The notes beneath the pieces were generated by a model that was not told the DNA's origin, ran no database searches, and saw only the letters and a list, made by a program, of their open reading frames with translations. Position numbers and translations under genes: made by a program. A DNA stretch of 63,452 bases, taken from Deltaproteobacteria bacterium. GTDB lineage: Bacteria; Desulfobacterota; Desulfarculia; JACQYL01. The DNA is taken from assembly GCA_016208165.1 (NCBI GenBank), contig JACQYL010000117.1, positions 1 through 63,452 on the forward strand, written 5' to 3'. Of the stretch, positions 1 to 63,452 are shown piece after piece. Positions within the stretch are counted from its first letter, which is position 1. The number at the start of each line of letters is the position of its first letter.

Positions 1-94
1 AGACCCAATCTCGAATCCGCTGTATTATATGCAATTAATTAGGTAATTCTTACTAACCATGCACCAACCAGTATCACAAAGGGCCAAAGTCCAG

Positions 95-124
95 GGGTCA
101 TTCCGGCTTACGCCGGAATGACCC
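95..124. repeat. Inverted repeat, REP-like GTCATTCCGG hairpin
   Basis: Two 13-base arms (95-107 and 112-124) are perfect reverse complements around a 4-base loop. The core GTCATTCCGGC...GCCGGAATGAC resembles short palindromes dispersed through many proteobacterial genomes. No coding frame crosses it convincingly. It lies past the 3' end of the TVP38-type gene and could also stop transcription, but no T-tract follows. Confidence 0.7.
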
Positions 125-259
125 GGGAGGGCGGATCCAGTCTCCACGGACGAAAAAGGCGATCCAAAGCGCCGTGTCAGAGACTTCCCTCACGGCCCAA
201 TTTCCACCTGGGCGCCTCCCGCAGGGTGGCGCCGGCCCTAAACGTTTTGAAAGGAGGGT

Positions 260-295
260 ACGGGGGGAAAACTTTGTCAAAAGTTTTCCCCCCGT
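260..295. repeat. Perfect 16-bp inverted repeat, possible terminator
   Basis: Arms 260-275 and 280-295 are perfect 16-base reverse complements with a 4-base loop (GTCA); the arms end in a run of six G or C. The hairpin lies about 80 bases past the stop of the minus-strand TVP38-type gene, so it may end that transcript, although a U-tract is lacking. Apart from the two hairpins, bases 1-376 show no credible gene. Confidence 0.65.
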
Positions 296-376
296 GAATA
301 CTTACAACTTTTCAACCCTGTTTCCATCGCGCATCGCTCGGTAGAGCAACATCAATCCCGCTTTCGCGGCCCAACG

Positions 377-1090
377 CTATTCCGCTGCAGGGAGGGGTTT
401 CTTCCCTTTTCTGGATCGGTACCAACGCATGAGTTTCTTGACCGTTATGGGGAACAGCCCAAGGATGGCAAACGAAATCAGCAGGCTCGGCGACAGAATG
501 CCGCTTGCGGATTGGATTTCCCCCAACTGCTTCCCGGCGTTCACGAACACGGCGGTCCCGGGCAACATTCCCAGTTGGGACACCCAATAGAACGTCCTCA
601 ACGGCATTCCGGTCAGACCCATGACCAGGTTGATGACGAAAAAAGGGAACACGGGGATCAGCCGCACGGTAAAAAGATAAAAGGCCCCTTCCCTTTCGAT
701 ACCTTGATTGACGGTTTTGAGTCTTTCTCCGAATCTGTTCTGCACCCACTCCCGCAACAGAAAACGGGAAACGAAGCAGGCCAGCGTAGCCCCTATGCTG
801 CTGGCGAAGGAAACCACCACCAGGGCCGCCCAGAAGCCGAACAGCGCGCCTCCGGCCAAGGTGAGGACCACCGCTCCGGGCAGCGAGAGGGCCGTGGCCA
901 CAATGTAGACGCCCGTGTAGATTCCGAGTACGAGAAAGGTATTTTCAGCATACAGTTGGGCGAACTGCTGCTGCTGGGACTTTATGTAGGTCAGTGTGAA
1001 ATAGCGTTCCAGTTCGAATACTTTGAACACGACAATCAAAGCGATCACGACCAGCACAATCGCAAGCCGCTGCACGTTTTTTCGGCTCAT
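377..1090 (-). CDS. TVP38/TMEM64 (SNARE-associated, DedA-like) membrane protein
   Basis: A 237-residue polytopic inner-membrane protein of the TVP38/TMEM64 family, a VTT-domain relative of DedA; family roles include membrane homeostasis and lipid handling, but the substrate is unknown. Visible: an N-terminal hydrophobic segment (about residues 8-24), the glycine-rich core GAVVLTLAGGALFGFW followed by the conserved FxSRF and R-x-IPxFPF stretches, and a basic C-terminus (WYRSRKGKK). I chose the ATG at 1090 rather than the upstream in-frame codon at 1123 because AGAGGA sits just before it. It is the last gene of the minus-strand run that begins with the Wzz-type gene, but nothing ties it functionally to polysaccharide synthesis. 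Confidence 0.85.
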   Translation of the reverse strand: MSRKNVQRLAIVLVVIALIVVFKVFELERYFTLTYIKSQQQQFAQLYAENTFLVLGIYTGVYIVATALSLPGAVVLTLAGGALFGFWAALVVVSFASSIGATLACFVSRFLLREWVQNRFGERLKTVNQGIEREGAFYLFTVRLIPVFPFFVINLVMGLTGMPLRTFYWVSQLGMLPGTAVFVNAGKQLGEIQSASGILSPSLLISFAILGLFPITVKKLMRWYRSRKGKKPLPAAE

Positions 1091-1153
1091 AGCGTCCTCT
1101 ACGGTCCGACCCCTGGGATTCAAGGATTCAATGAAAGGCGTGAGTACGTGGAT

Positions 1154-1735
1154 TCACCTCGACATACGGATATGTGTCTCATCTTCCTTTCGATATTCCT
1201 TGCCGCACTCCCGACATGAAGCCCGACCTTCATCGAATCGGAGCGCCAACCCGCATTCGCAGGCCCATCCTATGATGCGAGCCGGGACTCCGGCCACGAG
1301 AGCATAGGGTGGAACGTCCTTTGTCACGACGGCTCCCGCGGCCACAAAAGCCCATTCCCCGAGAGTGATCCCGCACACCACGGTGGCGTTGGCCCCGATG
1401 GTCGCTCCATGCTTCACCAAAATCGTCTCATAGTCCTCGCTCGTGTTTCGAGGATAGGCGGACCGCGGCGTTTTGACATTGGTGAACACCATGCTGGGGC
1501 CGCAAAACACGTAGTCTTCCAGGATTACCCCTTCGTAAACGGAAACGTTGTTCTGTATCTTCACGTGGTTACCGATGGTTACACCGCTTGCGACAAATAC
1601 GTTCTGGCCGAGTGAACAATGTGTTCCGATGCGCGCCCCGGACATGACGTGGCAGAAATGCCAGATACGGGTCGCCTCGCCGATGGCGGCCCCGGCATCC
1701 ACAACGGCGGATTCGTGAACAAAGTAGTCCGTCAA
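1154..1735 (-). CDS. wbpD: UDP-2-acetamido-3-amino-uronate N-acetyltransferase (WbpD/WlbB type)
   Basis: A 193-residue left-handed beta-helix acetyltransferase. WbpD/WlbB transfers acetyl from acetyl-CoA to the 3-amino group of UDP-2-acetamido-3-amino-2,3-dideoxy-D-glucuronate in the cytoplasm. Evidence: hexapeptide repeats along the whole length and the family blocks [18 protein letters not shown] and [13 protein letters not shown], then [11 protein letters not shown] and [13 protein letters not shown]. The C-terminus carries a four-cysteine knuckle (CECG...CREC). The start is a TTG at 1735 with GGAG six bases upstream. It follows wlbA by only 16 bases, the usual neighbour in this pathway. 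The preceding transaminase (WbpE) could be the DegT enzyme at 14354, though that link is inference. Confidence 0.92.
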
Positions 1736-1751
1736 TTCCCACTCCGCATGG

Positions 1752-2696
1752 TTACCGTCTGATCATGGGATGCGCAAGGGTTCGATCCGATTCGATCTCG
1801 CTGTGTCGGATACGGTACACGAGGTCGATGGAGGAGCGGGCGTCCTCGATCCCGAATCCGCCGCCATCCAGTATGTCTTGATAAACGATGGTATGTAAGT
1901 CGGTAAAGCCCCCGGAAAACTCGATTTCTTCGCCGTCAATGGTGATGGATCGGAAAGCGGGACGTCCGCTCTCGAGGTATCCGTCGGGTAAATCGCCGCC
2001 ATCGACGGACAGAAACCATCGAACACGGGCCCACTCCAAATCGAGAGCACCGGCCATCTTAGTGGGTGTGTTCAGGTGCAACACGCTCTTCTCGAACGAA
2101 CCGAACAGCCAGAGCAACAGATCGAAGAAATGAATCCCGATATTCATGGCGAGTCCGCCGGATTTTTCTTCCGAACCTTTCCAGGAAATGAGATACCATG
2201 GTCCGCGTCGAGTGATGTAGGTGAGGCATACGTCGGCTCGCTCGCGCCTGCCGGTGCTTTCAAGTTTCCGCTTAAGCTCCATGAGGGAAGGGTGCAAGCG
2301 CAGCTGCAGAATCGTATAGACCCTGCACTCGGACTCCGCTTCGATTTCAGCCAGGGCTTCGAGGTTCCATGGATTGATCACCAACGGCTTTTCGCATATG
2401 GCATGCGCATTCACGCGAAGCGCCAGTCGCACATGGGCGTCGTGCAGATAGTTCGGCGAACAGATGCCGATATAATGGACCCTTGCATCGTCCGATTGGC
2501 GGCGAAGCTTCTCGAGATGGCGATCGAACCGCTCGATTTCGGTGAAGAATCGACATTCTGAAAAATACTGATCCAACACTCCCACCGAATCGTTGGGATC
2601 CACCGCTGCAAGGAGTCTGCATTTCGTATCGTGGATGGCCTTCAAATGCCGAGGCGCGACGAATCCGCCCGAGCCTATGAGCGCGAAATTCTTCAT
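1752..2696 (-). CDS. wlbA: UDP-N-acetyl-2-amino-2-deoxyglucuronate dehydrogenase (WlbA/WbpB)
   Basis: A 314-residue Gfo/Idh/MocA oxidoreductase. WlbA/WbpB oxidises the C3 hydroxyl of UDP-GlcNAcA with NAD+ to a 3-keto sugar, which is then transaminated and acetylated. The N-terminal Rossmann start [17 protein letters not shown], the block [16 protein letters not shown], the central ICSPNYLHD and [14 protein letters not shown] are specific to this subfamily, and [15 protein letters not shown] carries the family histidine. Length is normal. GAGGAG lies before the ATG at 2696. It sits between the Wzz-type gene and wbpD in a tight run (15 and 16-base gaps), so it very probably supplies a di-N-acetylated uronic acid for surface glycan. 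The UDP-GlcNAc 6-dehydrogenase that starts the pathway is not in the window. Confidence 0.92.
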
Positions 2697-2711
2697 CTTC
2701 GACTCCTCTGT

Positions 2712-4283
2712 TTAGCTTTCGGATGAAACGTTTCCGCCCGCAGTCCTTATCAAGGCTATGCAGAATCCCAGCAGACCCCCAAAAATAGCAGCCATAAGCG
2801 CCTTGACGAGGATCCCGCGTGAAACGGGCAAATCGGGCGGTACCGCCGGTGAACCGAGGCTTATATCCTCGATGCCCTGTTCCGCTTTCGCCAGTAAGGC
2901 CTGGTTGTATCTTGACGCCAATTCTTCAAAGAGCTTCCTCAAGTTGGAGATGTCCCGGGTCATCTGCCCGTTTCTCGCTTCCCATTCCACTTGGATCGCA
3001 TTCAGTTCTTGCTCTTTGTTGCGGAGCAGTTCCTCGAGGTCGTTCTGGAGTCCCTCCTCCAATTTGACCAAACCGGAGTTCCTGTCCCTTTCGAGCTTTT
3101 CCAGCGACGCTTCATCGCTGCTCAAGGCAACTTCCAGTGTCTTGATTTCCGCAACCATTCGGTTGAGTTCATCCGCCATCTGGGTGGAACGCGGGCTAAG
3201 GGCGTTGACTTCCATGGCCACCCTGGAAGTTCTTGAACTGAGTTCCACATAAACCGGATTGATCTCCTGGGTTGCCAAACCTTCCTTCCTTAATTTCTCC
3301 CAGTCCGCTTGGCGAGTGTTGTTCTCTGTCATCCTTCGCCATAGAGCATCATCTGTAATCGCCTTATACAACGTGATGTGGACGGGCGTCTCTACAAGCT
3401 CCTTTCGAGCCGCCTCCAACTCCAGAACTTTCTGTTTGAGCGTTGTACTGACTTTAGACTGCTCGTCCTGCATCTCGCCAAAAGCGGCTTGCATGGCGTT
3501 CAAACGCGCCCGCCGGGTTGAAAGATTTCTCTGGCTGCGGAACTCGTCCGAGATCCGTCTGGTCTCCGCGTGATAGTTGTTGGTTTTTTCCGCCCGCTCG
3601 GCCTTAAAATCGGTTATTCTCTGATTCCATTTCGCTGTAGCCTCATTGTATCTTCTTTGATAGTCCTTTTCGGCAGCCACTCGATCGTTTTCGCTGTCGA
3701 TCAGGGTGTCACGAATCTGGGGATATTGTTCATCGATAAACTTGACTGTGGCGGCCGTTGTTCCCTCATTGATTTGGCTTACCCGTTGGAGAAAGACCTC
3801 TACCCACGTATTAACGATACTTGCGGCCCGTTCCGCAGTCTCTCCATAGGCTATGGCCTGGACCATCGGAGCCAGAGATGTTTCCTCGGCTCTGCGTGAA
3901 ACAAAAATGAGCGTCTTTAGATTTCCACCGACGCGCAGGCGGCTGTTCTTGTCCAGGCCGCCCTTCTCGATCAACCGATCTTTGGTTTCAGAGACGACCG
4001 CGTCCGACTCGAGCAATTTCTGGTATCCCTGCACCGTCAGGGTAGGAGGCCTGAGACCGGACGTAAACCTCGAACTCATGACCACGAGGGTCGCCGAGGC
4101 TTCCCATTTGTACGGTAACAAATACCAAAGAGCCACGCCCGCAACCAATCCGGCACCCAAGGCCAAACCGGCAATGAGCTTCCATGACCTCCGAAAAAAC
4201 CGCACCACGTCCAGAAAGGTGAGTTCGTCCTCTAGTCCAACCGGCGGCGATGCAGCGGGGTTGGAAATGTCCTTTGCCTCCAT
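2712..4283 (-). CDS. Wzz/polysaccharide co-polymerase chain-length protein
   Basis: A 523-residue inner-membrane polysaccharide co-polymerase. Such proteins sit in the cytoplasmic membrane with a long periplasmic coiled-coil domain and set the chain length made by Wzy. Visible: an N-terminal transmembrane segment (about residues 35-57, ending WYLLPYKWEASA, with the usual post-membrane block), a long helical region (about 170-460) rich in Glu, Lys and Gln, and a second transmembrane segment near 490-512 preceded by a Pro-rich patch (SPAVPPDLPVSRG). No Walker motifs are seen, so this is a plain Wzz and not a fused tyrosine kinase. AGGGA precedes the ATG. It leads the run wzz-wlbA-wbpD-TVP38. 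Confidence 0.85.
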   Translation of the reverse strand: MEAKDISNPAASPPVGLEDELTFLDVVRFFRRSWKLIAGLALGAGLVAGVALWYLLPYKWEASATLVVMSSRFTSGLRPPTLTVQGYQKLLESDAVVSETKDRLIEKGGLDKNSRLRVGGNLKTLIFVSRRAEETSLAPMVQAIAYGETAERAASIVNTWVEVFLQRVSQINEGTTAATVKFIDEQYPQIRDTLIDSENDRVAAEKDYQRRYNEATAKWNQRITDFKAERAEKTNNYHAETRRISDEFRSQRNLSTRRARLNAMQAAFGEMQDEQSKVSTTLKQKVLELEAARKELVETPVHITLYKAITDDALWRRMTENNTRQADWEKLRKEGLATQEINPVYVELSSRTSRVAMEVNALSPRSTQMADELNRMVAEIKTLEVALSSDEASLEKLERDRNSGLVKLEEGLQNDLEELLRNKEQELNAIQVEWEARNGQMTRDISNLRKLFEELASRYNQALLAKAEQGIEDISLGSPAVPPDLPVSRGILVKALMAAIFGGLLGFCIALIRTAGGNVSSES

Positions 4284-4626
4284 TTAGGTCCCTTCGATCC
4301 AATGACGGAGTATTCGTACTCCAGTTTCAAAAAAACAAAAAATAGACCGCCCCCCCATCCATAGTATGGAACGATCGGCTCAGGTGGGGAACCAATCGGC
4401 AGGTTTGTATCGTATATCAAACGGAATGGGGCTATTCAAGGGATTAACATCAAGGAATGAAACATGATTCTGAAAATGCTATTTGGATTTCGGACATCGG
4501 AGCTTTGTTCGGACGTGCGGCGTCGGACAACCGGAGCGGAAACGGTGGTTCCGTGGACGACTTCAAGTTTTTCCAACCCGTGAAGCGAGGCATGTCCTCG
4601 CACGGCGATCCCCGAAGGAGATCGAA
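4284..4626. other. Intergenic stretch upstream of Wzz-type gene
   Basis: This divergent gap separates the minus-strand Wzz-type gene from a small plus-strand gene. It includes A-rich and C-rich runs near 4325-4360. I see no clear promoter match and no convincing coding frame; longer frames through 4457-4626 have no recognisable content before the small gene's own ATG. Confidence 0.5.
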
Positions 4627-4797
4627 ATGCACTCCTCAAAATGGAAGTTCCTCGCGCCGGCTCTCATTGCCGCGGGAAGCGTCGCCGTCTTATACGGAAT
4701 GCTTAAGGAAAACGACGTCGTGTTCCTGGCAGGCTTGCCCTGCCTGGTTCTAGGCTACCTGATGATCAGAAAGAAGCTTAAGGAAAAGTATCGCTGA
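4627..4797 (+). CDS. Small two-helix membrane protein (56 aa), unknown function
   Basis: A 56-residue protein with two hydrophobic segments (about 9-23 and 28-46) and a lysine-rich end (MIRKKLKEKYR). A longer frame exists upstream, but the ATG at 4627 has GAAGGAG seven bases before it, and only the part after it reads like a membrane protein. It stands alone on the plus strand between the Wzz-type and flagellin genes, which are both on the minus strand. I do not recognise a family. Its position gives no strong functional clue. Confidence 0.55.
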   Translation: MHSSKWKFLAPALIAAGSVAVLYGMLKENDVVFLAGLPCLVLGYLMIRKKLKEKYR

Positions 4798-4824
4798 AGG
4801 CCTTGTGGCTCCGGTCTCGTCCCA

Positions 4825-4851
4825 GGCCGGCGATCCACTCGGGCGCCGGCC
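4825..4851. terminator. GC-rich hairpin between convergent genes
   Basis: GGCCGGCG (4825-4832) pairs with CGCCGGCC (4844-4851) across an 11-base loop. It lies just past the small plus-strand gene, in the gap before the end of the convergent flagellin gene. There is no T-tract on either side, so a terminator role is tentative. Confidence 0.35.
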
Positions 4852-5086
4852 CTTGACGGCGGGCGAACTTCCCCCCGAAGCCGATCCGATGGACCGGCCT
4901 AACGTCGAGAATCGACCGAAAACTGCTCTAGGATTGGGGCGAGGCGTGGCAAGTTCAAATTCCAGTAGTCGTTTCCGTGGTCAAATAAGAGAAAAACGAG
5001 ACCCGCCTCATATCTTCTTGTCAAGAAGTATACCCGATAATCTCTTCATTCTTTGACCCAGTTTCACGATGTCCTCGGGAGGAACC

Positions 5087-7894
5087 TCACGTCAGCAAGG
5101 TCTGGGGCAAGGAGTTCGCCTGGCCCAGCATCGCCACGTCAACCTGCTGCAGAATCTGGTACGTGGTCATCTCGGAGATCGCCTTGGCCATGTTCAGGTC
5201 GCGGATGGTCGATTCGGCCGCGGTCTGGTTCTCCTCCTGAACCGCGAGGTTCGAGAGCGTATGGTCCAGACGGTTGATGTACGCGCCGATTCTGGCCCGT
5301 TCAGAGGAAACCGTCTGAATCGCGTTGTCGATTCGGTCCATGGCCTGGAACGATGTCTGCTGATTCACCACGAGCGCATTGTTCACCCCGAGGGCCACCG
5401 TGTCCATCTGGGCGATGTACGCGTTCATGGTCTGCCCCGGATTGGCTCCGATCTGGAAATCGATGGCCGAACTCACCAGATGGAGGTATTCCACCTCGGT
5501 TCCGGGAGAGCTGTAGAACTCGATCTGCTTGCTCGAGGAATTCCACGAGGAGGAGATATCCACATTCGAGTCCACCATCACATCCACACCGCTGATCACA
5601 CCGTGCAGTATGTTGTCGCTCACCGTATCCGAACCCACCAGTTCTCCCGTATGGGCGTCGTAAACGGTCACGGTCAAGGGGTCCGTCTCGTCCGCCGGAT
5701 CCTGGATCGTGGCGAGGCTCAAGGCTTTCAGCACGTCTTCTTCAGCGCTGAAGTACAGGTAGCCGCCCGTACCCTGCTTGGGCGAACGGATCACGATCGT
5801 TCCTTTGACCGCCTCATCGGAGTTTTCCGTGGGGTTCATCACGTAGTCGGTCACATGGTTGACGTCGGCGCTGTCCAGGACCTGACCCAAGCCGAGCCCG
5901 GTCCAACCCTGATCGGTCGCATCCAGGCTGATGATCTGCTCCATCTTGTCCGCCAGTTCCTGAATCGTGTCGCCTCCATCCACATAGAACGACGCGTTTT
6001 CCCCGTCTCCGGTGTAGATATTGATCCACTTCCCGTTCTCGCCCAACGCGAAGTTGCCGTTGGCGTCGTAGAACCGGTCCACCTTGGAAAGGAGCGTATC
6101 CGGGCCCGCCACATCGCCGGCGCCCAGCACGCGCACGTTGGTGCTCCTGTCTTCAAACGTAGCGCCGAAATCCATTTCCATGGTTCCGAATTCGACGCGC
6201 CCTTCGTCATCCATCCGGGCGAACGTCACCGTGGCCGAGGTGTTTTCGGGGGTCGTACCCAGATCCTCCCACAGCCCGTGGTTGAACGTCGGATAATCCG
6301 CGCCGGCGAGCCCTTCCCTGGCATTCCAGTCGCCGTCGCTGTTCAACACGTTGGTCCAGTCGTTAGCGGAACCGGATAGACGTACGGCGCCGTGTTCATC
6401 CGTGATGGCGTTCTGCATACCCAGGAGGAACTTGTCGCCCACCTCGAACGATCCGGTAAAGGTCAGGGTGAACTGGTTGGTGGCGTCACCGGCCACCTTC
6501 TGAATGGCGTCGTTGGCGCTGTCGTAATCGAAGTAGTTCGTCCATGTGGATCCCTCATCCCAGGAAACTTTGAAATCCACCGCGTCGTCTCCACCGGCGC
6601 CCACCACTTCGATGATCACGTAAGCGTTCGCTGTCAGAGCCTCGCCGGTTATGTTAGTGATTTCACCGGTGGACTCGGAGGTCCTGAACGCTCCCAGCAC
6701 CATGCCGCTGTCGGTCTCGAGATCCAGAGTTCTGGTGGCGCTGCCCGCGGCGGTCACCAGGTCGTAATCGCCGGCCGTGAGCCCTTCGGCGTCGTACACC
6801 TTGGCTATGGTGGCGTTGTCCGTGGCCAACTGCCGGTCATCGCCTAACGTTCCGGCGGTTCCGCCCTGCACGGTAAGAGTATCGAAACCGGTGAACGCGA
6901 CGCCGCCGTTCAAAATGGCCGAATCGGTGGCAATGTTAGCGCCCGTCCAATCGGCGATTTCTCCCGCCCAAGTTGTGGTTTGACCACCTCCGGTGACCGT
7001 CATGGACAGTCGATACAGGTCGGTCTCCGCCGTCACGTCCTTGGCCCGGATGATGATGTCTCCGCCGCTGACCAGTTCCGCTTCCACATACTGGCTGATG
7101 TCGGTGTCCGCATTGATGCTGCGCGCCAGCGCTTCCGCATCGGTGAATCCCGCAGTCTCACCCGAACCGGTGTTGACGGATACGGAAAAAGTGGTCGCGC
7201 CGCCGTCGAAGCTGAAGATCAGGTTGAGGTTTCCGGTGGTGGTGGCCTCCGTAACATTGCCGTCCGCTCCCCCCAGGTTAAAACGGAACTGGCTCGGGCT
7301 TCCGTCCTCGATCTGAGAAATAGCGCCGTCTTTCACCCTGAAAATGTCCGTCTTCAGGACGTGATTGGCCAGAGGCTCGGCGCTTTTCTCCAGCTTGTAG
7401 TTCCCTTCCGCCACCTGGCCGCGGATGATGGCCGTGATGTCGGAATTGTCCGCGCTCCACAACGCACTGGCCGAACCGTCCAACAGTTTCTTGGTGTTGA
7501 ACTCGGTCGAGGTCGCGATCCGATCGATTTCCTCCTTGAGCTGATCCATTTCACGCTGCAGTTCCTGGCGGTCGCTGGACGTCAGCACGCCGTTGGCCGC
7601 TTGCACGGCCAGCTCGCGCATTCTCTGAAGAATGTTGTGGGTCTCGCTCAAGGAACCTTCAGCCGTTTGCAGCATGGACTGAGCGTCCATGGCATTGGAC
7701 GTAGCTCGCGCCAAGCCTCGAATCTGGGTGCGAAATCGTTCCGAAATGGCCAGTCCGGAGGGATCGTCCGATGCGGAGTTGATTCGAAGACCGGTGGAAA
7801 GGTTGGAAAGCGCATTCTGAAGTTTATTGGTATTTACGGATAAGGATTGCTGCGCTTGAAACGCAACAATGTTATTGACAACTGACAATGCCAT
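5087..7894 (-). CDS. fliC: Giant flagellin
   Basis: A 935-residue flagellin, about twice the common 270-550. Residues 1 to about 165 form the D0/D1 half (SLSVNTNKLQNALSNLSTGL; LRINSASDDPSGLAIS; SNAMDAQSMLQTAEGSL), and about 850-935 the C-terminal D1/D0 half (RIDNAIQTVSSERARIGAYI; SEMTTYQILQQ). In between lie about 680 residues rich in Thr, Gly, Asp and Ala with beta-rich composition, the surface-exposed D2/D3 region and a likely site for O-glycans. AAGGAGG lies before the ATG. It is monocistronic, with a long structured leader (see entries at 7903-8150), and it abuts a glycan biosynthesis island upstream. Late sigma-28 expression and CsrA control are inferred from the leader. No fliD or fliS follows, unlike many flagellin loci. 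Confidence 0.97.
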   Translation of the reverse strand: MALSVVNNIVAFQAQQSLSVNTNKLQNALSNLSTGLRINSASDDPSGLAISERFRTQIRGLARATSNAMDAQSMLQTAEGSLSETHNILQRMRELAVQAANGVLTSSDRQELQREMDQLKEEIDRIATSTEFNTKKLLDGSASALWSADNSDITAIIRGQVAEGNYKLEKSAEPLANHVLKTDIFRVKDGAISQIEDGSPSQFRFNLGGADGNVTEATTTGNLNLIFSFDGGATTFSVSVNTGSGETAGFTDAEALARSINADTDISQYVEAELVSGGDIIIRAKDVTAETDLYRLSMTVTGGGQTTTWAGEIADWTGANIATDSAILNGGVAFTGFDTLTVQGGTAGTLGDDRQLATDNATIAKVYDAEGLTAGDYDLVTAAGSATRTLDLETDSGMVLGAFRTSESTGEITNITGEALTANAYVIIEVVGAGGDDAVDFKVSWDEGSTWTNYFDYDSANDAIQKVAGDATNQFTLTFTGSFEVGDKFLLGMQNAITDEHGAVRLSGSANDWTNVLNSDGDWNAREGLAGADYPTFNHGLWEDLGTTPENTSATVTFARMDDEGRVEFGTMEMDFGATFEDRSTNVRVLGAGDVAGPDTLLSKVDRFYDANGNFALGENGKWINIYTGDGENASFYVDGGDTIQELADKMEQIISLDATDQGWTGLGLGQVLDSADVNHVTDYVMNPTENSDEAVKGTIVIRSPKQGTGGYLYFSAEEDVLKALSLATIQDPADETDPLTVTVYDAHTGELVGSDTVSDNILHGVISGVDVMVDSNVDISSSWNSSSKQIEFYSSPGTEVEYLHLVSSAIDFQIGANPGQTMNAYIAQMDTVALGVNNALVVNQQTSFQAMDRIDNAIQTVSSERARIGAYINRLDHTLSNLAVQEENQTAAESTIRDLNMAKAISEMTTYQILQQVDVAMLGQANSLPQTLLT

Positions 7895-7902
7895 GTTTCA
7901 AT

Positions 7903-7947
7903 CCTCCTTGATTGATGTAACGCTTTGGGGGAATCCGTTCCCCTAAA
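7903..7947 (-). promoter_or_regulatory. Probable CsrA-binding hairpin plus GGA-containing Shine-Dalgarno in flagellin leader
   Basis: Read on the minus strand, 7947-7924 folds as UUU-A-GGGGAA, loop CGGA, UUCCCC-C-AAA: six perfect pairs, one A-C mismatch and three more pairs. The four-base loop exposes GGA, the core recognised by CsrA. About 28 bases downstream the ribosome binding site CAAGGAGGAUU (7910-7900) carries two more overlapping GGA cores. In Bacillus subtilis hag, CsrA bridges an upstream hairpin and a second site over the Shine-Dalgarno, and FliW releases it. Both csrA and fliW are encoded at 32328-32997. A further ACAGGAU match lies at 8002-8008. Confidence 0.6.
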
Positions 7948-7964
7948 TCTGTAGATTGCCGTTC

Positions 7965-8061
7965 GCTGACGTCCGCTATCTCGGCGGAGTCAGCCTGTCT
8001 GAATCCTGTCCCTCCTTTCCCTGTTTGGTCAGCATTTGAGTCAGGTTCCCGGCACGGAACC
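7965..8061 (-). promoter_or_regulatory. Additional hairpins in flagellin 5' leader
   Basis: Two further stems lie upstream of the CsrA-like hairpin. At 7965-7994 GCTGAC and TCCGC pair with GCGGA and GTCAGC: 11 pairs, one bulged base (7971) and a 7-base loop. At 8044-8061 GGTTCC pairs with GGAACC across a 6-base loop. Together with the hairpin at 7924-7947 they make a three-stem leader of roughly 190 bases, long for a flagellin mRNA. No known riboswitch class was recognised. Confidence 0.5.
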
Positions 8062-8089
8062 TACAAATCCTGGTCATGGGTCGATTGAA

Positions 8090-8150
8090 ACATCGGTAGA
8101 ACGAAAAGAAAACTTAAGGCAAAAATAGAATAGACCTATTTTTTTTTCGA
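8090..8150 (-). promoter_or_regulatory. Sigma-28-like flagellin promoter with A/T-rich upstream element
   Basis: On the minus strand TTAAGTTT (8117-8110) is followed after 12 bases by ACCGATGT (8097-8090), compared with the sigma-28 consensus TAAAGTTT-N11-GCCGATAA: 7/8 and 5/8 matches with the CCGAT core kept. Directly upstream, 8121-8149 is almost pure A/T with long A and T tracts, like an UP element. Transcription would start near 8083. Confidence 0.55.
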
Positions 8151-8977
8151 AAGGCGTCCTCGGAGGAAGATCGGGGGGCGCCTGACAAGCAGGTGAAGGA
8201 CGTTTTATGGCGGCTCGGGAACTTGTGTCAGTGCATTGTTTCCATGTTGAGTGGTTCGGGTTTCAACGATTTCCGAGTTCCGGCGCTTCACGGGTGTGCC
8301 GGTACCACGTGAAGCGAACCATGTACCTCAAAGCGTTACGAAGGAGTTTAAAACTGGCATCTACTGTTTGCTTTTAATATCGTCAATTGGCTGAATTACT
8401 TTAGAATTAGATTAAAAAAATAACCAAATTTGTTGATTTGTAAATTTAACATAAACTTCAAATGGTTACATAACGATCTACCTCAAAAGAATCTTTCGAG
8501 ACCCTTGTTGTATGCATTTCATGACCGGGTTTTTCTAATGTAACCATCTTTCTACAGCCATATATGCCTATTTTATGGCTGTATTACATCCCTTTTATTC
8601 ATCAAATCGTAGCACCATGTTCGTTCTCAAAAAAAGCAGCGCTCGGACGACGGGAAAAAGATTGGGGGATGTGCTCAAGCGTTCCCACTCGAACGTTGGT
8701 CCGACGGATTCGGGGATTTCAGACTTGTGCCGTGATCACTCGAAAGGAGAGGCAACCTAAGCGCCCCGCTGTCAGATGATACATCCGCGTTGTCCCGGAA
8801 GTTCAAATTGCGTGAGACCTTTCGGTCATTCTGCCGAGGGCGGTACGGCAAGGCTCTGGTAATGTGAACGGATTCCAAGGGAAACGTTCCAAAGTTTCCC
8901 GTACTCGAAAGAAATGATGTTCCTTCCGGCAGCTGTCGTTGAAGAATATCTCCCTTTGCGGTCGCCGTTGAAGCCTC
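8151..8977. other. Long non-coding gap with A/T-rich core
   Basis: There is no credible gene between the flagellin promoter and the end of the glycosyltransferase gene. The stretch 8375-8600 is much richer in A and T than its surroundings, with several T and A tracts, and includes the short palindrome AGCCA...TGGCT around 8557-8581. The frames at 8564-8878 look unstructured and are probably chance. A small RNA or regulatory region cannot be excluded. Confidence 0.4.
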
Positions 8978-11900
8978 TCACGGTTGAGATTCCCGCTTGC
9001 CGGCTTGTTTCACCCGCAGGCAAACCTCGAGATTCTGCATAGCTTCAGTGTGGCGGGGATCCAGCACGAGACAGCGCTCAAAGTGATCCCGCGCCCGTTC
9101 GAAGTCCCGCTGTCCCATATACAGGACGCCTAAGTTGTTGAGAGGGTCGGCGGACCCTCCTCCTTCTTTAAGCTCGCGCACGAAAAAACGTTCAGCCAGA
9201 TCGAATCGATGGGCCAGGTAGTAGTTTTCGCCGATTCGGTTAAATATGTGGGGTTCGTCCGGATGGATCTCCGATAACCGAACCAGGGTCTCCGCCGCCT
9301 CTTCATATTGCCCCTTGCCCTCGAGAACCTGCGTCAGGGCCAGAAGCGGTTCGGAAACGTTCGGAAGGAGTTCCACAGCGCGCCGGGCCTCTTTTTCGGC
9401 CCGATCCATCTCCCCTCCCGCAGCAAGAGCCAGGCCCCACAGCGCTCTCGAGATGCCCGATAGCTCCCACCCAACTCGCTGAAGACGGTCGAAGTAAAGC
9501 GACGCTTCCCGGGCCTGACCGAGCTTAATCGTCCATTCTCCGACTTTTTCTACAAAACCATGCTCCGTCGGTTTGGCCAACCGTAACCACCGGAGTTCCC
9601 ATCGGGCCCCGTCCAAATCATCCTTTTCAACCTTGCTGGAGACGTTCTCCAGGCCGCGCTGAGGCATATCTTCCACCGCTCGGCAGATGTTCTCCACCTT
9701 GTCCATGGCTTCCGGTTCGCGGTTCATTTCAAGCAGAATGTTGGCGATGTTCCCCACGACTTGGGTGTCGTTGAGAGTGACGCTGTAAAAAGGACGAATT
9801 TCTCCCAGCCGGAATTTCAGGTACAGGTCATACGCCTTCTCAAGATGGGAAAGAGCCGCATCGTAGTTTCCGGCCTGGAAACGGCAGTAGGCCAGATCCA
9901 CCTGGAGTTCAGGGTGTTCAGGACAGACCTCCAGTCCTTCCTCCAGTACGGGTAATGCCTTTTGCCAATCCCCTTTGACGATATGAAGAAACCCCAAATG
10001 GGGGTACACATCCGCGTAGAACTGGTTGCGGAGGTCTACTCCCCTCTGTTTTGACAGTTGCAGAACTTGATATCCTTCCCGCAGAGCGTCGTCCAAACGC
10101 CCGACGGATCGGTAGGAACTGATCAGGTAATAGTGGGCGTCCAGGTCGTCGGGATTCCGCTGAATCCGTTTCTCCAACAGGGACGCCGTCCGATCGAACT
10201 TTTGCTGTTTCTTTTCCGGAGATATGTCATACCCGTAATGGTGAATCCGGACTTTAGACGCGCCCCCGGCGCCGTAATACCAGAGCTCGTTGTGTACGAT
10301 GCCGCGGTAGTGGAATCCCATGGTGTTGCGGATCAGCCGAATCGAGTTCTGCTCCGCCACCCGTTTCTTACAGTCCAGGTAGTTCAGGACCCTTAAAGTC
10401 ACCACCTGCCTGGAGAGATCTCCCGCTTCCTTGCGCAACTGATCCGCGTCTTCCGGTTCGAGCGACTCATCTCCGTCCATGATCAATATCCACTCTCCTC
10501 GGGCGTAACTCAGCGTAATGTTCCGCATGCCGGAGAAATCGTCAAACCAGGGATGGTGATACACTCGAGCGCCGTAACTCTGGGCGATTTCCACGGTTCG
10601 ATCTTCCGACCCGGTATCCACCACGACGATTTCGTCCACGGCGCCCACAACACTGGCCAAGCATTCCTCGAGATGAGTCTCTTCGTTTTTTACCATCATA
10701 CATAACGAAATCGTGGGGTAGCGTTTCACGCCCCGCTGGGCGTCGAAATAAGCGCGGGCATACTCCGGCTGTTCCGGCGCCGTTCGCATGGCTTTTCCCA
10801 GCCGGTGAAGAGCATCCAGCCTCCGTCCGACCGCCCAGTACAAGCTGCCCAGATTGAACGCGCCCAGAGGGAATTCGGGATGCATCTTTACCAACGTTAA
10901 AAGGTCTTTTTCCGCCTCCCTGAGGTTTCCCGCTTCCCGATGCACCAAGGCCCTGGTCAGGAGCGCATTGGAGGATTCAGGGGCGAGGACCACAGCCGCC
11001 TTTGCATGTTCGAGGGCCTCATTGAATTTCTTCTTCGATTTCAGAAGCTCCGCCAACTGGAGGCGCGCATCCAGTCGGTTCGGCTCCAGCTTGAGCGCCT
11101 TGGAGAAATACTCCAGGGATCGTTCGTTATCGCCCCGCTTCCTTGCAATCACGGCCAGCCCTTCAAATGCGGGAGCCAACAACCCCGCCCGATCGGGGTC
11201 GATGACTTCGCCCTTTTCCACAATCTCCAATACCGACACGAGGCAAGGTTCGGCTGCATCGAACTGGCCGGCGCCCAAGTGTTTAGCCCCCACTTCCAGC
11301 CGTTGCCGGGCCTTGAACAGCGGAACTCCCTGGAGATGGAACTTCACCGGACCCTCCAGGACCTTATCTTCCGTTTCTTCTTTCCGGCGCAAAGCCGCCA
11401 GATTGTTTCGAGCCGGGTCGAAACCAGGATTAAGTCGTAGGGCTGTTTCCAACAAGGACTCGGCCTTGCCGCGTTTCCCGCACTCCAACAGCACCGCCGC
11501 CAATAAGTTCAGAAAGTACGGAGCTCTTTTGGAATCCTCGATCAAATCCTTGATCTCATCTTCCAGGTTTTCCACTCGTCCGGAGCGAATGAGGGCCTCA
11601 GCGTACATGTACACCGCATCCGGGTGGTGATCCCCCATGTTGATGATATAAGGAAACGATTCCGGATGTTCCACATAGGTCTTCCTGCCCTTCAAATAGA
11701 TCGGGTAATACTCCAGGAGATTTTCCCAATCTTTTTTTTCATAGTAATAGCCCAGAAGAATGAACGCGGCGTCCATATTGTTCGGATCCACGTTCAGCAT
11801 TTTGCGGGTCTCTTCAAAGGCGGTTTCCAGATCGTCCAGGTTAAACGCATTCGCCGCAATCAGGTAATGAACGTCCTGATAGATAAGCTGCTTCGGATCT

Positions 11901-12577
11901 TCTCCCATGACCTGATGCGCCTTGAGGGCGGACTCGAGGGACTTGCGGGAATCCTTCCGGCTCGCATGGATCTTGGCGAGCTGATAGTGCGCAAACGCAA
12001 CGTTGTCTCCCTGCTCGATCATTTTTTCGAGCAGCCGCTCGCTCCGTTGGCGCTTCAGCTCCATTTTTTCTTCGTCCAGACCATACCCGTAGTGCAGAAT
12101 GAGAAAAGGAGCCGTACCGATCCGTTCACCCTTGGCGTCGAACTGGTTATGAACGATTCCCCGGTAGCTGAATCCCATATGGTTTCTGAACAGCCGGATC
12201 TGATTGAACGTGCTGCACGGAACGTTGGTTCTACGTACGTTTTCCAATTGAAAACGATAAATGTTGCACAGCGGTTTTTCCAGGAATGCTTTGAGGCTGA
12301 GATCCGCTCTCTGCCGGCGGAACTCATCGTCCGCGTCCAGAATGAGAATGAAATCCCCCGTTACGTAAGACAAGGTAATGTTGCGCATGCCGGAAAAATC
12401 ATCGAACCATTCGTGGTAGTAGATCCGATCCGTGTATTGGCGAGCGATCTCGACCGTCCGGTCCGTGGAGCCGGTATCCACGACCACGATTTCATCTACC
12501 TCGTCCTTTATGCTCTCCAGAGCACGAGGCAGCATCTCTTCTTCATTCTTCACCATCATGCAAGCCGAAATTTTCAT
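8978..12577 (-). CDS. Double GT2 glycosyltransferase with TPR arrays
   Basis: A 1199-residue cytoplasmic protein with the plan GT2-TPR-GT2-TPR. The first GT2 domain (about 1-150) starts ISACMMVKNEEEMLPRALES and has VVVDTGSTDRT and the nucleotide-sugar/metal site ILDADDE. The second, after about residue 610, repeats it (LCMMVKNEETHLEECLASV; VVVDTGSEDRT; LIMDGDES). Both share HxWFDDFSGMRNITLSY, so the halves arose by duplication. Each is followed by tetratricopeptide repeats; the second array runs to the C-terminus. Such SPINDLY-like or GT2-TPR proteins often glycosylate proteins, and the flagellin gene is next door, so flagellin is the likely acceptor. That is inference; LPS or capsule transfer is an alternative. 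GAGAG precedes the ATG. Confidence 0.9.
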   Translation of the reverse strand: MKISACMMVKNEEEMLPRALESIKDEVDEIVVVDTGSTDRTVEIARQYTDRIYYHEWFDDFSGMRNITLSYVTGDFILILDADDEFRRQRADLSLKAFLEKPLCNIYRFQLENVRRTNVPCSTFNQIRLFRNHMGFSYRGIVHNQFDAKGERIGTAPFLILHYGYGLDEEKMELKRQRSERLLEKMIEQGDNVAFAHYQLAKIHASRKDSRKSLESALKAHQVMGEDPKQLIYQDVHYLIAANAFNLDDLETAFEETRKMLNVDPNNMDAAFILLGYYYEKKDWENLLEYYPIYLKGRKTYVEHPESFPYIINMGDHHPDAVYMYAEALIRSGRVENLEDEIKDLIEDSKRAPYFLNLLAAVLLECGKRGKAESLLETALRLNPGFDPARNNLAALRRKEETEDKVLEGPVKFHLQGVPLFKARQRLEVGAKHLGAGQFDAAEPCLVSVLEIVEKGEVIDPDRAGLLAPAFEGLAVIARKRGDNERSLEYFSKALKLEPNRLDARLQLAELLKSKKKFNEALEHAKAAVVLAPESSNALLTRALVHREAGNLREAEKDLLTLVKMHPEFPLGAFNLGSLYWAVGRRLDALHRLGKAMRTAPEQPEYARAYFDAQRGVKRYPTISLCMMVKNEETHLEECLASVVGAVDEIVVVDTGSEDRTVEIAQSYGARVYHHPWFDDFSGMRNITLSYARGEWILIMDGDESLEPEDADQLRKEAGDLSRQVVTLRVLNYLDCKKRVAEQNSIRLIRNTMGFHYRGIVHNELWYYGAGGASKVRIHHYGYDISPEKKQQKFDRTASLLEKRIQRNPDDLDAHYYLISSYRSVGRLDDALREGYQVLQLSKQRGVDLRNQFYADVYPHLGFLHIVKGDWQKALPVLEEGLEVCPEHPELQVDLAYCRFQAGNYDAALSHLEKAYDLYLKFRLGEIRPFYSVTLNDTQVVGNIANILLEMNREPEAMDKVENICRAVEDMPQRGLENVSSKVEKDDLDGARWELRWLRLAKPTEHGFVEKVGEWTIKLGQAREASLYFDRLQRVGWELSGISRALWGLALAAGGEMDRAEKEARRAVELLPNVSEPLLALTQVLEGKGQYEEAAETLVRLSEIHPDEPHIFNRIGENYYLAHRFDLAERFFVRELKEGGGSADPLNNLGVLYMGQRDFERARDHFERCLVLDPRHTEAMQNLEVCLRVKQAGKRESQP

Positions 12578-12644
12578 CGTTCTCTCGCAGGCATTTACTG
12601 TCGTTCAGTTCTTGTTTGTTGGCTTCCAATCTACGATTGTCCGG

Positions 12645-14258
12645 TCATCCGGGCGATTCGTCACGAGATCCCGCCCAAGCCTCCGATTCGATAGCGGTCC
12701 CTTGCCAAGCGGCGGACCAGTTCTTGGGCGGATCATCCAGACGGAAATGGCTTCCCAGACTGGCGGAACGCTTCAACCCGAAAGTGGCCACCCGCTCTAT
12801 GGTGCGGGCCCTTTGGGTGAGAAAATAATACGTTTCCGCATCCACCTTTTCTAGTTGGAACTCGGTTTCCAATTCATCCAGCAATTCGGCGATGCGTTCA
12901 AGGGTTCGGGCCATTTCACGCGGCTCCCGAACCACGCCGATCGCCGCGGCGCAATCGTCGAGCTCGAAGCTAAACCATTCCAGTCTGGTTTTTCCCCCCT
13001 GTCGGGCCTGTATCTTGCCGGACCGGACGGGAGACGATGGCAGCGTTCCTTTGAGGGTTATCGCGCGGCGCGCGGCTTCGACTCCGGCGATGGCTCCGAA
13101 TACCTGGGTGGCCGCCATCATGTTTCCTCCCAGCCGGTCCGCCCCGTGTATGCCCCCGGCCGCTTCACCGGCCGCGAAAAGGCCGGGCAAAGACGTTTCC
13201 GCCCGTTCGTCGATACGAACGCCGCCGTTAAAAGCGTGGGCGAAATGCTCTATTCCGCATCGATATCCTTCCAGGCTCGTTTCCAGGCCGCCTCGATCAA
13301 GCCCGCCGCCTTCCAGCAGTTCCAGAGCCAGAGCCACGTCGATCATTCCCGACACGTCTCTGCAGCTAAAGGGGATGTGGGAGGGTCTCAGACGGATTGC
13401 TTCATCTAGAAGATCGTCCGTCAACCCACATTTGTCCCACACATTGTCGCGTGTCTTGTTTCGGACGGGAATCAAACGATCCAATCGGTAGAGAGGGAAA
13501 AAGGAACCTCGATGCGGCCAAACAGTTCCCAGAACGAACTGGATAAACTCCATATGCACCACTTCGACTCCGGCGTCGTAGGCCAGAGCGTATGCACTTC
13601 CCACCAAGGATGGATGGGCCATAGTCATCCTGAAGGCGCTCGCCCCGCCGCCGCAGGCGAGCACCGTGGAACCCGCCCGAATGCGCCACGGTGAGACCGA
13701 CGCCCTCAACCCTCGAGCTCCGACACACATCCCCTCGGACACTTCGAGTCCCACGGCCTGAAAATCGTCCAATGTCCGGATGGGCCGTCGGCGGATCTGC
13801 TCCAGCATGCATTTGCGGTACTGGTCGGAACTCACCAGCACGAACGCCCGTGCGTAGTTTCCAAAGCACGCTCTCACCCGGACAAAGCCGCCATCGGATT
13901 CTCTGCGAAACCGAACTCCCCATTTCATCAAGTCACGAAGACGCTCGGGGGCGTACGAGGCCAGAATTTCCACCAGAGCCGGATTCGCTTCGCCCAATCC
14001 GGCCTCGAAGCTTTCCCCGTAGTGATCCTCCACCGTGTCGCCGGGCGCCCCGCTATCCCAGGCGGCTTGGATCCCCCAGGAGGACGAGGTCTTTCCGAAT
14101 GTGGAGCCGTAGCGCAGAAACGGTCCTTTGCACGCCAGGATCACCTCCGCTCCCGCGTCGGCGGCCGCGAGGGTCGCTCTGATGCCGGCGGCTCCGGCGC
14201 CGATAACCAGAACATCCGATTCCATGCGTTGGTCGATACTTCTGCGGCGCTCATTCAC
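12645..14258 (-). CDS. FAD-dependent oxidoreductase, L-aspartate oxidase / fumarate reductase flavoprotein type
   Basis: A 537-residue flavoprotein. An N-terminal dinucleotide-binding motif (VLVIGAGAAGIRATLAAADA), a capping domain and the second FAD-contact block GIHGADRLGGNMMAATQVFG place it in the succinate dehydrogenase / aspartate oxidase family. The C-terminal helical part keeps the family signature SLGSHFRLDDPP. The start used is GTG at 14258, with GGAG seven bases before it; an ATG at 14225 is the alternative. A quinolinate role as NadB would be unusual here, because no nadA or nadC is near. It lies in a minus-strand run between a DegT aminotransferase and the GT2-TPR gene, so it may oxidise a sugar or amino-acid intermediate of the island. 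Substrate unknown. Confidence 0.8.
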   Translation of the reverse strand: MNERRRSIDQRMESDVLVIGAGAAGIRATLAAADAGAEVILACKGPFLRYGSTFGKTSSSWGIQAAWDSGAPGDTVEDHYGESFEAGLGEANPALVEILASYAPERLRDLMKWGVRFRRESDGGFVRVRACFGNYARAFVLVSSDQYRKCMLEQIRRRPIRTLDDFQAVGLEVSEGMCVGARGLRASVSPWRIRAGSTVLACGGGASAFRMTMAHPSLVGSAYALAYDAGVEVVHMEFIQFVLGTVWPHRGSFFPLYRLDRLIPVRNKTRDNVWDKCGLTDDLLDEAIRLRPSHIPFSCRDVSGMIDVALALELLEGGGLDRGGLETSLEGYRCGIEHFAHAFNGGVRIDERAETSLPGLFAAGEAAGGIHGADRLGGNMMAATQVFGAIAGVEAARRAITLKGTLPSSPVRSGKIQARQGGKTRLEWFSFELDDCAAAIGVVREPREMARTLERIAELLDELETEFQLEKVDAETYYFLTQRARTIERVATFGLKRSASLGSHFRLDDPPKNWSAAWQGTAIESEAWAGSRDESPG

Positions 14259-14353
14259 GGCGGCACTCCGGCTTCAAGCAGCAATAGCGATATCGCGGCA
14301 ATTTCGATGAAGAACATGGAAGACTGAATCGGTATCCCGGTCAAGCGCGCGCA

Positions 14354-15613
14354 TCAGTACTCCGGAGCCGCCGACGCTTGAGAGATCTTTATCCCTTCTA
14401 TCAATGTGCGTATCACTCTCTCCTGATCCTCCACACTGATTCCGACATACAACGGCAGTGTAATGGAGAGCCGGTCGGCCATATACGATACCGCGAAATC
14501 CTCGTCCCTAAGACCGTATTTCCGCTGGTAATAGCCCAGGGTATGCACGGCGTGGGTTCCCTGACGCACGGAAATACCCTGTCTTTCCATGTACGCCATA
14601 ATGCGGTTTCGCTCCCGGTTCCAAGCGCCGATCCGGTCCCATGCGGGAATCCCGCCGGCTCTCATGTCTGTAGAGTCGGGCAGGTAAAGACACACGTACG
14701 ACTGGTAGGCATGACGGTAACCTGGGGGGGCCCATGGAGGCAGGATTTCGGGAATCCCCTCCAGAAGGTTGTCGTATCGGGCGGCTGCCGCCCTTCTTGC
14801 TTCCAGTATTTGAGGGAGTTTAGACATCTGGGCCACGCCCAGGGCGCCCTGAAGATCCGTCATCCGATAGTTGAAGCCTAAAACGTCGTAAGCGGGAAGA
14901 AGGGATCCACCTTGGCTGAGATGTCTCTCGAGATCCGTCTTGGCCGCCCCGTGATCCCTCAGCCTCCGGATCTTGTCTGCAAGTTCGTCATCGTCCGTGA
15001 CCACCATGCCCCCCTCGCCGGTAGTTATCGACTTCCGGGGATGAAAGCTGAAACAGCCCAGCAACGCCTCGGCGCCGGCGTGATGTTCGTTTCGATAAGC
15101 GCCCAGACCGCAAGCCGCATCCTCGACTACCTTCATCCCATATCGGGACGCAATTTCGTGTATGGTTTCCATATCCGCGCACAGGCCGAAAAGAGACACC
15201 GGCAAGATGCATTTGGGGAGAGCGCCGCCCACCTTGGCCTTTTCTGACGCGAACCTGCCGATCTCTTCCGGGTTCATGTTGAAGGTCCGGGGACCCACGT
15301 CGACGAATACGGGTTTGGCGCCGGTATACTCCACCGCGTTGGCCGTCGCCAGAAACGTAAAGGACGGAACCAGCACCTCGTCTCCCGGTCCGATTCCCGC
15401 CGCCAGCAGAGCCAAATGAAGAGCGGTCGTACAGGATGTAACGGCAATGGCATTGCGAACGCCGGCAAATGTCTTGAACCTGTTCTCGAACTCCGCCACG
15501 TTAGGTCCTTGAACCAGCCACCCGCTCCGCAATACATTCAGGACGGCCTTCTCTTCCTGTTCGTCCATCCAAGGCCGGGTAATAGGAATGGGTGTCGCCA
15601 CGGGTCTATCCAC
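14354..15613 (-). CDS. DegT/DnrJ/EryC1/StrS PLP-dependent sugar aminotransferase
   Basis: A 419-residue fold-type I aminotransferase, likely turning a nucleotide-linked keto-sugar into an amino-sugar in the cytoplasm. Seen: the start ITRPWMDEQEEKAVLNVLRS, the cofactor loop SCTTALHLALLAAG, EDAACGLGAY (Asp for the pyridine nitrogen) and the PLP lysine in SFHPRKSITTGEGG (about Lys194). Length is slightly above the usual 370-390. It starts with GTG at 15613, inside the last codons of the radical SAM gene (8-base overlap), so the two are probably co-translated. It could be the WbpE step missing beside wlbA and wbpD, or it could make a different amino sugar; sequence alone does not decide. Confidence 0.93.
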   Translation of the reverse strand: MDRPVATPIPITRPWMDEQEEKAVLNVLRSGWLVQGPNVAEFENRFKTFAGVRNAIAVTSCTTALHLALLAAGIGPGDEVLVPSFTFLATANAVEYTGAKPVFVDVGPRTFNMNPEEIGRFASEKAKVGGALPKCILPVSLFGLCADMETIHEIASRYGMKVVEDAACGLGAYRNEHHAGAEALLGCFSFHPRKSITTGEGGMVVTDDDELADKIRRLRDHGAAKTDLERHLSQGGSLLPAYDVLGFNYRMTDLQGALGVAQMSKLPQILEARRAAAARYDNLLEGIPEILPPWAPPGYRHAYQSYVCLYLPDSTDMRAGGIPAWDRIGAWNRERNRIMAYMERQGISVRQGTHAVHTLGYYQRKYGLRDEDFAVSYMADRLSITLPLYVGISVEDQERVIRTLIEGIKISQASAAPEY

Positions 15614-16574
15614 GTTCAGTCATCCTTTCAAAAAGCTCCCCGACTTTCCTTTCCGGTTCGGAGAACGTCCTCCAATGGTCGCAGCCGGAACACGGCTGGT
15701 CCAGCCCATCTCCGTTATCGATATGGGCCTTTCGAACCCGCCGGTAGGCGTCTCCGCGCCAGATCCGCTCCATGGACTCGACGTTCACATCGCCCAGCGG
15801 ACGAATCCGATCCCAGTCATGGTTGCATAGCGCAACCCGGCCGTTCCAATAGATCACCATATCTCTGAACGGCTTAAAGCAGGGGGTTCTGGTTTCGCAG
15901 GACTCGCTCCCTGACTCCTTTTTCAATGAGCCGAACCGACCGTCCCGTGAGTGCTGTTCGTATACTCGGACCCGATCCACGCGGTTACTCCAGTACGCAA
16001 CGAAATCTTCCACTCCGGACGCTGTATTTTCCGTTCGCACCACCGACACCTGGATCTCGGGTTTATCGATCTTCCTTCTCTTTTTCAGATCGCAAAAAAC
16101 CTCGATGTTTCTTAGTACGACTTCCAACTCGGCGCCTCTTCGTACCGTTCGATAGATGTCGGGATCGATGGAGTCCAGGCTGAACGATACAAAATCCAAC
16201 TCGAGATCCAAAAGGGCGCGAGCCGCTTTCTCGCTCATAAGCGTGGCGTTGGTGGCGAACTGAATGGGTCCGATTCCCCGCTCTTTGGCGTATCCGAGCA
16301 TCTCGATCCACCTTGGATGAAGCAACGTCTCCCCTCTAAAGAAGGGCACCAGCGCCGTGCGACCGAAGGAAACCATTTCGTCCACGATCTTCCTGAACAG
16401 TGCAACTTCCATGTAACCTTTGGAGCCGGTCATGTGTTCGCGGGGACACATGACACACTCGAGATTACAGTGGTTGGTCAATTCCACGGTGATGCGATCC
16501 GGAAAATGCAGAGCTTGGATCTCGAGGTTAAGACGGCTGTTCGTTTCAATTTCCCTGACGTTGTTCCGTTTCAA
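15606..16574 (-). CDS. Radical SAM/SPASM-type protein
   Basis: About 322 residues. The radical SAM cluster motif is NHCNLECVMC (CxxxCxxC), followed by an SFSLDSIDP block. The C-terminal part has a cysteine series (PCFKPF, ALCNHDW, CSGCDHW) matching an auxiliary-cluster SPASM or twitch domain. Such enzymes modify peptides or sugars with S-adenosylmethionine and reductant. The usual frame opens at 16589, but GGAG followed by six bases and TTG at 16574 marks a better start. The gene overlaps the end of the asparagine-synthase-like gene by 29 bases and the aminotransferase by 8, so the three form a coupled unit. The modified substrate is unknown. Confidence 0.88.
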   Translation of the reverse strand: MKRNNVREIETNSRLNLEIQALHFPDRITVELTNHCNLECVMCPREHMTGSKGYMEVALFRKIVDEMVSFGRTALVPFFRGETLLHPRWIEMLGYAKERGIGPIQFATNATLMSEKAARALLDLELDFVSFSLDSIDPDIYRTVRRGAELEVVLRNIEVFCDLKKRRKIDKPEIQVSVVRTENTASGVEDFVAYWSNRVDRVRVYEQHSRDGRFGSLKKESGSESCETRTPCFKPFRDMVIYWNGRVALCNHDWDRIRPLGDVNVESMERIWRGDAYRRVRKAHIDNGDGLDQPCSGCDHWRTFSEPERKVGELFERMTERG

Positions 16575-18513
16575 TGTGTTCTCCGTCAATAAAGATCCGG
16601 TTCCACCATTCGAAGCTGAGCAGCGACCAGATCAGGAGCCGATGGTTGGCTTTGCCCCGCAGATGCTCATCGAGGGTCGTTTCGATGTATTCCTTGTTGA
16701 AATAACCCCTGTCCAGACTCCGATCAGAAAGGATAAGATTTCGTATGAACTGTACGAGTTGTTGCATGTACCAGGATTGGTCCGGAGCGCTGAATCCCTG
16801 TTTGCGGTTTTCTATGATCTCTTTGGGAAGAATCCCCTCCATGCCTTTCCGCAGCAAGTATTTCCCGGAAAGGTTGATGTCTGTTCTGGCGGACTCGATC
16901 CAAGAATCGTTCAAAAGATATTTGCAGGGGATTTTTGTCGTGAAATCCACCAACTCGTTGTCCAGGAACGGCACTCGTGATTCCAGGGAATGAGCCATGC
17001 TCAGTTTGTCTTCCACGACCAGAATTCCGTGCAAGAACGTTTTCGCGTCAAATCGAAGCGCCTTTTTAATATAATTGTCGTTCGATGAGCCATTGATGGC
17101 CCGCCGGAGCGTATCGAGGGAAGAATACCCGCCGATCTTGCGAAGGGCTTGGGCGGAAAAGAATTTCTGTTTGTCTCTGTCTTTAACAAGTCTCGACCAG
17201 TAGTCGTACGTTACCTGTTCGAACTCCTCAGGGGATGCGCATTCCCTGACCAATTTGTATCGCCAGGGATACCCCGCCAAGGTTTCGTCTCCACCCGCTC
17301 CAGCAAGCACCACTTTTACGAATTTGCCGGCCAATCGGGAAAGGAAGAAATGCGGATAGGACATGCCCACCCGCAGGTCTTCCATGTGCCAGATCACTTT
17401 CGGCAGAGCCCACTCCAAGTCGCCGGCGTGGATGACCATCTGATAGTGTTCCGTACCCAATTCCCTGGAGATCAGTTCGGCCTTGTCTCGTTCATCGAAG
17501 AAGTTTTCGATGCTCACCGCAGTAGCTACGTCAAAACCTCCGGTAAACGTCATCATACGTGGAATGTTTTTTGACGCGAAAGCTACGATACTCCCTGAAT
17601 CCAGACCTCCACTCAGATAGCTCCCGACCGGCACGTCGGCCACCAACTGGCGGCGCATGACCTCGGCAAAGCATTCCCTGAACAGCCCGACATAGGCTTT
17701 TTCATCCCCTTCGTTCCGCTCTTCGAAACAGAAATCCCAATACCGGTTTTTGACGATTTGTCCCCTCTGGACAACCAGATAGCACCCCGGTTCCAAGATC
17801 TTGATTCCTTTGAACAAGGTGGTTTCGCCGAAGGTGTTCTGAAAGGTGAAATAATCGTTGAGAGCCTCATAGTCCGTCTGTGCCTCCACTCCCTCCACTT
17901 GCAGCAACGCTTTGATTTCGGAGGCAAAACTGAGAATCCCGTTGACCACCGTATAATACAGGGGTTTGATGCCGTAGCGATCCCGGGCCAGAAGGAGCCG
18001 GTTCTTTCGACCGTCCCAGAGTGCAAAAGCGAACATGCCGTTCAGGCGCCCGATCGCTTCTTCTCCGTACTCTTCGTACAAATGAATAATGACTTCCGTG
18101 TCCGAATTGGAAAAGAAACGATGTCCTTTGCCCAGCAATTCCCTTCGCAGATCTTTGAAGTTGTAGATCTCCCCGTTGTAGGTGACCCAGATGCCGTTGG
18201 CGCGGCTGGACATGGGCTGGTGGCCTCCGGCAGTAAGATCGATGATCGATAACCTGCGGTGCCCCAATGCGAGATTGAAATCACCATTGCCTTCAAAGGC
18301 CGAGCGCCAGCTCTCGCGGGAGGAAAGGTCGGGCATGTCCGGACCCTTTTCAACCCAGTAGCCCTCTTCTCTGTAGGGTTCGTTCTCCACATGAAAGAAG
18401 ACGTACCCTTCGTCGTCGGGTCCCCGGTGCTCCATAACGTCGCACATTTTCTTCAGGCAATAGGAGGGGACGGGCTCACTCTGCAAGTGGTACATGCCGG
18501 CAATCGCGCACAT
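16546..18513 (-). CDS. Asparagine-synthase-like glutamine amidotransferase
   Basis: A 655-residue two-domain enzyme of the AsnB family. The Ntn glutaminase domain begins MCAIAGMY with the nucleophile at Cys2, and has MEHRGPDDEG, LGHRRLSIIDL and NGEIYN. The synthetase domain has the PP-loop SYLSGGLDSGSIVAF (SGGxDS), a GGDE motif and the EDKLSMAHSLESRVPFLDN block. AsnB-family proteins in glycan loci amidate uronic acids instead of aspartate (as proposed for WbpS of Pseudomonas aeruginosa), which would fit a locus making a diacetamido-uronic acid. That role is inference; plain asparagine synthesis is the alternative. Residues 50-80 hold an extra loop (EEGYWVEKGPDMPDLSSRE). TTGGAG precedes the ATG. 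Confidence 0.92.
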   Translation of the reverse strand: MCAIAGMYHLQSEPVPSYCLKKMCDVMEHRGPDDEGYVFFHVENEPYREEGYWVEKGPDMPDLSSRESWRSAFEGNGDFNLALGHRRLSIIDLTAGGHQPMSSRANGIWVTYNGEIYNFKDLRRELLGKGHRFFSNSDTEVIIHLYEEYGEEAIGRLNGMFAFALWDGRKNRLLLARDRYGIKPLYYTVVNGILSFASEIKALLQVEGVEAQTDYEALNDYFTFQNTFGETTLFKGIKILEPGCYLVVQRGQIVKNRYWDFCFEERNEGDEKAYVGLFRECFAEVMRRQLVADVPVGSYLSGGLDSGSIVAFASKNIPRMMTFTGGFDVATAVSIENFFDERDKAELISRELGTEHYQMVIHAGDLEWALPKVIWHMEDLRVGMSYPHFFLSRLAGKFVKVVLAGAGGDETLAGYPWRYKLVRECASPEEFEQVTYDYWSRLVKDRDKQKFFSAQALRKIGGYSSLDTLRRAINGSSNDNYIKKALRFDAKTFLHGILVVEDKLSMAHSLESRVPFLDNELVDFTTKIPCKYLLNDSWIESARTDINLSGKYLLRKGMEGILPKEIIENRKQGFSAPDQSWYMQQLVQFIRNLILSDRSLDRGYFNKEYIETTLDEHLRGKANHRLLIWSLLSFEWWNRIFIDGEHIETEQRQGN

Positions 18514-18635
18514 CGGCCATCTCCAAGTAATGTTTGCCCATTATACGTATTGAAAAAAGGCATATGACGGTGAATCACCTTGTGTACTCTTCATTCACCG
18601 ATATAAATCGAAGTCCGACTTTCAACAGCATCTGT

Positions 18636-19652
18636 TCATGCGTCCTTATCATTCCTGCCTCCTTCAAATTCCGGCTTTTCTACAACGAGTCTATGTAATC
18701 CTGTCGTTGCATATATCATTTTATAATTATCGAACTCGGGAACAATCCTCTCTCCGTTCAGCATTCTAACGGTTAGATCAAAATAATCCACGCCGGCGGC
18801 ATGGACGCATAGTGCCGCCGAATTGGAAAATCTTGGATTAATTTCAGTAACTTTGAAAGATCCGTTTCCCAAATCATATACCTGTATGTTGGCTGGCCCG
18901 AAGAAACCCATATAATCCAATATATTCTCCACAAACCCCATTATTCTTGGGTGACACGGTATGGTTTGTCCTCTGGTTATGCCACCACCTTGCCCGGCTT
19001 TTAGGCGATATAAGGTAACGATCCGCTTGAGTTCAGTATCTTGGACAAAGAAGTCGACATTAATTTCTTTTCCAAATCCAAGATATTCCTGAAGCAAATA
19101 CGAATCGTGCTCGGCGTTCAGTTTTCTTCCGTAGTATTCGAGGTCATAGCTGTTTTCTATAAGTGCAAACAGGTATCTTGAAGAATTCTTCATGGATACA
19201 TATCGTGGTTTCAGATATTGCGGATAATGGATCGAGCCTATGTTCTCGAGGCCGTCGCGTAATAGAATCGTAGACGGAGTGGGTATGCCAAGGCTTTCAA
19301 AGAATTCGAATGTCTTCAGTTTGTCGACGGAGATGTCAATCGCCTTCTTGCCGGCAACAAGAATGTCTGTGCCTGAACCAAGGAACCTTTCTCTTTCTCT
19401 GGAAAAGAAAATCAGATCTAGATCCGCCATTGGAACAATCAAATCGATCGATTCCATTCGGCAGATTGCATTTACTTCATCTGCGAATTCGGCACTATCC
19501 GATCTCGACACCTGATAACACTTGTCAGCACAAAGAATCCCCGGAGCCAACGGATCGATTTCGGTAGTGATCACTTTTTCTACATTAGACGTCTTTCTCC
19601 ATATGTCCAATATGATTGATCGGTTTCCAGCAGTTGGCAATAGAAGTCTCAT
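18636..19652 (-). CDS. ATP-grasp ligase (carbamoyl-phosphate synthase / PylC-like)
   Basis: A 338-residue ATP-grasp protein. An N-terminal Rossmann-like preATP-grasp domain starts RLLLPTAGNRSIILDI. The ATP-grasp core follows, with YPQYLKPRYVSM (phosphate-lid lysine), LLQEYLGFGKEINVDFF and the Mg-binding FKVTEINPRFSNSA. Members couple a carboxylate to an amine or thiol, with acyl-phosphate formation. The acid and the amine here are unknown; a uronic acid or an amino acid is plausible given the neighbours (amidotransferase, enolase-type enzyme). AGGAAGG lies before the ATG. There are 122 bases to asnB-like downstream and 227 bases to the enolase-type gene upstream. The flanking gaps are A/T-rich relative to neighbours, as is the gene itself, a hint of acquisition by transfer. 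Confidence 0.88.
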   Translation of the reverse strand: MRLLLPTAGNRSIILDIWRKTSNVEKVITTEIDPLAPGILCADKCYQVSRSDSAEFADEVNAICRMESIDLIVPMADLDLIFFSRERERFLGSGTDILVAGKKAIDISVDKLKTFEFFESLGIPTPSTILLRDGLENIGSIHYPQYLKPRYVSMKNSSRYLFALIENSYDLEYYGRKLNAEHDSYLLQEYLGFGKEINVDFFVQDTELKRIVTLYRLKAGQGGGITRGQTIPCHPRIMGFVENILDYMGFFGPANIQVYDLGNGSFKVTEINPRFSNSAALCVHAAGVDYFDLTVRMLNGERIVPEFDNYKMIYATTGLHRLVVEKPEFEGGRNDKDA

Positions 19653-19879
19653 ATCAAGTGGCCTTCCTATTTCGAAATGATAGTCCTATACTCTTATATA
19701 TACCTTTCCTGGTTCTCTTATAGTAACTCAAGAAAATCAGGTCACTTAGTAGATCTGAATGCCATTATGACATTGGGAGAATAACGTCTTTCGAACACAG
19801 CTCCGCCGGCCATTTCTGTATGGGGCTAAAATAGCTTGTATTTGGCAAACGCATGTGGTTTTGAGTCCCGGGTATCGTG

Positions 19880-21001
19880 TCATTCGGGCCTTTGCCAACT
19901 CCGTACCAGCCGCCGCTGAAAATCATCGGCTAAAGTGATCTCTCTGTCCCATTGAGAGTGGATGATACGTCCCTTGCTGATGCGCATCGGATAGTCTTTC
20001 ACTATGCTTGTCGACTGCTTTGCGAATCCGTTGGATTCGGCCGGGGAATCCAGACCGAGCATACGATAAAGGCCGATTTCGGCCAATGCCCCTAGCTCGC
20101 CTTGAACACCGTTTCCCAACGTGACCCGAAGATTGGATTTCTGCAAACGACGAGCCATGGACCATGTCCTCATGGCGGAAGCATGTTTCATCAGTTTTAA
20201 CTTGACGGAAACGTCTCCGTCGAGTTGTTCGACGGTCTTAAGGTCATCATCCAGCCAGACAGACTCGTCCAGGCAAATGCGGACGTCCGGGCGCAGCTTC
20301 AGGAGACGCACAATGCTTTCCCAATCCTGTGAGGGAAAAGGTTGCTCCAAATACTCCACATTGGAATGGTTCGAGGCATCCCAGAGTCGCACCGCTCCTT
20401 CTCTGTCCAATCCCTGGTTCGCATCGATCCTCAGATGTTGTGCAGCATCCAAATGGTCCAACACCGTTTCGATTCTCTGAATATCAAAGTTAACATCTCT
20501 TCCCACCTTAATCTTCAGCGTGTCGAAACCCGACTCTGCCAAAGACGTCACTTCTTCGCCAAGGGCCTCCCGCGTTTCCGCAAGGAGCATTCCGATGGTC
20601 CGCACGGCAAAAGCATGGTCAAGATAGGCATACAGGGCCTTCTGCTCGAGCGCCCCCATAAGAGCAGCCATACTGAATGGGGTAATCTCGGAGATACGGT
20701 AAAGCTTCAGAAAAGCCTCGTCTGCTCTCAGGCCGATAATCTCTTCCGCAGCCTTCAAACTTCTCTCCCACACGTCTTCCGGACCTTCCCAGCCATATCC
20801 CGGCAAGGGAGTACTCTCTCCCCACAGCATGGATTCTTCCGTCTCTAGCATACACAGAATGGTATTAAAGACGTACAGGGTACTGAAACTGAGAGAATAA
20901 GGCCTCTTCAGGGGTATTCGAACATAGTAAATACTCGCTCGCCTGATCCTGTCCAACCCAACCCAGGAAGCGCATTTCTCCAGATTAATCGGATCGCTCA
21001 T
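19880..21001 (-). CDS. Enolase-superfamily enzyme (MLE subgroup; dipeptide epimerase or OSB-synthase-like)
   Basis: A 373-residue member of the muconate-lactonizing-enzyme subgroup. The catalytic KxK is in TLKIKVG, the metal ligands are the Asp of RIDANQG, the Glu of EYLEQPF and the Asp of CLDESVW, and the opposite lysine is in SVKLKLMKHA. The N-terminal capping domain has LPGYGWEGPEDVW. Known relatives epimerise dipeptides, racemise N-acyl amino acids or make o-succinylbenzoate; there are no menaquinone genes nearby, so OSB synthesis is less likely. Its ATG overlaps the last base of the flavodoxin gene stop (TAATG), so the two proteins are translationally coupled. That pairing is uncommon. 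The product may feed the ATP-grasp ligase downstream. Confidence 0.85.
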   Translation of the reverse strand: MSDPINLEKCASWVGLDRIRRASIYYVRIPLKRPYSLSFSTLYVFNTILCMLETEESMLWGESTPLPGYGWEGPEDVWERSLKAAEEIIGLRADEAFLKLYRISEITPFSMAALMGALEQKALYAYLDHAFAVRTIGMLLAETREALGEEVTSLAESGFDTLKIKVGRDVNFDIQRIETVLDHLDAAQHLRIDANQGLDREGAVRLWDASNHSNVEYLEQPFPSQDWESIVRLLKLRPDVRICLDESVWLDDDLKTVEQLDGDVSVKLKLMKHASAMRTWSMARRLQKSNLRVTLGNGVQGELGALAEIGLYRMLGLDSPAESNGFAKQSTSIVKDYPMRISKGRIIHSQWDREITLADDFQRRLVRSWQRPE

Positions 21002-22272
21002 TAAAGGTAACCTACCGCTTCGTAGCGTAAATTGCTTAAGCAGTCTAAACGCATGGGCCGATACCGAATCACTTGATCGACAAAGTGATCTATGTATCCG
21101 GCCAGCTCGTCGTTGTCATCGCACCGGTGATTCGGAGGAGTGCCCCTGAAACCGGGACCAATCATGATTGCATTGTGGCGCAAGGCAAAGTTCGTTCCTC
21201 TGAGAAAAAAGAGGGATCCTGAAAAGACCGAAGAGAATTGGATCAAGCCAATAGGTAAGTTGGAGAGTTCAAAGTTGTTTCTACGCATGGAGCGTGTTCT
21301 TTCCACGAAAATCTGGTATTTTGCCCCATCGATCCGCCGACCCGGCGCATCCACTATTAACATGCCCTCGCTTCTCAGCATCCGCTCTCGGATTTCGACC
21401 ATATCGTCGGTCTGTACACACACAGACTCATTGGGCGTGGGATTCGGGCACGCAATGCAACCCAGACATCTGCCCAGCTTGAAATCCTCTAAAAACACCG
21501 CATCTATCTCCGCGTTTACGGAAACCAGATGCTCTATTCGCTCCTGAATTTCCACCGTCGGCCTCTTGGGGTAAAGGACCATGACTCTGGGTTTATACGA
21601 AGGCAACTCGTGAATGGGGAGGATTTGTGACAGGACTGCGACCCTACTGCCGGTTCCATAAGAAGTTTGAAGCCCGAAATTATCGTCCAGAATGGCGCCC
21701 GGGTTTCCCGCCACGGCTGTTCCACCGTACTGACTTGTGGGCGGGCCGTTTCCAACCAGGTTTGCTCCCAAGGACAGGCAAACCTGAAGTCCGAGAACGT
21801 TTGTGGTTTCCTGTCCGCCGTTTCGCTTTGCCCCGACGGACACGAACCCGGCCACCTTACCTTTGAGCGGGAGGTAGCCCAACCCGGCAATCAGATCAAA
21901 GGCGGATTCAACCAAAGAAGATCTGTCTCCGAAGTACACTGGTGTACCGATGATCAATCCCTGACAGGCTCTGATGGAGCTTTCCAGGCTCGGACAGGCG
22001 TCAGGAGATATCGGCCGATCCGGTTCTCGTGGAAACAAGTCTACCAATCGAAACAAGTCAATATCACAGCCCTGTTCCATCGCGCCGAAAGAAGCGGCGA
22101 TCACGATGCCTTCCGTGTTGCTGATGCTGTTCTTAGAAGACAGCGAGTAAATATGTTCGTACACTCCCGCAAAACTTTTGAGCTGCGGCAGTTTTCTGTT
22201 GAAATGCTCGACCGGGTACCTGCTGCGGATACTCCCGGATAAAGCCGTGACCTTTGTTGTGCGTTTCCGCAT
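21001..22272 (-). CDS. Tandem flavodoxin / NADPH-dependent FMN reductase fusion
   Basis: A 423-residue protein with two flavodoxin-like halves. The first (about 1-215) opens with the FMN P-loop-like VTALSGSIRSRY and has LIIGTPVYFGDRSSLVESAF and GFVSVGAKRNGGQETT, typical of NADPH-dependent FMN reductases. The second (about 228-423) begins RVMVLYPKRP, a degenerate phosphate loop, but keeps the cysteine knuckle GRCLGCIACPNP and a DDMVEIRERML helix as in multimeric flavodoxins. It probably reduces a bound flavin or substrate in the cytoplasm. Fusion of two such domains is unusual. AAGGAA precedes the ATG; it is coupled to the enolase-type gene by a one-base overlap. Confidence 0.75.
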   Translation of the reverse strand: MRKRTTKVTALSGSIRSRYPVEHFNRKLPQLKSFAGVYEHIYSLSSKNSISNTEGIVIAASFGAMEQGCDIDLFRLVDLFPREPDRPISPDACPSLESSIRACQGLIIGTPVYFGDRSSLVESAFDLIAGLGYLPLKGKVAGFVSVGAKRNGGQETTNVLGLQVCLSLGANLVGNGPPTSQYGGTAVAGNPGAILDDNFGLQTSYGTGSRVAVLSQILPIHELPSYKPRVMVLYPKRPTVEIQERIEHLVSVNAEIDAVFLEDFKLGRCLGCIACPNPTPNESVCVQTDDMVEIRERMLRSEGMLIVDAPGRRIDGAKYQIFVERTRSMRRNNFELSNLPIGLIQFSSVFSGSLFFLRGTNFALRHNAIMIGPGFRGTPPNHRCDDNDELAGYIDHFVDQVIRYRPMRLDCLSNLRYEAVGYL

Positions 22273-22520
22273 TGCGATCTTCCTTCATTGAAGCATCGGT
22301 GGTAAGGTAGCCCTATTAGAAGCCAGCCTTGCTCGAATGATCACGCTCATACCCACTGTTGATGGCATCACTACTTCTTCACTGACTGCTATTCTACTTA
22401 GCACTCGATCTTTCCATTGTCGGAATTAGGGTCCGTAAAATAGAAACCATAGAATAGAATAAATTATGTTATTCGTACACATTAAGCTATGATACAAAAG
22501 TCAGATAGCAGGAACTTCGG

Positions 22521-24416
22521 TCAATTATATATTCTTCTGTCGTACTTGGGCACATCCATACCAAGCTCTTTGAAAACATCATGTTCTATCATGTATCGAT
22601 AGAAGTCGGATTTAGATCCACTTTGTAGTAGATGTTCCTGCTCATACCAGCTCAAATTGATAAACTGTTTCACCGGCTTGGAGGCGGACAGGTTTGCATA
22701 AACCTCGATGTATTTCTCGATCCAAAGCGACATATCTGCCCGTTCTGCAACCCACTTGCGGCTTTCTCGGGCGATCTTTTCTCTACCCCCGTTTCTTTTC
22801 ATCCGAATAGCCGCTTCCACTTGGCTCTTGAAGTTCTGCTTCGTAATCCGGAGCACGGGTGGATAGCCGCGCAGGCGATCCATCAGGTCGCTCTGGTAAA
22901 CCAGAATCGGTATCTCCCAGCTCATCATTTCCAGGCCGAACAAGCCGAAGCCGCCCACGGCAACCTGTTCGAGGGCATAGTCGGCGTGGGCGTAAATCCG
23001 CTTGGCTTCTTGGGGCGGCAAACCACTCACAGTCAGTATTTCAATCGGCATTCCCTCTGCCTTGCATTCTTCGATAAGCCGATTGATTACATAGGATCCT
23101 TTCTTCCAGTTCGTCGTGGCCGCGTGGAGGAAGTACGTTTTATCAGGGTCTTTCTTCACGGGAAATTGCCCCGCTATCCTTATTTTCTCAGGCGGATCCC
23201 ACTCCGCCATGTCGATCAGTCCGCCTAGAAAGAGGCCTCGGGGGATACACGTCAGTCCGAACATCACGTCCGCGTACCGGTTAATCAGCTTGTGCAGTCG
23301 ATAGTGCTCCAATGTGAGGTAGTACGGCTTTGGCGGCTTGTGCCCCAGAAATCGGGCCTGGTGATACAGAATCCATTCCGGTCCACGCTGCTCACTTCCC
23401 CAGAACGAGAAAAGAATCTTCTTTCCTTTCGATTTCAGTATCTCCAGGTCTCTGTAATCCGGATAAAGGGATCGACCGAAATGGAAATGAAAAATGTCGT
23501 ACTTTTCTATCGCCTCTCTGGCAAAACTGTCTATTACACGAAATTGCTCTTTCTCCGGTAGTTCGTTCACCTTCAAATTCACGGAACATTCGTACTTCAG
23601 CCACGTATCGTGATAGTTGACATCCGTGGCGTCCAGTCCGTATCGGCGAAGAAAACGGCAGATGCGCGCCATATTGCCCGCAATTTCAAAAGGCGCATGC
23701 AATATCTTTTTGTCCGATAGAATATCGAGACGCTCGGTCAGAATCTTATCTTCGGTTTTTCTGGAGACATCCTCGTCGACGGTGACAGACCCGCAATGGT
23801 CCCGTACGAAACGTGCGCCGGTATCTTTGGAGGTAGCCGACCACTCTTGGTGAGGCCCTCCCGGTTTTTCGACAGGAGGCGCTGCCGGCTCTGGTCTCCT
23901 CTCGCCGTCTTCTTCATCCAAGTTTAAAACCGGCTTTTCGCTATCTTGACGCATCGCCACGCTCTCTTTTTCAACACATGCGTCCTGGATCAACCCTAAC
24001 CGAGACTCCGAATCCGTATGAGCCGGCTCGGAACTTCCAAACACGTTCGGCGAAGCGCCGGAAGGAGTATGCTCACAGGGCTTACCCTGTAGGGATGGCC
24101 TGAGTACGTCAGAAAAGGCATCATAATTTTCTCTCAGAATTCGATCCGCCTCCTCATGGCGGCCGGAGGCGCGATACACATCCGCAAGATTCGCAATGGC
24201 GCCCTGGTGATCCCTGGTCCGGGCAACGGCCTGCAGAAAGAATTCTTCCGCTCTTTTGAGGTCTCCTTGCCGGAAGAGCACGACTCCGTAATTGTTCAAT
24301 GCCCTGACATTGTCCGGGTCGAGCTGAATCAGGAGTTTGAAAATCTCTCCGGCTTCATCCACATGGCCTCTGTTGAAAAGCTCTTCAGCCCGATCAATCT
24401 GATGGTCGTACGTCAT
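22521..24416 (-). CDS. TPR-glycosyltransferase (GT-B type)
   Basis: A 631-residue protein. Residues 1-110 hold TPR units (AEELFNRGHVDEAGEIF; NNYGVVLFRQGDLKRAEEFF). About 110-235 is low-complexity, charged and probably a flexible linker. The C-terminal 390 residues look like a GT-B glycosyltransferase: IFHFHFGRSLYPDYRDLEIL, a hinge, then LHAATTNWKKGSYVINRLIEE and the donor-site-like AVGGFGLFGLEMMSWEIPIL (glycine-rich loop plus Glu). It likely transfers a sugar to a protein or lipid acceptor in the cytoplasm. No good ribosome binding site precedes the ATG. It lies downstream of the MerR gene, with a 248-base A/T-rich gap before the flavodoxin gene. Confidence 0.8.
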   Translation of the reverse strand: MTYDHQIDRAEELFNRGHVDEAGEIFKLLIQLDPDNVRALNNYGVVLFRQGDLKRAEEFFLQAVARTRDHQGAIANLADVYRASGRHEEADRILRENYDAFSDVLRPSLQGKPCEHTPSGASPNVFGSSEPAHTDSESRLGLIQDACVEKESVAMRQDSEKPVLNLDEEDGERRPEPAAPPVEKPGGPHQEWSATSKDTGARFVRDHCGSVTVDEDVSRKTEDKILTERLDILSDKKILHAPFEIAGNMARICRFLRRYGLDATDVNYHDTWLKYECSVNLKVNELPEKEQFRVIDSFAREAIEKYDIFHFHFGRSLYPDYRDLEILKSKGKKILFSFWGSEQRGPEWILYHQARFLGHKPPKPYYLTLEHYRLHKLINRYADVMFGLTCIPRGLFLGGLIDMAEWDPPEKIRIAGQFPVKKDPDKTYFLHAATTNWKKGSYVINRLIEECKAEGMPIEILTVSGLPPQEAKRIYAHADYALEQVAVGGFGLFGLEMMSWEIPILVYQSDLMDRLRGYPPVLRITKQNFKSQVEAAIRMKRNGGREKIARESRKWVAERADMSLWIEKYIEVYANLSASKPVKQFINLSWYEQEHLLQSGSKSDFYRYMIEHDVFKELGMDVPKYDRRIYN

Positions 24417-24519
24417 CGTTTAACCATTAAATACTCGTGAGTGTTGTCATAAGTGTTTTTTCTTTGTTTAAACAAGCCATTGGAGATTTTTCGCCGGCTT
24501 TCCTTAAAATTCTTAAGCT

Positions 24520-24969
24520 TTATCCATCGGCCTTCGGCATCGGGGTCGAGGCTTCCGAGTCGGCCCCGGCATCCGTCTCTCGTTCCGCGTCGGCCGTCGC
24601 GGGAACCCGATCGATATGTTCGCTCGGTCTTCCGTTCAACTTCCTGAAGCTCTCGTAGATCTCGGTCCTTATGATCTCCGTCAAACGATCGACAAGATCC
24701 TCGAGGACATGCGAGACAGAGGAACCCACCCCGGCCCCCTCGGAGGATAGCGATCTCTTGATGCGATCCAAGGAAATTCCCTGATCCTTCAATTCCTTGA
24801 TTCTTCCAATGACCGAGATTTCTTCGCTGCCGTACCGCCGTTGCCCTCCCTTGGTTCGCATGGGTGTCAAAATTCCTTCGAATTCCTTCTCCCAAAATCG
24901 TAGCGTGTGCGGAGGAGTGTCCGTCATCTCGCTGACCTGCTTTATGGTGAACAAATCATTTCTCCGCAT
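24520..24969 (-). CDS. MerR-family transcriptional regulator
   Basis: About 149 residues. The winged helix-turn-helix of the MerR family is at the N-terminus: LFTIKQVSEMTDTPPHTLRF followed by WEKEFEGILTPMRTKGGQRRYG and a helix (VIGRIKELKDQGISLDRIKR). The C-terminal half is acidic and low-complexity, without the cysteines of metal sensors. The ATG at 24969 puts the HTH where the family has it; in-frame starts at 24999 (ATG) and 25023 (TTG) also exist, and none has a strong ribosome binding site. It is the first gene of the island on the minus strand, about 100 bases before the TPR-glycosyltransferase, and may control it. The effector is unknown. Confidence 0.85.
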   Translation of the reverse strand: MRRNDLFTIKQVSEMTDTPPHTLRFWEKEFEGILTPMRTKGGQRRYGSEEISVIGRIKELKDQGISLDRIKRSLSSEGAGVGSSVSHVLEDLVDRLTEIIRTEIYESFRKLNGRPSEHIDRVPATADAERETDAGADSEASTPMPKADG

Positions 24970-25530
24970 AGCATTAGGTGGATCGGCATAATTGAACATT
25001 AGCTTTAGGTTTAACTTTAGCAACAGTCATGCCAGGTGGCGCTCGATCAAAATAGAGGTATGTTCAATGTGTTACCCGTTATAGCCCTTCTGAAACGAAG
25101 GAACAAAATGCCCAAATCTCCACTTTAAGCTAGGCAAAAAGGGCCTCTCGCCCTCCATTTTTCGAGTCCATCCCGGAGAGGCGGCCTTCCAAAAGGGATG
25201 GACGCATCCAGGAGCCTGCACGATTTTTCCGGAGCCCGAATCCTCCGCTCTGTTCCACGGGCGGGTTTCCGGGAAGAACCGCCGGAGACGACGTTTGACC
25301 CTCCGAACCGCCCTCAAAGAGGGGATTTGCGCAAGCCGGGCCGTTCCAGGGAACGCAGTAATACCAGGAATCGATCGAGGCATGCCTTTTGCACCGCCAA
25401 GCATGATATTCTCTTCGAATACAGGACATGAAAGATGTCCACGCAAACAACGGCCATGCGTGCCCGCGGACGGAAGTTGAGGACAACTGGACAATTCTGT
25501 AATTTCCTACTCGGATATGCAGGAGATATT
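24970..25530. other. Divergent intergenic region with 9-bp inverted repeat
   Basis: This gap separates the minus-strand MerR gene from the plus-strand radical SAM gene. GTCCATCCC (25166-25174) is inverted as GGGATGGAC (25195-25203), with a 20-base spacer, a possible operator or hairpin. Frames crossing 25072-25494 show no recognisable domain and are rich in Pro, Arg and Ser, as chance frames are. No clear sigma-54 or sigma-28 match was found. Confidence 0.4.
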
Positions 25531-26871
25531 ATGGGACGTGACGTTCTGATCCTTGTTCCCCAAGGCTGGTATATAGATGAATGCTGCGTGAATCCGGCCG
25601 AGAAGCAGGCTCCCACGGCGGCTCTGGTCATGTCCGCCTATCTGCGAAAACTCGGCCATCGTCCAACCGTACACATCTATGGGGACGATTTGAATCTCTC
25701 TTTTCCAAAGGTTCCGGACGCCCTGATGGTCTACACGCCCTGGAACGGTTTCAGGCAATGGTCCGCTCCGGTCTTTCAAGCTTTCAAAAGACAGTTCCCG
25801 AATTCGACAACTATTCTCGTCATGTACGAATCATTGGTCGACTTTGAACTCGAGGCCATGGTCGAGTGTCCGGACATCGATTATGCAGTGTTGCCGAATG
25901 AAAAGGAGATTTCGGCAGGCGTTATCCTCGATCATGGAGCCCCTCGCTGCACCGATGGTTTTGGGGAGCAATCGGGAATCGCGTTCCGTGATCTGGATGG
26001 AGTTCCCAGGTCCGGAGGAAAGCGGCCGTTTTGCGACGACCTGTCTCATTTACCTTATTTCGGACCGGATTTGGCTTTGTTTCTCAAACAGTACCCCGAG
26101 GGCAGTTTCAACAAAGTAGGCGTCCTGATCCAAAGGGGATGTGCGGGAGACTGTATCTTCTGTCCCTTGAGGCATACGCAATCGAGGTATCGGGACCCGG
26201 ACACCGTGCTCGACGAGTTCCTATTGATTCAGCGGCTTCTGGGCTATGAAGCGACCGGAACGACGATTCTCGAGTCCTTCAGAGAACCGGCTTTTCTCGA
26301 ATCCTTTTCCTCTTTGATTCTATCCAAGGGAGTCAAAATCGGTTGGGGCACGGGAGCCAGGGCGGAATTTGTCAATGACATCGGATTGTTGAAAAACCTT
26401 AAGGCAACGGGCCTTACCTCACTATATTTCGGTATCGAGTGCGCCACCGAGGAAACACGCAGAAGAATCGCGAAACCCATCGAAGACGATCACATCCGCA
26501 ACGCATTGGAAATCACGAAAGAAGCGGATCTGAATTTCATTCTCGCCTACATCATAGGTTTCCCCTGGGAAGACGGCGCATACCATGAAGAGCTGAGACA
26601 TCAGGTGACCCGGCTTGGATCCGATACACACTGCAAGAGGGTGTCCCTCAGCAAACTCATACCCTATTCCGGTCTGCCGGTGGAGAAGCTGCTCATTCAG
26701 GAAGGCATCCTGGAAAGAAGGAATAGGTTTTCCGACTGGCAGGATCGGAACAAGAATACGATCGTCAGCAAGACGAACTATCTCGATACGGGTCAGCTGC
26801 AGGAAGCGGCGCGAAAGCTCAGTTCCAGGGTTAATGAGATGGAAAGACACAGAGCGGCAAATAGATCGTAG
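25531..26871 (+). CDS. Radical SAM protein with degenerate B12-binding-like N-terminus
   Basis: A 446-residue radical SAM enzyme. The N-terminal 150 residues (VLILVPQGWY; ALVMSAYLRKLGHRPTVHIY) look like the cobalamin-binding fold of B12-dependent radical SAM proteins but lack the DxHxxG cobalt-ligand motif. The radical SAM core has QRGCAGDCIFCPLR (CxxxCxxC) and the YFGIECATEETRRRI block. The upstream in-frame start at 25435 is rejected, because AGGAG lies six bases before the ATG at 25531. It is on the plus strand, convergent with the 859-aa glycosyltransferase. Its substrate is unknown; sugar or lipid modification for the neighbouring glycan locus is possible. Confidence 0.82.
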   Translation: MGRDVLILVPQGWYIDECCVNPAEKQAPTAALVMSAYLRKLGHRPTVHIYGDDLNLSFPKVPDALMVYTPWNGFRQWSAPVFQAFKRQFPNSTTILVMYESLVDFELEAMVECPDIDYAVLPNEKEISAGVILDHGAPRCTDGFGEQSGIAFRDLDGVPRSGGKRPFCDDLSHLPYFGPDLALFLKQYPEGSFNKVGVLIQRGCAGDCIFCPLRHTQSRYRDPDTVLDEFLLIQRLLGYEATGTTILESFREPAFLESFSSLILSKGVKIGWGTGARAEFVNDIGLLKNLKATGLTSLYFGIECATEETRRRIAKPIEDDHIRNALEITKEADLNFILAYIIGFPWEDGAYHEELRHQVTRLGSDTHCKRVSLSKLIPYSGLPVEKLLIQEGILERRNRFSDWQDRNKNTIVSKTNYLDTGQLQEAARKLSSRVNEMERHRAANRS

Positions 26872-27041
26872 AGCGCGGCGCCATTGTTGGATCCTTACAA
26901 CACACGGCCGGCGTTCCCTTGAACCCCGAAACGGCTCCACCCACACAGCGCGACCCGTCGGCCGGGATAGGATGGTCAGCAGGACCGTTGCACGCCGGAA
27001 CCGTCGATTTTTGAACTGCGATCAGCCACGGGTGTCGCTCT

Positions 27042-29621
27042 TTATGCGCCCTTGACTATCATCTCCTCGAACCGAACCACGCTGTCCTCCCAGTCGAATC
27101 GGGCCGCGGTTTCGAGCCCGCATTCGACCAGCCGGGAACGCAAGTCCGCGTCTTCGAGCAATCGTTCGACAGCTCCCGACAATTCGGAAACATCTCCGTA
27201 GGTACAGAGAAGGGCGTTTTCTCCGTCCCAACAGTAGTCTTCATTGCCTCCGTTGCGCGTGCTCACCAGGGCCGAAGCGCACGCCATGGCCTCGAGTCCC
27301 GTGAGCCCGAACCCCTCCTCTTTGGAGGTGGAAAGGAAGATGTGGGAAGACGCGTACAGCCGGGCCAGTTCGTCCTGCTCCGGGTTGCGGTAATAGAGAA
27401 ACTCGAGGTCAAACTCGGGCCGCGGCCCCATACCGAAAAGCGCGATCCTCACTTCCGGAAATCGGCTTTTCACGCGTTTCAGGGTCTCCAATCCGGATGC
27501 TCCGCCTTTCAAAGGATGCGAGGAATAGCAGTACAGCATGCGAAGGGGATCCGTCGGCCGCCTCAAATCCGGTGTCGGGTGGAAAACCCGGCGATCGATG
27601 CCGCTGTGAACGAGCCGCACCGACCTCCCGAAACGCTCCATGACGGCTCTTTGCACATGTGACGATACGGCGATCAGCTCCATGGATCCGTCCCTGTAGG
27701 TCCGTTCCGAATCCGTTTCCTCGTTTGGATCGCTGAAGAAATGCTGGGCCAGAAATACTCGCCTGAGGCCATCGCGAACGGGTATCCCGCCGATCAGCCG
27801 GTGTTGGCTGAACACGGCCACCTGGACCCGGTTCAGAACTTCATCCCACCGCTCGGGTCCGATCACGGGCGCCCCAAGTTCGAACCAGTCCGAATATTGC
27901 GGTTGCCACGCAAGCAGGAATACGGGGTACTTCTTTCCGGCCAACCGATGGGCGTATTCCAACAGAACTCGTACGCCCCCGAACGGCTGGTTGGCGCTCT
28001 CGAGGAGGATGGCTATGGCCGGTTTTCGAGAGTCCGTTGGAAACGGAACCTGCAGTTGGTCTCGAAGCGAGACAGCCCGTTCCAGCACATTGGGGTCCCG
28101 GTTTCCCAAATCGATGGAACGCCGGAAATGACGCAGAGCTAATGCCGGTTTTCCCTGTTTTTGGGCGTTGACCGCGGCAACGGAATGGGCCGCAGCATCA
28201 TCGCGGTTCAGTTCCAGCGCCTTCCGAATGTGCTCCTCGCTTTCTTTCGTATTCCCGACACTCGAGGCCAGCGCCCCCAGCCTCACCCGGATTTCTCCGT
28301 CGCCTACTCCCATTTCGGCCAACCGCTCGTACAAAAACCGGCCACCCCTGTGATCTCCCATGGAAAAGAGAACCTGCCCCAGAAGGCGACAGGATTCGAC
28401 AAATCCCGGGTCCGTTCCCCAGAAGCGCTGCAGGAAAAAAAAGTCCATTTTCGCCAACAACGGCCGAAGGGCTTGAAGATAAGCGGATATGGCGTCCACT
28501 CGATGCACGTACGTATGCCGGTCCAATACCTTCCGTCGGGCGCGGCCGGCCATCTGCCTTCTCCGGCGAGCATCGCCAAGAAACCTCCGAACCATGTCCT
28601 TCAATTCCGGCCCGGAACGGAAGACGGCGATTTCTTCGCCTTCCTCGAACAAATCAAGGATGTCTTCGCGGAAATCCGTCAAGAGAAAACCTTCCGCTGC
28701 CGGTACGTCGAAAAACCGCTGATTCAGTCCGGTTCGAACCTGAGGTCGGGAAAGATTCAAGTTGATCGCCGAAGTTCCGTAGATGCCCGGCAGGTCTCCG
28801 TAATATTGCGCCCTTCCACCGAATTGTTCGGGCCGAACCAACTCGAGCCAGTCCTCGTCCCCATACAACGTCAGGTCGAAATCCATTACCTGCGCGATCA
28901 TGCCCGCCCGGTACCGGTATGCCCGATACTCGTCAGCGAGGCGGCACAAGGCGTCCCGATCCACACTTTCCGTAGCTCCGCTCAGCTTTTTTCGCGCCTC
29001 GACGACCATCTCTTCCGGATCCCAGGATTTCCGCTCAGCCTCCTCGAAAAAACGGATCAGTTGAGGAAGCCGGCCCTCCCCGATGTCCAATGTCTTGCGG
29101 GATAAGGAGCGAAATGAACCCAAACACAGACTACCCACGAAGGTCACGTCCTGCTGGTCTCGTTTAGCTTCCGGCGCAGGGCGAAAAAGGTCCGGGTCCG
29201 TGGCGTTGGGCAGGTAGACCACGGAGGACGCCTCGAGATGCTCCTTCAATGGCTGTATGTAGGCCTGGTCAAAGCAGAAGATCGTCTGGTAGGGGTTGTC
29301 CGTACGGCGGATAGGGTCCAAATTCCAGAACGGGCTGTCCAGATGCCAGGATAGAGTGGGGATCTTGAGGAGGGCCAATACGCGGGCAAGCCTTCCCAAA
29401 GGATCGTTCAGCCCTCGATGATTCAAGGACAAAGCCGCATCGGGCTTGAACTCGATCAGTTCCTTCAGCACGCGCTTGTAGTCGTACAGAACCCACTCGT
29501 CGCCCTCCTGCTTTCGCGTGTCCAGGTGGATCTCTTTCAGGTCATGGTTCCGCAAACGTATGGATCGGGAAAGTTCGGAAATAATGAAGTCGTCCGAGGT
29601 TCTCAGGAGTGCAAATCTCAT
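27042..29621 (-). CDS. Bifunctional glycosyltransferase: CgeB-like domain, TPRs and GT4 domain
   Basis: An 859-residue protein with two glycosyltransferase units. Residues 1-390 resemble the CgeB/DUF3880 type (LSWHLDSPFWNLDP; TIFCFDQAYIQPLKEH; PNATDPDLFRP; DVPAAEGFLLTDFREDILDL). About 395-530 holds TPR-like helices (KALELNRDDAAAHSVAAVNA). About 545-859 is a GT4 domain (LVHSGIDRRVFHPTPD; a Rossmann half; EEGFGLTGLEAMACASALVS with the E-x7-E motif). It probably adds two sugars or one sugar at two sites, in the cytoplasm. The CgeB type is common in flagellin and spore glycan loci, so flagellin glycosylation is an attractive but unproved role. No strong ribosome binding site precedes the ATG. Confidence 0.88.
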   Translation of the reverse strand: MRFALLRTSDDFIISELSRSIRLRNHDLKEIHLDTRKQEGDEWVLYDYKRVLKELIEFKPDAALSLNHRGLNDPLGRLARVLALLKIPTLSWHLDSPFWNLDPIRRTDNPYQTIFCFDQAYIQPLKEHLEASSVVYLPNATDPDLFRPAPEAKRDQQDVTFVGSLCLGSFRSLSRKTLDIGEGRLPQLIRFFEEAERKSWDPEEMVVEARKKLSGATESVDRDALCRLADEYRAYRYRAGMIAQVMDFDLTLYGDEDWLELVRPEQFGGRAQYYGDLPGIYGTSAINLNLSRPQVRTGLNQRFFDVPAAEGFLLTDFREDILDLFEEGEEIAVFRSGPELKDMVRRFLGDARRRRQMAGRARRKVLDRHTYVHRVDAISAYLQALRPLLAKMDFFFLQRFWGTDPGFVESCRLLGQVLFSMGDHRGGRFLYERLAEMGVGDGEIRVRLGALASSVGNTKESEEHIRKALELNRDDAAAHSVAAVNAQKQGKPALALRHFRRSIDLGNRDPNVLERAVSLRDQLQVPFPTDSRKPAIAILLESANQPFGGVRVLLEYAHRLAGKKYPVFLLAWQPQYSDWFELGAPVIGPERWDEVLNRVQVAVFSQHRLIGGIPVRDGLRRVFLAQHFFSDPNEETDSERTYRDGSMELIAVSSHVQRAVMERFGRSVRLVHSGIDRRVFHPTPDLRRPTDPLRMLYCYSSHPLKGGASGLETLKRVKSRFPEVRIALFGMGPRPEFDLEFLYYRNPEQDELARLYASSHIFLSTSKEEGFGLTGLEAMACASALVSTRNGGNEDYCWDGENALLCTYGDVSELSGAVERLLEDADLRSRLVECGLETAARFDWEDSVVRFEEMIVKGA

Positions 29622-29828
29622 AGAACAACCGAACTCATCTTACAGATAGGGGAATTGGGACGCGGTCGCCCGACACTTGGAGATTGAAAAGGGTCCGGGA
29701 TCTGGATGGAGCCATACTTCCGACGTTCCAGGTTTCCTTTGTTGACGCCGAAAAAAATCCTCTTTGGCCTTTAAGGGCGCATCCGGACAGGTGCCCGATG
29801 ACGGACTTCCCGATGGGAAGGGGATGCA

Positions 29829-31196
29829 CTACCGGTCATCTTCCGCCACCATTCTGTTCCTGCCTCCTGTTTTGGCTCTATACAACGCCTGATCGGCTCG
29901 CTCGAAAAACGATGCAGCGGTATCGGCGGCTTTCAAAGAAGCCAACCCCAGGCTCAGCGACACTTCCACGTAGGTGTCCGCGTCTTTGTGAAGCTTGAAA
30001 GGCTTCGACCCCACCGCGGCGACAATCTCGCGACCCAACTTCCGGGCCTTCTCTTCAGGCATATCTTTAAACAGAATGAGGAACTCGTCCCCTCCCAGCC
30101 GGCCGAGAAAGTCATCTTTCCGTATGCTGGAACGGGCAATCTCAACCACCTTTTGCAGTACTCGATCGCCGGTCTTGTGCCCGTGGGTATCGTTGATGCG
30201 TTTGAAGTGATCTATGTCAAATATCATCATGACGGCCGATGCGTTGTCCTGAGCCATCAACGTTTCGAGCATTTTGTCAATCGCTCCGCGGTTGAACGCT
30301 TTTGTCAGGGGATCCACCATGGAGCGAAGTTTAAACAGCTTGGCTTCTTCCTCAGCCTTCTTGGATTGCGCCTTTACTCGCTGAAATTTTTCTTTGGTCG
30401 CCTCCAGTTTCTTCTGCAGTTTTTCCATCCTCACTGCCATCTTCCGGGATCGATCGTCTTCCGTTTTCCTCTTCTCGGTAAGGGCCGCCCTGATGTCGTT
30501 TATTTTCTGCATGACCCGTTGCTGGATATGGTTGAGGTCCAGATTGAGGCGAAAAGCGGTTTCGATCTGGACGATGTCCTCTCGCATACGTTCCTGAAAA
30601 GCTTGTTCCCCCTGGGCCCGTTCGGCTTCATCCGCGCCGCCGACACTGCTCAGGAATTCCTCCTCGAACTTCAGGAGCTGGAACGTAATGCTCTTTATCA
30701 ATTCATTTCGAGAGCGATTTTCGATATCGACGTGCTCGCGCAACGACGCAAAAAGAGAAAAAATGTTCTCTAGATACTTGTAGTAGACGTCCTGATCAAA
30801 CTTTTGCCTGATCTGTGTCGCCACTCCGCCGGCCTTGTTCCTGAGTTCACCCGGCCAATACAGAGCGAATTGGCCGCAGACCTGTATCAGCAACTCGGCC
30901 ATGAGTTCCAGATATCTGTTTTCAACCTCCTCGATCGAAAGACCGAATCCTCCCGTCGTTTTTTCAGGGGGCTCTTTCTGCACCTCCTGCTGAAACACGC
31001 TTTCCCGCAGGTCGGAAACGAGATGCTCCACCGTTTTCAGATACGGTCGGTCCTGATTCAGTTCCCGTTTAAGCTCGCTCATGTGATTTCGCGCAGCGTC
31101 ACTCACCAAGGTTTCTCCCGGAATCAGAGACACCGCGCTTTTAAGGATTCCGCGATCCTTTTCCGGAAGATCGTCTCTCAAATTTTCAGAATCCAT
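29829..31196 (-). CDS. GGDEF diguanylate cyclase with N-terminal helical domain
   Basis: A 455-residue protein. The C-terminal 165 residues are a full GGDEF domain (DPLTKAFNRGAIDKMLE; MMIFDIDHFKRINDTHGH; LGRLGGDEFLILFKD), with the active-site GGDEF intact and an RxxD inhibitory site five residues upstream. It should make cyclic di-GMP from GTP, with product feedback. The first 290 residues are helical with long coiled-coil runs (TEDDRSRKMAVRMEKLQKKL); no transmembrane segment or known sensor domain is seen. It lies before the flagellar block, and c-di-GMP may influence motility. Its 5' part carries one copy of the 56-bp repeat found inverted at 31592-31647. Confidence 0.93.
   Translation of the reverse strand: MDSENLRDDLPEKDRGILKSAVSLIPGETLVSDAARNHMSELKRELNQDRPYLKTVEHLVSDLRESVFQQEVQKEPPEKTTGGFGLSIEEVENRYLELMAELLIQVCGQFALYWPGELRNKAGGVATQIRQKFDQDVYYKYLENIFSLFASLREHVDIENRSRNELIKSITFQLLKFEEEFLSSVGGADEAERAQGEQAFQERMREDIVQIETAFRLNLDLNHIQQRVMQKINDIRAALTEKRKTEDDRSRKMAVRMEKLQKKLEATKEKFQRVKAQSKKAEEEAKLFKLRSMVDPLTKAFNRGAIDKMLETLMAQDNASAVMMIFDIDHFKRINDTHGHKTGDRVLQKVVEIARSSIRKDDFLGRLGGDEFLILFKDMPEEKARKLGREIVAAVGSKPFKLHKDADTYVEVSLSLGLASLKAADTAASFFERADQALYRAKTGGRNRMVAEDDR
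31009..31064 (-). repeat. 56-bp inverted repeat, copy 1 (inside GGDEF gene)
   Basis: These 56 bases, inside the GGDEF coding sequence (the stretch encoding about ELNQDRPYLKTVEHLVSDL), are an exact reverse complement of 31592-31647. Since they fit the GGDEF reading frame, this copy is the likely donor. See the second copy for the recipient site. Confidence 0.9.
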
Positions 31197-31403
31197 AGTC
31201 CGTTTCTCTGCGAAGGAAATTCTAGCCTCGGCCCTTCGGTGAACATGATGGCGATTTCAGCTGCGCCGGAAACCCGGAGAACTACGGGGGCGGACAGTTA
31301 AGACGAGAGAATGGCGGTTGGTGAAGAGTCCGATCCCCATCGACCGGTCATGTACGAACCGGCCGGCAGCGGCTGAGTCGCCATGAGTAACCCGGAAACA
31401 CTG

Positions 31404-31591
31404 TCAGAAATCCAGTGAAATCCCCACGAGGACGGAGAGATCGGGATCGCTCTCTTTGTCCACGTAGGCGGACTTCCGATAGCGGTCAAGGTCCAATCCC
31501 AAAAAAAACTTCGTATCTTGGGTAGGTCGATACTGGATGCGAATTTGGTTCCGGTTCGAACCATCTAATCGGTGGGAGGCGACGGAAAGCC
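31404..31591 (-). pseudogene. 3' remnant of an outer-membrane beta-barrel gene
   Basis: Frame on the minus strand with no start codon of its own. It encodes about 60 residues of alternating hydrophobic/polar strands (NQIRIQYRPTQDTKFFLGLD; SVLVGISLDF-stop) and ends in phenylalanine, the classic C-terminus of outer-membrane barrels recognised by BamA. Upstream of about 31592 the frame runs into the inserted 56-bp repeat and meets a stop. I read it as the tail of a barrel gene whose body was lost in the rearrangement. The family cannot be named from this much. Confidence 0.55.
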
Positions 31592-32317
31592 GAACTGAAT
31601 CAGGACCGACCGTATCTGAAAACGGTGGAGCATCTCGTTTCCGACCTCCACAGGAGCACCCGGCGCCGTAGATGCTACTGCCGCATTCGTCTCAACAACG
31701 TTCAGGGTCAGACCGTCCGCCACTGCGTTTTCAGCGGAGATCGAGTCTGTCGGCCCATATTCCGGGATGCTCAGCTCGCCGGTATACAGCGGCATGGGCA
31801 TACTGTCCCGGGCAAGGGCGTCGAGACATTCCTTTTCCACGGAGCGGGCGTCCGGCGAATCAGCGTTTTCTTCACCGGCTTTCAAGGCGGTGGACTCGGA
31901 AGAAAGCGATTGCCGGGTTTCCGTGTCTTTTTCTGGCTTGGAGCTCTGGATTTCGGGAATAGACAGGCTCTGTCCTACCTGAATCAGGTCGGGATTCTCC
32001 AGGCCGTTCAAATCCGCAATGGCCTTCACATCCACTCCGTAAGCCTTGGATAACCCCCAGAGCGTATCACCCGAGCAAACTGTATGTACCAGGCGTTGAC
32101 TCGAGAGTTTCAGTTGGTCCTGAAATGTGGCCGCATCCGTTCCGGAGGCCTCGTCTTCAAATGTCAGTCCGGCCCCCTCTTTCAGAAACCAGCGCCCCGA
32201 CTCCCCCAATTTCCCCACGGCGTGAGGATTCTGACGTTGAATTTGCTTCCACGTTACGTTAAACCGCTCTTTAATGGCCGTAATGGTGTCGTGCTTCTGG
32301 ACAACGTACTCGACCAT
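31565..32317 (-). CDS. LysM-domain protein, probably with rearranged C-terminus
   Basis: A 250-residue protein. There are two LysM-like modules: a weak one at 4-50 (YVVQKHDTITAIKERFNVT) and a good one at about 80-125 (HTVCSGDTLWGLSKAYGVDV; NPDLIQVGQSLSIPE). A Ser/Glu-rich low-complexity linker follows. LysM binds peptidoglycan glycan strands; no signal peptide is seen at this start. The last 26 residues (from VGNEML on) come from the inverted 56-bp repeat plus a few further codons, so the natural C-terminus appears replaced. It begins 10 bases after fliW, so it is probably co-transcribed with the flagellar operon. Confidence 0.7.
   Translation of the reverse strand: MVEYVVQKHDTITAIKERFNVTWKQIQRQNPHAVGKLGESGRWFLKEGAGLTFEDEASGTDAATFQDQLKLSSQRLVHTVCSGDTLWGLSKAYGVDVKAIADLNGLENPDLIQVGQSLSIPEIQSSKPEKDTETRQSLSSESTALKAGEENADSPDARSVEKECLDALARDSMPMPLYTGELSIPEYGPTDSISAENAVADGLTLNVVETNAAVASTAPGAPVEVGNEMLHRFQIRSVLIQFGFPSPPTD
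31592..31647 (+). repeat. 56-bp inverted repeat, copy 2 (in LysM gene 3' end)
   Basis: This copy reads on the plus strand as the GGDEF gene reads on the minus strand, so the two copies are in inverted orientation, 527 bases apart. It sits exactly where the LysM frame loses its natural end and where the barrel remnant begins. There are no differences in 56 bases, so the event is recent, or the copy is an assembly or amplification artefact. Confidence 0.9.
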
Positions 32318-32327
32318 AACCGCGTCT

Positions 32328-32756
32328 CTATCCCAGGAATCTGTGACGGGTCGAATAATCCGAATCCGTCAAAACCAGCTGTTTTGCCACGTTGATTTTC
32401 GTGTTGATCAGTATGGGACCCGCGAGATTCGCTGTAATCCGGGAAGGATCCTGCCCCACGGTGACAATACAGTACACCACACAATCCTCCACGTTTTCGA
32501 TAGAAATCGCCGCGGCGTCTTCCGGCTCCAAAGCGATCCTGTAATCCGGTTCTATGGACCGTGGATCAACGACCACAAAGGCCAATTCCGGGTCTTCAGC
32601 GGACTGGAGCCACTTAAACGGACTCGATTTGTCCGATTCGAGAAAGAAATACCGCTCAAAACCGGAAAATCCGAGAATGCCCTCTTTCACCGACATTATG
32701 GCCGTCTCTTCGACGTCTAGGTCACCAAAACGGGTCGTGCTAACTTTCATGGTCAT
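32328..32756 (-). CDS. fliW: Flagellar assembly factor FliW
   Basis: A 142-residue beta-barrel-like protein. FliW binds flagellin or CsrA: free FliW sequesters CsrA and so relieves repression of flagellin translation. Family features seen: FGDLDVEETAIMSVKEGILG, FSGFERYFFLE, PFKWLQSAEDPELAFVVVDP and the late PILINTKINVAKQLVLTDS. Length is typical. Its start overlaps the csrA stop region (ATG 32756 or 32750 lies before the csrA TAG at 32742-32740), a coupling that fixes the ratio of the two. In this window the probable CsrA target lies in the flagellin leader at 7903-7947. Confidence 0.97.
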   Translation of the reverse strand: MTMKVSTTRFGDLDVEETAIMSVKEGILGFSGFERYFFLESDKSSPFKWLQSAEDPELAFVVVDPRSIEPDYRIALEPEDAAAISIENVEDCVVYCIVTVGQDPSRITANLAGPILINTKINVAKQLVLTDSDYSTRHRFLG

Positions 32757-32997
32757 CTTTTCCGGGGCTGCGCTTCAGCCAGGCCTCTGTGACTCGCTGC
32801 AAATCCGGAACTCCGGCCTTGGCCGCTAGGATGTTCTCTTGCCTTACCTTCAGATAGATCTCTTCCCGATATATGGATACGCTTTTGGGTGCATCGATAC
32901 CCAGTTTGACCTGTCCGCTTTTGATCTCCATGATCGTGATGCGGATATCATCTCCAATGGTGATCGTCTGGCCCTCTTTCCGGGTAAGTACGAGCAC
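32740..32997 (-). CDS. csrA: Carbon storage regulator CsrA
   Basis: An 85-residue RNA-binding protein, which dimerises and binds GGA in hairpin loops, often over ribosome binding sites. N-terminal MLVLTRKEGQTITIGDDI, then VKLGIDAPKSVSIYREEIY, is the family hallmark; the C-terminal tail after VRQENILAA is somewhat long (family about 60-75). The start is GTG at 32997 with GGAGGG before it. It is encoded between flgL and fliW, the classical position in non-enteric flagellated bacteria. This implies control of flagellin synthesis by assembly state, consistent with the flagellin leader hairpin. Confidence 0.97.
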   Translation of the reverse strand: MLVLTRKEGQTITIGDDIRITIMEIKSGQVKLGIDAPKSVSIYREEIYLKVRQENILAAKAGVPDLQRVTEAWLKRSPGKDDHES

Positions 32998-33120
32998 GTT
33001 CGCCCTCCGTGGCTTCAGGCCCTGTACATGGTTTCGCTCTAAAATCCTGCCGAATATTCAGTCAACCGATCCTCTCCAACGGTTCCCGCCAAACCACCGG
33101 ACGTAACGTCTAATCGCCTG

Positions 33121-36100
33121 CTAATCCAAGAAGTCCAACAGACTGAGAGATACCAGACGTGAAGCAGACTGCAACGTCGCCTGAACCGCTTGTTCCTGGT
33201 TGAGCAAACGCGTTATAGCCTCCGTGATGTCTACGTCTTCCGCTTCCGACAGCAGTCCTTTGAGTTCCAGACTATACTGCTCGATGTACTGCTGTGTTTG
33301 ATCGACGATCTGGAGTCTCGCTCCTGATTCCACCAAATGCTCCGAAAACCGGTCCATGCCTGCCTGCAGGTTTGCGGCTACGTTCTCGAGCGATTCGGAA
33401 TCGTTATTCATCAGAGCCTGTTTGAAATCATACAGGGTATCCAATATGTCCCGACCGGCCGAAAGGCCCAGGAGTTGCGCAGTATCGTCATCTACGCTTA
33501 ACACCACGGGTACGGCGCCGTCAATCAGTGATTCCAGTTTGAGCGCCGTTGAATTCTTATTGAATTTCGATCGCACTTCAACGTCGGCCGAATTGATTCG
33601 GGCCATCAGTTCACGCATGTTCCGGACGCCTTCCAGATCCACTTCAACCCGTTTGGAGCCGTTGACGATTTCTATCTTACCCGGATCCACGCCTGCTCCA
33701 CCGTAAAGGTCTCCGACCCCGGTGTACGCCTTCAGCAGAGGATTGAGGTCCGTGCCCGTAATACTGCTCGGCATACCCTCCGCCCCTGCGGTTTCGTCCG
33801 AGTATTGGGGCGAAAACGGACCGGCTCCGGAAAACACCCAATCGGTTGTAATGCCCAGAACGGATGCCGCGGATGACCCGGCGCCGGCGGGCAGCGGGCT
33901 CGTAACCCAATGGATTTCCATCTCCGTGGATGGGGTTATGGCGAACACGCCCCTATCCGGCGAGTAATCCACCTGGAACGTGGCAGTGGTCTCGTTCGTG
34001 GGATCCGTAATGTCCAAAGCCTGCTCGAGGACGTTTTTCAACGCTTTCGCCATCTGATTGCCGTTATACGTCCCCGGAGTCAGCGTCGCCTGGTAGGTCG
34101 TCCCGGACGCTGCCGAAGGTATGCTGAAATAGACGGTATTGATGTTGTCATCGATCGTAATCAGGCGATCCTCTTTGTAGATTCCCAGATCCCGCGCCGT
34201 ATCCGACATGAAAACCCGCATGTTCGTCACGCGATCCCTCGGGTCGTTGGTGTCGATCAGCTCGAGACCGTTGCCTTCCCCGTTCATCAGCACCGTGATG
34301 TTCACTCCGGCCGAAGCAAAACCCGCGTTCATGCGCTCTACGAAATCATGCACCGTAAGATCCGGGATGACAAATTGACTGGTGTAGGACACTTCGCCCA
34401 CCAGCGTCGAACCATTGACGAATCCCAGAAGATCCGAAGCGTTCCCCGCCACGGTCCAATCGAGCGTTACCGGCGGCGCTCCGTCTTCATTGATAAATGT
34501 GAAGGTTCCATCCCGGAACTCCACGGTGTAGTCATGACCGCCGCCGGAAGCCAGGGATTCCGCCTCCATCCGGCTTTCAATCGCCTGCGCCAGCTGGGCC
34601 CCGTCATAGAAACCCGGCGGTATTTCCACCTGCGCCACCCCTCCGTCATTGAATCGAATGATGTTGTTCCGGTTTGCGCCGCCCCCGATCACTTCGAAAG
34701 GCGCCATATCGATCCGGGCCAGGTTTCCGGCTCGATCCATCGCGCTGACGTGGTAAGTTTGTACGGCGTAGTCACTCGTGTACGAAAGGGCTCCGGATGT
34801 AGCATACGGTCTGAAACCCAACAGTCCCAGAGCGGTTGAGGCCGGATCCGCCCAATCTAGGTCGAGGGAGCCTCCGCGCTTCGCTATGCTGAATCGTCCG
34901 TCGGAGTAGTTAACCGAAAAGTCCATGGACGCTGTCGCGTTATTGAATTCCTGTTCTATCACGGCCGCCAACTCCTCGCCGGTGTAGGTCCCGGAAGGGA
35001 TGGCAAGGACTCCTCCTCCCAGATCGCTGTTGTAGCTGATCGAGTTGTTGAAGGCATCCACCACGTATTGCGGCGGGGCTTCCATACGAATACCCGCTCC
35101 CCCATTCAGATCCTTTACAAAAACGGAGTCCGTACCGTCGTCATAGTAGGAATTTTCCCGATACTCGCGCGCCAGATCGAGAGACAGCGTCTGTCCGGCC
35201 GCCCATCCCGAAACGTCCAGGTGCAGATCCCCCACCAGGTCGCCATCGAAATCCAACTCGATACTGGAAGCATTGGATGAAGTTACGGATAGGGACGGAA
35301 AACCGCCGTTGTCGGCAATGGCCCAGGTTCCGCCCGCCTGGAGTGTGAGATCGATTTGGTGATTCGACGGATTCAGGATGGAATCCAGATTCAGCAGTGT
35401 CGTCGAATCCAAACTCCCCGGCCCGCTTCCTGCGATCGTAATTCCGGCTTCAGTGGAAAACCCGATCGTTCTCAAGAAATCGCTTTGCCTCTCAGGGCCC
35501 TCACCGGCCATCAGTCGAATGGTGGACGTCATGCCCGAGCTTTGGGAAGTAATGGCAAACTGGCCCCCCCGGCTTTCGGAATAATCGACTTTCACGGCGT
35601 TGGTGGCCGCGTTGATCCTGGACTGCATGTGATCGGCCAGCTCTTCAGCGGTATATGCACCGGCGGCCAGAGTGATCTCCGTAACCCCCCCGCCGTCCAC
35701 GTTGATCCGGAACCGGTCGTTGACACCGCTAAGTATCGTGAATTCGACCTCTTCCTCGCTGGTGACCACATCGCCGGCGTTCAACGGATTCGGATCCCGA
35801 TTCGCAAATGCGAGCGTCTCCCTGATCTCGCTGGCCGTCCACAGCAATTGCATGTCGGAGTTGTTCGACTGATTGTTCGTTATGGTGAACCGGTTCAGTG
35901 TCTCCTGATCGTCGATAAAGTCGTACTCCACGCTGTACTCAAACGAGAATCCGGAAGCCGCGCTCTTGGCTTCCATCGCCTGTGCAACAAAACGCGCCAC
36001 CTCTTTTCCGTCGTACACGACTCCTCGAACCGCATCACTGTCCGCCAGGAGATCCGCCGTGACGGTAAAATCCTTCCGGTTAAACGTTGATTCCACCTGC

Positions 36101-37398
36101 GTTTGATCGAACGCCGTACCGGCCGTCTCCGTGGCGGTGAACGTATCCGAACCCGGCACGCCCGCTTTGGCCGCTACCGTCAGTTCATCGGTGGTCGCGT
36201 CGTAACGCGCTGTGAGCCATTGCGAAAGCACCGTATTTCCATTGACGGCGTCCGCCAGATCGGCCCCCAACGCGTCCTGGGTAGGGGGAACGCCATAGTT
36301 CACGGTTATGGTTTCTTCCGTATTCCCAAATTGGAAGTTGATCGAGTACGTGGTGTCCCCCAGCGCCGCCGAAACGGTGTTCACCGCCGCATAGCCCGTT
36401 TCCACGAACACCAGCGAGTCGTTGGTATCGTCAAACACAAATCCGGAATCGACTTCAGCCACGGCGCCGGAGAACCGGCTGTGACTGGTGCTGAACGGCG
36501 TGGTGACGGTCCTCATCTTATAACTATTGCCCGTTTCGTCCGAAGCTTTGGCCGTGAGGCTGAAGACACCGTCTTCGTATGTGGCGTCGACGGCGTCGTT
36601 GAGATCAAGGTCGTGCCGGACGGCTCGCACCAGGCCGCGTCCGAGTTCATCCTGGGTTGCCGAAGCACTGGTGGTATAAGAAACCGTGTGATCCACGCCG
36701 TCATCCAGCGTGATCGTGATGTCGTAGGTGCTATTATCGGCGGGGTTGGATAACACCCAGTTGTTCAGTTGCGCCTGTTGTCCCGTGGCCATACCACTAT
36801 ACGCATACGCCAGTTTCCCGGTGTTATTATGGGGCTCGGCGATGACCGGGTTCAGATCCGCCACCAGGAAGTCACTTCCCGGGAGGTTGTAGGCCTGGAA
36901 AACCCCGTCGTTTATTTCCGCCTGTATGCTCTTGCCATTCCCGTTGTATGTGCCGTCGGCATTGAATGGCGCATATGCGGTCCGGGTGCCGCCGAAAATG
37001 TAGGAATTGCCGACTCGCGTGTTGCCCAGACGAATCAAGCTCTCGATTACACCTTCTATCTCCGTCACAGCGGCCTGCCGGCTTTCCGCGCTTTGAGTTC
37101 CATTGGCCTGTTGGACCGCCAACGTTTTGGCCCCCTGAAGCAGATTCGACGCTTCCTGCAGCACGCTCTCCGTGGTGGACAACCAGGAATCCGCACGCAC
37201 TATGTTTCGAGGATATTGTTCGGTCCTCGAAATCACTTCCCTGTAAGACAGGATGCGCCCCATATCCAGCGGCCCGTCCGAAGCCTTGAGCACCTGTTTT
37301 CCGGTGCTCACCTGGGTTTGATATTCGAGCAGGCGTTCTTGATTGTTCAGGATGCCGCCAAGTATGGACTGGTAAATCATGTTTTGGGTTACTCGCAT
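33121..37398 (-). CDS. flgL: Giant hook-filament junction protein FlgL
   Basis: A 1425-residue FlgL, three to five times the usual 300-400. The terminal parts are normal: residues 1-150 have MRVTQNMIYQSILGGILNNQ, QVSTGKQVLKASDGPLDMGR and GNSYIFGGTRTAYAPFN; the last 100 residues are helical (LLSEAEDVDITEAITRLLNQ). Residues about 150-1310 form a huge central insertion. It contains four copies of a 80-100-residue module (556-648, 782-862, 910-993, 1083-1183) and two related units at about 225-297 and 351-426. GGGAGGA precedes the ATG. FlgL joins hook to filament; the insertion should project outside the junction, and may match the giant flagellin filament in girth. It lies in flgM-flgN-flgK-flgL order. 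Confidence 0.96.
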   Translation of the reverse strand: MRVTQNMIYQSILGGILNNQERLLEYQTQVSTGKQVLKASDGPLDMGRILSYREVISRTEQYPRNIVRADSWLSTTESVLQEASNLLQGAKTLAVQQANGTQSAESRQAAVTEIEGVIESLIRLGNTRVGNSYIFGGTRTAYAPFNADGTYNGNGKSIQAEINDGVFQAYNLPGSDFLVADLNPVIAEPHNNTGKLAYAYSGMATGQQAQLNNWVLSNPADNSTYDITITLDDGVDHTVSYTTSASATQDELGRGLVRAVRHDLDLNDAVDATYEDGVFSLTAKASDETGNSYKMRTVTTPFSTSHSRFSGAVAEVDSGFVFDDTNDSLVFVETGYAAVNTVSAALGDTTYSINFQFGNTEETITVNYGVPPTQDALGADLADAVNGNTVLSQWLTARYDATTDELTVAAKAGVPGSDTFTATETAGTAFDQTQVESTFNRKDFTVTADLLADSDAVRGVVYDGKEVARFVAQAMEAKSAASGFSFEYSVEYDFIDDQETLNRFTITNNQSNNSDMQLLWTASEIRETLAFANRDPNPLNAGDVVTSEEEVEFTILSGVNDRFRINVDGGGVTEITLAAGAYTAEELADHMQSRINAATNAVKVDYSESRGGQFAITSQSSGMTSTIRLMAGEGPERQSDFLRTIGFSTEAGITIAGSGPGSLDSTTLLNLDSILNPSNHQIDLTLQAGGTWAIADNGGFPSLSVTSSNASSIELDFDGDLVGDLHLDVSGWAAGQTLSLDLAREYRENSYYDDGTDSVFVKDLNGGAGIRMEAPPQYVVDAFNNSISYNSDLGGGVLAIPSGTYTGEELAAVIEQEFNNATASMDFSVNYSDGRFSIAKRGGSLDLDWADPASTALGLLGFRPYATSGALSYTSDYAVQTYHVSAMDRAGNLARIDMAPFEVIGGGANRNNIIRFNDGGVAQVEIPPGFYDGAQLAQAIESRMEAESLASGGGHDYTVEFRDGTFTFINEDGAPPVTLDWTVAGNASDLLGFVNGSTLVGEVSYTSQFVIPDLTVHDFVERMNAGFASAGVNITVLMNGEGNGLELIDTNDPRDRVTNMRVFMSDTARDLGIYKEDRLITIDDNINTVYFSIPSAASGTTYQATLTPGTYNGNQMAKALKNVLEQALDITDPTNETTATFQVDYSPDRGVFAITPSTEMEIHWVTSPLPAGAGSSAASVLGITTDWVFSGAGPFSPQYSDETAGAEGMPSSITGTDLNPLLKAYTGVGDLYGGAGVDPGKIEIVNGSKRVEVDLEGVRNMRELMARINSADVEVRSKFNKNSTALKLESLIDGAVPVVLSVDDDTAQLLGLSAGRDILDTLYDFKQALMNNDSESLENVAANLQAGMDRFSEHLVESGARLQIVDQTQQYIEQYSLELKGLLSEAEDVDITEAITRLLNQEQAVQATLQSASRLVSLSLLDFLD
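33850..35733 (-). repeat. Four-fold protein repeat encoded within flgL
   Basis: Modules at 35455-35733, 34813-35055, 34420-34671 and 33850-34152 each encode a strand ending in [L/I]xxGxYxxxxLAxxh, a short helix, then VxYxxxxGxFxI and a hydrophobic strand and closing LG[F/I]. Examples: IPSGTYTGEELAAVIE, IPPGFYDGAQLAQAIE, LAAGAYTAEELADHMQ, LTPGTYNGNQMAKALK. The copies are diverged at the DNA level, so the duplications are old. The pattern is of adhesin-like or fibre-like domains displayed outside the junction. Confidence 0.75.
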
Positions 37399-37419
37399 GA
37401 GCCGGTATCCTCCCGCTGA

Positions 37420-39147
37420 TTACCTTCGGAGTGTATCCAGAAGAGTCTGAAAGAGCTGATCCGTTACGGTGATCAGCTTGCTGCTCGCTTGAAAGGCATA
37501 TTGGAACTTCATTATCTGGGTCATCTCTTCGTCCAGGGATACTCCGGAAACCGAAGATTTGAGTACTTCCAGCTGCTCCACGATACTGCTGTAATGTTGT
37601 TCATTGGTCTCGGCCTCCAGTTTGATGACCCCAACGCGACCTACGATTTCCCCGAAATAGGTTTCAAAGGTAGCCGTTCCTCCGTTCATGACGTTGCCCA
37701 TCTGCAACTCGTTGATACGCAACGCCACACTATTGTCGCCCGCGTCCGGAGATTCCCCTGCAGCGATCTTGTCCGTGTTCGCCACCACTTCCGAGGCCAC
37801 CGCCATTTTGGAAGCCATACCCTGCGAGCCGCTTATATGATACGTGTCCCCGGGCTGAGGGACCAACGGCGGATTGAACGGAGGAGTGGTGCCGTCCGCT
37901 ATGGTGATCTGCATTCCGTCGAAGCGGATCGGAATACCGCTGGCATAGGTCCAGACATAATCACCGGGCGCGCCCGTGGGATCCTTGAGTTCGTCCCCCG
38001 TCCGTTCGTTGACAATCCTGAACTCGGTTCCCGAAATAAACTCGATCCTATAATCGTCCATGGTCAGGGCAGTTATGTCAAATACCGAGCCTTCGAGGGT
38101 TAGATGGCCCGCGTTCCGGTCGTCACTCTGTATGGTGGGCGGGAGAATCTCGAAGAACCGATTACCGCTGGTTCCGTCGAGTCCATATCCGCTATAGTGC
38201 AGCTTGTTGACTTCATTGACCACGCTCGCGGCCAGCAGGTCCAGGTCTTCCAGGATTCCCGGAATGGTCTCGTCACGCAGAGTCAGCCACGCAGCCAGCT
38301 TCCCCTTCGAAATATTCGGCATGACGCTGTCCTGATTGCTCCCACCCATATATTTTATGTCGTGGAATTCCGACTCCGACAGCAGGTCGTCCGCTGAGAG
38401 ATCCCATTTATGTTGCCCCGACACCAACGGACTTCCGCCCGACAAGAAGACATGAAATACGGGCTCCCCGCTGGGGCCGGACTCCTCGAGATACTCGATA
38501 TCCAGATACGTGGCCAACTCATCGACGAGTTGGTCCCTCTTATCCCTCAAATCGTTGGCCACAACGTCCCGGCCCGTTTCAGCGGATTGGATGAGGCTGT
38601 TTAGTTCTCGTATTCGCTCCGTTATACTATTGACTTCCGCTATGGCGCCCTGAATCTGAACATCCAGGGAACGCCTCGTCTGGTTGAGGGCGTCGCTTCT
38701 GGATTCAAAGGCCTGGGCCAGTTTGTTCGCAGCGGAGACCACGGCGTTTCTTTCGGTGTATCCGCCGGGCTCGTTGGCAAGGTCGGACCATGCGTTCCAG
38801 AAGTCGTTCAAGGACTTGTTAATCCCATACTCTTCGTTCTCGGTAAGAATGGTCTCCACCTCGTTGAGAACCCGATTTTGGGCTTCCCAGCGAGACTGAA
38901 ACTGGCTTTCCCGATTCGTTTCACGGTAAAGAAAGGTGTCCACTTGGCGCCGGATGGACTGAATGTTAACACCATTTCCCAGTTGCCCGAAGGCGGCTTC
39001 CGATGGACGTTCACTTGTGAACACCACTCTCTGACGCGAGTATCCTTCCGTGTTCACGTTGGCCACGTTGTGGCCGGCGACACCCAGCGCCACTTGGTTA
39101 CGTAGCAGTGCGTTGGCCGCCAGTCCCAGCAATGAGTTTAAATTCAT
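37420..39147 (-). CDS. flgK: Flagellar hook-associated protein FlgK
   Basis: A 575-residue hook-filament junction protein. N-terminal rod/hook-type block LLGLAANALLRNQVALGVAG followed by HNVANVNTEGYSRQRVVF; C-terminal SLDEEMTQIMKFQYAFQASS and ITVTDQLFQTLLDTLR, both coiled-coil halves of the D0/D1 domain. Length is close to the family norm, in contrast with the giant FlgL next to it. GAGGGAGGG precedes the ATG. It is followed by flgL after 21 bases. It is exported by the flagellar type III system with FlgN as its likely chaperone. Confidence 0.97.
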   Translation of the reverse strand: MNLNSLLGLAANALLRNQVALGVAGHNVANVNTEGYSRQRVVFTSERPSEAAFGQLGNGVNIQSIRRQVDTFLYRETNRESQFQSRWEAQNRVLNEVETILTENEEYGINKSLNDFWNAWSDLANEPGGYTERNAVVSAANKLAQAFESRSDALNQTRRSLDVQIQGAIAEVNSITERIRELNSLIQSAETGRDVVANDLRDKRDQLVDELATYLDIEYLEESGPSGEPVFHVFLSGGSPLVSGQHKWDLSADDLLSESEFHDIKYMGGSNQDSVMPNISKGKLAAWLTLRDETIPGILEDLDLLAASVVNEVNKLHYSGYGLDGTSGNRFFEILPPTIQSDDRNAGHLTLEGSVFDITALTMDDYRIEFISGTEFRIVNERTGDELKDPTGAPGDYVWTYASGIPIRFDGMQITIADGTTPPFNPPLVPQPGDTYHISGSQGMASKMAVASEVVANTDKIAAGESPDAGDNSVALRINELQMGNVMNGGTATFETYFGEIVGRVGVIKLEAETNEQHYSSIVEQLEVLKSSVSGVSLDEEMTQIMKFQYAFQASSKLITVTDQLFQTLLDTLRR

Positions 39148-39165
39148 GACACCCTCCCTCGGGGT

Positions 39166-39669
39166 TTATGCGTTTCTAGAAACGAGTCTTCCGCTATTCG
39201 GTTGAATGTTCCGCATGATACCGGACGATCTGTACGTCTCGGTCTCGTTACGGTTCGGGATCAACGTCAGCAAAAACCGCTTGAAGTGACGGCGGGAATG
39301 CTCGACCAATCTACGGTTTTGCTCGTTGGCTGACAGAACGGCTCGAGTTAGATGCTGTAAACGGATGCGAACCTCGTTCAGACGATGGTTCCATGGGGGA
39401 GGGGCCACTGCCGCTATGCTGGAAAGATTGGCCGACTCGGAAGGTAGTTTCAGGGCTCCCGCTAGTTCGAGGGCAATCCTTTGACGCTCTGCTTCGAACC
39501 TGCGGATGTCTTCGATCAGTCGACTTTTTGAGTCGTTGTTTAGTCCGAGTTCGTCCGACGCCAAACGGGTCAGGAACGTCCGTTCCGCCCGAATGGTATC
39601 GGCGAGTGTCTCGTAGCAGTCCGCTTCTCGGGTTAAAATCCCGAAAAGATCGCAAATCAGATCTTCCAC
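39166..39669 (-). CDS. flgN: FlgN-type flagellar export chaperone
   Basis: A 167-residue helical protein: MEDLICDLFGILTREADCYE, then long amphipathic helices (FEAERQRIALELAGALKLPS), and a basic C-terminus. It is recognised mainly by position between flgM and flgK and by the FlgN-like hydrophobic N-terminal helix. FlgN binds FlgK and FlgL C-termini before export; here it would serve one normal and one giant client. The start is GTG at 39669, with AGGAGG before it. Confidence 0.85.
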   Translation of the reverse strand: MEDLICDLFGILTREADCYETLADTIRAERTFLTRLASDELGLNNDSKSRLIEDIRRFEAERQRIALELAGALKLPSESANLSSIAAVAPPPWNHRLNEVRIRLQHLTRAVLSANEQNRRLVEHSRRHFKRFLLTLIPNRNETETYRSSGIMRNIQPNSGRLVSRNA

Positions 39670-39724
39670 ACCAAACCCCTCCTGATGGTACGGAGGGGAA
39701 GAGGATGGTCGATGGACAAATCAA

Positions 39725-40039
39725 CTAAGCCATAAAGTTGAAGAGGGAATCGCGAATGATTTTTTCGGCGATTTGACTACCGTTTACCTGGTAGGTTCCC
39801 TGCTCAATCCGTGACTTGACTTGCTCCACCTTCTCTGCTCGTACGTCGGGCTGCGCCTCAAGAGCGTCGCGGGCACTTTTCATTTCCTGGGCTCGGCTGG
39901 AGATCTCTACACTCTCCCTCGCACCCGAAGGTTTCTCGGCGCGCTCATGACTTTGTTGCTCCTGAGCCCGCTCCGTGTCCGCGGTTTTCATCTGCTTGAG
40001 TAATTCCGCCTGTTGGCTGGTCGTTTTATCAATCCGCAT
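39725..40039 (-). CDS. flgM: Anti-sigma-28 factor FlgM
   Basis: A 104-residue, highly charged and mostly disordered protein. The C-terminal half has the FlgM signature (EKVEQVKSRIEQGTYQVNGS, then QIAEKIIRDSLFN), which binds sigma-28 and is exported once the hook is finished. The start at 40039 is preferred over the in-frame ATG at 40069: AAAGGAGG lies before it, and the sigma-28 promoter at 40075-40101 would start transcription at about 40068, so the upstream ATG would have no leader. It heads the series flgM-flgN-flgK-flgL-csrA-fliW. Confidence 0.94.
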   Translation of the reverse strand: MRIDKTTSQQAELLKQMKTADTERAQEQQSHERAEKPSGARESVEISSRAQEMKSARDALEAQPDVRAEKVEQVKSRIEQGTYQVNGSQIAEKIIRDSLFNFMA

Positions 40040-40074
40040 AAGATTGATCGCCTCCTTTGGAGTATTCATCGATT

Positions 40075-40101
40075 TTATCGGCAGCAGATGTCAGAACTTT
40101 A
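40075..40101 (-). promoter_or_regulatory. Near-perfect sigma-28 promoter of flgM
   Basis: On the minus strand TAAAGTTC (40101-40094), 11 bases, then GCCGATAA (40082-40075). The consensus is TAAAGTTT-N11-GCCGATAA, so 15 of 16 positions match, at the right spacing. It directs transcription of flgM and genes downstream, giving autoregulation of the anti-sigma factor. Confidence 0.85.
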
Positions 40102-40147
40102 GCCTGTTTTGCAGGCGATATCAATAAAATCATAGGATTCTTGAAAC

Positions 40148-40507
40148 TCATTCCGGTTCTTCTCCCGCCTGCGTTCCGTCAGCCGCTGCTTCCTCCCCCT
40201 CCGTTCCCGTCGATGAATGCTCGGCAGCCGGCTCCATCTGTTTCATCAGCATCTCAGCCAGCCCCAAGCCTCCCCGTTCACTCAACACGACCGATAAACC
40301 CTGATCGTACAGCGAAGTGTACAGCTCCTCTTCCCTCCGATTTCCCCAAAATTCGCTCTTGGGGATGGTTTTCCTCATGCCTTTCAACAATTGTTCCCAA
40401 AACAGGGCTTCGAACTCTTCGCATGCTTGTTTGAGCACCTTTTTATCGGCTTTCGGGCCCTCAACCGTCTGAGGGTTCAAGTGCAACAAAAAGTCAAAAT
40501 GCCCCAT
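40148..40507 (-). CDS. flgJ: FlgJ N-terminal rod-binding protein (no muramidase domain)
   Basis: A 119-residue protein corresponding only to the rod-cap domain of FlgJ: VLKQACEEFEALFWEQLLKG, IPKSEFWGNRREEELYTSLY and the SERGGLGLAEMLMKQM block. The peptidoglycan hydrolase half of the enteric protein is missing, as in many non-enteric bacteria, so another enzyme must open the wall. The Pro/Glu-rich tail is not conserved in style. GAGGGAAG lies before the ATG. It lies between flgI and flgM. Confidence 0.9.
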   Translation of the reverse strand: MGHFDFLLHLNPQTVEGPKADKKVLKQACEEFEALFWEQLLKGMRKTIPKSEFWGNRREEELYTSLYDQGLSVVLSERGGLGLAEMLMKQMEPAAEHSSTGTEGEEAAADGTQAGEEPE

Positions 40508-40529
40508 TCCCGTGTCTTCCCTCTGTATC

Positions 40530-41678
40530 CTACAAAAGTCTTAAATCAGCCTGTAATGCTCCGGCTTCCTTGATCGCCATGAGCACCGAAATGAGGTCTC
40601 TCGGCGACACGCCGATGGCGTTCAGCGCCCGGACCACTTCTCCGATCGTTACTCCCTCCGGAAGAAGCAGCAATTTGTTTTCTTCCTCGTTCACGTACAC
40701 ATCCGTCCTCGGAACCACCACCGTTCGGCCTCTTTCGGAAAAAGGCTCCGGTTGGGACACCTCCGGGGTCTCTCGGATCACGATGTTCAGATTTCCATGA
40801 GCAACGGCCACAGTGGATACCCGGACGTTTTCTCCCATCACCACAGTGCCGGTGCGCTCGTTCAAAATGACTACGGCCTTGGCGTCCGGCCTGACGTTCA
40901 CGTTTTCGACCTGGTAGAGGAACTCGACCACGTCGGCCTGGTCCCTTTCCGGAACATCCACACTCACCGCACTCGCATCTATCGGTTTCGCCACCGCCGA
41001 TCCGAAGTGTTCGTTGATCCTTTCCGCCATTCGATAGGCTGTGGTGAAATCGGCTTTGTACAGGTTAAGCCTAACCTTTCTAGCATGTGCGATCGACAGC
41101 GGGAGATCCTTTTCGACCAGCCCACCATTGATCACCGTCCCCACAGTCAGATGATTCTGCTGGACTGAGGCGCCTGCGCCCCCGGCTCCGAACCCGCCCA
41201 CGGACACGGGCCCCTGGCCCACCGCATAGATCTCTCGGTTTGGAGCTCGAAGGGGAGTCAACAACAGAGTCCCTCCCTGCAGACTCTTCGCATCTCCCAA
41301 AGAGGAGACCAGAACATCCAGACGCGTCCCCGCTTTGGCGAAGGGAGGAAGTTCCGCCGTGACCATAACCGTTGCCGTGTTTTTCACACGAATCGCGCTG
41401 GGGGAAATGGTCACGCCCAATTTGTACAACATGTTCGACAGGATCTGCTTTGTGAATTCGGCGCGGGTCCCGTCCCCGGTACCGTTCAAACCGACGACGA
41501 TGCCGTATCCGATGAGCTGATTCGCACGAAAACCTTCAAAATTGGCAATGTCCTTTATTCTGACATTGGCAGATGCCCAAGGCGCCTGAAAAAGGACGAA
41601 CCATCCTGTTATGAAGGCGGCGGTCAACGCCCGTTTCACTCGAAGCTTATTAAAGGCTCTTCCCGTTTCTCCCGTCAT
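40530..41678 (-). CDS. flgI: Flagellar P-ring protein FlgI
   Basis: A 382-residue periplasmic protein that forms the P ring around the rod in the peptidoglycan layer. An N-terminal signal peptide (ALTAAFITGWFVLFQAPWAS-A) precedes the mature start NVRIKDIANFEG. Family blocks: NQLIGYGIVVGLNGTGDGT, the MLYKLGV region, VMVTAELPPFAKAGTRLDVL, SSLGDAKSLQGGTLLLTPL and GFGAGGAGASVQQNH. Start chosen at 41678 with AGGAAGG upstream; an earlier TTG at 41741 overlaps the lipoprotein stop. It normally follows flgH directly; here three lipoprotein genes intervene. Confidence 0.96.
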   Translation of the reverse strand: MTGETGRAFNKLRVKRALTAAFITGWFVLFQAPWASANVRIKDIANFEGFRANQLIGYGIVVGLNGTGDGTRAEFTKQILSNMLYKLGVTISPSAIRVKNTATVMVTAELPPFAKAGTRLDVLVSSLGDAKSLQGGTLLLTPLRAPNREIYAVGQGPVSVGGFGAGGAGASVQQNHLTVGTVINGGLVEKDLPLSIAHARKVRLNLYKADFTTAYRMAERINEHFGSAVAKPIDASAVSVDVPERDQADVVEFLYQVENVNVRPDAKAVVILNERTGTVVMGENVRVSTVAVAHGNLNIVIRETPEVSQPEPFSERGRTVVVPRTDVYVNEEENKLLLLPEGVTIGEVVRALNAIGVSPRDLISVLMAIKEAGALQADLRLL

Positions 41679-41737
41679 GCCTACCAACGTTCCTTCCTGT
41701 TCACGGCTCGTGGTTTGCCCGCAATAGGACCCTACGG

Positions 41738-43654
41738 TCAATTAACGATGACCGTAGCGCTCGCCAGCTGGCTGTCCGAATCGTATACGACCAGGAGTCC
41801 GGTATACGTCCCGGCCACGGCCGTAGGATCGACAGTTACGGTAACCTGGTTTCCGTTCACCGCGGCAGAAGCCACGGAGTTGTTCGTCACCTGAGCGCTG
41901 TACGGCGGTACGCCTCCCGTTACCAGGAAGGTCAGCAGATCGCCCGCCGCTGCTGACAGAGAACTCGGAGTAATCGCCAGCATCTCCGGTTCTCTCAGTA
42001 TCGTAACGCCGGCCGTGAGTGTCTGATTGTTGGCGTCCACGATTCGAATCACGTCCGAATAGGTCCCTTCCACTGCGTCACTCGCAATCGTCATGGTGAT
42101 CACGTTTCCGCTGACGCTCAGGCTCGCGACATCTATGAGCGTCGTATCCATGACCGTTACCTGATACGGTTCCACACCGCAGAACACCAGGTACCTGAGT
42201 TGGTTTCCCGCACTGCCCGAGGCTGTTCCGGGTTCCGTCTTAAAGGCGCAGCCGGTTCCGGCAACCACGACTTCCCCGAATACCCGGAGGCCGTTGGCGT
42301 CGTATACTTCGACCACTTCCGGATACGAAGTGTCCTCCTCGGCCGGGTTGGCCGAAATCGTGAAGTGGACTTCATTTCCGTTCCGGATGACCGCCGAACC
42401 AACGGAAGCATTGTTCACCAATGCTTCGTATGGCGGCGTTCCTCCGAAAAGGAAGAACACGATCGTATCTTCTTTCTGGCCCTTCTGACTCAGGGGATAT
42501 ATCTGGAAAGCCTTGCTGACCATGATACGACACGTATCTTCGTCACCGCGGCTGTCTTCGATTCGTATCACGGTGATTCCTTCATTCTGAGCCGTAAAAC
42601 GAACCCGGTTAAACGACAGCTCCTCCAAGGCGCCCACGCTTTGATCGCCGTTGAAAAAGAAGTACGGCGGCAACCCGTAATTCGCCGTGAGAATGAGTTC
42701 CTCTCCGGGAAGCAGATTGGCCTCGCTGGGAGTAATCATGGTGCGGTTCTGGATGACGGTTATGGTGGAATAGCCCTGGGTGTCGTTGTCGTCGTCGACG
42801 ATGGCTTCTGTTGTTCCTAACTGAAAAGCGGTGAATACCGCCTCGTCGTTGTCAGCCCAACCTCCGGGGGGAGCGCTGAGGACTCCGACGGAGGGGTCCG
42901 ACAGATGCCAGTCAAAATAGGGCGGAGTTCCGCCGTTGGCTCTTAACGTGATCGATTCACCCAAACTTAACGTGACCCTATTCGGAACGATCTTCGGCTC
43001 TCCGGCCACGATGTCCAGAGTTGCCGCAGCGGCCAGGTTCTTGGAATCGAACACCGTGATCTTCAGCTTGCCGGCGGCCAAGGGCATTACAAAAAGGTTC
43101 TTTCCCGAGCCGTCAGGTACGACTTGCGCCAGGTATGGTTTATCCAGCGTCCAGAAGTAGGGGGGAGTTCCGCCCGATCCCACAAAACGCATGGTCGGCG
43201 TCGGTTCGATGTCCAGGGGCACCGTTGCCTTGGGCGGGCTTATGGTGGGAAACAGATCGGTTATAGTGATTTCGAGGCTTCCCCAGTTGCCGGCGCTGTC
43301 CGTGACCCAAATGGTTACTTCGCGCGTAGGCCCGATACCCCAGAGATAGTCCGAAGCCACCAGGTAAGTGCTTGATCCGTCGGGAGCGGTGCGACTCTCG
43401 TCAAAGCTGGACCACGTCTGGTCTCCGCTGCTGCGGAGTGACCAGAAATACTTGGGGGAACCGCCGGTCACGCTCAGATGAAGATCTTCCCCATAAAACA
43501 ACGACACACCGTCCGGGGAATGGATGGCCAGAATGGGACCCGCGGGCCCGGAAGGGTCCTGGTTCGAGGATCCGTCGGAGCCGCCGCCTCCGCCACATCC
43601 CATCATCAGAACGGCGACGAGAAACACCCACCCATGGAACATCGCTTTTTTCAT
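41738..43654 (-). CDS. Large lipoprotein with Ig-like GGxPPY repeats
   Basis: A 638-residue lipoprotein. The signal peptide MKKAMFHGWVFLVAVLMMG-C ends in a lipobox, with acylated Cys19 followed by Gly/Ser-rich linker (GGGGGSDGSS). The rest is beta-rich and repeats the motif GGxPPYxx (GGSPKYFW, GGTPPYFW, GGTPPYFDW, YGLPPYFFF, GGTPPYEAL, CGVEPYQVT, GGVPPYSAQ) about every 75-90 residues, each within an Ig-like or cadherin-like sandwich. The protein is probably anchored to the inner or outer membrane in the periplasm. It sits between flgH and flgI in the same strand, so a flagellar-basal-body or envelope role is plausible but unproved. Its paralogs follow upstream. Confidence 0.75.
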   Translation of the reverse strand: MKKAMFHGWVFLVAVLMMGCGGGGGSDGSSNQDPSGPAGPILAIHSPDGVSLFYGEDLHLSVTGGSPKYFWSLRSSGDQTWSSFDESRTAPDGSSTYLVASDYLWGIGPTREVTIWVTDSAGNWGSLEITITDLFPTISPPKATVPLDIEPTPTMRFVGSGGTPPYFWTLDKPYLAQVVPDGSGKNLFVMPLAAGKLKITVFDSKNLAAAATLDIVAGEPKIVPNRVTLSLGESITLRANGGTPPYFDWHLSDPSVGVLSAPPGGWADNDEAVFTAFQLGTTEAIVDDDNDTQGYSTITVIQNRTMITPSEANLLPGEELILTANYGLPPYFFFNGDQSVGALEELSFNRVRFTAQNEGITVIRIEDSRGDEDTCRIMVSKAFQIYPLSQKGQKEDTIVFFLFGGTPPYEALVNNASVGSAVIRNGNEVHFTISANPAEEDTSYPEVVEVYDANGLRVFGEVVVAGTGCAFKTEPGTASGSAGNQLRYLVFCGVEPYQVTVMDTTLIDVASLSVSGNVITMTIASDAVEGTYSDVIRIVDANNQTLTAGVTILREPEMLAITPSSLSAAAGDLLTFLVTGGVPPYSAQVTNNSVASAAVNGNQVTVTVDPTAVAGTYTGLLVVYDSDSQLASATVIVN

Positions 43655-43724
43655 TGCTTCCCCTGCTTCGTTGATCCGGAGAGCCGAGTAGCACCCGTCT
43701 CCATCGTTATCATTCGGACGTACG

Positions 43725-44959
43725 TCAGTTCGCTACCACGACATCCACCGCGGCCTTCAATCCGCCTACATCATAAATCTCGATCACGTCCGTCCACGTT
43801 GTCGCCTCCGCCGCGGCGTCAACGCTCGCAGTGAATTCATATTGACCGCTCGTCTGGCTGAGAACCGGCTGAGTCACCGTACCGAAGCGGTAATCTTTCA
43901 ACAGCGCCGAATACGGAGGAATACCTCCCTGCACCAGGAATGTCAGTCCCGTGCTGCCCTGCATGGCGGTCACGCTGCCGGGAAGAACCCTCAGCGCGTC
44001 CGCAATGGTAATCCTCGCCACTGCATTCACCTGCCGTGCGTCTTCCACCACCACGGTCGCAACGCCCGGGTCGTTACCCGTCTGAAAGATCGCCGAGAGA
44101 TCGTCTTCCCCGATGGGAATAAGATCCCCCAGTTGGGGGTTTTCGTTGGTCCAGAAATACGGACTCAAGCCATATCGCACCGTCAAAGTCACAAAATCAT
44201 TTCGTCCGAGCACCGCGGCCGATGGGCTGATGGCGATTTCGTCCTGAAGCTCCGTTACCGTAACGCTCGCCACGGCTTTCAGGCCGGCGCTGTCCTCGAG
44301 TACGAGATCCGACATACCCGCATTAAGAGCGGTGACATCAACAGTCGTCGCGCTGCCGTCGAAGTCGCCAAGCTGGATGATATTGGGATCCGAGACATAC
44401 AATGTGTACGGGGGGGTGCCGTCGGACAGACGAAAGGACACCGTCGATTCGTTGGACACGGTTACCACCGAGGGAGTGATGTTCGGATTCTGCTCGAGAA
44501 TCGTAATCACCGCCGTATTTTGAACATTGCGGGAATCGCGAACGGTGAGCGTTAGCGTACCAGCCAATTTCGGAATCAGGGTAGCCATCGACCCGTCGCT
44601 GTTTAAGAACAGATCGGCCAGATACGGCTTATCCGCGGACCAGAAGAACGGCCCATCGCCTCCGGAGGCAAAAAGACGCATCGTCGGCGTGCTCAATGTG
44701 TCCAGGGCGATCGTCGCCTGACTTGGAGTTACCTGGAGCACGTCAGGTTCTCCGATGACCAGGCATACGGAGGCGTTCCTCCTATGGCCGTCAACAGAAG
44801 CTCGTCGCCAAAATACAGGGAAGCCTGCTCAGGATTGACCTTCACAGACCGTACTGTTACGGAAGCGGAGCCACTCGATCCGCCGCCGCATGCCGCCGCC
44901 AGAATCCAAACCAATGAAAGAACCGCAATCAATATCCACTGAACCTTGAGCTTCATCAT
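43725..44959 (-). pseudogene. Broken paralog of the GGxPPY lipoprotein
   Basis: The 5' frame opens at ATG 44959 (GAGGAAAC before it) with a lipoprotein signal (IAVLSLVWILAAACGGGSSG) and one IGGTPPYAW module, then ends at 44729. The remaining 3' frame, recognisable as the same family by VIGEPDVLQVTPSQATI, GGDGPFFW, DGTPPYTL, YGLSPYFW and GGIPPYSAL, is in another frame from about 44770 down to 43725. Compared with the intact paralog, about 50 residues are missing where the frames cross. So a deletion with frameshift has inactivated it. A sequencing indel plus natural divergence is the alternative. Confidence 0.7.
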
Positions 44960-44987
44960 GTTTCCTCGAACGGAAGAACCAAGGGGT

Positions 44988-45416
44988 TTAAAGGGTTTTG
45001 TAAAATTCCACCGTGACCCACACCTGAATGGTTCCAAACGTGGCCGTAACTACGGCGTTTCCCACCGTGTCGGCATTATTGGCTGTTAACGTGGTCGTAG
45101 CGCCGGCTGTAGCCCCGTCCGGATTGGAGGCCGTGCTCAGGGAGGAGCTGCCCAGGCTCCCAAGGGTCGTGCTGAGGGCCACGGTTCCCTCCAGCGGTTC
45201 ACCGTTGGCGTCCCACAACACCACTTTGACCGTACAGCTCCCGCTATCGGTCACATTGAGACGATCCGGAACAACCGTCAATTGAAGGGTGTTTTCACCG
45301 TCGTTTCCAGTCTGGGCGCTTACGCCTCCTCCGCTGCAACCGGAGAGCATGAATGTTGCGGCCGCCAGTATCAACGCGCACGCTATACAAATGTGTTTCT
45401 GTTGTTGTGACTTCAT
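44988..45416 (-). CDS. Small lipoprotein with bacterial Ig-like domain
   Basis: A 142-residue lipoprotein, start ATG 45416 with GGAG upstream. Signal peptide IACALILAAATFMLSG-C with lipobox LSGC and Gly-rich linker. The mature part has the Big_1/invasin-like pattern TVVPDRLNVTDSGSCTVKVV, LWDANGEPLEGTVALSTTLG and TTTLTANNADTVGNAVVTAT, so one Ig-like domain. It is about 28 bases downstream of flgH and upstream of the two GGxPPY lipoprotein genes, all on one strand. Function unknown; it is probably periplasmic, membrane-anchored. Confidence 0.75.
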   Translation of the reverse strand: MKSQQQKHICIACALILAAATFMLSGCSGGGVSAQTGNDGENTLQLTVVPDRLNVTDSGSCTVKVVLWDANGEPLEGTVALSTTLGSLGSSSLSTASNPDGATAGATTTLTANNADTVGNAVVTATFGTIQVWVTVEFYKTL

Positions 45417-45444
45417 TGGAACGTTCTCCACATCCGGTGATGCA

Positions 45445-46164
45445 CTAAAACGGCCAGACCCAGTCGAGTACTCGCGCCAGCCAGCCCGGACTTTCCTTGT
45501 CTGCCAGAATCCCCTCGCCGTAGTATTCGATCCGGGCATCGGCAACATTGTCTGATCGGATGGTGTTGAAAGATGTAATGTCTTCCTGGCGTATGACGCC
45601 GCTCAGAACGATGAATTGCTGTTCGCGGTTCAGTGTGACTTCCCGCGACCCCCTGATCTCCATATTGCCGTTTTGAAATACTTCAACCACCCTGCACGTG
45701 ATCGTCCCGGACAGAGTTCCGGACCTCCTGGTTTGGCCTTTGCCCTCGAAATCGTTGACGCTTTTCCCTTTCACCCCCGGTTGAAACGGTTCCCCTAATC
45801 CCAGAAAGTTGTTCATGCCCAGCGATTGGGGAAGCCCAAGCAGGGCGTCCACCTGAAAGCCCAGTTCGGTTTCTTTTTCATATTTTGAGTTGGATACGCC
45901 GGTTCCGGCTACCGTCTCCACAATCTGCACTGTCACAATGTCGTTCACCTGGCTCGCCTTATGGTCCATGAACAGGATGCTCTCTGAATTGCGCTCCTGC
46001 CAGAGCGAGCCGGGATACTGCCTTTCAGGCAACGTGAGCACGGGTTCGGGCACCTGACCGAAGAATTTGGTTCGGTCCCGTACGGGCGGCCTTTCCGCGC
46101 AACCGAGTTGAACAAGTACTAGGACGAGGAGACACAGGATGCAGAAACGGTTTTCCTTTTTCAT
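45445..46164 (-). CDS. flgH: Flagellar L-ring lipoprotein FlgH
   Basis: A 239-residue lipoprotein forming the L ring in the outer membrane. Start ATG 46164, overlapping the flgA stop (ATGA). Signal peptide CILCLLVLVLVQLG-C. Family blocks: SLWQERNSESILFMDHKASQ, VNDIVTVQIVE, TRRSGTLSGTITCRVVEVFQ, NGNMEIRGSREVTLNREQQF and ISGV-like LSGVIRQEDITSFNTI. A long N-terminal in-frame extension exists but lies inside flgA and has no family features, so it is rejected. Confidence 0.96.
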   Translation of the reverse strand: MKKENRFCILCLLVLVLVQLGCAERPPVRDRTKFFGQVPEPVLTLPERQYPGSLWQERNSESILFMDHKASQVNDIVTVQIVETVAGTGVSNSKYEKETELGFQVDALLGLPQSLGMNNFLGLGEPFQPGVKGKSVNDFEGKGQTRRSGTLSGTITCRVVEVFQNGNMEIRGSREVTLNREQQFIVLSGVIRQEDITSFNTIRSDNVADARIEYYGEGILADKESPGWLARVLDWVWPF

Positions 46165-47153
46165 CAAAACGCCACCTTTACGGTTTGAGGACCCACCACC
46201 TTGCCTACCACTTCCCTTTTGGAAGAGATGTTCAACACTCGAACCTCTTCCCCCCGCGCTCCGTCCTCCCGAGCCAATCCTTTGGTCGTCACGCGGAACC
46301 AGGGAGACTGAGCAACGATAAGAACACTGGCCCCCCGCGTCACCCATAAAGGCCGGTCCAGATCGTCGGGCGTCAACACAGCGCCTTCCGCGATTCTCCT
46401 CGTGACCCGTTTCCCGACAACGTCCGTCAGACTCGCCAGCGTGCTTGTATGCAGCCGGGAAAGGTCCAATCGGTCGATACGAACATCGCCGTCCCGAACG
46501 ATCTCGTTCCGATCCAACGTTCTGGAAGCGACGACCGCATTCGTCATGACCGCGACCCATCCCCGCCAACGGAGCCGCCTCAGCACTTCTCCGTCGTGCT
46601 TCAGCATGATTTCCAGACTTACGGGGCCCAGATAGTCTTCGTTTGGCGACGCTGAAACCGCATATGAAATGTCCACTCCGGGTAGCTCGACACCGATGGT
46701 CTTAACGTCTTGGATCTCGACATCCGCTTCTTGCCAATCCATGTGTTCCCGTATGAACTCTTCCCCAATGCGCGCTAGCTCTTTTTCGGATATGTCGCGG
46801 CAGGTCCTCTTCACACGGACTATCGTCGCGCCTGTGACCTCGACTCTCCTGTTCGGGAAGGCTTCCTGCAATCGCTTCTCGACCACGTCCGCATGCAGCA
46901 AAGTGTCCCGACAAAGCGCCGGCGCAACTCCTATCGTGAGGGACGAAACAACTTCCCTAAGTTCAGGCTCCTGAAGGATGACCTCGCCCACCTCGGAAAG
47001 ACGGATCAGGTGACTCGTTACGTCCGCCTCTTGTTTCAGAGCGACCTCGATGGAAGGAAGCTGCGACGCCCCAACCGAACAGGCCACCGAAACCAACATG
47101 CACAGAACGGTCAGACTCACGTTGTTCCTGAAGTTTTTCCTCGATGCTCTCAA
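46164..47153 (-). CDS. flgA: Flagellar P-ring formation chaperone FlgA
   Basis: A 329-residue periplasmic protein, longer than the usual 140-230. TTG start at 47153 with AAGGAA upstream. A signal sequence (VSLTVLCMLVSVACSVGASQ) is followed by an extra N-terminal domain. The C-terminal SAF-type region has VVASRTLDRNEIVRDGDVRI, VVGKRVTRRIAEGAVLTPDD and SVLIVAQSPWFRVTTKG, which mark FlgA. It assists FlgI folding or P-ring assembly. It is coupled to flgH by a 1-base overlap. Confidence 0.94.
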   Translation of the reverse strand: MRASRKNFRNNVSLTVLCMLVSVACSVGASQLPSIEVALKQEADVTSHLIRLSEVGEVILQEPELREVVSSLTIGVAPALCRDTLLHADVVEKRLQEAFPNRRVEVTGATIVRVKRTCRDISEKELARIGEEFIREHMDWQEADVEIQDVKTIGVELPGVDISYAVSASPNEDYLGPVSLEIMLKHDGEVLRRLRWRGWVAVMTNAVVASRTLDRNEIVRDGDVRIDRLDLSRLHTSTLASLTDVVGKRVTRRIAEGAVLTPDDLDRPLWVTRGASVLIVAQSPWFRVTTKGLAREDGARGEEVRVLNISSKREVVGKVVGPQTVKVAF

Positions 47154-47179
47154 ATCCGATTCCTTGGCGTCAGTGCATG

Positions 47180-47968
47180 CTATCGTCTGAGGTTGTTTGC
47201 CATTTGCAGGATCTGATCGCCGGCCTGAATCGACTTGCTGTTGGCCTCATACGCCCTCTGGGCCACGATCATAGCCACCATTTCGTCCACGACGGACACA
47301 TTGGAAAGCTCCAAGTAGCCTTGTTGAATCTCACCCAGCCCGTCTTCTCCCGGCGTCCCGGCGATAGGATCGCCCGAAGCGTCCGTGGCCCTGAAATTGT
47401 TTCGACCGGCGCCGTCGAGCCCCGTGGGATTCGAGAACGTGACCAACTCTATATTTCCCACCTGAACTGCAGCCGTGTTACCCGCCTGACGGACGCTGAC
47501 GGTGCCGTCCGAAGCCACGTTGATTTGCTCGGCGTCCGCCGGAATGGTAATCTCCGGCAACAGCAGCCACCCGTCCGAGCTTACCACCCGGCCGTCCGAG
47601 TCCAGCTTGAACGCGCCGGAGCGAGAATAGAGGGTGTCGCCGTTGGGGTGCTGAACTTGGAAGAAACCCTGGCCTTCGACTGCAAGATCCAATGAGTTAT
47701 CCGTCTTGACGAAATCTCCCTGGATAAAGAGCCTTTGAATGGCTGCGGGACGGACACCCAGGCCCACCTGCATGCCGGTGGGAACCTCGGTTGTTGCCGA
47801 GCTTGCCATCCCGGCCAACTGCAACGTCTGGTAGATCAGATCCTGGAAATCGGGACGACCCTTCTTGAAACCCGTTGTATTAACGTTGGCCAAGTTGTTC
47901 GAGATGGTGTCCATGTTGAGCTGTTGGGCCTGCATGCCCGTTGCCGCCGAAAACAGGGTTCTGATCAT
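47180..47968 (-). CDS. flgG: Flagellar distal rod protein FlgG
   Basis: A 262-residue axial protein, the main distal rod. [40 protein letters not shown] (rod/hook N-terminal block), [20 protein letters not shown] and C-terminal [20 protein letters not shown] followed by [14 protein letters not shown]. Length is normal. GGAG precedes the ATG. It follows flgF at 40 bases. Confidence 0.98.
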
Positions 47969-48008
47969 TTTTTGTTCTCCATCCTGGCTATCAAGGCTAT
48001 CAATCGTT

Positions 48009-48797
48009 TTATCCTGTGACGGTCTGTATGAATTTGCCTTTCAGTTCATCCACCATCTGAACCACCTTCTGGTAGGTTTCAAAACTCCGCATCGAACTGA
48101 TCATGTCCGTCATTTCTTTGACGACGCTCACGTTGCTTCTTTCCAAGTAGCCCTGGACAACTTGCATCTTTTCTCCCGCAGGGGCAGGTTGGACATCCGT
48201 CCCCATGGTGAAAGCCGTGTCCCCGACCTTGCTTAATCGCCCTTCTTCCGGCATCCGTACGACTTTCAGTTGACCCACCTGCTGGCCGCCATTGAAGATG
48301 GCTCCATCCGGTTCGATGGTGAGTTCATTAGGCTGGGCGCCCCCGCCGTTCGGAATCCGGATCGGACCGTCAGCGCCCATCACCGGCAAACCGTCCGTTG
48401 ACAACAGGTTGCCTTCTCCATCAATAGAAAATCGCCCCCGGCGCGTATAAATCTCCTGATCCCCATTCCGTAGCACGAAAAAGCCGTCTCCTTTGATGGC
48501 GACATCAAGAGGATCCCCGGTGTGCTCCAATGCTGCGGGCTCCATGATGGGCATCGCCTCCACCAAGGTCCCGTCCTGGTTTCTGTTTTCCAACAGGGTT
48601 TGAAGCCTGAGGGCATCGCTTCCCGCCGGGTTTGGGTTGATACGCGCGTTCAACTGGAATACGCTCATCCAATTGCTGAACGTCTCATCCCGGACAAATC
48701 CGGGAGTGTTCAAGTTGGCCAGATTGTTGGAAGTCGTGTCCAATTTCTTCAGTTCGGATAACAACCCCGCCGTAAGCGCCGCGATAGACCGATCCAT
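48009..48797 (-). CDS. flgF: Flagellar rod protein FlgF
   Basis: A 262-residue proximal rod component. ATG 48797 with TAGGA before it; the upstream in-frame codons to 48851 lie in the promoter region and are rejected. N-terminal [20 protein letters not shown], central [21 protein letters not shown]-terminal [20 protein letters not shown]. It is the first gene of the long flagellar series and stands about 28 bases past the predicted sigma-54 start. Confidence 0.95.
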
Positions 48798-48835
48798 ACT
48801 TCCTACCCCCCTGCTCGCCGTTGCACTGTTTCGAA

Positions 48836-48850
48836 GCAATTTACATGCCA
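48836..48850 (-). promoter_or_regulatory. Sigma-54 promoter of the flgF operon
   Basis: On the minus strand TGGCATG-N4-TTGCT, with GG at 48849-48848 and GC at 48837-48836, exactly 10 bases apart as the consensus TGGCACG-N4-TTGC demands. Predicted start is about 48825, giving a leader of about 28 bases to flgF. An activator of the FlrC/FleQ type would be needed; none is in the window. Confidence 0.8.
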
Positions 48851-49078
48851 TTCGATTATTTGGAGAAGGGGCCGGACAAACGGCATGACGAGCGCGAAAC
48901 GCGCTGAGAGGCGGATTTCGGCGGCGAAGGATTCGGGAAAAAAATGGGTAGTTCCTGCCTATTCAGAACAATTTGCCTATCCAAGCCACGGTCCTTCCAC
49001 TCACGACGGCCGATGAAGTCCTTATGATATATGTCATTGATAACATTACATTTGATTGGCTTGAAGCACAGGTAGCCG

Positions 49079-49116
49079 GCCCGACTTATCGACGGTTTCC
49101 CGTCGATAAGTCGGGC
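49079..49116. repeat. Perfect 17-bp inverted repeat with TTTC loop
   Basis: Arms 49079-49095 and 49100-49116 are perfect complements (17 pairs, 4-base loop). It lies in the divergent region between flgF (minus) and flgE (plus), between the two sigma-54 promoters, with no gene ending here and no T-tract, so it is not a normal terminator. It may be an activator-binding palindrome, a nucleoid site or a REP element. Confidence 0.75.
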
Positions 49117-49203
49117 GGCATCCGGCAGATTTCGCTTGCTTTTCCACGGCGTCTTTCCGTTGTTTAATTGTAAAATCAGTAGGTTACATCTGCGTCAATA
49201 TTC

Positions 49204-49219
49204 CGGCACGGTTGTTGCT
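49204..49219 (+). promoter_or_regulatory. Sigma-54 promoter of flgE
   Basis: CGGCACG-N4-TTGCT with GG at 49205-49206 and GC at 49217-49218, exactly 10 bases between. The only departure from TGGCACG-N4-TTGCT is the first base. Predicted transcription starts near 49230, leaving a leader of about 100 bases to the flgE ATG. Confidence 0.82.
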
Positions 49220-49330
49220 CTACATTCGTTGTGCGGCGACCACCAACCGGGAAGGATGGTCGCCCGCCCCGTGATGCCGGTCCGAATCGCCAGTTGGCCG
49301 GCGGTAATGAACTATAACTGGAGAAACTGT

Positions 49331-50641
49331 ATGATTTCTTCGATGTGGACGGCCTTCTTGGGTTTGGACACCTTCGGAAGGAGCATCAACGTTATTGGCA
49401 ACAACATTGCCAACGTGGCTACCGACGGCTTCAAATCGGATGACACCAATTTTGCCGACCTTGTGGTGGGCACCAACAGAAACAAGCAAGACGTGGCAAC
49501 GGCGGTGAACGGCCGCGGAAGCATGGTTTCCAGTATCCAGACCTTATTTCTTCAGGGACCTGTGCTGCAAACGGAATCCGATACCAGTCTGGCCATCATC
49601 GGAGACGGCTTTTTCAATGTCGCCGACCCGAACGACAACATATTCTATACCAGGAACGGCAACTTCTTCCTGGATCGGTCCGGCAATTTCGTCAACGATG
49701 TCGGAATGAGCCTCCAGGGCTTTGCCTTTGATCCGAAAACCGGAACGTACGCGGAGGAGCTCAGCGACCTGAACATTCCATCCGTCCAGCATAGCGTGCG
49801 CACCACCGAATTCTCCATTGAAAATTACCGTTTGGATTTCAGCACCGGCGAAGCACTGTCGCATACTCTGTCGGTTTATGACGACGTGGTGGGAAGCGTA
49901 TCGGAAATAGGGATCGATTTCTCGCTTCATCCGGGCGTTCAAAACGGCGATTCGCCCTGGCGGTGTACTCTTTCTCCATCCCTCGGAAGCATCAGCAACC
50001 TCAATGTGCCACAGGCATCCGACCCGCCGGTGGATCCTCCGTTGGAAGCCGGGGAGGCGGCCATTGACTTCTATTTCACCGGAGGAACGCTTTCAGGCGT
50101 CGGATCGGAGGGTCTTGTGTCGGATATCAACTTCGATCTCGAACTGGATGGTAAGTTGTACAATATTTCCTGGAACTTGACCGATCCGGACAACCCGGAT
50201 CAATTTCTCCCCGGAGAAATCATCTCCACCACGCTTCCCACATCTTCGGACGGGCTCCTGCAGGATGGTTTCGACAACGGCGATCTGGCCAACTTTACTA
50301 TTGACCAAAACGGCATTGTATTTGCCGAATACACCAACGACAACCCCAACGCCACCATTCCGGGCCGGATTGCCGTAACCACTTTTCGCGCCCTTGCAGG
50401 ATTGGAGAAGATCGGGGAAACCCTCTTTCAGGCGACCGACGCGGCCGGAGAGGCGTCAACCGGAGCGGCAAATTCCAGCAATAGAGGGATAACGCTGCAG
50501 TTCAACATCGAGCAGTCCAACGTCAATCTCGCGGACGAACTGGTCAAGCTACTCATTGCCCAGCAGGCCTTCAACGCGAATTCCAACGCAATATCCACCA
50601 GCAACCAGATGCTGCAGACCGCCATCCAGATGAGGACCTGA
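49331..50641 (+). CDS. flgE: Flagellar hook protein FlgE
   Basis: A 436-residue hook protein. ATG 49331 has GGAG seven bases upstream; the longer frame from 49136 is 5' leader. N-terminal block SINVIGNNIANVATDGFKSD, then LAIIGDGFFNVADPNDN, FYTRNGNFFLDRSGNFV, and C-terminal IEQSNVNLADELVKLLIAQQ followed by AFNANSNAISTSNQMLQTAI. It is on the opposite strand to the other rod/hook genes here, with its own sigma-54 promoter. Hook length is set by FliK encoded at 50957. Confidence 0.97.
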   Translation: MISSMWTAFLGLDTFGRSINVIGNNIANVATDGFKSDDTNFADLVVGTNRNKQDVATAVNGRGSMVSSIQTLFLQGPVLQTESDTSLAIIGDGFFNVADPNDNIFYTRNGNFFLDRSGNFVNDVGMSLQGFAFDPKTGTYAEELSDLNIPSVQHSVRTTEFSIENYRLDFSTGEALSHTLSVYDDVVGSVSEIGIDFSLHPGVQNGDSPWRCTLSPSLGSISNLNVPQASDPPVDPPLEAGEAAIDFYFTGGTLSGVGSEGLVSDINFDLELDGKLYNISWNLTDPDNPDQFLPGEIISTTLPTSSDGLLQDGFDNGDLANFTIDQNGIVFAEYTNDNPNATIPGRIAVTTFRALAGLEKIGETLFQATDAAGEASTGAANSSNRGITLQFNIEQSNVNLADELVKLLIAQQAFNANSNAISTSNQMLQTAIQMRT

Positions 50642-50654
50642 CACCTATGCCGTA

Positions 50655-50948
50655 TTATGTGGGTCTTCGATAATTGTGATTCAGTTTGTAAACAAAAGCG
50701 AAGATTTCGGCCACAGCCCGGTACAAGGAGGGAGGTACTTCCTGCTCCAGATCCAACTTTGACAGAATCTGCACCAGATCGGGTTCGTACTTTATTGGCA
50801 CTCCGTGTTTCTTGGCGATCTCGATAATCTTTTCCGCCAGATGCCCCTTGCCTTTGGCCACGACACGGGGAGCCCGCTCTTTTTCGGGACGATAACGCAG
50901 AGCCACCGATTGCTTCTGCTTGATTCTTTTCTTGTCGGCTCCCTCCAT
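50655..50948 (-). CDS. FlhB C-terminal-domain homolog (FlhX-type)
   Basis: A 97-residue protein related to the cytoplasmic tail of FlhB, with AEKIIEIAKKHGVPIKYEPD, LSKLDLEQEVPPSLYRAVAE and IFAFVYKLN. Stand-alone copies (FlhX/FlhB2) can replace or assist the cleaved tail of FlhB in switching export specificity with FliK. The NPTH autocleavage motif of full FlhB is absent, as expected. AGGGAG precedes ATG 50948; it lies 8 bases after fliK. The stop is 13 bases from the convergent flgE stop. Confidence 0.85.
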   Translation of the reverse strand: MEGADKKRIKQKQSVALRYRPEKERAPRVVAKGKGHLAEKIIEIAKKHGVPIKYEPDLVQILSKLDLEQEVPPSLYRAVAEIFAFVYKLNHNYRRPT

Positions 50949-50956
50949 ATCGCTCC

Positions 50957-52720
50957 CTATGCCACTATGTGCATGCGATCGCTCTCGATCAGTTGCGAGA
51001 CTTCGGGGGATGTTTCTGTCTGGATGCGTTCCCGCTTGACCTGCAGGCACGAGATCCTTTCCACTTTGAATCCACGGTCCGCCAGGTTCACCCCCAGTTC
51101 GGAGAGCCGATCCCGCACATAGTCGGCTACGTCGAGACGCTCCGCCATCACTGTGACGGAGATCCGATCCTCCTTTTTCAAGTAGGCATCTACACGTAAA
51201 GGACCCATGTTTTCGAGGTCCAGAAGAAACACCACCATGATTTCGGTGGGAGACTCTCGTTCTTTCTTGTCGCCGCTTTCATCTTCGTATTTGAATCGTA
51301 CGGTCAGCCTGCCGGTTTCCACTTGACCCGCCCACGAGAAGGGCACCTCGAACGCGAGCGATCCTTCCTCGTGAAACGCCACGGTATTCACGATTTGGGT
51401 GGCCAGAAGATGTTGCAGCAGATTCCGAACCGGGCCTTGGGCATGGTTGGACAGGTTTTGCAAATCGGACCCTCCGTCCTTCCCGCCCCCTTGTTCGAGG
51501 ATCTCCGACAGTTGTCCGTCTAATTGGATCAAAAGCGATTTCAGGTTCTCCTGCGCAGGAATCGAGCTTTGCGACGCCCCTCCTTGCTTACCGGCCAGGC
51601 CGGCCTCCAACGTGTGGCCGGCGAGGGCCAGAAAGCGATCGAAGAAATCGGCCTTGCCGACCTGTTCCCCGCCGTACGTAATCGACTGAATGAGTTTCAG
51701 GACGTGCTGGACGCTTCCGGCCACCGGAGAATCTGCATTCACGTGTGCGCCGAGTTCCGTTAACGACCGAATGACGGAATCATACAGGTGCGGACCGGCC
51801 TGCTGTGCGTTCAAAAAGGTCCTTAAACTCGCGGCCGACATCTCGACGTTCCGTTCGTCGCCGAGCACCGGCGTCAACAAAGGAAGGCCCTTGTCCGAGA
51901 TCACTCGAAACATATGGGTCTCGCCTTCCTTCAAAGGGCGTTCCAACAACACGCTCACGACCTGTCCGCCGATCTCGACTCTGGCAGGCGGATGCGGAGA
52001 TGAATTCAGATCTCCGGAGCCGACTTGAAGCACTTTAGCGAAAAGCAAACTGTCGTTTCGGTAGTTGAACGTCTGAACGGGGAGGGTCTCCGAGGCGTTG
52101 GCGACGACTCCCTGATGCGACAGCAACGGGCCGGGCTTCGCCTGCAGGACCTTGAAAAGATGTTGTTCGCCCACAGCGGACGGTCGGTCCAGCCAAACCG
52201 GCGCCTGCTTGCCGTTCACTTCCACCACTGCCCGATATCCGCCGGGCGATGTTTCCGACGGTGGATCGAGCGACCCTTCCACAGCGACCAGCCTCCCTTG
52301 AATACTTTGGCCGGTGCGCACAGCCTGAGGAGAAGATAGAAGCCTTTCACTGCTCCCTTTCTGGATTTCCGCGCTCCGAGATCGTGTCGGATCGGCCCCT
52401 TTGTCTTCCACGGCGGTCCGCTCCACTGCCACCACCAGCTCGGGGCGGACGCTTAGAACGCGAAAGACCGCGGTTTTTCCTGCCGAAATCATGGGCCGGC
52501 GGGTCATTTCCTGATTCGAGGAGGCTGCCTCCAATCTTGCCACCCGCGTGTTTCCCAGAAATTCGATACGAAGTCGGCCGTTGGTTTCCGTCTCGAGGAC
52601 CTTTGCTTCGATCGTACTTCCGGGGGTCAGCTTGAACCCGGACTTCAGATCCTGTTGCAGCCCTCCCCTGCCGGATTTCATGGCGGTTTCAGACAACGGG
52701 TCCGTCATTATCGTCTTCAT
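50957..52720 (-). CDS. fliK: Flagellar hook-length control protein FliK
   Basis: A 587-residue FliK-like protein. The N-terminal and central parts are low-conservation; the C-terminal Flg_hook domain is clear (GSLAFEVPFSWAGQVETGRL, MVVFLLDLENMGPLRVDAYL, ISVTVMAERLDVADYVRDRL, SELGVNLADRGFKVERI). FliK measures the hook and triggers the FlhB specificity switch. It overlaps the DUF2802-like gene by 4 bases (ATGA) and is followed by the FlhB-tail homolog, so the switch components are co-expressed. Confidence 0.88.
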   Translation of the reverse strand: MKTIMTDPLSETAMKSGRGGLQQDLKSGFKLTPGSTIEAKVLETETNGRLRIEFLGNTRVARLEAASSNQEMTRRPMISAGKTAVFRVLSVRPELVVAVERTAVEDKGADPTRSRSAEIQKGSSERLLSSPQAVRTGQSIQGRLVAVEGSLDPPSETSPGGYRAVVEVNGKQAPVWLDRPSAVGEQHLFKVLQAKPGPLLSHQGVVANASETLPVQTFNYRNDSLLFAKVLQVGSGDLNSSPHPPARVEIGGQVVSVLLERPLKEGETHMFRVISDKGLPLLTPVLGDERNVEMSAASLRTFLNAQQAGPHLYDSVIRSLTELGAHVNADSPVAGSVQHVLKLIQSITYGGEQVGKADFFDRFLALAGHTLEAGLAGKQGGASQSSIPAQENLKSLLIQLDGQLSEILEQGGGKDGGSDLQNLSNHAQGPVRNLLQHLLATQIVNTVAFHEEGSLAFEVPFSWAGQVETGRLTVRFKYEDESGDKKERESPTEIMVVFLLDLENMGPLRVDAYLKKEDRISVTVMAERLDVADYVRDRLSELGVNLADRGFKVERISCLQVKRERIQTETSPEVSQLIESDRMHIVA

Positions 52721-53175
52721 TTGCGAAGATCCAGAAGCAGTCTGACCTCGTTTTCGGGCACGCCTGTTCTTTTTGCGATATCCGACACGGACGCTCCGGA
52801 GGAAGCCAGTTCCAGCACTTGCCCGTAAGCATCCGTTTTCAGCTCGGAACCGCTCGCCCCCAACGCCCGAACCTGCTCGAATCGTCGAAGAAGAGTTTCA
52901 GCCTCGGCCACGAGTGACCGCATCTCCGCCTCGCGCTCTTTTTGTATTTCTAGAATCCTTTTGAGGGACATCTGCTCTTGCTTAATCGCGCCCTCAAATT
53001 CACGCATGGATCTGTCCGATTCCGAGACCACGCGGCTCAGCGACTCGAAAAGCGCTTCCAAGCGCTTCTCCCGTTTGGGCACCCGAAAAAAAAACCAATA
53101 GACCACGATACCGATCAGAGACAAATCTACTATTGCCTGGATGAACAGAAAAATAGGGAGGTATGAAAAACTCAT
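52717..53175 (-). CDS. DUF2802-like membrane-anchored coiled-coil protein
   Basis: About 152 residues. An N-terminal transmembrane segment (about 7-30, LFIQAIVDLSLIGIVVYWFF), a coiled coil (about 35-95), and a small C-terminal domain YGQVLELASSGASVSDIAKR then TGVPENEVRLLLDL resembling DUF2802. DUF2802 genes are found beside flagellar and chemotaxis genes; the function is unknown. It overlaps fliK and lies 6 bases after a small charged gene. ATG 53175 used; a TTG immediately before it is equally open. Confidence 0.7.
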   Translation of the reverse strand: MSFSYLPIFLFIQAIVDLSLIGIVVYWFFFRVPKREKRLEALFESLSRVVSESDRSMREFEGAIKQEQMSLKRILEIQKEREAEMRSLVAEAETLLRRFEQVRALGASGSELKTDAYGQVLELASSGASVSDIAKRTGVPENEVRLLLDLRK

Positions 53176-53181
53176 CAAGAA

Positions 53182-53496
53182 TCAGATTGTAATATCAAGA
53201 AGGCGTATGTTCAAGAGGTCTACCACCGCAGGCTCTTTTCCGGGGCTCTCTTCGTCGCTTTTCCTGTCATGGTCGGCCTGTTTGCCCCTGTCGTCCTTCT
53301 CCCTCCGGTCTCGCTTCCGCGCGCCGTGAGAGTCGTCGGAGTCGCTTACACGCTTCTGAGCAGCCTGCCGCTCCTGTTCGAGCTGCATGCTGAACCTCGG
53401 GCCTTGGTGATCATTATTCTGCTGTTGGGAATGCCCTGCCTTTTCCACGTTTGGGGTTTGGTTCAAAACCGACTGTAAATCCAGAGCGCGAATCAT
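53182..53496 (-). CDS. Small highly charged protein of unknown function, flagellar cluster
   Basis: A 104-residue protein, highly hydrophilic, with a Gln/Arg/Lys/Asp/Glu-rich middle (QLEQERQAAQKRVSDSDD; KRDRREKDDRGKQADHDRKS), and a hydrophobic end (VVDLLNIRLLDITI). No domain is recognised. It begins the minus-strand set with DUF2802-like, fliK and the FlhB tail homolog, so it probably belongs to the flagellar export/hook programme. Confidence 0.55.
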   Translation of the reverse strand: MIRALDLQSVLNQTPNVEKAGHSQQQNNDHQGPRFSMQLEQERQAAQKRVSDSDDSHGARKRDRREKDDRGKQADHDRKSDEESPGKEPAVVDLLNIRLLDITI

Positions 53497-53980
53497 GCCG
53501 ACCTCCGCTGAGCTTCTTAACCGGAAGCATCGCCAAGGTGTTATATTATTTTAATACAGAATTCACCGAATGGCGAATCCAAAAGCGAACGATCACCGCT
53601 TTTGGCCATAACGGCCGGAGTCCTCGACGCCATTACCCGCTCGCGACCGCCGGACCTGTTTAACTCCTAGATCGGCTTAATGAATTTCGAACTTTAGCTG
53701 CGGCAACCGGTTTTTACCGACAATTGAGGCTCCCCGGACTCCTCACCGTTAATACCTTTGTCGTTTCAAACTGTTCGAGAAGGCACTCCGCAACGCCGGT
53801 CACAGAACACATTCAATCGAATTCCGTCCCCTTTTCGAGTCCTCGGCGCAGAAATCGTGACAAAGCATTCCATAGTCTGTAAAGTAAAATCGCTGTCTAA
53901 CCGATTGATAAGTTGATAAACATATCTTATGGGCTCTCATCAAGGTCATTCATTCAATTTACAGCCAAGGTTTTGGAGAG
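53497..53980. promoter_or_regulatory. Divergent region before cheA, with 9-bp inverted repeat
   Basis: Between the charged-protein gene and cheA. CCAAAAGCG (53579-53587) and CGCTTTTGG (53597-53605) form a 9-bp inverted repeat with 9-base loop, followed by GGCC-ATAAC-GGCC. No reliable promoter for the minus-strand genes was found. The sigma-28-type promoter of cheA lies at 53880-53907. Confidence 0.45.
53880..53907 (+). promoter_or_regulatory. Sigma-28-like promoter of cheA
   Basis: TAAAGTAA (53880-53887), 12 bases, then ACCGATTG (53900-53907). This matches TAAAGTTT at 6/8 and keeps the CCGAT core, with the same 12-base spacing as the flagellin promoter. The start would be near 53915, 65 bases before the cheA ATG. 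Confidence 0.5.
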
Positions 53981-56260
53981 ATGGACACCCGAATCATTGA
54001 GGAAATTGCTGCCAAAATAGATGAGTTGGCGCTAAAAGCGGTCATGCTGGAGGCCACGGATGTTGGTGGCATGGGCGATCTGCTCAACCAGACCGAATCC
54101 CTTCTGGGCTATGAATCTCCGGGCAACGTGATTGTAATCATCTCCCGGTCGCTGTGCAGCCTGGTCGAGACGATCATCATGAATCAGGATCAGGATCTTT
54201 CCCGCCATATGGGCATGATGGCCAAGGGGGTTTCTCTGCTTCAGGAAGGACTCCGCTGCATGAAACTCGGCGACTCACTGCCTGCCGGCTCCATCGAATC
54301 GTATTGGGAGGAGCTGAGGGAATTGGGTGTCGAGGTGGAAAGCGGCAAACCCCAGGTGACGGATTCGTCGCCTGAAAAGACGCAAACGGACGAAGTTCAA
54401 AAGGTGGCCGTGGAAGAAGCCGAGGTACAAGAGCCCCAAGAGAGACCGCCCTCAGAGGCCGAAAAGCCTCAGGAACAAAATCTCATTGTCGACAGCGACA
54501 CGTGTTATGAATTTATTACGGAAACCCTCTCCAACCTGGAAGAGGTGGAACCCCTCGTTGTCGAGTTGGAGTCGGATCCGACCAACAAGGAAATCATCGG
54601 CGCTATATTCCGCTGTTTCCATACGGCGAAGGGAGTCTCCGGTTTCCTGAACCTTCGGCGAATGAACCGGTATACACACGAGTCGGAAAACCTTTTGGAC
54701 GAAGTTCGAAACGATCGTATTCACTTCGACCAGAGAATCGGGGACTTTCTTTTCGAAGGTTTTGACTTCCTCCGGGAAATGCTCGAGGGGATCCGAGCCA
54801 ATCTGGACAAGAGCATCCCCTATGAACCCGATTACGATGTCGATCCGGGCATACAACGCATCCATGCGCTGCTGTCGGATACGTACCAGCCTGAGGTTCC
54901 CGCGCCGGACGAGGATGTTAGAGAGCCGATCGGCCGGATCTTGGTGGACATGAAGCGGGTTACCCCCGAAGACATAGACTCCGCCCTGGAAATGCAGAAG
55001 GAAACTCCCTCCAAGAAGATCGGGGAAATCCTTTCGGCGGAAGGCAAAGTCACCGGCAAAGACGTGGACGAAGCGCTGAACCGGCAGAAATCCGCTGAGC
55101 CCACCATCAGGGTGGCCACCGAGAAACTCGATCACATTGTGGACATGGTAGGTGAATTGGTCATCGCCCAAGCTCTCGTTGCGGAAAATCCGGTGATTCA
55201 GCAAACCAGCGACCAGAAGCTTGTCAAGGACTTCTCCCAGTTGAACAGGATCACTTCCGAGCTTCAGAAAACCGCTATGAGTATGCGGATGGTGCCCATT
55301 CGGCAGACTTTCCAGAAAATGGTTCGCCTTGTGCGTGATCTGTCCCGAAAATCCGGCAAACTGGTCGATCTCACCATGGCGGGCGAGGACACGGAGATTG
55401 ACCGGAACTTGGTGGACCAGGTCTATGACCCCCTCGTCCACATGGTCCGCAACGCCATGGATCATGGGCTGGAATCACCGGACGAACGAGTCTCGGCAGG
55501 GAAATCACCTTCCGGCGCGCTCCAACTCAGGGCCTATCATCAGGGAGGCCATCTGTTTATCGAGATTGCGGAGGACGGTCGAGGACTGGATCGTGACAAA
55601 ATTCTGAAAAAGGCGATTGACCGAGGACTCGTCAAGCCGGGCGGCGACTATTCGGATAATGAAGTCTTCAACTTCATATTCCTTCCGGGGTTCTCGACGG
55701 CGGAAAGGATCACCGACATTTCCGGAAGGGGTGTGGGAATGGATGTGGTCAAGAAGTTCGTCGAAAAAGTTCGAGGAATCGTGGAGATAAAGTCCACTCC
55801 CGGCCGAGGCTCGACATTCATCATCAAGCTGCCTTTGACGCTGGCCATCATCGACGGCATTGTTGTCATGGTAGGGGGAGAACGATATATTATTCCGGCT
55901 CAATCGGTGAAGGAATCGCTTCAAGCCCGAAAGGACCAATACATTACCGTGTCTGGAAAGGGCGAGGCTATAAACATCCGAGGCAAGATTTTCAGCCTGA
56001 TCCGTCTGCACCGGATTTTTGATATCAAAACGGAAAAAACCAGCCTCGAGGATGCGATTCTCGCGGTCGTGGAATACGAAAACCGAGAAGCCTGCCTTAT
56101 GGTGGATGACGTAGTGGGAAAGCAGGAAGTCGTCATCAAGAGTCTGGGACACCGCCTGAGTAAAGTGAAGGGCTTCAGCGGTGGAACGATTCTCGGAGAC
56201 GGCCGGGTGGGACTGATTCTGGACATCAAGGGCGTGATGGACATTCATGAGAATGATTAG
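53981..56260 (+). CDS. cheA: Chemotaxis histidine kinase CheA
   Basis: A 759-residue kinase. Residues 1-105 are an extra helical domain without a phospho-histidine; about 165-285 is the P1/HPt domain with His214 in FRCFHTAKGVSGFL; residues 316-369 are a tandem motif PIGRILVDMKRVTPEDIDSA ... KIGEILSAEGKVTGKDVDEA resembling an MshEN domain; then P3 dimerisation, P4 ATPase (LVHMVRNAMDHGLE, DGRGLDRDKI, GRGVGMDVV) and P5 (GIVVMVGGERYIIPAQSVKE). It phosphorylates CheY and CheB; neither a CheY nor a CheW gene is in the window. Ribosome site GGAGAG precedes the ATG. cheR follows after 38 bases. Confidence 0.97.
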   Translation: MDTRIIEEIAAKIDELALKAVMLEATDVGGMGDLLNQTESLLGYESPGNVIVIISRSLCSLVETIIMNQDQDLSRHMGMMAKGVSLLQEGLRCMKLGDSLPAGSIESYWEELRELGVEVESGKPQVTDSSPEKTQTDEVQKVAVEEAEVQEPQERPPSEAEKPQEQNLIVDSDTCYEFITETLSNLEEVEPLVVELESDPTNKEIIGAIFRCFHTAKGVSGFLNLRRMNRYTHESENLLDEVRNDRIHFDQRIGDFLFEGFDFLREMLEGIRANLDKSIPYEPDYDVDPGIQRIHALLSDTYQPEVPAPDEDVREPIGRILVDMKRVTPEDIDSALEMQKETPSKKIGEILSAEGKVTGKDVDEALNRQKSAEPTIRVATEKLDHIVDMVGELVIAQALVAENPVIQQTSDQKLVKDFSQLNRITSELQKTAMSMRMVPIRQTFQKMVRLVRDLSRKSGKLVDLTMAGEDTEIDRNLVDQVYDPLVHMVRNAMDHGLESPDERVSAGKSPSGALQLRAYHQGGHLFIEIAEDGRGLDRDKILKKAIDRGLVKPGGDYSDNEVFNFIFLPGFSTAERITDISGRGVGMDVVKKFVEKVRGIVEIKSTPGRGSTFIIKLPLTLAIIDGIVVMVGGERYIIPAQSVKESLQARKDQYITVSGKGEAINIRGKIFSLIRLHRIFDIKTEKTSLEDAILAVVEYENREACLMVDDVVGKQEVVIKSLGHRLSKVKGFSGGTILGDGRVGLILDIKGVMDIHEND

Positions 56261-56298
56261 TATTCTTCCGAGTAGGATACAGAGGACGATGAGGAAGG

Positions 56299-58190
<1,892 letters not shown>

Positions 58191-58221
58191 GAACCCCGAA
58201 CCTGGAGGAAACCGAATTGTT

Positions 58222-58695
58222 ATGAAAGTTGAATTGGTCAATCCTTTCCTGGCTGCGGCCATTAATGTTCTCCGGACGATGGCGTTTACGGAGGCCCGGG
58301 CAGCCAAGCCGTTCATCAAGAAAGATAAGAAAGCGGTGGGGGACGTAACGGGCATCATCGGAATCACCGGGCAGGCTACCGGATCGCTGTCCATCACCTT
58401 CAGTCAACGCTGCATCGAGAATGTGGTTGGAAATATGTTTGGCGAAAAAATCGAAGGCATCACGGACGAAGTGAGGGATGCCGTCGGAGAAATCACCAAC
58501 ATGATTTCAGGTGACGCCCGAAGGAAAATGGACGAACAGGGTTTCAATTTGAAGGCATCGATTCCTACCGTGATCTCGGGTTCCGGACATATCATCAAAC
58601 ACATCAGCCCGGGCCCGTGTGTCGCCATACCCTTCGAGACGGATGCCGGCTCTTTTGTCGTGGAAGTCAGCCTCGAAGAACAGGACTCCGGCTAA
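58222..58695 (+). CDS. cheX: CheX-type CheY-P phosphatase
   Basis: A 157-residue protein of the CheX/CheC/FliY family. KVELVNPFLAAAINVLRTMA, IIGITGQATGSLSITFSQR, the catalytic helix with E-x-x-N (DAVGEITNMISGDARRKM), and IPTVISGSGHIIK. Such proteins dephosphorylate CheY. GGAGG lies 13 bases before the ATG. It ends overlapping the 3' end of a minus-strand small gene by three bases. Confidence 0.92.
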   Translation: MKVELVNPFLAAAINVLRTMAFTEARAAKPFIKKDKKAVGDVTGIIGITGQATGSLSITFSQRCIENVVGNMFGEKIEGITDEVRDAVGEITNMISGDARRKMDEQGFNLKASIPTVISGSGHIIKHISPGPCVAIPFETDAGSFVVEVSLEEQDSG

Positions 58696-58886
58696 CGGTC
58701 TCGCGACAAACAGTCCCTGAGTTCATTGACGGAGTTCCCCAACCTGTCTAATCCGCTCAGGAGCCTGTTGGAGTCCAATTCCGGTCTGAGGCCGCTGGTG
58801 TACATTTCCACCAGGGTTCTCACGCCGGATAAATCGTTGCAGATTTGATGAGTGATTTTTCTCAGCTCTTTTATCCTATCATCCAT
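58692..58886 (-). CDS. Small helical protein resembling a histidine-kinase dimerisation segment
   Basis: About 64 residues from ATG 58886. The sequence KELRKITHQICNDLSGVRTL then VEMYTSGL and LSGLDRLGNSVNELRDCLS reads like an isolated HisKA-type (DHp) helical hairpin, with His in THQICNDL. No kinase domain is present. The ribosome site is weak. Its stop overlaps the cheX stop on the other strand. A phospho-relay or anti-factor role is only a guess; the conserved-looking helical pattern makes a real gene likely but not certain. Confidence 0.45.
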   Translation of the reverse strand: MDDRIKELRKITHQICNDLSGVRTLVEMYTSGLRPELDSNRLLSGLDRLGNSVNELRDCLSRDR

Positions 58887-59087
58887 TCCAGGTTCCCAAT
58901 GCCGGATTAAGGTTTGATGAATTCCGCCCCCAGAGGGAACTGCCGACCAACTCATTATCATTGAACAAGACTAACCTGTCAACCGCCGTTTGAGCGGTAC
59001 GCGGGCAAAAACCACCTGCCCGAAGGCCGGTACTTGGCCTGCCGGCGGGAGGCGGCCGTCTCTGAATCAAAACTACTACGAAAAAGG

Positions 59088-59114
59088 TCAAGTTTGAAAG
59101 ATTGTTACCGATAA
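59088..59114 (+). promoter_or_regulatory. Sigma-28 promoter before an uncharacterised gene
   Basis: TCAAGTTT (59088-59095), 11 bases, then ACCGATAA (59107-59114). Against TAAAGTTT-N11-GCCGATAA, 14 of 16 positions match, at exact spacing. The start would be near 59121, 100 bases before the ATG at 59220. The rest of 58887-59219 shows no gene. Confidence 0.75.
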
Positions 59115-59219
59115 GGTATTATATATAAACTGTTACATAGAATGAAACACGATAAGCAGATACCCTAGGCAACTGTTCAAGGACCTTGAAAGTGACCCGA
59201 ATCAAAACACATGGGTGGC

Positions 59220-59702
59220 ATGATGAAGATTGAAGACCTGGTAAAGATCGGCCAAATGGAGATCCAAAGTAGGAAAAGCGTGCAGACGGAAACCGACTGC
59301 TCTTTTGAAGCCATTTTGAGAGAAAAGGCGCCTGCCCAACAGTCAGGCGCCTCCAGCGTCGGTGTTGCGGACCGTTCCCAGGGTCCATCGTCCCCTCCCC
59401 CTCCTATTTACATCTCCGCCGTTTCCGATCTCGGTCCATCGGAGGCAGCCGGAAGCGAGGCTCTTCGAAAGGTTGAAATGACGCTGGCCCTTCTGGAGCA
59501 ATATCACGACGAACTGCTTGACCCCTCGAAAACATTGAAAGCTTTGGCAAATACGGTGGAGTTGCTCAAGCGGGAAGTGGGCGGCCTTCAAGAGCTGGTT
59601 TCAAGATACCCGATAGAAGAGGACCTTAAAGCTATCATCAATCAGACAGCCATTCAGACCCAGGTCGAAGTAACAAAGTTTGACCAGGGAATGCTCCTGT
59701 AG
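59220..59702 (+). CDS. Uncharacterised late flagellar/chemotaxis protein
   Basis: A 160-residue cytoplasmic protein. N-terminal MMKIEDLVKIGQMEIQS and SFEAILREK, a Pro/Ser-rich linker (SSPPPPIYIS), then a helical C-terminal half (LALLEQYHDELLDPSKTLK; NTVELLKREVGGLQELVSRY; NQTAIQTQVEVTKFDQGM). No family was recognised. It has a strong sigma-28 promoter at 59088-59114 and stands after the chemotaxis genes, so it is probably made late with the filament. The coiled-coil C-terminus suits a chaperone or regulator of export. The first in-frame ATG is at 59211; GGTGG before 59220 makes that start likelier. Confidence 0.7.
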   Translation: MMKIEDLVKIGQMEIQSRKSVQTETDCSFEAILREKAPAQQSGASSVGVADRSQGPSSPPPPIYISAVSDLGPSEAAGSEALRKVEMTLALLEQYHDELLDPSKTLKALANTVELLKREVGGLQELVSRYPIEEDLKAIINQTAIQTQVEVTKFDQGMLL

Positions 59703-59710
59703 CGACGCGC

Positions 59711-59738
59711 GGCGCCCGCCGAACGGTCGCCGGGCGCC
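59711..59738. terminator. GC-rich hairpin between convergent genes
   Basis: GGCGCCCG (59711-59718) pairs with CGGGCGCC (59731-59738), 12-base loop. It lies 10 bases after the stop of the 59.2-kb gene and downstream of the convergent nth gene, and could serve both; there is no strong T-tract. Confidence 0.45.
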
Positions 59739-59858
59739 GTTGATTCCCGCTTCAAATCCGCGGCCCGCCTTTATCCTTTTATCAGAGTAGTCTCTTCTCA
59801 AAGATACGTACGGCTGGTCGGACACGATTGCCCACGAGCCGCATCCCATCCTGGCCTT

Positions 59859-60518
59859 TTATCTGTGACGGGTGACTCCCAACTTGGGGCACATGACATC
59901 GAGAGGGCAGGTCGTGCAGAGAGGCGAAATCGGCTTGCACACGGCCTGGCCGAACGGAACCAGAAGGTCGTTTAACTCGATCCAGTACTCTCCGGGCAAA
60001 TGCTGACGCAAAGCAATCTCGGTAGCATCGGGTCCCTTGGTCTGAACGTATCCCCACCGGTTGGTGATCCGGTGTACATGGGTATCCACGCAGATGCCCG
60101 GCAGTCCATACGCCACCGTCAGCACCAGATTGGCCGTTTTTCGGCCTACTCCTCTGATGGAAAGAAGATCGTCCAGATCGCGGGGCGCCTTGCCTCCGAA
60201 CTGTTCCAACAAGGTGCGGCTCACATCGAGGATGACTTGCGCCTTCCTCCGGTAAAATCCCACAGGATAAATGGCTTCACGAATTTCAGTTTCGGACAAA
60301 GCGATCATTGCCTGGGGAGTGTCTGCCTTTTGGAACAGACGGGCGCTGGCATTCCAGGTGGTCTTGTCCTGGGTTCGCAGACTGAGAAGACACGAAATCA
60401 GAACGCGGTAGGGATCTCTTCCTTTCTTGGCGACACGGCCCACGGCAGGAGTTGCAAGGTTTCGAACCTCCTCTCGAAGGATGGGAATGGCCTGGTGGAT
60501 ATCGAACGACTGGGACAT
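59859..60518 (-). CDS. nth: Endonuclease III
   Basis: A 219-residue base-excision repair glycosylase/AP lyase for oxidised pyrimidines. Helix-hairpin-helix LLSIRGVGRKTANLVLTVAY with the catalytic Lys, VDTHVHRITNRWGY with the catalytic Asp, and the 4Fe-4S cluster cysteines VCKPISPLCTTCPLDVMC (C-x6-C-x2-C-x5-C). ATG 60518 is used (GGAAGG before it); a TTG at 60524 is open. Unlinked to motility. Confidence 0.96.
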   Translation of the reverse strand: MSQSFDIHQAIPILREEVRNLATPAVGRVAKKGRDPYRVLISCLLSLRTQDKTTWNASARLFQKADTPQAMIALSETEIREAIYPVGFYRRKAQVILDVSRTLLEQFGGKAPRDLDDLLSIRGVGRKTANLVLTVAYGLPGICVDTHVHRITNRWGYVQTKGPDATEIALRQHLPGEYWIELNDLLVPFGQAVCKPISPLCTTCPLDVMCPKLGVTRHR

Positions 60519-60606
60519 ATTCAACCTTCCCGCTCAGTGCTTGTAAATGTGAAAAAATTGAAATAGCATCACCGGAATTCAGAATATCTGCGAAGGAAAT
60601 GATCCC

Positions 60607-61077
60607 ATGAATCGAATCCGTTTTTTGTCCTTAGCAACGTTGATTGCCACGGTCTTCCTGTGCGGCGCCTGCTCGCCTCCGGACTCCGCGGCCGCGAAGT
60701 TGAAGTGGGAACAGTACACGGAAGGACTTGAACGAGGCAAGAAAGAGAACAAGAAAATACTCGTAAAGTTCCATGCGGACTGGTGCACCTACTGCACTAC
60801 AATGGATCGGTCCACGTATTCCGATCCCGAGATCATAGCCTATATTAATAAATTCTTCGTTCCCGTTGAAGTCGACACGGACCGAAACAAGGGTTTGGCG
60901 ATCCGTTACCGTGTCAATAGCTTGCCGCTGAACCTCTTCTTGAAGCCGAACGGGGACCAGATCCTCCCTTTGCCCGGTTTTGTACCCCCAAAGATGTTCA
61001 TCAAGTTTCTGAAATGGGTCGCCCAGGACGCCTACCTCGAAACCACTCTTAAGGATTTCGTGGACAAAGAACAGTAG
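60607..61077 (+). CDS. Thioredoxin-like lipoprotein
   Basis: A 156-residue periplasmic, membrane-anchored thiol protein. Lipoprotein signal (SLATLIATVFLCGA-C), then a thioredoxin fold with KILVKFHADWCTYCTTMDRS, the active site WCTYC, and VNSLPLNLFLKPNG with the cis-proline LPL. It looks like the DsbD C-terminal domain type (thioredoxin_7). It probably takes electrons from the CcdA-like protein encoded convergently at 61354 and passes them to periplasmic disulfides or c-type cytochrome apoproteins. Confidence 0.88.
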   Translation: MNRIRFLSLATLIATVFLCGACSPPDSAAAKLKWEQYTEGLERGKKENKKILVKFHADWCTYCTTMDRSTYSDPEIIAYINKFFVPVEVDTDRNKGLAIRYRVNSLPLNLFLKPNGDQILPLPGFVPPKMFIKFLKWVAQDAYLETTLKDFVDKEQ

Positions 61078-61160
61078 TTCGGCAGGCCTGGTTCGGGAGT
61101 GCGGCGGTCGCGGCATCACGTATTCGGACACGCTCGGCCATGAAAGGCCGTTTCGGCATG

Positions 61161-61195
61161 GCCCGGAAGACCCCCGCTTTTGGGGGACTTCGGGC
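61161..61195. terminator. Bidirectional terminator-like hairpin
   Basis: GCCCG-G-AAG-A-CCCCC (61161-61175) pairs with GGGGG-A-CTT-CGGGC (61182-61195), loop GCTTTT, one bulge and one mismatch. It lies between the convergent thioredoxin-like and ccdA genes. Strong stem, no clear T-tract. Confidence 0.5.
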
Positions 61196-61353
61196 GCTCC
61201 GCCAAAGTCGGTGCGGCATTGTTTAATAGAGATGAAGGAAGTAAAACGGAATCCTCTCCGGCGCTTCCCTCGCGTGTTTCCCGGGAATGAAACAGGCCTA
61301 ACCTGCAAGGGACATAGGTCATACCTTCCCCAACTTCGGGACCTAAGCGAGCC

Positions 61354-62094
61354 TTACAGCTTCTGTCCCACCCACTCGGGAACGATCCCCTGCAGATAGC
61401 TGTTGAGAGTGGCAAAGCTGTCCGTAAATATGAGCACGCCCACTATTATGAGGAGAGCCCCCGCGAATCCGTTGAACAGCGGCAACCATCGTTTCAGACG
61501 GTTGAGCAAAGGCAGAAAGTGACCGACGGCCAAAGAAGCAAGGAAGAACGGCAGCGCCATGCCCAGGGAATAGGTTGAAAGCAGCATCATCCCTTCTCTG
61601 GCGCTCTGATTGGCCCCCGCCATCATCAGAATGGACCCCAGGATCGGCCCCACGCACGGGGTCCATCCAACGGCAAACGTGACGCCGACCAATGTGGTGC
61701 CCAGATAACCGGCTGGTTTGTTCCGAATGTGAATCGAAAAATCCTTCATCAGGAAGGGCAGCCGAAGCTTATATGACAGGGCGATTACGATACCGAACAG
61801 AACGATGAGTATTCCTCCCACCTTCTTGATAACATCGCCGTAGTCATAAAACAGGCCCCCGATCGTGCTGAACGAAAATCCGAGCGCCACGAACGCGATC
61901 GAGCACCCGAGGATGAAAAAGAGGCTGTGTATGATCACCCGCCGACGGTAGACCGGCTGGTTATCAATGGCGATCTGATCGTAACTGAGACCCGTTATGA
62001 AGCTGAGGTAGGAAGGAAAAAGAGGTAGGGTGCAAGGAGAAAGGAAGGTCAGAACGCCCGCTGTAAAAGCGATGAACAGCGTCACATCAGCCAC
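61354..62094 (-). CDS. ccdA: CcdA-type cytochrome c biogenesis / thiol transport membrane protein
   Basis: A 246-residue six-helix inner-membrane protein of the DsbD/CcdA family, which shuttles reducing equivalents from cytoplasmic thioredoxin to the periplasm. Signature cysteines in FLSPCTLPLFPSYLSFITG and AVGWTPCVGPILGSILM. Length is family-normal. GTG start at 62094 with AAAGGGGG upstream. It is downstream of FmdB and a 29-aa membrane protein on the same strand, and convergent with the thioredoxin-like lipoprotein gene. Confidence 0.95.
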   Translation of the reverse strand: MADVTLFIAFTAGVLTFLSPCTLPLFPSYLSFITGLSYDQIAIDNQPVYRRRVIIHSLFFILGCSIAFVALGFSFSTIGGLFYDYGDVIKKVGGILIVLFGIVIALSYKLRLPFLMKDFSIHIRNKPAGYLGTTLVGVTFAVGWTPCVGPILGSILMMAGANQSAREGMMLLSTYSLGMALPFFLASLAVGHFLPLLNRLKRWLPLFNGFAGALLIIVGVLIFTDSFATLNSYLQGIVPEWVGQKL

Positions 62095-62250
62095 TTCAAT
62101 ACCCCCTTTGCCGGACCCTACCGCCCCGCCTTAACAGGCCGTTAAGGTCATTCGTCTCATTTCCCGCCAATTCAACGACTTCTAGTCGTTCACGTCTTTG
62201 CTCACCGATGTGGATTTGTCCGAGTCCCCGACCCGGCATGCGTCCCTCAT

Positions 62251-62340
62251 TCACGTGCTTACGCCCAACTTGGGCAAGACATACGCCTGAAGCAAAAACC
62301 ATATCACGACAATGCCTACTACAACCAGCAAATCTCTCAT
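62251..62340 (-). CDS. 29-residue single-helix membrane protein
   Basis: A short frame, ATG 62340 to TGA 62251, encoding MRDLLVVVGIVVIWFLLQAY then VLPKLGVST. There is one transmembrane helix with a charged N-terminus (RD) and a short, ordered C-terminus (LPKLGVST) that looks like a real small-protein end. A GGGA lies upstream. It is between FmdB and ccdA on the same strand. Function unknown; it may be a partner of ccdA. Confidence 0.5.
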   Translation of the reverse strand: MRDLLVVVGIVVIWFLLQAYVLPKLGVST

Positions 62341-62376
62341 TCTTAGTCCCAACACACGGTTGAAATTAGATTACGC

Positions 62377-62589
62377 TCAGGAGAAGGGCGACGATGAAGG
62401 GCTGCACCCCGACCCTTTGGACGACATTACTCCCCCTTCCGATCCCGTACACGAGGCAAAAGCCGACATCAGCCTCTTGGGACTTCCTGCCCCGCACTTG
62501 GGACACTTCACGTCCGCTTCTTTTCCCAGTGATACGATCTCCTCGAATTGGTGCGCACACTCGGAACAACAATACTCATATAACGGCAT
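62377..62589 (-). CDS. FmdB-family zinc ribbon protein
   Basis: A 70-residue protein. The FmdB zinc ribbon MPLYEYCCSECAHQFEEIVS and VKCPKCGAGSPKRLMSAF with two CxxC pairs, then a Gly/Ser-rich tail (SEGGVMSSKGSGCSPSS). FmdB was named as a putative regulator of amidase/formamidase genes; the general function is unknown. AAGGAG precedes ATG 62589. It is the first gene before the 29-aa membrane protein and ccdA. Confidence 0.92.
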   Translation of the reverse strand: MPLYEYCCSECAHQFEEIVSLGKEADVKCPKCGAGSPKRLMSAFASCTGSEGGVMSSKGSGCSPSSSPFS

Positions 62590-62796
62590 CCAATATCTCC
62601 TTGCTTTTCCTCTCGACCTGCCACGCGCCGGCGCGTAGGAAGGAACGACATCGATCCAAACAATATGATCTTTATCTAAACACTCTTGAGCCCATTTTCA
62701 AGGGATATTCTCATTCCCTTCTTTGGACTCGACGCTGACTCACGTGTCGGCGTCACCCTGCATCTTATCGGAACGAACCGTTCCGAAGACCTACCC

Positions 62797-63000
62797 TCAC
62801 GAAAAACCCGACTTAGAGCCGCATCCCGACCCGATCTCCCGGCCGAAAGGCTTCGTCGCGTTGCGTTTGGATAACCCTACGGGCGCTGCGTGTTTACCGT
62901 GACAGTGCGGGCATCTGACGCACGAAAACCATTTCGTCTTAGCAGGGGAACTGAAGTACCGACCGCAATCCGAACACAAATATGTATAGTCTTCTTTCAT
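62797..63000 (-). CDS. Small zinc-ribbon protein
   Basis: A 67-residue protein. YLCSDCGRYF and CVRCPHCHGK supply CxxC and CxxCxxC sites for one zinc, followed by a basic stretch (GLSKRNATKPFGREIG) and a Gly/Ser tail. AAGGAGGA lies 4 bases before ATG 63000, which supports a real gene. No larger family is recognised; it may be a DNA- or RNA-binding or adapter protein. It lies about 200 bases before fmdB, itself a zinc ribbon. Confidence 0.7.
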   Translation of the reverse strand: MKEDYTYLCSDCGRYFSSPAKTKWFSCVRCPHCHGKHAAPVGLSKRNATKPFGREIGSGCGSKSGFS

Positions 63001-63134
63001 GCATTCCTCCTTAGCATTCCAGCCTCGATGCTGGTTTCATGCCTTCGTTCAAATCGAACCTCTATATATAGAGCCGGTAAAATCCAATCGGTTACCGAAT
63101 TGTTCGATCATCGGCCATCCTCGACCCATCCAGC

Positions 63135-63452
63135 TTATGGCCGATCTTTCACCGCCTCCAATCCGAGCAACAAAACCCTTGGAGAAAGGTCCGTCAGCCG
63201 CGCCGCCAGATTCGGCCAGCATCCCCTGCCCCCAACGTGGAGCCACCCTCCGACATGAAGCAGTACTCCGCCTCCTCGGCCGATCAGTCCGCCATGGAGC
63301 CTCCTGATCTTCCGAGCCATGATCCGGGTACGCCGCTCCCACTCTTCTTTCCCCGCCCTGCCCGAAGCCAGAAACTCTATCGGAGCGGTATCCGCTCGAT
63401 TGAATGCGTCAATCGCACGCTCGTATTGGCCCCGCACCTGCTCCGAGTGAGT
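63135..63452 (-). CDS. Partial uncharacterised gene running off the window
   Basis: The minus-strand frame enters from the window end and reads EQVRGQYERAIDAFNRADTA, GKEEWERRTRIMARKIRRL, then a Gly/His-rich stretch (LLHVGGWLHVGGRGCW) and a hydrophobic end. The first third is protein-like (charged helices); the later part is less convincing, and another frame (63049-63342) is open there, so a frameshift is possible. No family is recognised and the start is outside the window. Confidence 0.4.
   Translation of the reverse strand, partial: THSEQVRGQYERAIDAFNRADTAPIEFLASGRAGKEEWERRTRIMARKIRRLHGGLIGRGGGVLLHVGGWLHVGGRGCWPNLAARLTDLSPRVLLLGLEAVKDRP

Follow-up and report, generated by a model that had tools for sequence, protein, structure and literature searches.

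How CsrA and FliW regulate flagellin synthesis has been elucidated in a few species. In Bacillus subtilis, CsrA represses translation of the flagellin gene hag by occluding the Shine-Dalgarno (SD) motif, and FliW antagonises CsrA (PMC6529632). In Campylobacter jejuni, a Gram-negative species, the flaA leader contains two adjacent GGA stem-loops, for which compensatory changes are found in relatives, and FliW is also the antagonist of CsrA; the two GGA motifs are 21 nt apart, and a spacing of 18 nt is quoted as optimal for a CsrA dimer (PMC4894983). The Hag-FliW-CsrA mechanism itself is known from these two species (PMC6529632, PMC4894983). For Geobacter sulfurreducens, a biofilm study from 2026 reports binding of CsrA to FliW; direct binding of mRNAs is said there to await validation, and the role of FliC is left open (PMC13407953).

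The window analyzed here is a stretch of 63,452 nt from a Deltaproteobacteria bacterium of the class Desulfarculia. The first-pass annotation had proposed that the flagellin leader carries a CsrA-type hairpin and a GGA-containing SD motif, and that csrA and fliW lie in the same window. Both genes were indeed found there, and the relevant features are the following:

5087..7894, minus strand: flagellin gene, 935 aa (Pfam Flagellin_N 1e-41 and Flagellin_C 1.6e-19)
7894-7892, minus strand: flagellin start codon ATG (sequence)
7898..7915, minus strand: SL2 hairpin UCAAUC-AAGGAG-GAUUGA, putative second CsrA site (fold)
7903..7909, minus strand: SD motif AAGGAGG of the flagellin gene (sequence)
7928..7943, minus strand: SL1 hairpin GGGGAA-CGGA-TTCCCC, putative upstream CsrA site (sequence, fold, conservation, covariation)
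8091..8117, minus strand: sigma28-like promoter TTAAGTTT-N11-TACCGATG (12 of 16 consensus matches, best scored register)
32328..32756, minus strand: fliW, 142 aa (Pfam FliW 2.1e-38)
32740..32997, minus strand: csrA, 85 aa (Pfam CsrA 4e-26)

On the minus strand, the flagellin start codon is preceded by TTTAGGGGAACGGATTCCCCCAAAGCGTTACATCAATCAAGGAGGATTGAAAC-ATG. Positions 7947-7924 of this strand read TTT-A-GGGGAA-CGGA-TTCCCC-C-AAA, i.e., the six-pair stem with its CGGA loop is followed outward by an A/C mismatch and three more pairs, and the whole structure spans 7924-7947. Stem, mismatch, outer pairs, loop and coordinates had all been described correctly at first reading. The GGA-containing SD motif is also present at 7903-7909, but that reading had overlooked that the second site is a whole hairpin, SL2, the hexaloop of which is the SD motif itself in the predicted fold. 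The GGA within the SD motif is no evidence on its own, because every AAGGAGG contains one. The loop GGA of SL1 and the SD GGA in SL2 are separated by 26 nt, and the leader has at least two GGA sites, one of them overlapping the SD motif, at a distance that a dimer can bridge. A reading of SL1 as a terminator or attenuator was rejected, as CAAAGC and no T run is found 3′ of the hairpin.

The sigma28-like promoter is a weak to moderate candidate; in consensus scoring of the flagellin leader, a score of at least 12 was reached by 21 of 500 mononucleotide shuffles. Its position would imply a leader length of about 190 nt. Within the leader, 5′ of SL1, a hairpin (CTGACTCCGCCGAGATAGCGGACGTCAG, 7966-7993, minus strand) and a GGA-rich stretch (GGGAAAGGAGGGACAGGAT, 8003-8021, minus strand) could provide extra contacts for CsrA. 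A second flagellin of 942 aa was found by the flagellin search of the same genome (G000:C123), and its leader contains TCTGGGGA-AGGGAA-TCCCCGGG, followed by AATCAAGGAGGATT. The label "giant" that had been given to the window flagellin does not apply to a protein of 935 aa, as the term is used above 1000 aa (PMC6248924).

One of the closest known systems is C. jejuni flaA, where a pair of neighbouring GGA stem-loops, compensatory changes among relatives and a Gram-negative host are likewise found; the Gram-negative case is thus not in itself new (PMC4894983). The gap of 26 nt in the window and the median gap of 21 nt in relatives lie close to the 21-nt spacing in flaA and to the quoted optimum of 18 nt, and the layout of SL2, with the SD motif in a hexaloop, resembles the two adjacent hexaloops of flaA (PMC4894983). 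FliW is the experimentally established CsrA antagonist in C. jejuni (PMC4894983), whereas here the csrA-fliW pair is present and its role is predicted. The two genes overlap here but are not adjacent in Epsilonproteobacteria; moreover, the phylum differs, the flagellin has 935 aa, and the system here is predicted from sequence. With B. subtilis the locus has in common that fliW and csrA are neighbours, together with the predicted occlusion of the SD motif by CsrA and its antagonism by FliW (PMC6529632), but the order is csrA-fliW here and fliW-csrA in Bacillus, and the element here consists of two covarying hairpins. In G. sulfurreducens, likewise a delta-proteobacterium, CsrA has N55 and csrA stands ahead of fliW; the available text of that account does not include the flagellin leader element (PMC13407953). 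No published description of the leader element in delta-proteobacteria was found in a literature search that covered few of the subscription papers. What looks new is the breadth and the anatomy: a covarying two-hairpin element, unmatched in Rfam, in flagellin leaders across the phylum.

The csrA gene of the window is the only one found in its genome. The 3′ end of csrA and the start of fliW share 17 nt, an overlap that suggests coupled translation of the two genes. The encoded CsrA has R44, V51, N55 and an extended C-terminus, and thus is of the FliW-binding type with the RNA-binding R44. In class relatives, R44, I51 and N55 were present in all 29 CsrA sequences read, when a one-residue insertion was allowed in three of them. 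Positions 51 and 55 are of importance because in C. jejuni the binding of FliW is impaired when V51 or N55 is changed (PMC7829508); in G. sulfurreducens, too, CsrA requires N55 to bind FliW (PMC13407953). The closest solved chain to the window CsrA is the CsrA of the CsrA-FliW complex 5dmb, and the closest to the window FliW is 5dmb_A of the same complex. The window also encodes a FlgL-type hook-filament junction protein of 1425 aa (33121-37398, minus strand), which is far above the usual size and in which Pfam recognises Flagellin_N only.

Judged from the window sequence alone, the SL1/SL2 pair was suggestive. The two strands of the 63-kb window together contain three perfect stems of at least six pairs that close a GGA-bearing loop of 4 nt; only SL1 lies in a leader, and the other two lie within long ORFs. 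Such a stem was found in 0.14% of shuffled copies of the window leader. A looser criterion, which accepts any apical loop with GGA, was passed by 5 of the 38 upstream regions of the window. The last 99 nt of the flagellin leader had an ordinary fold energy (z -0.97). Therefore, the decision had to rest on relatives, and once these were compared, the pair became convincing.

For this comparison, flagellins were sought in 60 genomes of the class, and their leaders were extracted; Deltaproteobacteria MAGs Dive96, Mucispirillum, Hydrogenedentota and Planctomycetes were added, and the genomes compared are mostly MAGs. In 62 leaders, the summed probability of GGA in an apical loop was 39.8, compared with 7.9 ± 2.0 in dinucleotide shuffles, and the mean probability was 0.64 in the leader and 0.10 in a control region farther upstream. 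GGA was the commonest apical-loop triplet among all 64 trinucleotides. A GGA-loop hairpin was present in 41 of the 62 leaders, with several Watson-Crick pair types at each stem position, and the median GGA-to-GGA gap over the relatives was 21 nt. The first-pass annotation had made the proposal depend on conservation of the stem and the loop GGA; the position of the hairpin and the loop consensus ANGGA turned out to be conserved, compensatory changes were many, and the hairpin co-occurred with csrA-fliW, so that the proposal withstood this check.

The covariation of SL1 was quantified in three sets of leaders. In 13 leaders chosen for their SL1+SD architecture (alignment A3), it was 0.470, compared with 0.141 ± 0.039 after shuffling and at most 0.085 when the alignment was slid. 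In alignment A5, comprising 27 phylum matches outside the training set and the two leaders of the own genome, it was 0.614 versus 0.131, a score that leans toward structure because the sequences were found with a model that rewards pairing. In 17 leaders from a single family, which had been selected by homology of the flagellins and not by structure, it was 0.271 versus 0.115 ± 0.018, and 92% of the cells paired. As leaders of related genomes are not independent, the shuffled controls overstate significance, and the slid controls, which were low throughout, and the FliW-less controls are safer.

Conservation was not uniform. In class family f2, six leaders (L004, L005, L010, L011, L013, L018) belong to flagellin frames of about 1650-1717 aa, which are above the 1000 aa mark for giant flagellins. 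Among the leaders of this size class, L005, L011, L013 and L018 have GGA in a short interrupted stem only, and folding of L004, L006 and L010 revealed no GGA-loop hairpin. Several of the giant flagellins of f2 have a GCC-GGAG-GGC variant of the hairpin. In planctomycete flagellin leaders, no GGA apical loop was found by folding.

For SL2, a hand-picked alignment (A6) serves as an illustration only, and the quantification was based on 55 unselected leaders with a readable SD motif from genomes with FliW. Their mean SD-stem score was 3.74, compared with 2.50 ± 0.125 when the 3′ flanks were swapped, and the respective values within the class were 2.70 and 1.94 ± 0.125. The covariation of SL2 in the 55 leaders was 0.472 versus 0.162 ± 0.022. 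Of these leaders, 50 form the second pair and 48 the third, whereas the column composition predicts 28 and 25. In 15 leaders from FliW-less genomes, no SD stem above the flank-swapped level was detected (1.60 versus 1.56 ± 0.17), and the FliW-less set showed no covariation (0.143 versus 0.126). Non-flagellin genes were near background (2.24 versus 2.05 ± 0.136), and this was also true for non-flagellin genes with AGGAGG, a set of only 12 (1.58 versus 1.61).

The specificity for flagellins was analyzed with a covariance model, R1, that was built from A3 and comprises SL1, the spacer, the SD motif and the start codon. Its two best matches in the own genome of 5.7 Mb are the two flagellin leaders, both of which are training sequences; a third match (G000:C51, 28 bits) is not located ahead of a flagellin. 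In 198 genomes of the phylum, all 29 top loci examined directly precede the ATG of a flagellin gene. These loci (L145-L173, E 5e-10 to 3e-4) are the best match of each of 29 genomes, and the count omits a few second matches in the same range from these genomes. L145 and L146 correspond to L053 and L052 of the training set, and the other 27 lie outside it. At E values of 7e-4 to 8e-3, 9 of 19 matches examined precede flagellins and the rest precede other genes or are unclear, and thus R1 is specific only at high scores. In several Mucispirillum genomes, the element is found ahead of two to three flagellin paralogues. A search of Rfam with the leader region of the window and five element-bearing loci retrieved no family at gathering score; a CRISPR-DR9 match overlapping the leader was below the threshold and was rejected as spurious.

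Next, the co-occurrence with csrA and fliW was quantified. Within the class, csrA was found in 46 of 60 genomes and fliW in exactly these 46, and the two genes are neighbours in the coordinates listed. In the class search, both were missing from eight genomes of genus g5 that lack flagellin. In a genome without flagellin (G013:C140), fliW is divergent (65 bits) and csrA is present only as a fragment (21 bits), a state that resembles decay following filament loss. In the phylum sample, 72 genomes have flagellin and fliW, 21 flagellin only, 14 fliW only, and 92 neither (p = 6e-21). Matches to R1 at E <= 0.01 were present in 48 of the 72 flagellates with FliW, but in 4 of the 21 without FliW (p = 1e-4).

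A structure-blind set was generated by taking one flagellin per genome from a Flagellin_C search and then reading its leader. When the last 85 nt of the leaders were scored, a GGA apical loop was present in 39 of 57 leaders from genomes with FliW and in 2 of 15 without it (Fisher p = 2e-4, rank test p = 3e-5); the FliW-less genomes also differ in composition, having A-rich leaders. About one third of the flagellin leaders from FliW genomes show no clear hairpin with a GGA loop within this 85-nt stretch, and in some of them, e.g., L232, L237, L238 and L243, a sigma54-type promoter (TGGCAC-N5-TTGC) near the SD motif is apparently the cause. Five further FliW-less genomes, which are element-bearing or incomplete, had been set apart beforehand. 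A GGA loop was present in all four of their readable leaders, with neither csrA nor fliW found, which fits a single assembly gap as well as a real exception; if these four are counted against the hypothesis, the FliW-less figure becomes 6 of 19. In nine FliW-less flagellates that are 99-100% complete, csrA was also not found, and therefore the contributions of CsrA and FliW are inseparable in this comparison. By eye, the flagellin leaders of FliW-less and CsrA-less flagellates (L279-L286) look very short and rich in A, and in several of them a sigma28-like promoter appears to lie near the SD motif, as if the leaders had shrunk upon loss of csrA-fliW. Against expectation, the fliC leader of E. 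coli, a genome with CsrA and without FliW, has a GGA apical loop (P 0.92), and thus SL1-like loops are no proof of control by FliW.

The flagellin leader is very probably a bipartite CsrA operator of a CsrA-FliW-flagellin feedback, with binding, repression, release by FliW and coupling to export as its predicted steps. The computed support consists of both hairpins, their conservation and covariation, the specificity for flagellins, the co-occurrence with csrA-fliW, and the presence in CsrA of the residues that contact FliW. SL1 with its ANGGA loop would be the high-affinity site, and a CsrA dimer docked there would also take the GGA in the hexaloop of SL2 about 20-30 nt downstream. By bridging SL1 and SL2, CsrA would hide the SD motif and block ribosome binding. 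FliW, encoded in the csrA-fliW pair, would remove CsrA except when unexported flagellin binds FliW, and flagellin would be translated while being exported.

The leader might instead chiefly titrate CsrA, the abundant flagellin mRNA being a sponge that affects other flagellar or metabolic targets, with repression of flagellin itself as a secondary effect. Titration of CsrA by the flaA leader has been shown in C. jejuni (PMC4894983), and it is in line with this idea that the best R1 matches in the own genome are flagellin leaders. In contrast, the location of the SD motif in the SL2 loop and the covarying stem in unselected leaders point to direct translational control, which makes titration as the chief role unlikely, while the two roles are compatible. 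It is very unlikely that CsrA acts on the leader but antagonistic small RNAs set its activity, as in gammaproteobacteria, with FliW being irrelevant. The GGA loop of E. coli fliC in a genome without FliW would agree with such control, but csrA overlaps fliW, the same 46 of the 60 class relatives have both genes, N55, which is needed for FliW binding, is invariant (PMC7829508), and CsrA-FliW binding via N55 has been shown in G. sulfurreducens (PMC13407953).

A chance hairpin has a negligible probability, as the conservation, the compensatory changes and the location of 29 of 29 top R1 matches at flagellins outweigh the 5 of 38 upstream regions of the window that pass the loose GGA-loop test. 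Abundant mRNAs commonly carry hairpins near their ends, and the fold energy of the leader is not unusual, as would be expected for generic structures that affect mRNA stability or SD accessibility and have no connection to CsrA. However, GGA ranks first among the 64 loop triplets, the hairpin is mostly missing in FliW-less flagellates, and SD hairpins are not found at other genes, and hence a generic role is extremely unlikely.

As a bipartite CsrA operator, the element would extend a known feedback switch between flagellin and its export to a large group of bacteria, as predicted from sequence. Its occurrence across the phylum and its rarity where csrA-fliW is missing predict that flagellin is a main target of CsrA-FliW in this group. 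The element names bases for mutation, and the model could find CsrA-controlled flagellins elsewhere. We see an even chance that SL1 and SL2 form an undescribed, widespread family of cis-regulatory RNAs in flagellin mRNAs, that csrA is chiefly flagellar in these bacteria, and that csrA-fliW and the two-hairpin leader are kept together and either disappear along with flagellin or give way to short leaders without structure.

Several matches to R1 are located at genes other than flagellins. Those in planctomycetes were rejected as flagellin leaders, because the downstream genes do not encode flagellins. In four planctomycete loci (L202, L204, L205, L211), a hairpin of the GGGCAGGACGCCC type, accompanied by the SD motif CAAGGAGG, precedes a lipoprotein-like family with the conserved pattern ...GCV...YNHAARQAV.APFAQQV, which is a possible non-flagellar target of CsrA. 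In two genomes (L188, L192), the hairpin GCTGGAAAAAGGACTTTCCGGC is found before a conserved protein, MEIQDSSIAMFSNRTYLEKYEK, possibly another CsrA target. In a Hydrogenedentota MAG (L209), a strong match to SL1 and the SD motif (E 1.3e-4) precedes a non-flagellin ORF that starts with MQALAGYQSLEATYSRTLAV.

Follow-up and report, generated by a model that had tools for sequence, protein, structure and literature searches.

Closest described systems

Variation among flagellar nonulosonic and 4-amino sugars is usually introduced by acetyl-CoA-type transferases. The sfmABCDE genes of Shewanella oneidensis are associated with a NulO-type flagellin glycan that carries an extra moiety of 236-264 Da, with no clear PseH in the accessible part of the report, and they share with the locus described here an ATP-grasp carboxylate-amine ligase, SfmE (PMC3765264). 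As presented in that part, the five-gene operon differs in having neither an enolase-superfamily gene nor a flavoprotein, and in including the NeuB-type SfmA, a TPP enzyme and a methyltransferase (PMC3765264). Clostridium difficile type B resembles our locus in carrying genes for an ATP-grasp ligase and a DegT-type (FdtB-like) aminotransferase together with a peptidylamido-sugar on flagellin, but its ATP-grasp protein belongs to another Pfam family (PF13535), the partner is an ornithine cyclodeaminase-like enzyme, and the excerpt available describes no cassette of the present kind (PMC5207246). Leg5GluNMe7Ac of Clostridium botulinum, as far as the partial source describes it, is a third precedent, after these two systems, for the reading proposed below.

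Two further systems resemble the locus in layout or product. Caulobacter FlmG is flagellin-directed and, like the product of 22521-24416 here, has an N-terminal TPR part and a C-terminal transferase part in about 600 aa; according to the available portion of the report, FlmG uses pseudaminic acid, whereas the GT-B domain of our protein is weakly supported (PMC7591256). The viosamine island of Pseudomonas syringae also supplies flagellin with a modified 4-amino sugar, but through viosamine genes, and the ATP-grasp cassette is not named in the portion available (PMC3927599). The locus is best explained, in our moderately confident view, as a flagellin-glycan island in which a 4-amino sugar is N-acylated by a ligase with a tailored acid and not with acetyl-CoA.

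Gene content of the island

We analyzed a stretch of 63,452 nt (the window) on contig JACQYL010000117.1 of assembly GCA_016208165.1, from a Deltaproteobacteria bacterium (Desulfarculia; JACQYL01), and assigned domains with Pfam and NCBIfam profiles. The island occupies positions 8978-24416, upstream of the flagellin gene, and all its genes lie on the minus strand, as do all other features given below. The presumed acceptor is a flagellin of 935 aa (5087-7894) with Flagellin_N and Flagellin_C domains and a Ser+Thr content of 17.9%. All eight gene types that a first-pass annotation had named for the island were recovered with the profiles. Its list did not include the FMN_red flavoprotein gene at 21001-22272, which we regard as the most telling gene of the island. 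Little space separates the genes: overlaps of 44 and 8 bases occur in two pairs, a single base is common to the FMN_red and enolase-superfamily genes, and the remaining gaps measure 67-248 bases. No 4,6-dehydratase gene was found linked to the island.

The DegT aminotransferase (14354-15613) is PseC-like, with an SFHPRK motif and a score of 320 bits, below the PseC equivalog cut-off of 423.5, and a small tree places it apart from the PseC clade. The FAD enzyme (12645-14258) belongs to the fumarate reductase/aspartate oxidase family (FAD_binding_2, SdhA/FrdA/NadB type) and has no match in any relative locus that was read. The AsnB-type amidotransferase (16546-18513) scores 451 bits, above the cut-off of 267, with Cys2 and the SGGLDS motif present, and the radical SAM enzyme (15606-16589) has a SPASM domain and a CNLECVMC motif. 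Both proteins also score, below the cut-offs, on peptide-modifying families, and natural-product clusters contain sets of radical SAM/SPASM, ATP-grasp, AsnB, epimerase and flavoprotein genes. A small-molecule or modified-peptide pathway unrelated to flagellin would account for these features, but no precursor peptide was noticed, the flavoprotein, enolase-type and ATP-grasp genes recur elsewhere together with DegT, NeuB-family and glycosyltransferase genes, and we consider such a pathway very improbable.

The enzymes assigned to the acid come next in the island. The ATP-grasp carboxylate-amine ligase-like enzyme (18636-19652) has a PylC-like N-domain; in the tree it sits apart from the nonulosonate-linked clade, on a long branch, which counts against the proposed reading. 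The enolase-superfamily enzyme (19880-21001, MR_MLE_C) belongs to the muconate-lactonizing-enzyme subgroup, and structure comparison with 1nu5 (Z 37.6, rmsd 2.8, 350 aligned) fits the fold of that subgroup. Its closest solved relatives are N-succinyl-Arg/Lys racemase, dipeptide epimerases and muconate lactonizing enzymes. Across the 8/8 aligned proteins of this type (8 of 10 known, two of them near copies), 36 columns are invariant, among them the KxK, D-E-D and K residues expected of this subgroup. By similarity to these relatives, the protein is probably an epimerase or isomerase acting at the carbon adjoining a carboxylate. The flavoprotein is a two-domain WrbA-like protein with conserved cysteines, and its N-domain has the flavodoxin-like FMN-binding fold (2a5l: Z 20.1, rmsd 2.2, 168 aligned). 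Forty-seven columns are invariant in 13/13 aligned flavoproteins, which represent 13 of 16 loci.

The island is bounded by two candidate transferases. The gene at 8978-12577 encodes a protein with two GT2 domains (LDAD and MDGD motifs) and TPR repeats, whereas the product of 22521-24416, with TPR at residues 8-96 and an FlmG-like layout, has a C-terminal part that matches nothing significantly in Pfam (best E 0.22; a short GT4-like match at E 0.005) and is labeled a putative GT-B transferase. The label of glycosyltransferase is weakly supported for the C-terminal part of the second gene product, and flagellin binding and glycosylation by this protein are putative, by analogy with FlmG. A third TPR-linked glycosyltransferase, absent from the first-pass annotation, lies at 27042-29621, and its membership in the island is uncertain. 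No MptE-like or Maf domain was found in the island. The sole Maf match of the genome is on contig C54, within a cluster of fli/flg/mot-like genes; this protein could be the actual flagellin transferase, which counts against the island reading.

Promoter-like sites

Exact sigma28-like patterns precede the flagellin gene (8092-8117) and the island (24982-25007), and four such sites were found in the window against 0.05 expected. A sigma54-like site also precedes the island (25019-25034), one of two exact sites in the window against 0.12 expected; sigma54 control was dropped as main evidence because the pattern with two mismatches is no commoner than chance. Between the island and these sites lies a gene for a MerR-type regulator (24520-24969; the longest ORF starts from 25023, and 24969 is the likely start). 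In genome G670, which carries a related cassette, no sigma28-like site was found before the cassette operon with the two spacings tried.

Recurrence of the flavoprotein, enolase and ATP-grasp cassette

The three genes occur as a set in unrelated bacteria, as a survey of 16 flavoprotein loci in 15 genomes showed. Three loci gave short partial flavoprotein matches: L007 and L008 were left out of the 16, and L006 encodes a single-domain FMN_red protein without the cassette. The enolase gene adjoins the flavoprotein gene in 10/16 loci and is absent in 5/16; G670 is an eleventh cassette locus, in which the contig edge falls inside the flavoprotein gene. An ATP-grasp gene is present in 10/10 enolase-bearing loci and in G670, that is, in 11/11, and an AMP-binding (AMP-forming) ligase gene is nearby in 4/5 loci lacking the enolase gene; a carboxylate activator therefore accompanies the flavoprotein in 15/16. 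The conserved ligase partly supports the earlier proposal that the sugar may be aminoacylated. In open-licence PMC papers, no description was found of the cassette enzymes in connection with nonulosonic acid, flagellin glycosylation or O-antigen, and the available portions of two island surveys (PMC4875605, PMC5109656) contain none of the terms sought.

Flagellar genes adjoin three of the 11 cassettes. Those of G541 and G670 adjoin flgL and fliW, and G541 also has flagellin and Maf genes beside it. The other 8/11 lie in other surface-glycan-like loci, where the stretch read contains no flagellar genes; the cassette as such is therefore not specific to flagella. No second copy of the complete island was found in other genomes; the cassette alone recurs. 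Occurrence in LPS or capsule loci, which the first-pass annotation had said would count against its reading, was likewise seen in part, for the cassette only. Cassettes of G333, G339, G503, G526, G1111 and G1125 have surface-polysaccharide-like genes around them (judged mostly by eye), and WbpB, WlbB and Wzz-like genes occur at 1154-4283 of the window, as would suit an O-antigen or exopolysaccharide cluster lying beside flagellin by chance. We consider this unlikely: neither a flippase nor a polymerase was noted in the island, the transferases there are linked to TPR repeats, a sigma28-like site lies ahead of the genes, and two other cassette loci are flagellar. The link of the island to flagellin is supported by that site, by those two loci and by the FlmG layout of the TPR transferase.

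The sugar itself had been suggested to be an amidated diacetamido-uronic acid. Outside the coordinates given for the island, the window encodes a WbpB homologue (1752-2696) and a homologue of the 3mqg LPS acetyltransferase (1154-1735), which we take to be of WlbB/WbpD type. With AsnB in the island, and with a single region of G503 that contains WbpB, a WbpD-DegT fusion, AsnB and the cassette, these genes could point to a UDP-GlcNAc3NAcA-type uronic acid that AsnB amidates and to which the ATP-grasp enzyme adds an amino acid. However, the WbpB and WlbB homologues (1154-2696) adjoin the Wzz-like gene and nothing was found to tie them to flagellin, the DegT protein has better matches among PseC-like and perosamine/ArnB-type enzymes than in WbpE, and the stretches read at the flagellar loci of G541 and G670 gave no WbpB or WbpD match. 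We consider the uronic acid improbable.

Relation to pseudaminic acid biosynthesis

The locus resembles the canonical pathway (PseB-C-H-G-I-F) in its PseC-like DegT enzyme, and the cassette sits in such operons elsewhere, but here there is no PseB above the cut-off, no PseI in the window and no PseH. In this genome, the best PseH score is 20.7 bits (cut-off 93.1) and the best PseB score is 165 bits (cut-off 407.75), for a 673-aa frame on contig C14. A search for PseI/NeuB (PF03102) gave no match on the contig of the window, in agreement with the first-pass annotation, and two in the whole genome, both on other contigs, one of them a clear NeuB on contig C48. A complete pseudaminic pathway in the island was rejected because PseB, PseH and PseI are missing. 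The view that the set is no textbook pseudaminic or legionaminic pathway holds for the window, but 6/11 cassettes lie among nonulosonic acid genes (NeuB/PseC/PseF-type).

In G339, G541 and G670, PseB and PseC score above the cut-offs, whereas PseH reaches at best 19-24 bits (cut-off 93), and the PseH-bearing loci read (3/3) have no match to the cassette flavoprotein or enolase. PseH above the cut-off is rare in this phylum (3/395); its absence therefore carries little weight and was not taken as strong proof. PseH-like genes scoring 63-64 bits in G671 and G672 count against replacement of PseH.

Proposed pathway and its implications

In the order of steps that we infer, a nucleotide 4-keto-6-deoxy sugar would be supplied by a 4,6-dehydratase encoded elsewhere, and the DegT enzyme would add the amine at C4. 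The ATP-grasp ligase, in place of an acetyl-CoA transferase, would then join a carboxylic acid to this amine. That acid would be produced or modified by the flavoprotein and the enolase-superfamily enzyme; the former would act ahead of activation, and the latter would probably epimerize or isomerize the carbon adjoining the carboxylate. Further tailoring by the AsnB, radical SAM and FAD enzymes would suit an amidated group derived from aspartate or glutamate. The cytoplasmic TPR-linked transferases would put the finished sugar on flagellin before export.

More broadly, we tentatively suggest, at somewhat less than even confidence, that the two-domain WrbA-like flavoprotein, the enolase-superfamily enzyme and the ATP-grasp ligase form an N-acylation module that moves between bacteria and takes the place of PseH-type acetylation in the pathways for nonulosonic acids and 4-amino sugars, so that flagellin and surface glycans would carry a new class of ligase-installed acyl groups derived from amino acids. 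If this is true, the use of an ATP-dependent ligase together with dedicated acid-tailoring enzymes would help account for flagellin glycan masses of unknown origin, and the cassette would serve as a sequence marker from which unusual N-acyl groups could be predicted and as a source of new sugar-acylation enzymes.

Gene content of the island

The island beside flagellin (flagellin gene at 5087-7894, by domain search) is a sound observation: every enzyme type listed in the first-pass annotation was found at 8978-24416 on the minus strand in a gene-by-gene check. Two gene pairs overlap, one by 44 bases and the other by 8, a single base is common to the FMN_red and enolase genes, and the remaining intergenic gaps measure 67-248 bases, a spacing compatible with transcription as one or a few units. 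The FMN_red-domain gene (21001-22272), which encodes a two-domain flavoprotein and was missing from that list, proved the best marker for comparing loci. The fliW, flgL, flgK, flgI, flgH, flgA and flgG genes lie at 32-49 kb. A 1425-aa FlgL-like protein (33121-37398) matched Flagellin_N as its only domain, and two ORFs between flgI and flgH (41738-43654 and 43725-44741) gave weak BiPBP_C and Ig-like matches.

Cys2 and SGGLDS are intact in AsnB, as are CNLECVMC in the radical SAM enzyme and the SFHPRK lysine motif in DegT. The enolase-superfamily protein (19880-21001; model with mean pLDDT 88) carries KxK, D-E-D and K residues that are invariant across 8/8 aligned homologues, and its relatives, structural matches of the model included, are muconate lactonizing enzymes, N-succinyl-Arg/Lys racemase and dipeptide epimerases. 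A WrbA-like N-terminal domain (Z 20.1, rmsd 2.2, 168 aligned) is seen in the flavoprotein model (pLDDT 83), and the second half of the protein contains a cysteine motif invariant in 13/13 aligned sequences.

Survey of the flavoprotein loci

Flavoprotein homologues (E 1e-20 or better) occur in 3/395 genomes of the window organism's phylum, 7/291 of the class of G333, 2/345 of the phylum of G670 and 3/257 of the class of G339, with G333 and G339 each entering twice across these counts (G numbers denote genomes, G000 being that of the window). A genome-contig scan gave six loci, three near full length (L003-L005). Neighborhoods were compared for 16 flavoprotein loci from 15 genomes, window included. 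The enolase gene adjoins the flavoprotein gene in 10 (G000, G333, G339, G503, G526:C39, G541, G671, G672, G1111 and G1125), directly beside it in G671 and G672, among others, these two loci being near copies of each other. The G1111 flavoprotein gene has an in-frame stop, and a contig end falls inside that of G670. An ATP-grasp gene (18636-19652 in the window) is present in 11/11 loci, the ten with enolase and G670, as confirmed by Pfam (G000, G333, G339, G526:C39, G541, G670, G671, G1111) or by blastp or alignment (G503, G672, G1125). A second radical SAM protein of the window, encoded divergently from the island (25435-26871), has weak matches in the G503 region.

No enolase gene was found near the flavoprotein in the other five loci (G526:C241, G595, G597, G599 and G826; the G597 contig starts just upstream of the gene, leaving one side visible). 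An AMP-binding ligase is nearby in all of these except G595, where a glycyl-radical-like enzyme was seen by eye. Since a carboxylate-activating enzyme accompanies the flavoprotein in 15/16 loci, the flavoprotein would act on the acid side of an acylation.

Relation of the cassette to PseH and to flagellar genes

PseB scored above cut-off in 4/9 genomes; in G339, G541 and G670 it sits within the locus of the cassette (flavoprotein, enolase-type enzyme and ATP-grasp ligase), and the adjoining PseC likewise passed. PseH was above cut-off in 0/9 genomes scored, with best scores of 19-24 bits in these three. In the control, PseH passed in just 3/395 genomes of the window organism's phylum, so its absence alone is weak evidence. 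None of these three PseH-bearing loci has flavoprotein or enolase matches; in one of them, L088, an ATP-grasp-like ORF was noted by eye. The comparison of three against three loci is suggestive of cassette and PseH being reciprocal.

Flagellar genes adjoin the cassette in 3/11 loci, namely the window, G670 (operon after flgI, flgK, flgL and fliW) and G541 (flgL, fliW, flagellin and a Maf-type gene). The remaining 8/11 gave no flagellar matches in the part of the locus examined and resemble surface-polysaccharide loci, a judgment made mostly by eye. A NeuB-family synthase occurs in 6/11 (G339, G541, G670, G671, G672, G1125), and each of the four scored (G339, G541, G670, G671) falls short of the equivalog cut-off for NeuB as well as that for PseI. 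Five cassette loci with a NeuB-family gene share a BNR-like protein or domain (L003 7063-8505, L004 7495-8937, L029 15713-17110, L015 11587-13719, L073 11490-12617). The nonulosonate loci of G541 and G670 encode cytidylyltransferase fusions, to ATP-grasp (L030 755-2590) and to a class-III aminotransferase (L066 4176-6197), respectively.

Promoter-like sites

The sigma28-like pattern TWAAG-N15-RCCGAT has 4 exact occurrences in the window versus 0.05 expected: one upstream of flagellin, one upstream of the MerR gene heading the island (24520-24969) and two near cheA. The island site ends about a dozen bases upstream of the likely MerR start, which is tight. An N14 variant (40077-40101) lies upstream of two short flgM/flgN-sized ORFs. 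In G541, a one-mismatch version of the site sits immediately upstream of the MerR-PseB gene and is weaker (2 found versus 0.64 expected in the stretch); none was found upstream of the G670 operon at the spacings tried. Two exact sigma54-like sites (0.12 expected) lie before the island (25019-25034) and where a flagellar rod-type gene begins (48835-48850).

Predicted sugar and acyl group

The window DegT clusters with a DegT of G333 (support 0.945), likewise from a cassette locus without NeuB, falls outside the PseC clade (0.998, same tree), and is also next to a G000 DegT adjoining a WbpM-like dehydratase on another contig. This position favors direct use of an NDP-4-amino-4,6-dideoxy sugar over a nonulosonic acid. 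Against direct use, G000 has a NeuB gene and CMP-transferase-like genes on other contigs, and a Maf in another flagellar cluster. One G000 NeuB (contig C48, L017 17314-19182; 622 aa) is fused to SAF and a xylose-isomerase-like TIM barrel, with radical SAM-like and GT2-like ORFs nearby. Near the contig end, WbpB and WlbB acetyltransferase homologues beside a Wzz-like gene (1154-4283) suggest a UDP-GlcNAc3NAcA-type sugar.

The island FAD enzyme is related to fumarate reductase and aspartate oxidase; these act on dicarboxylates or N-acyl amino acids, as do AsnB and the closest relatives of the enolase-type enzyme, so an aspartate- or glutamate-derived acyl group is the simplest guess, albeit a doubtful one. 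Leg5GluNMe7Ac, a glutamyl-type legionaminic acid, is named on flagella (PMC13317340), flagellin glycan production in S. oneidensis involves an ATP-grasp gene and no clear PseH orthologue (PMC3765264), and C. difficile type B requires an ATP-grasp gene for its peptidylamido-sugar (PMC5207246). The TPR-transferase of the window (22521-24416) has the same layout as FlmG (PMC7591256), but the glycosyltransferase signals of its C-terminal domain are weak.

In summary, the proposal that the island makes a flagellin glycan is likely, and the uronic acid part of it is unproven. The finding of wider use is the recurring cassette of flavoprotein, enolase-type enzyme and ATP-grasp ligase, which would N-acylate a 4-amino sugar in place of the acetyl-CoA route.

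Follow-up and report, generated by a model that had tools for sequence, protein, structure and literature searches.

A perfect 56-nt inverted repeat in a flagellar locus of a Desulfobacterota draft genome: a probable inverted templated insertion into a LysM reading frame

How did 56 nucleotides come to stand twice, in opposite orientations, within two neighbouring reading frames of a flagellar locus? The question is raised by a contig in the draft genome of a Deltaproteobacteria bacterium, where one copy lies in a diguanylate cyclase (GGDEF) ORF and the other in an ORF with LysM domains. We analysed the whole stretch of 63,452 nt (hereafter the window), which is contig C117 of the 142 contigs of the draft. 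The repeat is truly present in the sequence supplied. It most likely arose by an inverted templated insertion of an ordinary kind, if of unusual length, that breaks the LysM ORF; an artefact of library or assembly is the main rival.

The repeat and its gene neighbourhood

The genes around the repeat are encoded on the minus strand in the order flgH, flgI, flgK, a flgL-like gene, a csrA-like gene, fliW, the LysM ORF, the GGDEF ORF and a glycosyltransferase gene. Pfam matches gave the assignments of flgH, flgI, flgK and the flgL-like gene, the last under a name of our own (the actual match is Flagellin_N). The csrA-like gene is tentatively named from our reading of its sequence, without a family match. 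The flgL-like gene (window positions 33121–37398) is unusually long, with 1425 aa and a flagellin N-terminal domain. At its 5′ end, the window has 94 nt in common with the end of contig C92. No sigma-70-like promoter match was found within positions 30900–32800. The features on which the argument depends are the following.

29829–31196, minus strand: GGDEF (diguanylate cyclase domain) ORF, 455 aa, intact (Pfam PF00990, E = 1.9e-38)
31009–31064, plus strand: copy 1, the probable source, at codons 45–63 of the GGDEF ORF, which is read on the minus strand
31065–31591, no strand assigned: spacer of 527 nt, with the GGDEF start, about 200 nt of intergenic sequence and the tail frame
31407–31591, minus strand: tail frame, the best coding frame there, of beta-rich appearance, putatively named as a possible outer-membrane barrel end
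31592–31647, minus strand: copy 2, the inverted and probably inserted 56-mer within the LysM ORF
31565–32317, minus strand: LysM ORF, 250 aa as assembled (Pfam PF01476, E = 3.4e-23, two stretches), its frame altered by copy 2

The two arms are complementary at 56 of 56 positions (100%) and are separated by 527 nt. An earlier note on this DNA had described the repeat in these terms and had placed copy 1 in the GGDEF frame; both descriptions hold. Among the other perfect inverted matches in the window, the longest has 17 nt, and the single direct perfect match of at least 16 nt has 16 nt. In random sequence, the expectation for a perfect pair of such length in the window is about 6e-25. Identity drops immediately outside the arms to chance level (7/40 and 12/40). 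Across the whole genome (5,685,540 bases in 142 contigs), the 56-mer has two sites, both in the window. Copy 2 is the exact reverse complement of the nearby copy 1, which is the relation expected of a template switch.

Copy 2 interrupts a reading frame

Both sides of copy 2 are coding-like, but in different frames. The coding score (LLR per codon) is 0.220 on the LysM side and 0.171 in the tail; windows of real genes have 0.186 on average. In a wrong-frame control, 1567 of 7800 windows were open, 65 of which scored at least as high as the tail. The 56 nt amount to 2 mod 3 and shift the frame; when they are removed in silico, the LysM and tail frames are continuous and form a single ORF with 285 aa, a join for which the odds by accident are one in three. 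Because of these three properties (coding-like sequence on both sides, a length of 2 mod 3 and frames that join in its absence), copy 2 is probably the derived, inserted copy. Copy 1 is probably the source of the 56-mer, since the GGDEF N-termini of class relatives (e.g. loci L053, L054, L059 and L063) align across it, as weak matches (tblastn E of 0.002–0.5, in a set of 19 loci), and copy 2 forms an antisense-reading stretch within the LysM ORF. The simplest history of the site would have one ORF receive an insertion of 56 nt.

This differs from the earlier picture, in which the LysM frame lost its own end exactly at copy 2 and was followed by the tail of a separate barrel gene. The ORF stays open through copy 2 and meets its stop eight codons past it, and the two supposed genes become one continuous frame once copy 2 is taken out. 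What stands of the 'barrel' tail is that it is the best coding frame of its stretch and has a beta-like pattern; the name itself found no match to a family, a PDB entry or a relative. The best Pfam match of the tail has an E of 0.13, PHROGs and NCBIfam gave no matches, and PDB gave none up to an E of 10. Homologues of the tail were found in none of 394 other genomes of the phylum at E ≤ 0.01, at no usable E in 62 other genomes of the class (best 0.068), and in no plasmids. A single-sequence structure model has four strands at low confidence (pLDDT 54). The beta-like look suggests that the tail may be a barrel end.

Relatives and rarity in the genome

Searches with the LysM ORF, the GGDEF N-terminus and FliW in the genome itself and 59 class relatives gave no relative closer than the class, and a search for FliW in named genomes gave no close or same-family genome. 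FliW is present in 46 of these 60 genomes (own and class relatives). We fetched its locus for 30 matches, including the one studied here, each extending no more than about 1.5 kb beyond FliW; within this reach, FliW has this LysM gene as a neighbour (E ≤ 0.01) in none of the 29 loci of relatives. In 11 loci from named genomes, inspection by eye of the first 60 residues of the ORFs revealed no such LysM ORF after FliW.

The part of the genome that we read comprises 140 pieces with 2,386,571 bases including masked N, i.e. 2.39 of 5.69 Mb (42%). At a minimum length of 24 nt, 13 perfect inverted pairs occur in it; the 56-nt pair is the longest of them and the next has 47 nt. BLAST on 138 of the 140 pieces (two all-N pieces were left out) identified 15 inverted pairs at most 3 kb apart. 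The 56-nt pair is the sole one at 100% identity; five longer pairs have 75–83%. When ten other perfect pairs were laid out, some extended as imperfect longer repeats (e.g. in L174 and L140) and others were short elements with unrelated flanks. Since there is no second such case in the 2.39 Mb, the 56-nt repeat stands as one isolated event within the 42% examined, where neither the genome nor its assembly shows a general tendency to such copies.

Some other repeats were observed along the way. Short dispersed inverted or palindromic elements occur in L038 (8805–8828 and 9103–9126), L174 and L201, and may be an intergenic repeat family. Locus L129 (G000:C20:1-20000) holds an array of several direct repeats of about 1–1.5 kb with 78–88% identity. 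Contigs C76 and C102 of G000 are entirely masked N.

Origin of the repeat

We consider it probable that the repeat arose by one recent inverted templated insertion through two local template switches, a known type of mutation. Synthesis in the LysM ORF would have left its own template at about position 31648, would then have copied 56 nt from the complementary strand in the adjacent GGDEF gene (31009–31064), and would have returned to its own template at about 31591. The outcome would be a LysM protein with a short false tail and its original C-terminal frame cut off, the GGDEF gene being left unchanged by the event. We infer that the event was a cellular one, in which the template was switched at a replication fork or close to it, and that it is recent because the copies show 0/56 differences. 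Among the causes that the earlier note had listed, template switching is now the best supported, a chimera is its chief competitor and an invertible switch is disfavoured, as that note held.

The repeat resembles short-range template switches, as in the four-point model and the quasipalindrome type of E. coli, in being a sharp-edged reverse-complement copy of nearby sequence at a second site. For hominids, a study that looked for templates up to 100 nt away gives short-range switches a median copied length of 12 and a maximum of 128 (PMC7954356); 56 nt copied over 527 nt is thus longer and farther than typical. The direction of a template switch is normally read from comparison with the ancestral site, whereas here it comes from the weak alignment of the GGDEF family. 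Quasipalindrome template switching in E. coli is stimulated by DNA–protein crosslinks (PMC6357072). There is also a likeness to MMBIR-like inverted templated insertions, whose junctions contain sequence from close by in inverted form and may include a deletion. Described cases are paired inverted switches with microhomology of 3–30 bp at amplification junctions in E. coli (PMC3161906) and templated inverted duplications, most of 5–34 bp, in yeast break repair (PMC11724301). A break, a deletion or microhomology would be putative features of the present event.

In a variant with the same mechanism, LysM and barrel would be two genes whose intervening sequence was lost, the 56 nt filling the joint. 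Our reading of the tail as similar to the final strands of some larger beta barrel, and of the LysM ORF as having no obvious signal peptide, speaks for this history, because the two together would make a single LysM and barrel protein odd. Against it, the frames join exactly without copy 2, which chance would achieve one time in three, and the barrel identity has no homology support and a structure model of low confidence. A plain insertion into one ORF and an insertion accompanied by loss of sequence between two genes are equally parsimonious. We regard the deletion variant as less likely than not; whatever weight it has is part of that given to the templated insertion and does not add to it.

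An artefact of library or assembly would mean that the reverse copy entered the contig through a chimeric molecule, e.g. an inverted one made by strand-displacing amplification, or through a false path. We think this unlikely, yet well worth keeping in view: the genome is a draft in 142 contigs, and a perfect copy in a broken ORF is what an artefact is expected to look like. Many chimeras from multiple displacement amplification (MDA) are inverted joins of nearby sequence, and the repeat is similar in that the copy is inverted and its template lies no more than about 1 kb away. MDA is known to produce chimeric rearrangements (PMC1855051). Unlike such a chimera, the repeat needs two switches whose joins both come back into register, and it is the sole case in 2.39 Mb, where many would be expected from amplification. 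A recurrent artefact of amplification or assembly is disfavoured by this one case in 2.39 of 5.69 Mb. The contig ends also speak against an artefact. Among 171 ends (of 175; N-rich ends were dropped), ten end pairs have common sequence, and in seven of the ten it is exactly 141 nt long. This implies that the assembly came from a de Bruijn graph with a k of 141, a value typical of MEGAHIT, so copy 2 and its flanks fit within one k-mer, and reads should have to support the final graph over the whole of copy 2. An origin by a 56-nt collapse in a de Bruijn graph with a k of 55 was set aside, as the contig ends point to a k of 141. Contigs carried up from lower k, or an amplified chimeric molecule, could still be misleading sources.

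Two further explanations have very little weight. As the ends of an invertible DNA switch, the 56-nt arms would be perfect arms around a short segment that contains the GGDEF start. We inverted the spacer in silico: the LysM ORF then has 320 aa, extended into antisense sequence, while the GGDEF ORF goes from 455 to 400 aa and loses its start. The two orientations do not both make sense for the genes, in agreement with the earlier claim that the inverted state restores no intact gene. A switch therefore has a very slight chance, also given that one arm is ordinary coding sequence and that 15 neighbourhood proteins scanned (5 + 10) had no match to recombinase or transposase families. The least probable explanation of all is a repeat or mobile element, e.g. 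a small element with two inverted copies. Other short inverted repeats are present in the genome, but this one is not multi-copy, having only its two copies there; one of them is part of a protein region common to relatives, and the flanks share no ends.

Consequences and meaning

A minus-strand transcript that spans the region folds into a structure with the 56-bp stem; its minimum free energy is −311.3 kcal/mol, whereas 20 shuffles gave −235.6 (z = −10.4). It is important to highlight that this stability is a consequence of the repeat itself and does not indicate a function. We give only a slight chance to the insertion being functional at the RNA level. In that case, a LysM-to-GGDEF transcript would have its GGDEF start enclosed by a perfect stem of 56 bp, and the LysM message would act as an antisense to that of GGDEF; less c-di-GMP could then be made, in what is a flagellar locus.

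Neither outcome, a real event or an artefact, would change the field. An artefact would serve as a warning that chimeras can create ORF ends in draft genomes. If real, the repeat would show, in a bacterium and in nature, a clean case of an inverted templated insertion that is long, spaced and still perfect, in a lineage for which we found no close relative.

Follow-up and report, generated by a model that had tools for sequence, protein, structure and literature searches.

The flgL gene in a 63,452-nucleotide stretch of DNA from a Deltaproteobacteria bacterium (the window, positions 1–63,452 of contig JACQYL010000117.1) encodes a protein of 1,425 residues. We conclude that this giant is probably a working FlgL that grew by nested insertion of modules and carries a bulky surface collar in an 11-copy ring. 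The gene is a single uninterrupted reading frame of 1,425 codons plus stop, at 33121–37398 on the minus strand. Its best family model is NCBIfam TIGR02550 (FlgL), with 238.5 bits against a curated cut-off of 127.2, and two terminal stretches of the protein account for the match (positions 1–202 at the N-terminus and 257–387 at the C-terminus). By the same kind of search it is not a flagellin: Flagellin_N was matched without Flagellin_C, and flagellin-named models scored at most 43 bits. The order flgM-flgN-flgK-flgL-fliW is found on one strand, with flgI (named from sequence) and a rod-binding protein gene also upstream. The TAA stop of flgK lies ∼20 nt before the flgL start, which has a GGGAGG ribosome site. 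These data confirm the giant FlgL as a real observation, with the coordinates and identity given in a preliminary description of this DNA. A single-protein scan of genome contigs found no close relative.

The FlgL ends are normal, and between the two halves of D1 lie ∼1,119 residues (about 196–1314; 118.8 kDa, pI 4.1, no Cys), in keeping with the earlier claim of more than 1,100 inserted residues. That description had also counted four copies of a module. We searched the protein with an HMM built from copies in other genomes only, the source genome being excluded. The modules themselves stood up well (266 bits; none of 1,000 shuffled sequences reported at E ≤ 10), but the count did not: there are five significant stretches (iE 5e-11 to 5e-20), at residues ∼452–537, 543–649, 772–864, 901–999 and 1074–1178, and hence five copies. 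The fifth, module a, is apparently split by one of two repeats of another type. This second pair, correctly noticed before (residues ∼206–310 and 319–440), match each other by HMM and nothing else in the sequences compared. The module HMM found no copy in the genome's own FlgK. Nor is the module Flagellin_IN (PF07196), which had no match in the whole genome, though controls did.

Module copies are only 20–37% identical to one reference copy, and GxY and LGF, the key residues, are retained in divergent copies. In a module tree, the copies of the giant do not cluster together. Copy b instead groups with the second module of a family of shorter FlgLs (f18; support 0.89), and also with b-type copies of other FlgL and FlgE proteins (0.95). 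The low identity and lack of mutual clustering indicate that the copies are old and diversified. A recent tandem array was rejected on these grounds, together with the lack of any long DNA repeat.

To map the insertions (Table 1), we used a backbone profile of three f18 FlgLs of 742–744 aa. This profile is collinear with the giant over residues 2–about 195, 457–649, 1014–1075 (profile 461–521) and 1208–1424 (profile 522–742). Module m4 sits exactly in a gap, with profile position 521 on residue 1075 and 522 on residue 1208. A B1 strand, ITDRAGN, is conserved in the FlgL alignment. In the giant it is seen as DRAGN at residue 888, between m2 and m3, so these two modules appear to interrupt a single backbone domain, B1. 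Two of the B1 boundaries and the split of module a were read by eye, and it is from this split that we infer insertion of the second type-2 copy into module a. Because the extra copies occupy loops and junctions of the backbone, the giant appears to have grown by nested insertion, and it would owe its 1,425 residues to module copies inserted inside it. The nesting likewise suggests the direction of change, insertion into the giant rather than loss in relatives.

Table 1. Features of the giant FlgL and of flagellar genes in the window
Feature	Residues or size	Position	Strand	Basis
Flagellin	935 aa	5087..7894	-	PF00669 + PF00700
fliW, downstream neighbor of flgL		32328..32756	-	PF02623, 2.1e-38
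flgL	1425 codons + stop	33121..37398	-	Single ORF; TIGR02550, 238 bits
D1-D0, C-terminal half	1315-1425	33124..33456	-	TIGR02550 positions 257-387
Backbone domain B2	1201-1314	33457..33798	-	f18 profile from 522 on residues from 1208
Inserted module m4	1075-1200	33799..34176	-	iE 5.2e-11; between f18 profile 521 and 522
Backbone domain B1, remainder	1011-1074	34177..34368	-	f18 profile 461-521 on residues 1014-1075
Inserted module m3	897-1010	34369..34710	-	iE 8.1e-18
B1 strand with conserved DRAGN	880-896	34711..34761	-	DRAGN at residue 888
Inserted module m2	772-879	34762..35085	-	iE 8.4e-18; AlphaFold2 m2-m3 model
Backbone domain B1 start, KDLNGGAGI	758-771	35086..35127	-	By eye against f18 'ISDLNLGEGV'
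Extra uncharacterized domain	about 660-757	35128..35421	-	Missing from f18 FlgL backbone
Module b	543-649	35452..35772	-	Independent HMM, iE 4.5e-20
Module a, remainder	452-537	35788..36045	-	Independent HMM, iE 2.9e-11
Type-2 domain copy 2, apparently in module a loop	341-451	36046..36378	-	HMM
Module a, putative first strands	313-340, EVDSGFVFDDTNDSLVF	36379..36462	-	By eye against L081 'AVDSGFDFVTGNNDQMVF'
Type-2 domain copy 1	about 196-312	36463..36813	-	HMM match to copy 2
D0-D1, N-terminal half	1-195	36814..37398	-	TIGR02550 + Flagellin_N; collinear with G108/G143/G171 FlgL
flgK	575 aa, ordinary size	37420..39147	-	TIGR02492, 349 bits
flgN, FlgK/FlgL export chaperone		39166..39669	-	PF05130, 1.5e-22

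The module is not specific to FlgL. As the preliminary description had proposed to check, the same module was sought in other flagellar proteins, and it was found in FlgE, FlgK, FlgL and FliD of relatives. Among 395 genomes sampled from the same phylum, 39 have relatives of the module, as do 17 of 100 from the Nitrospirota, where FlgK and FlgL are among the carriers; one Tectomicrobia FlgL has it too. Within the phylum, carriers have 2–8 copies in FlgL, 1–8 in FlgK (up to 1,386 aa), 1–4 in FlgE and 1–2 in FliD, and which gene carries them varies by lineage. FlgLs of more than 1,000 residues are common in the genome's own class (1,100–1,255 aa, the upper figure being reached in families f2 and f3), and the module is absent from the giant FlgLs of f2 and f3 by both module HMM and profile–profile comparison. 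These FlgLs being large without the module, enlargement of FlgL happened more than once. In the flgL tree the giant falls outside the FlgLs of its class. Transfer of flgL from another class was considered and not upheld, as grouping the class together was not rejected (p-AU 0.094).

Structure prediction gave a further view of the module. An AlphaFold2 model of the m2-m3 pair had a mean pLDDT of 74, with m2 blocks mostly at 81–95. The best structural match of this model was the penton of EhV-201 (Z 10.9, 1.9 Å, 91 residues, 26% identity), followed by the PBCV-1 penton (Z 9.0) and the sheath of phage E217 (Z 8.3); flagellin and FliD scored lower, reaching no more than 7.3 and 5.9, respectively. 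The same penton and sheath proteins came out on top when the module sequence profile was compared with PDB sequences, at 8.2e-5 for the EhV-201 penton, then 1e-3, and 1e-3 to 4e-3. Foldseek returned no significant match for the module model in the PDB and a putative penton among viral predictions (2e-4). DUF3383 matched 10 of 45 module copies, below its cut-off (best 9.6e-6). A tblastn search of phages with module copies of the giant FlgL or of FlgK gave no match, and viral contigs searched for the module held no confirmed copy. One module copy was seen in a 403-aa, weakly DUF3383-like protein from a genome without a FlgL match. The search in phage tails suggested earlier was fruitful at the level of the model, which resembles sheath domains, and common ancestry with penton and sheath domains is plausible from the predicted fold and the sequence profile. 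Tentatively, and with rather less confidence than we place in the giant as a working FlgL, the module may be an exchangeable surface domain that moves among FlgE, FlgK, FlgL and FliD genes and shares ancestry with giant-virus penton and tail-sheath domains. If so, flagella and virus particles would share one pool of decorating domains.

How might such a protein be built into the flagellum? In the predicted fold of a collinear 742-aa relative (mean pLDDT 83.5), four small, separate outer domains accompany the D0-D1 helices, and the best PDB matches of this model are FlgL (Z 23.1, 1.7 Å over 212). Salmonella FlgL forms an 11-subunit layer with D2 exposed (PMC12221982). By analogy, the helical D0-D1 ends of the giant would place it in the FlgL layer of the hook–filament junction, as elsewhere, in 11 copies as in Salmonella. 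Growth may have begun from a 750-aa-type FlgL with the layout D0D1 - module a - module b - B1 - B2 - D1D0. Copies of the exchangeable strand–helix–strand module would then have entered the exposed D2 domains at loops and junctions, with the second, unrelated repeat inserted as well. The core would polymerize normally, with some eight to ten small acidic domains strung outward from each subunit. Eleven assembled copies would form a collar of about 1.3 MDa at the filament base, a natural consequence of the geometry, and a collar should be visible at the hook–filament junction. Its most natural benefit would be surface contact or shielding, the weakest step of the proposal.

Could the collar have a more specific task? 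The junction would then be a dedicated adhesin or ligand-binding collar, with modules that attach to a surface, a glycan or prey. The modules make exposed repeats and resemble exposed capsid/penton and sheath domains, and FliD of this genome has a lectin-like Laminin_G_3 domain. Yet a domain search of FlgL itself turned up none of the known binding domains, the likeness of the module is to structural assembly proteins, and 11 junction copies are few compared with thousands of flagellins. We consider a dedicated adhesin unlikely.

We give no better odds to growth by size matching, in which large outer domains of the flagellins and of a very long FliD led FlgL to enlarge too, letting the junction hold an equal outer radius and seat the cap. 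In this genome, every filament-side protein is large (FlgL 1425; flagellins 935 and, on another contig, a second copy of 941 aa; FliD 1352 codons), and hook-side proteins are not (FlgK 575, FlgE frame 508). The fliD gene has an in-frame TGA, which weighs against the reading of a working FlgL, as it could point to a decaying flagellum or to an assembly error. In Campylobacter, the 'bulky D2 domain' seen by cryo-EM in a FlgL of 750 aa affects cap geometry (PMC12221982). The preliminary description had likewise imagined a structural match for the giant flagellin and proposed a survey of lengths. In that survey, which used open-frame lengths, FlgL length trended with flagellin length (rho 0.42, n = 65) and with FliD length (rho 0.30, n = 97), both uncorrected for kinship. 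Outside the genome's own class, however, the flagellin correlation fell to 0.18 (p = 0.17, also kinship-uncorrected), and there are clear exceptions in both directions. FlgLs of 399 and 326 accompany flagellins of 1125 and 992, and FlgLs of 874 and 747 accompany flagellins of 279 and 287; for the cap, FliDs of 1037–1186 occur with FlgLs of 300–309, and a FlgL of 887 with a FliD of 470. Matching of FlgL to flagellin is thus not supported as a rule, and the case for FliD is similarly weak.

A very unlikely account is neutral inflation, in which exposed loops tolerate modules gained by recombination between axial-protein genes, with no selected benefit. Length does vary widely between families around the same core, and modules turn up in any axial gene (FlgK in f39, FlgL here, FlgE elsewhere). 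But GxY and LGF are kept in copies of such low identity, and a FlgL size of ∼1,100 aa is retained throughout family f2, both of which point to constraint. Finally, a wrong joining of two genes, the error the earlier description had allowed for, has next to no probability: although the genome is metagenome-assembled (142 contigs, 4.4% contamination) and has the stop in fliD, one frame spans FlgL from N- to C-terminus with even GC (0.51–0.60), no Ns and no long DNA repeat within the gene, leaving no sign of such a joint, while the giant is collinear with intact shorter FlgLs and independent giant FlgLs carry the same GxY module.

We therefore return to the giant as a working FlgL grown by nested insertion, and compare it with known systems. 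It shares D0-D1 ends, gene order and an FlgN chaperone in the operon with Salmonella FlgL/HAP3 (317 aa, PDB 9GO6), whose D2 is small where the giant has its long insert. FlgLs of Campylobacter and Helicobacter (750–827 aa; PDB 9GSX, NF006265) likewise have an enlarged D2, but are half the size, and the GxY module was not seen there; the giant matches NF006265, an 827-position NCBIfam FlgL model, through its ends only. Closer to hand, f18 FlgLs of the same phylum (748–758 aa) share the a-b module pair and are collinear with the giant over their length, yet are without type-2 domains and modules m2–m4. A FlgL of family f11 (at least 1,663 aa, same phylum) also shares the a-b pair; with eight module copies, it expanded mainly by module repetition. 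The earlier statement that no junction protein of such size was described was thus too strong, given these and the class FlgLs. Large junction proteins are already known.

The same module family lies in tandem between conserved ends in an FlgK of 1,386 aa (G261) and an FlgE of 924 aa (G064); here another axial protein carries the module, and FlgL is ∼300 aa in G092, G261 and G342. One module family has enlarged hook, FlgK, FlgL or cap, depending on lineage, which offers a way of following the rebuilding of flagellar surfaces while the polymerizing core stays unchanged. Pentons of EhV-201 and PBCV-1, tail sheaths of E217 and Pa193, DUF3383 and DUF5901 resemble the module in predicted fold and, weakly, in sequence (8e-5 to 4e-3), but the pentons and sheaths are viral assembly proteins with one domain copy inside an unrelated core. 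The authors who described giant flagellins asked whether other flagellar parts are correspondingly large (PMC6248924). In this genome and its relatives other parts are large, but not in lockstep, and the giant FlgL is an example of bacterial remodeling of the flagellar outer surface. Giant flagellins, too, grew by internal domain duplication and insertion (PMC6248924), although flagellin is not a junction protein and its inserts are unlike those of the giant FlgL.

The window's genome carries two giant flagellins, the second on another contig (L086), and they share 84% identity over the first 140 residues. Within the phylum, the closest flagellin N-termini are those of family f27 (71–73%), followed by f11 (about 60–66%). 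Close to the flagellin gene of the window lie genes for large glycosyltransferase plus TPR proteins, which possibly serve flagellin glycosylation. The very long fliD, on contig C54 (L085) of the same genome, is the sole match to FliD_C in that genome. It is interrupted by one in-frame TGA, and its product has a lectin-like Laminin_G_3 domain mid-protein.

Coordinates and lengths of the features
Feature	Location	Length
Giant flagellin 1	window:5087-7894	935 aa
Giant flagellin 2	L086:1908-4733	941 aa
Glycosyltransferase plus TPR proteins	window:8978-12577, 27042-29621	
Inverted repeat	window:31009-31064 vs window:31592-31647	56 nt
GGxPPY protein pair	window:41738-44741	
Long fliD	L085:4761-8819 (-)	1352 codons
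flgK, genome G108	L094:6632-6880 and downstream	468 + 207 codons
Module protein, genome G072	L193:1851-3059	403 aa
FlgL-like frame, L128		1,268 aa

Upstream of flgI, and still within the cluster of flagellar genes, two proteins are encoded that carry repeated GGxPPY Ig-like domains; the N-terminus of the first resembles that of a lipoprotein. Elsewhere in the window, the end of a LysM gene is a reversed copy of part of the adjoining GGDEF gene. This perfect inverted repeat could be a true inversion or a fold-back assembly error.

Among module-bearing genes of other genomes, flgK of G108 is split by an in-frame TAG adjoining its module. No FlgL match was found in genome G072, which encodes a protein with a single module copy and weak similarity to DUF3383, a tail-sheath-like family. 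Outside the phylum, the module is absent from an FlgL-like frame of Planctomycetota (L128); this frame is a further independent enlargement.
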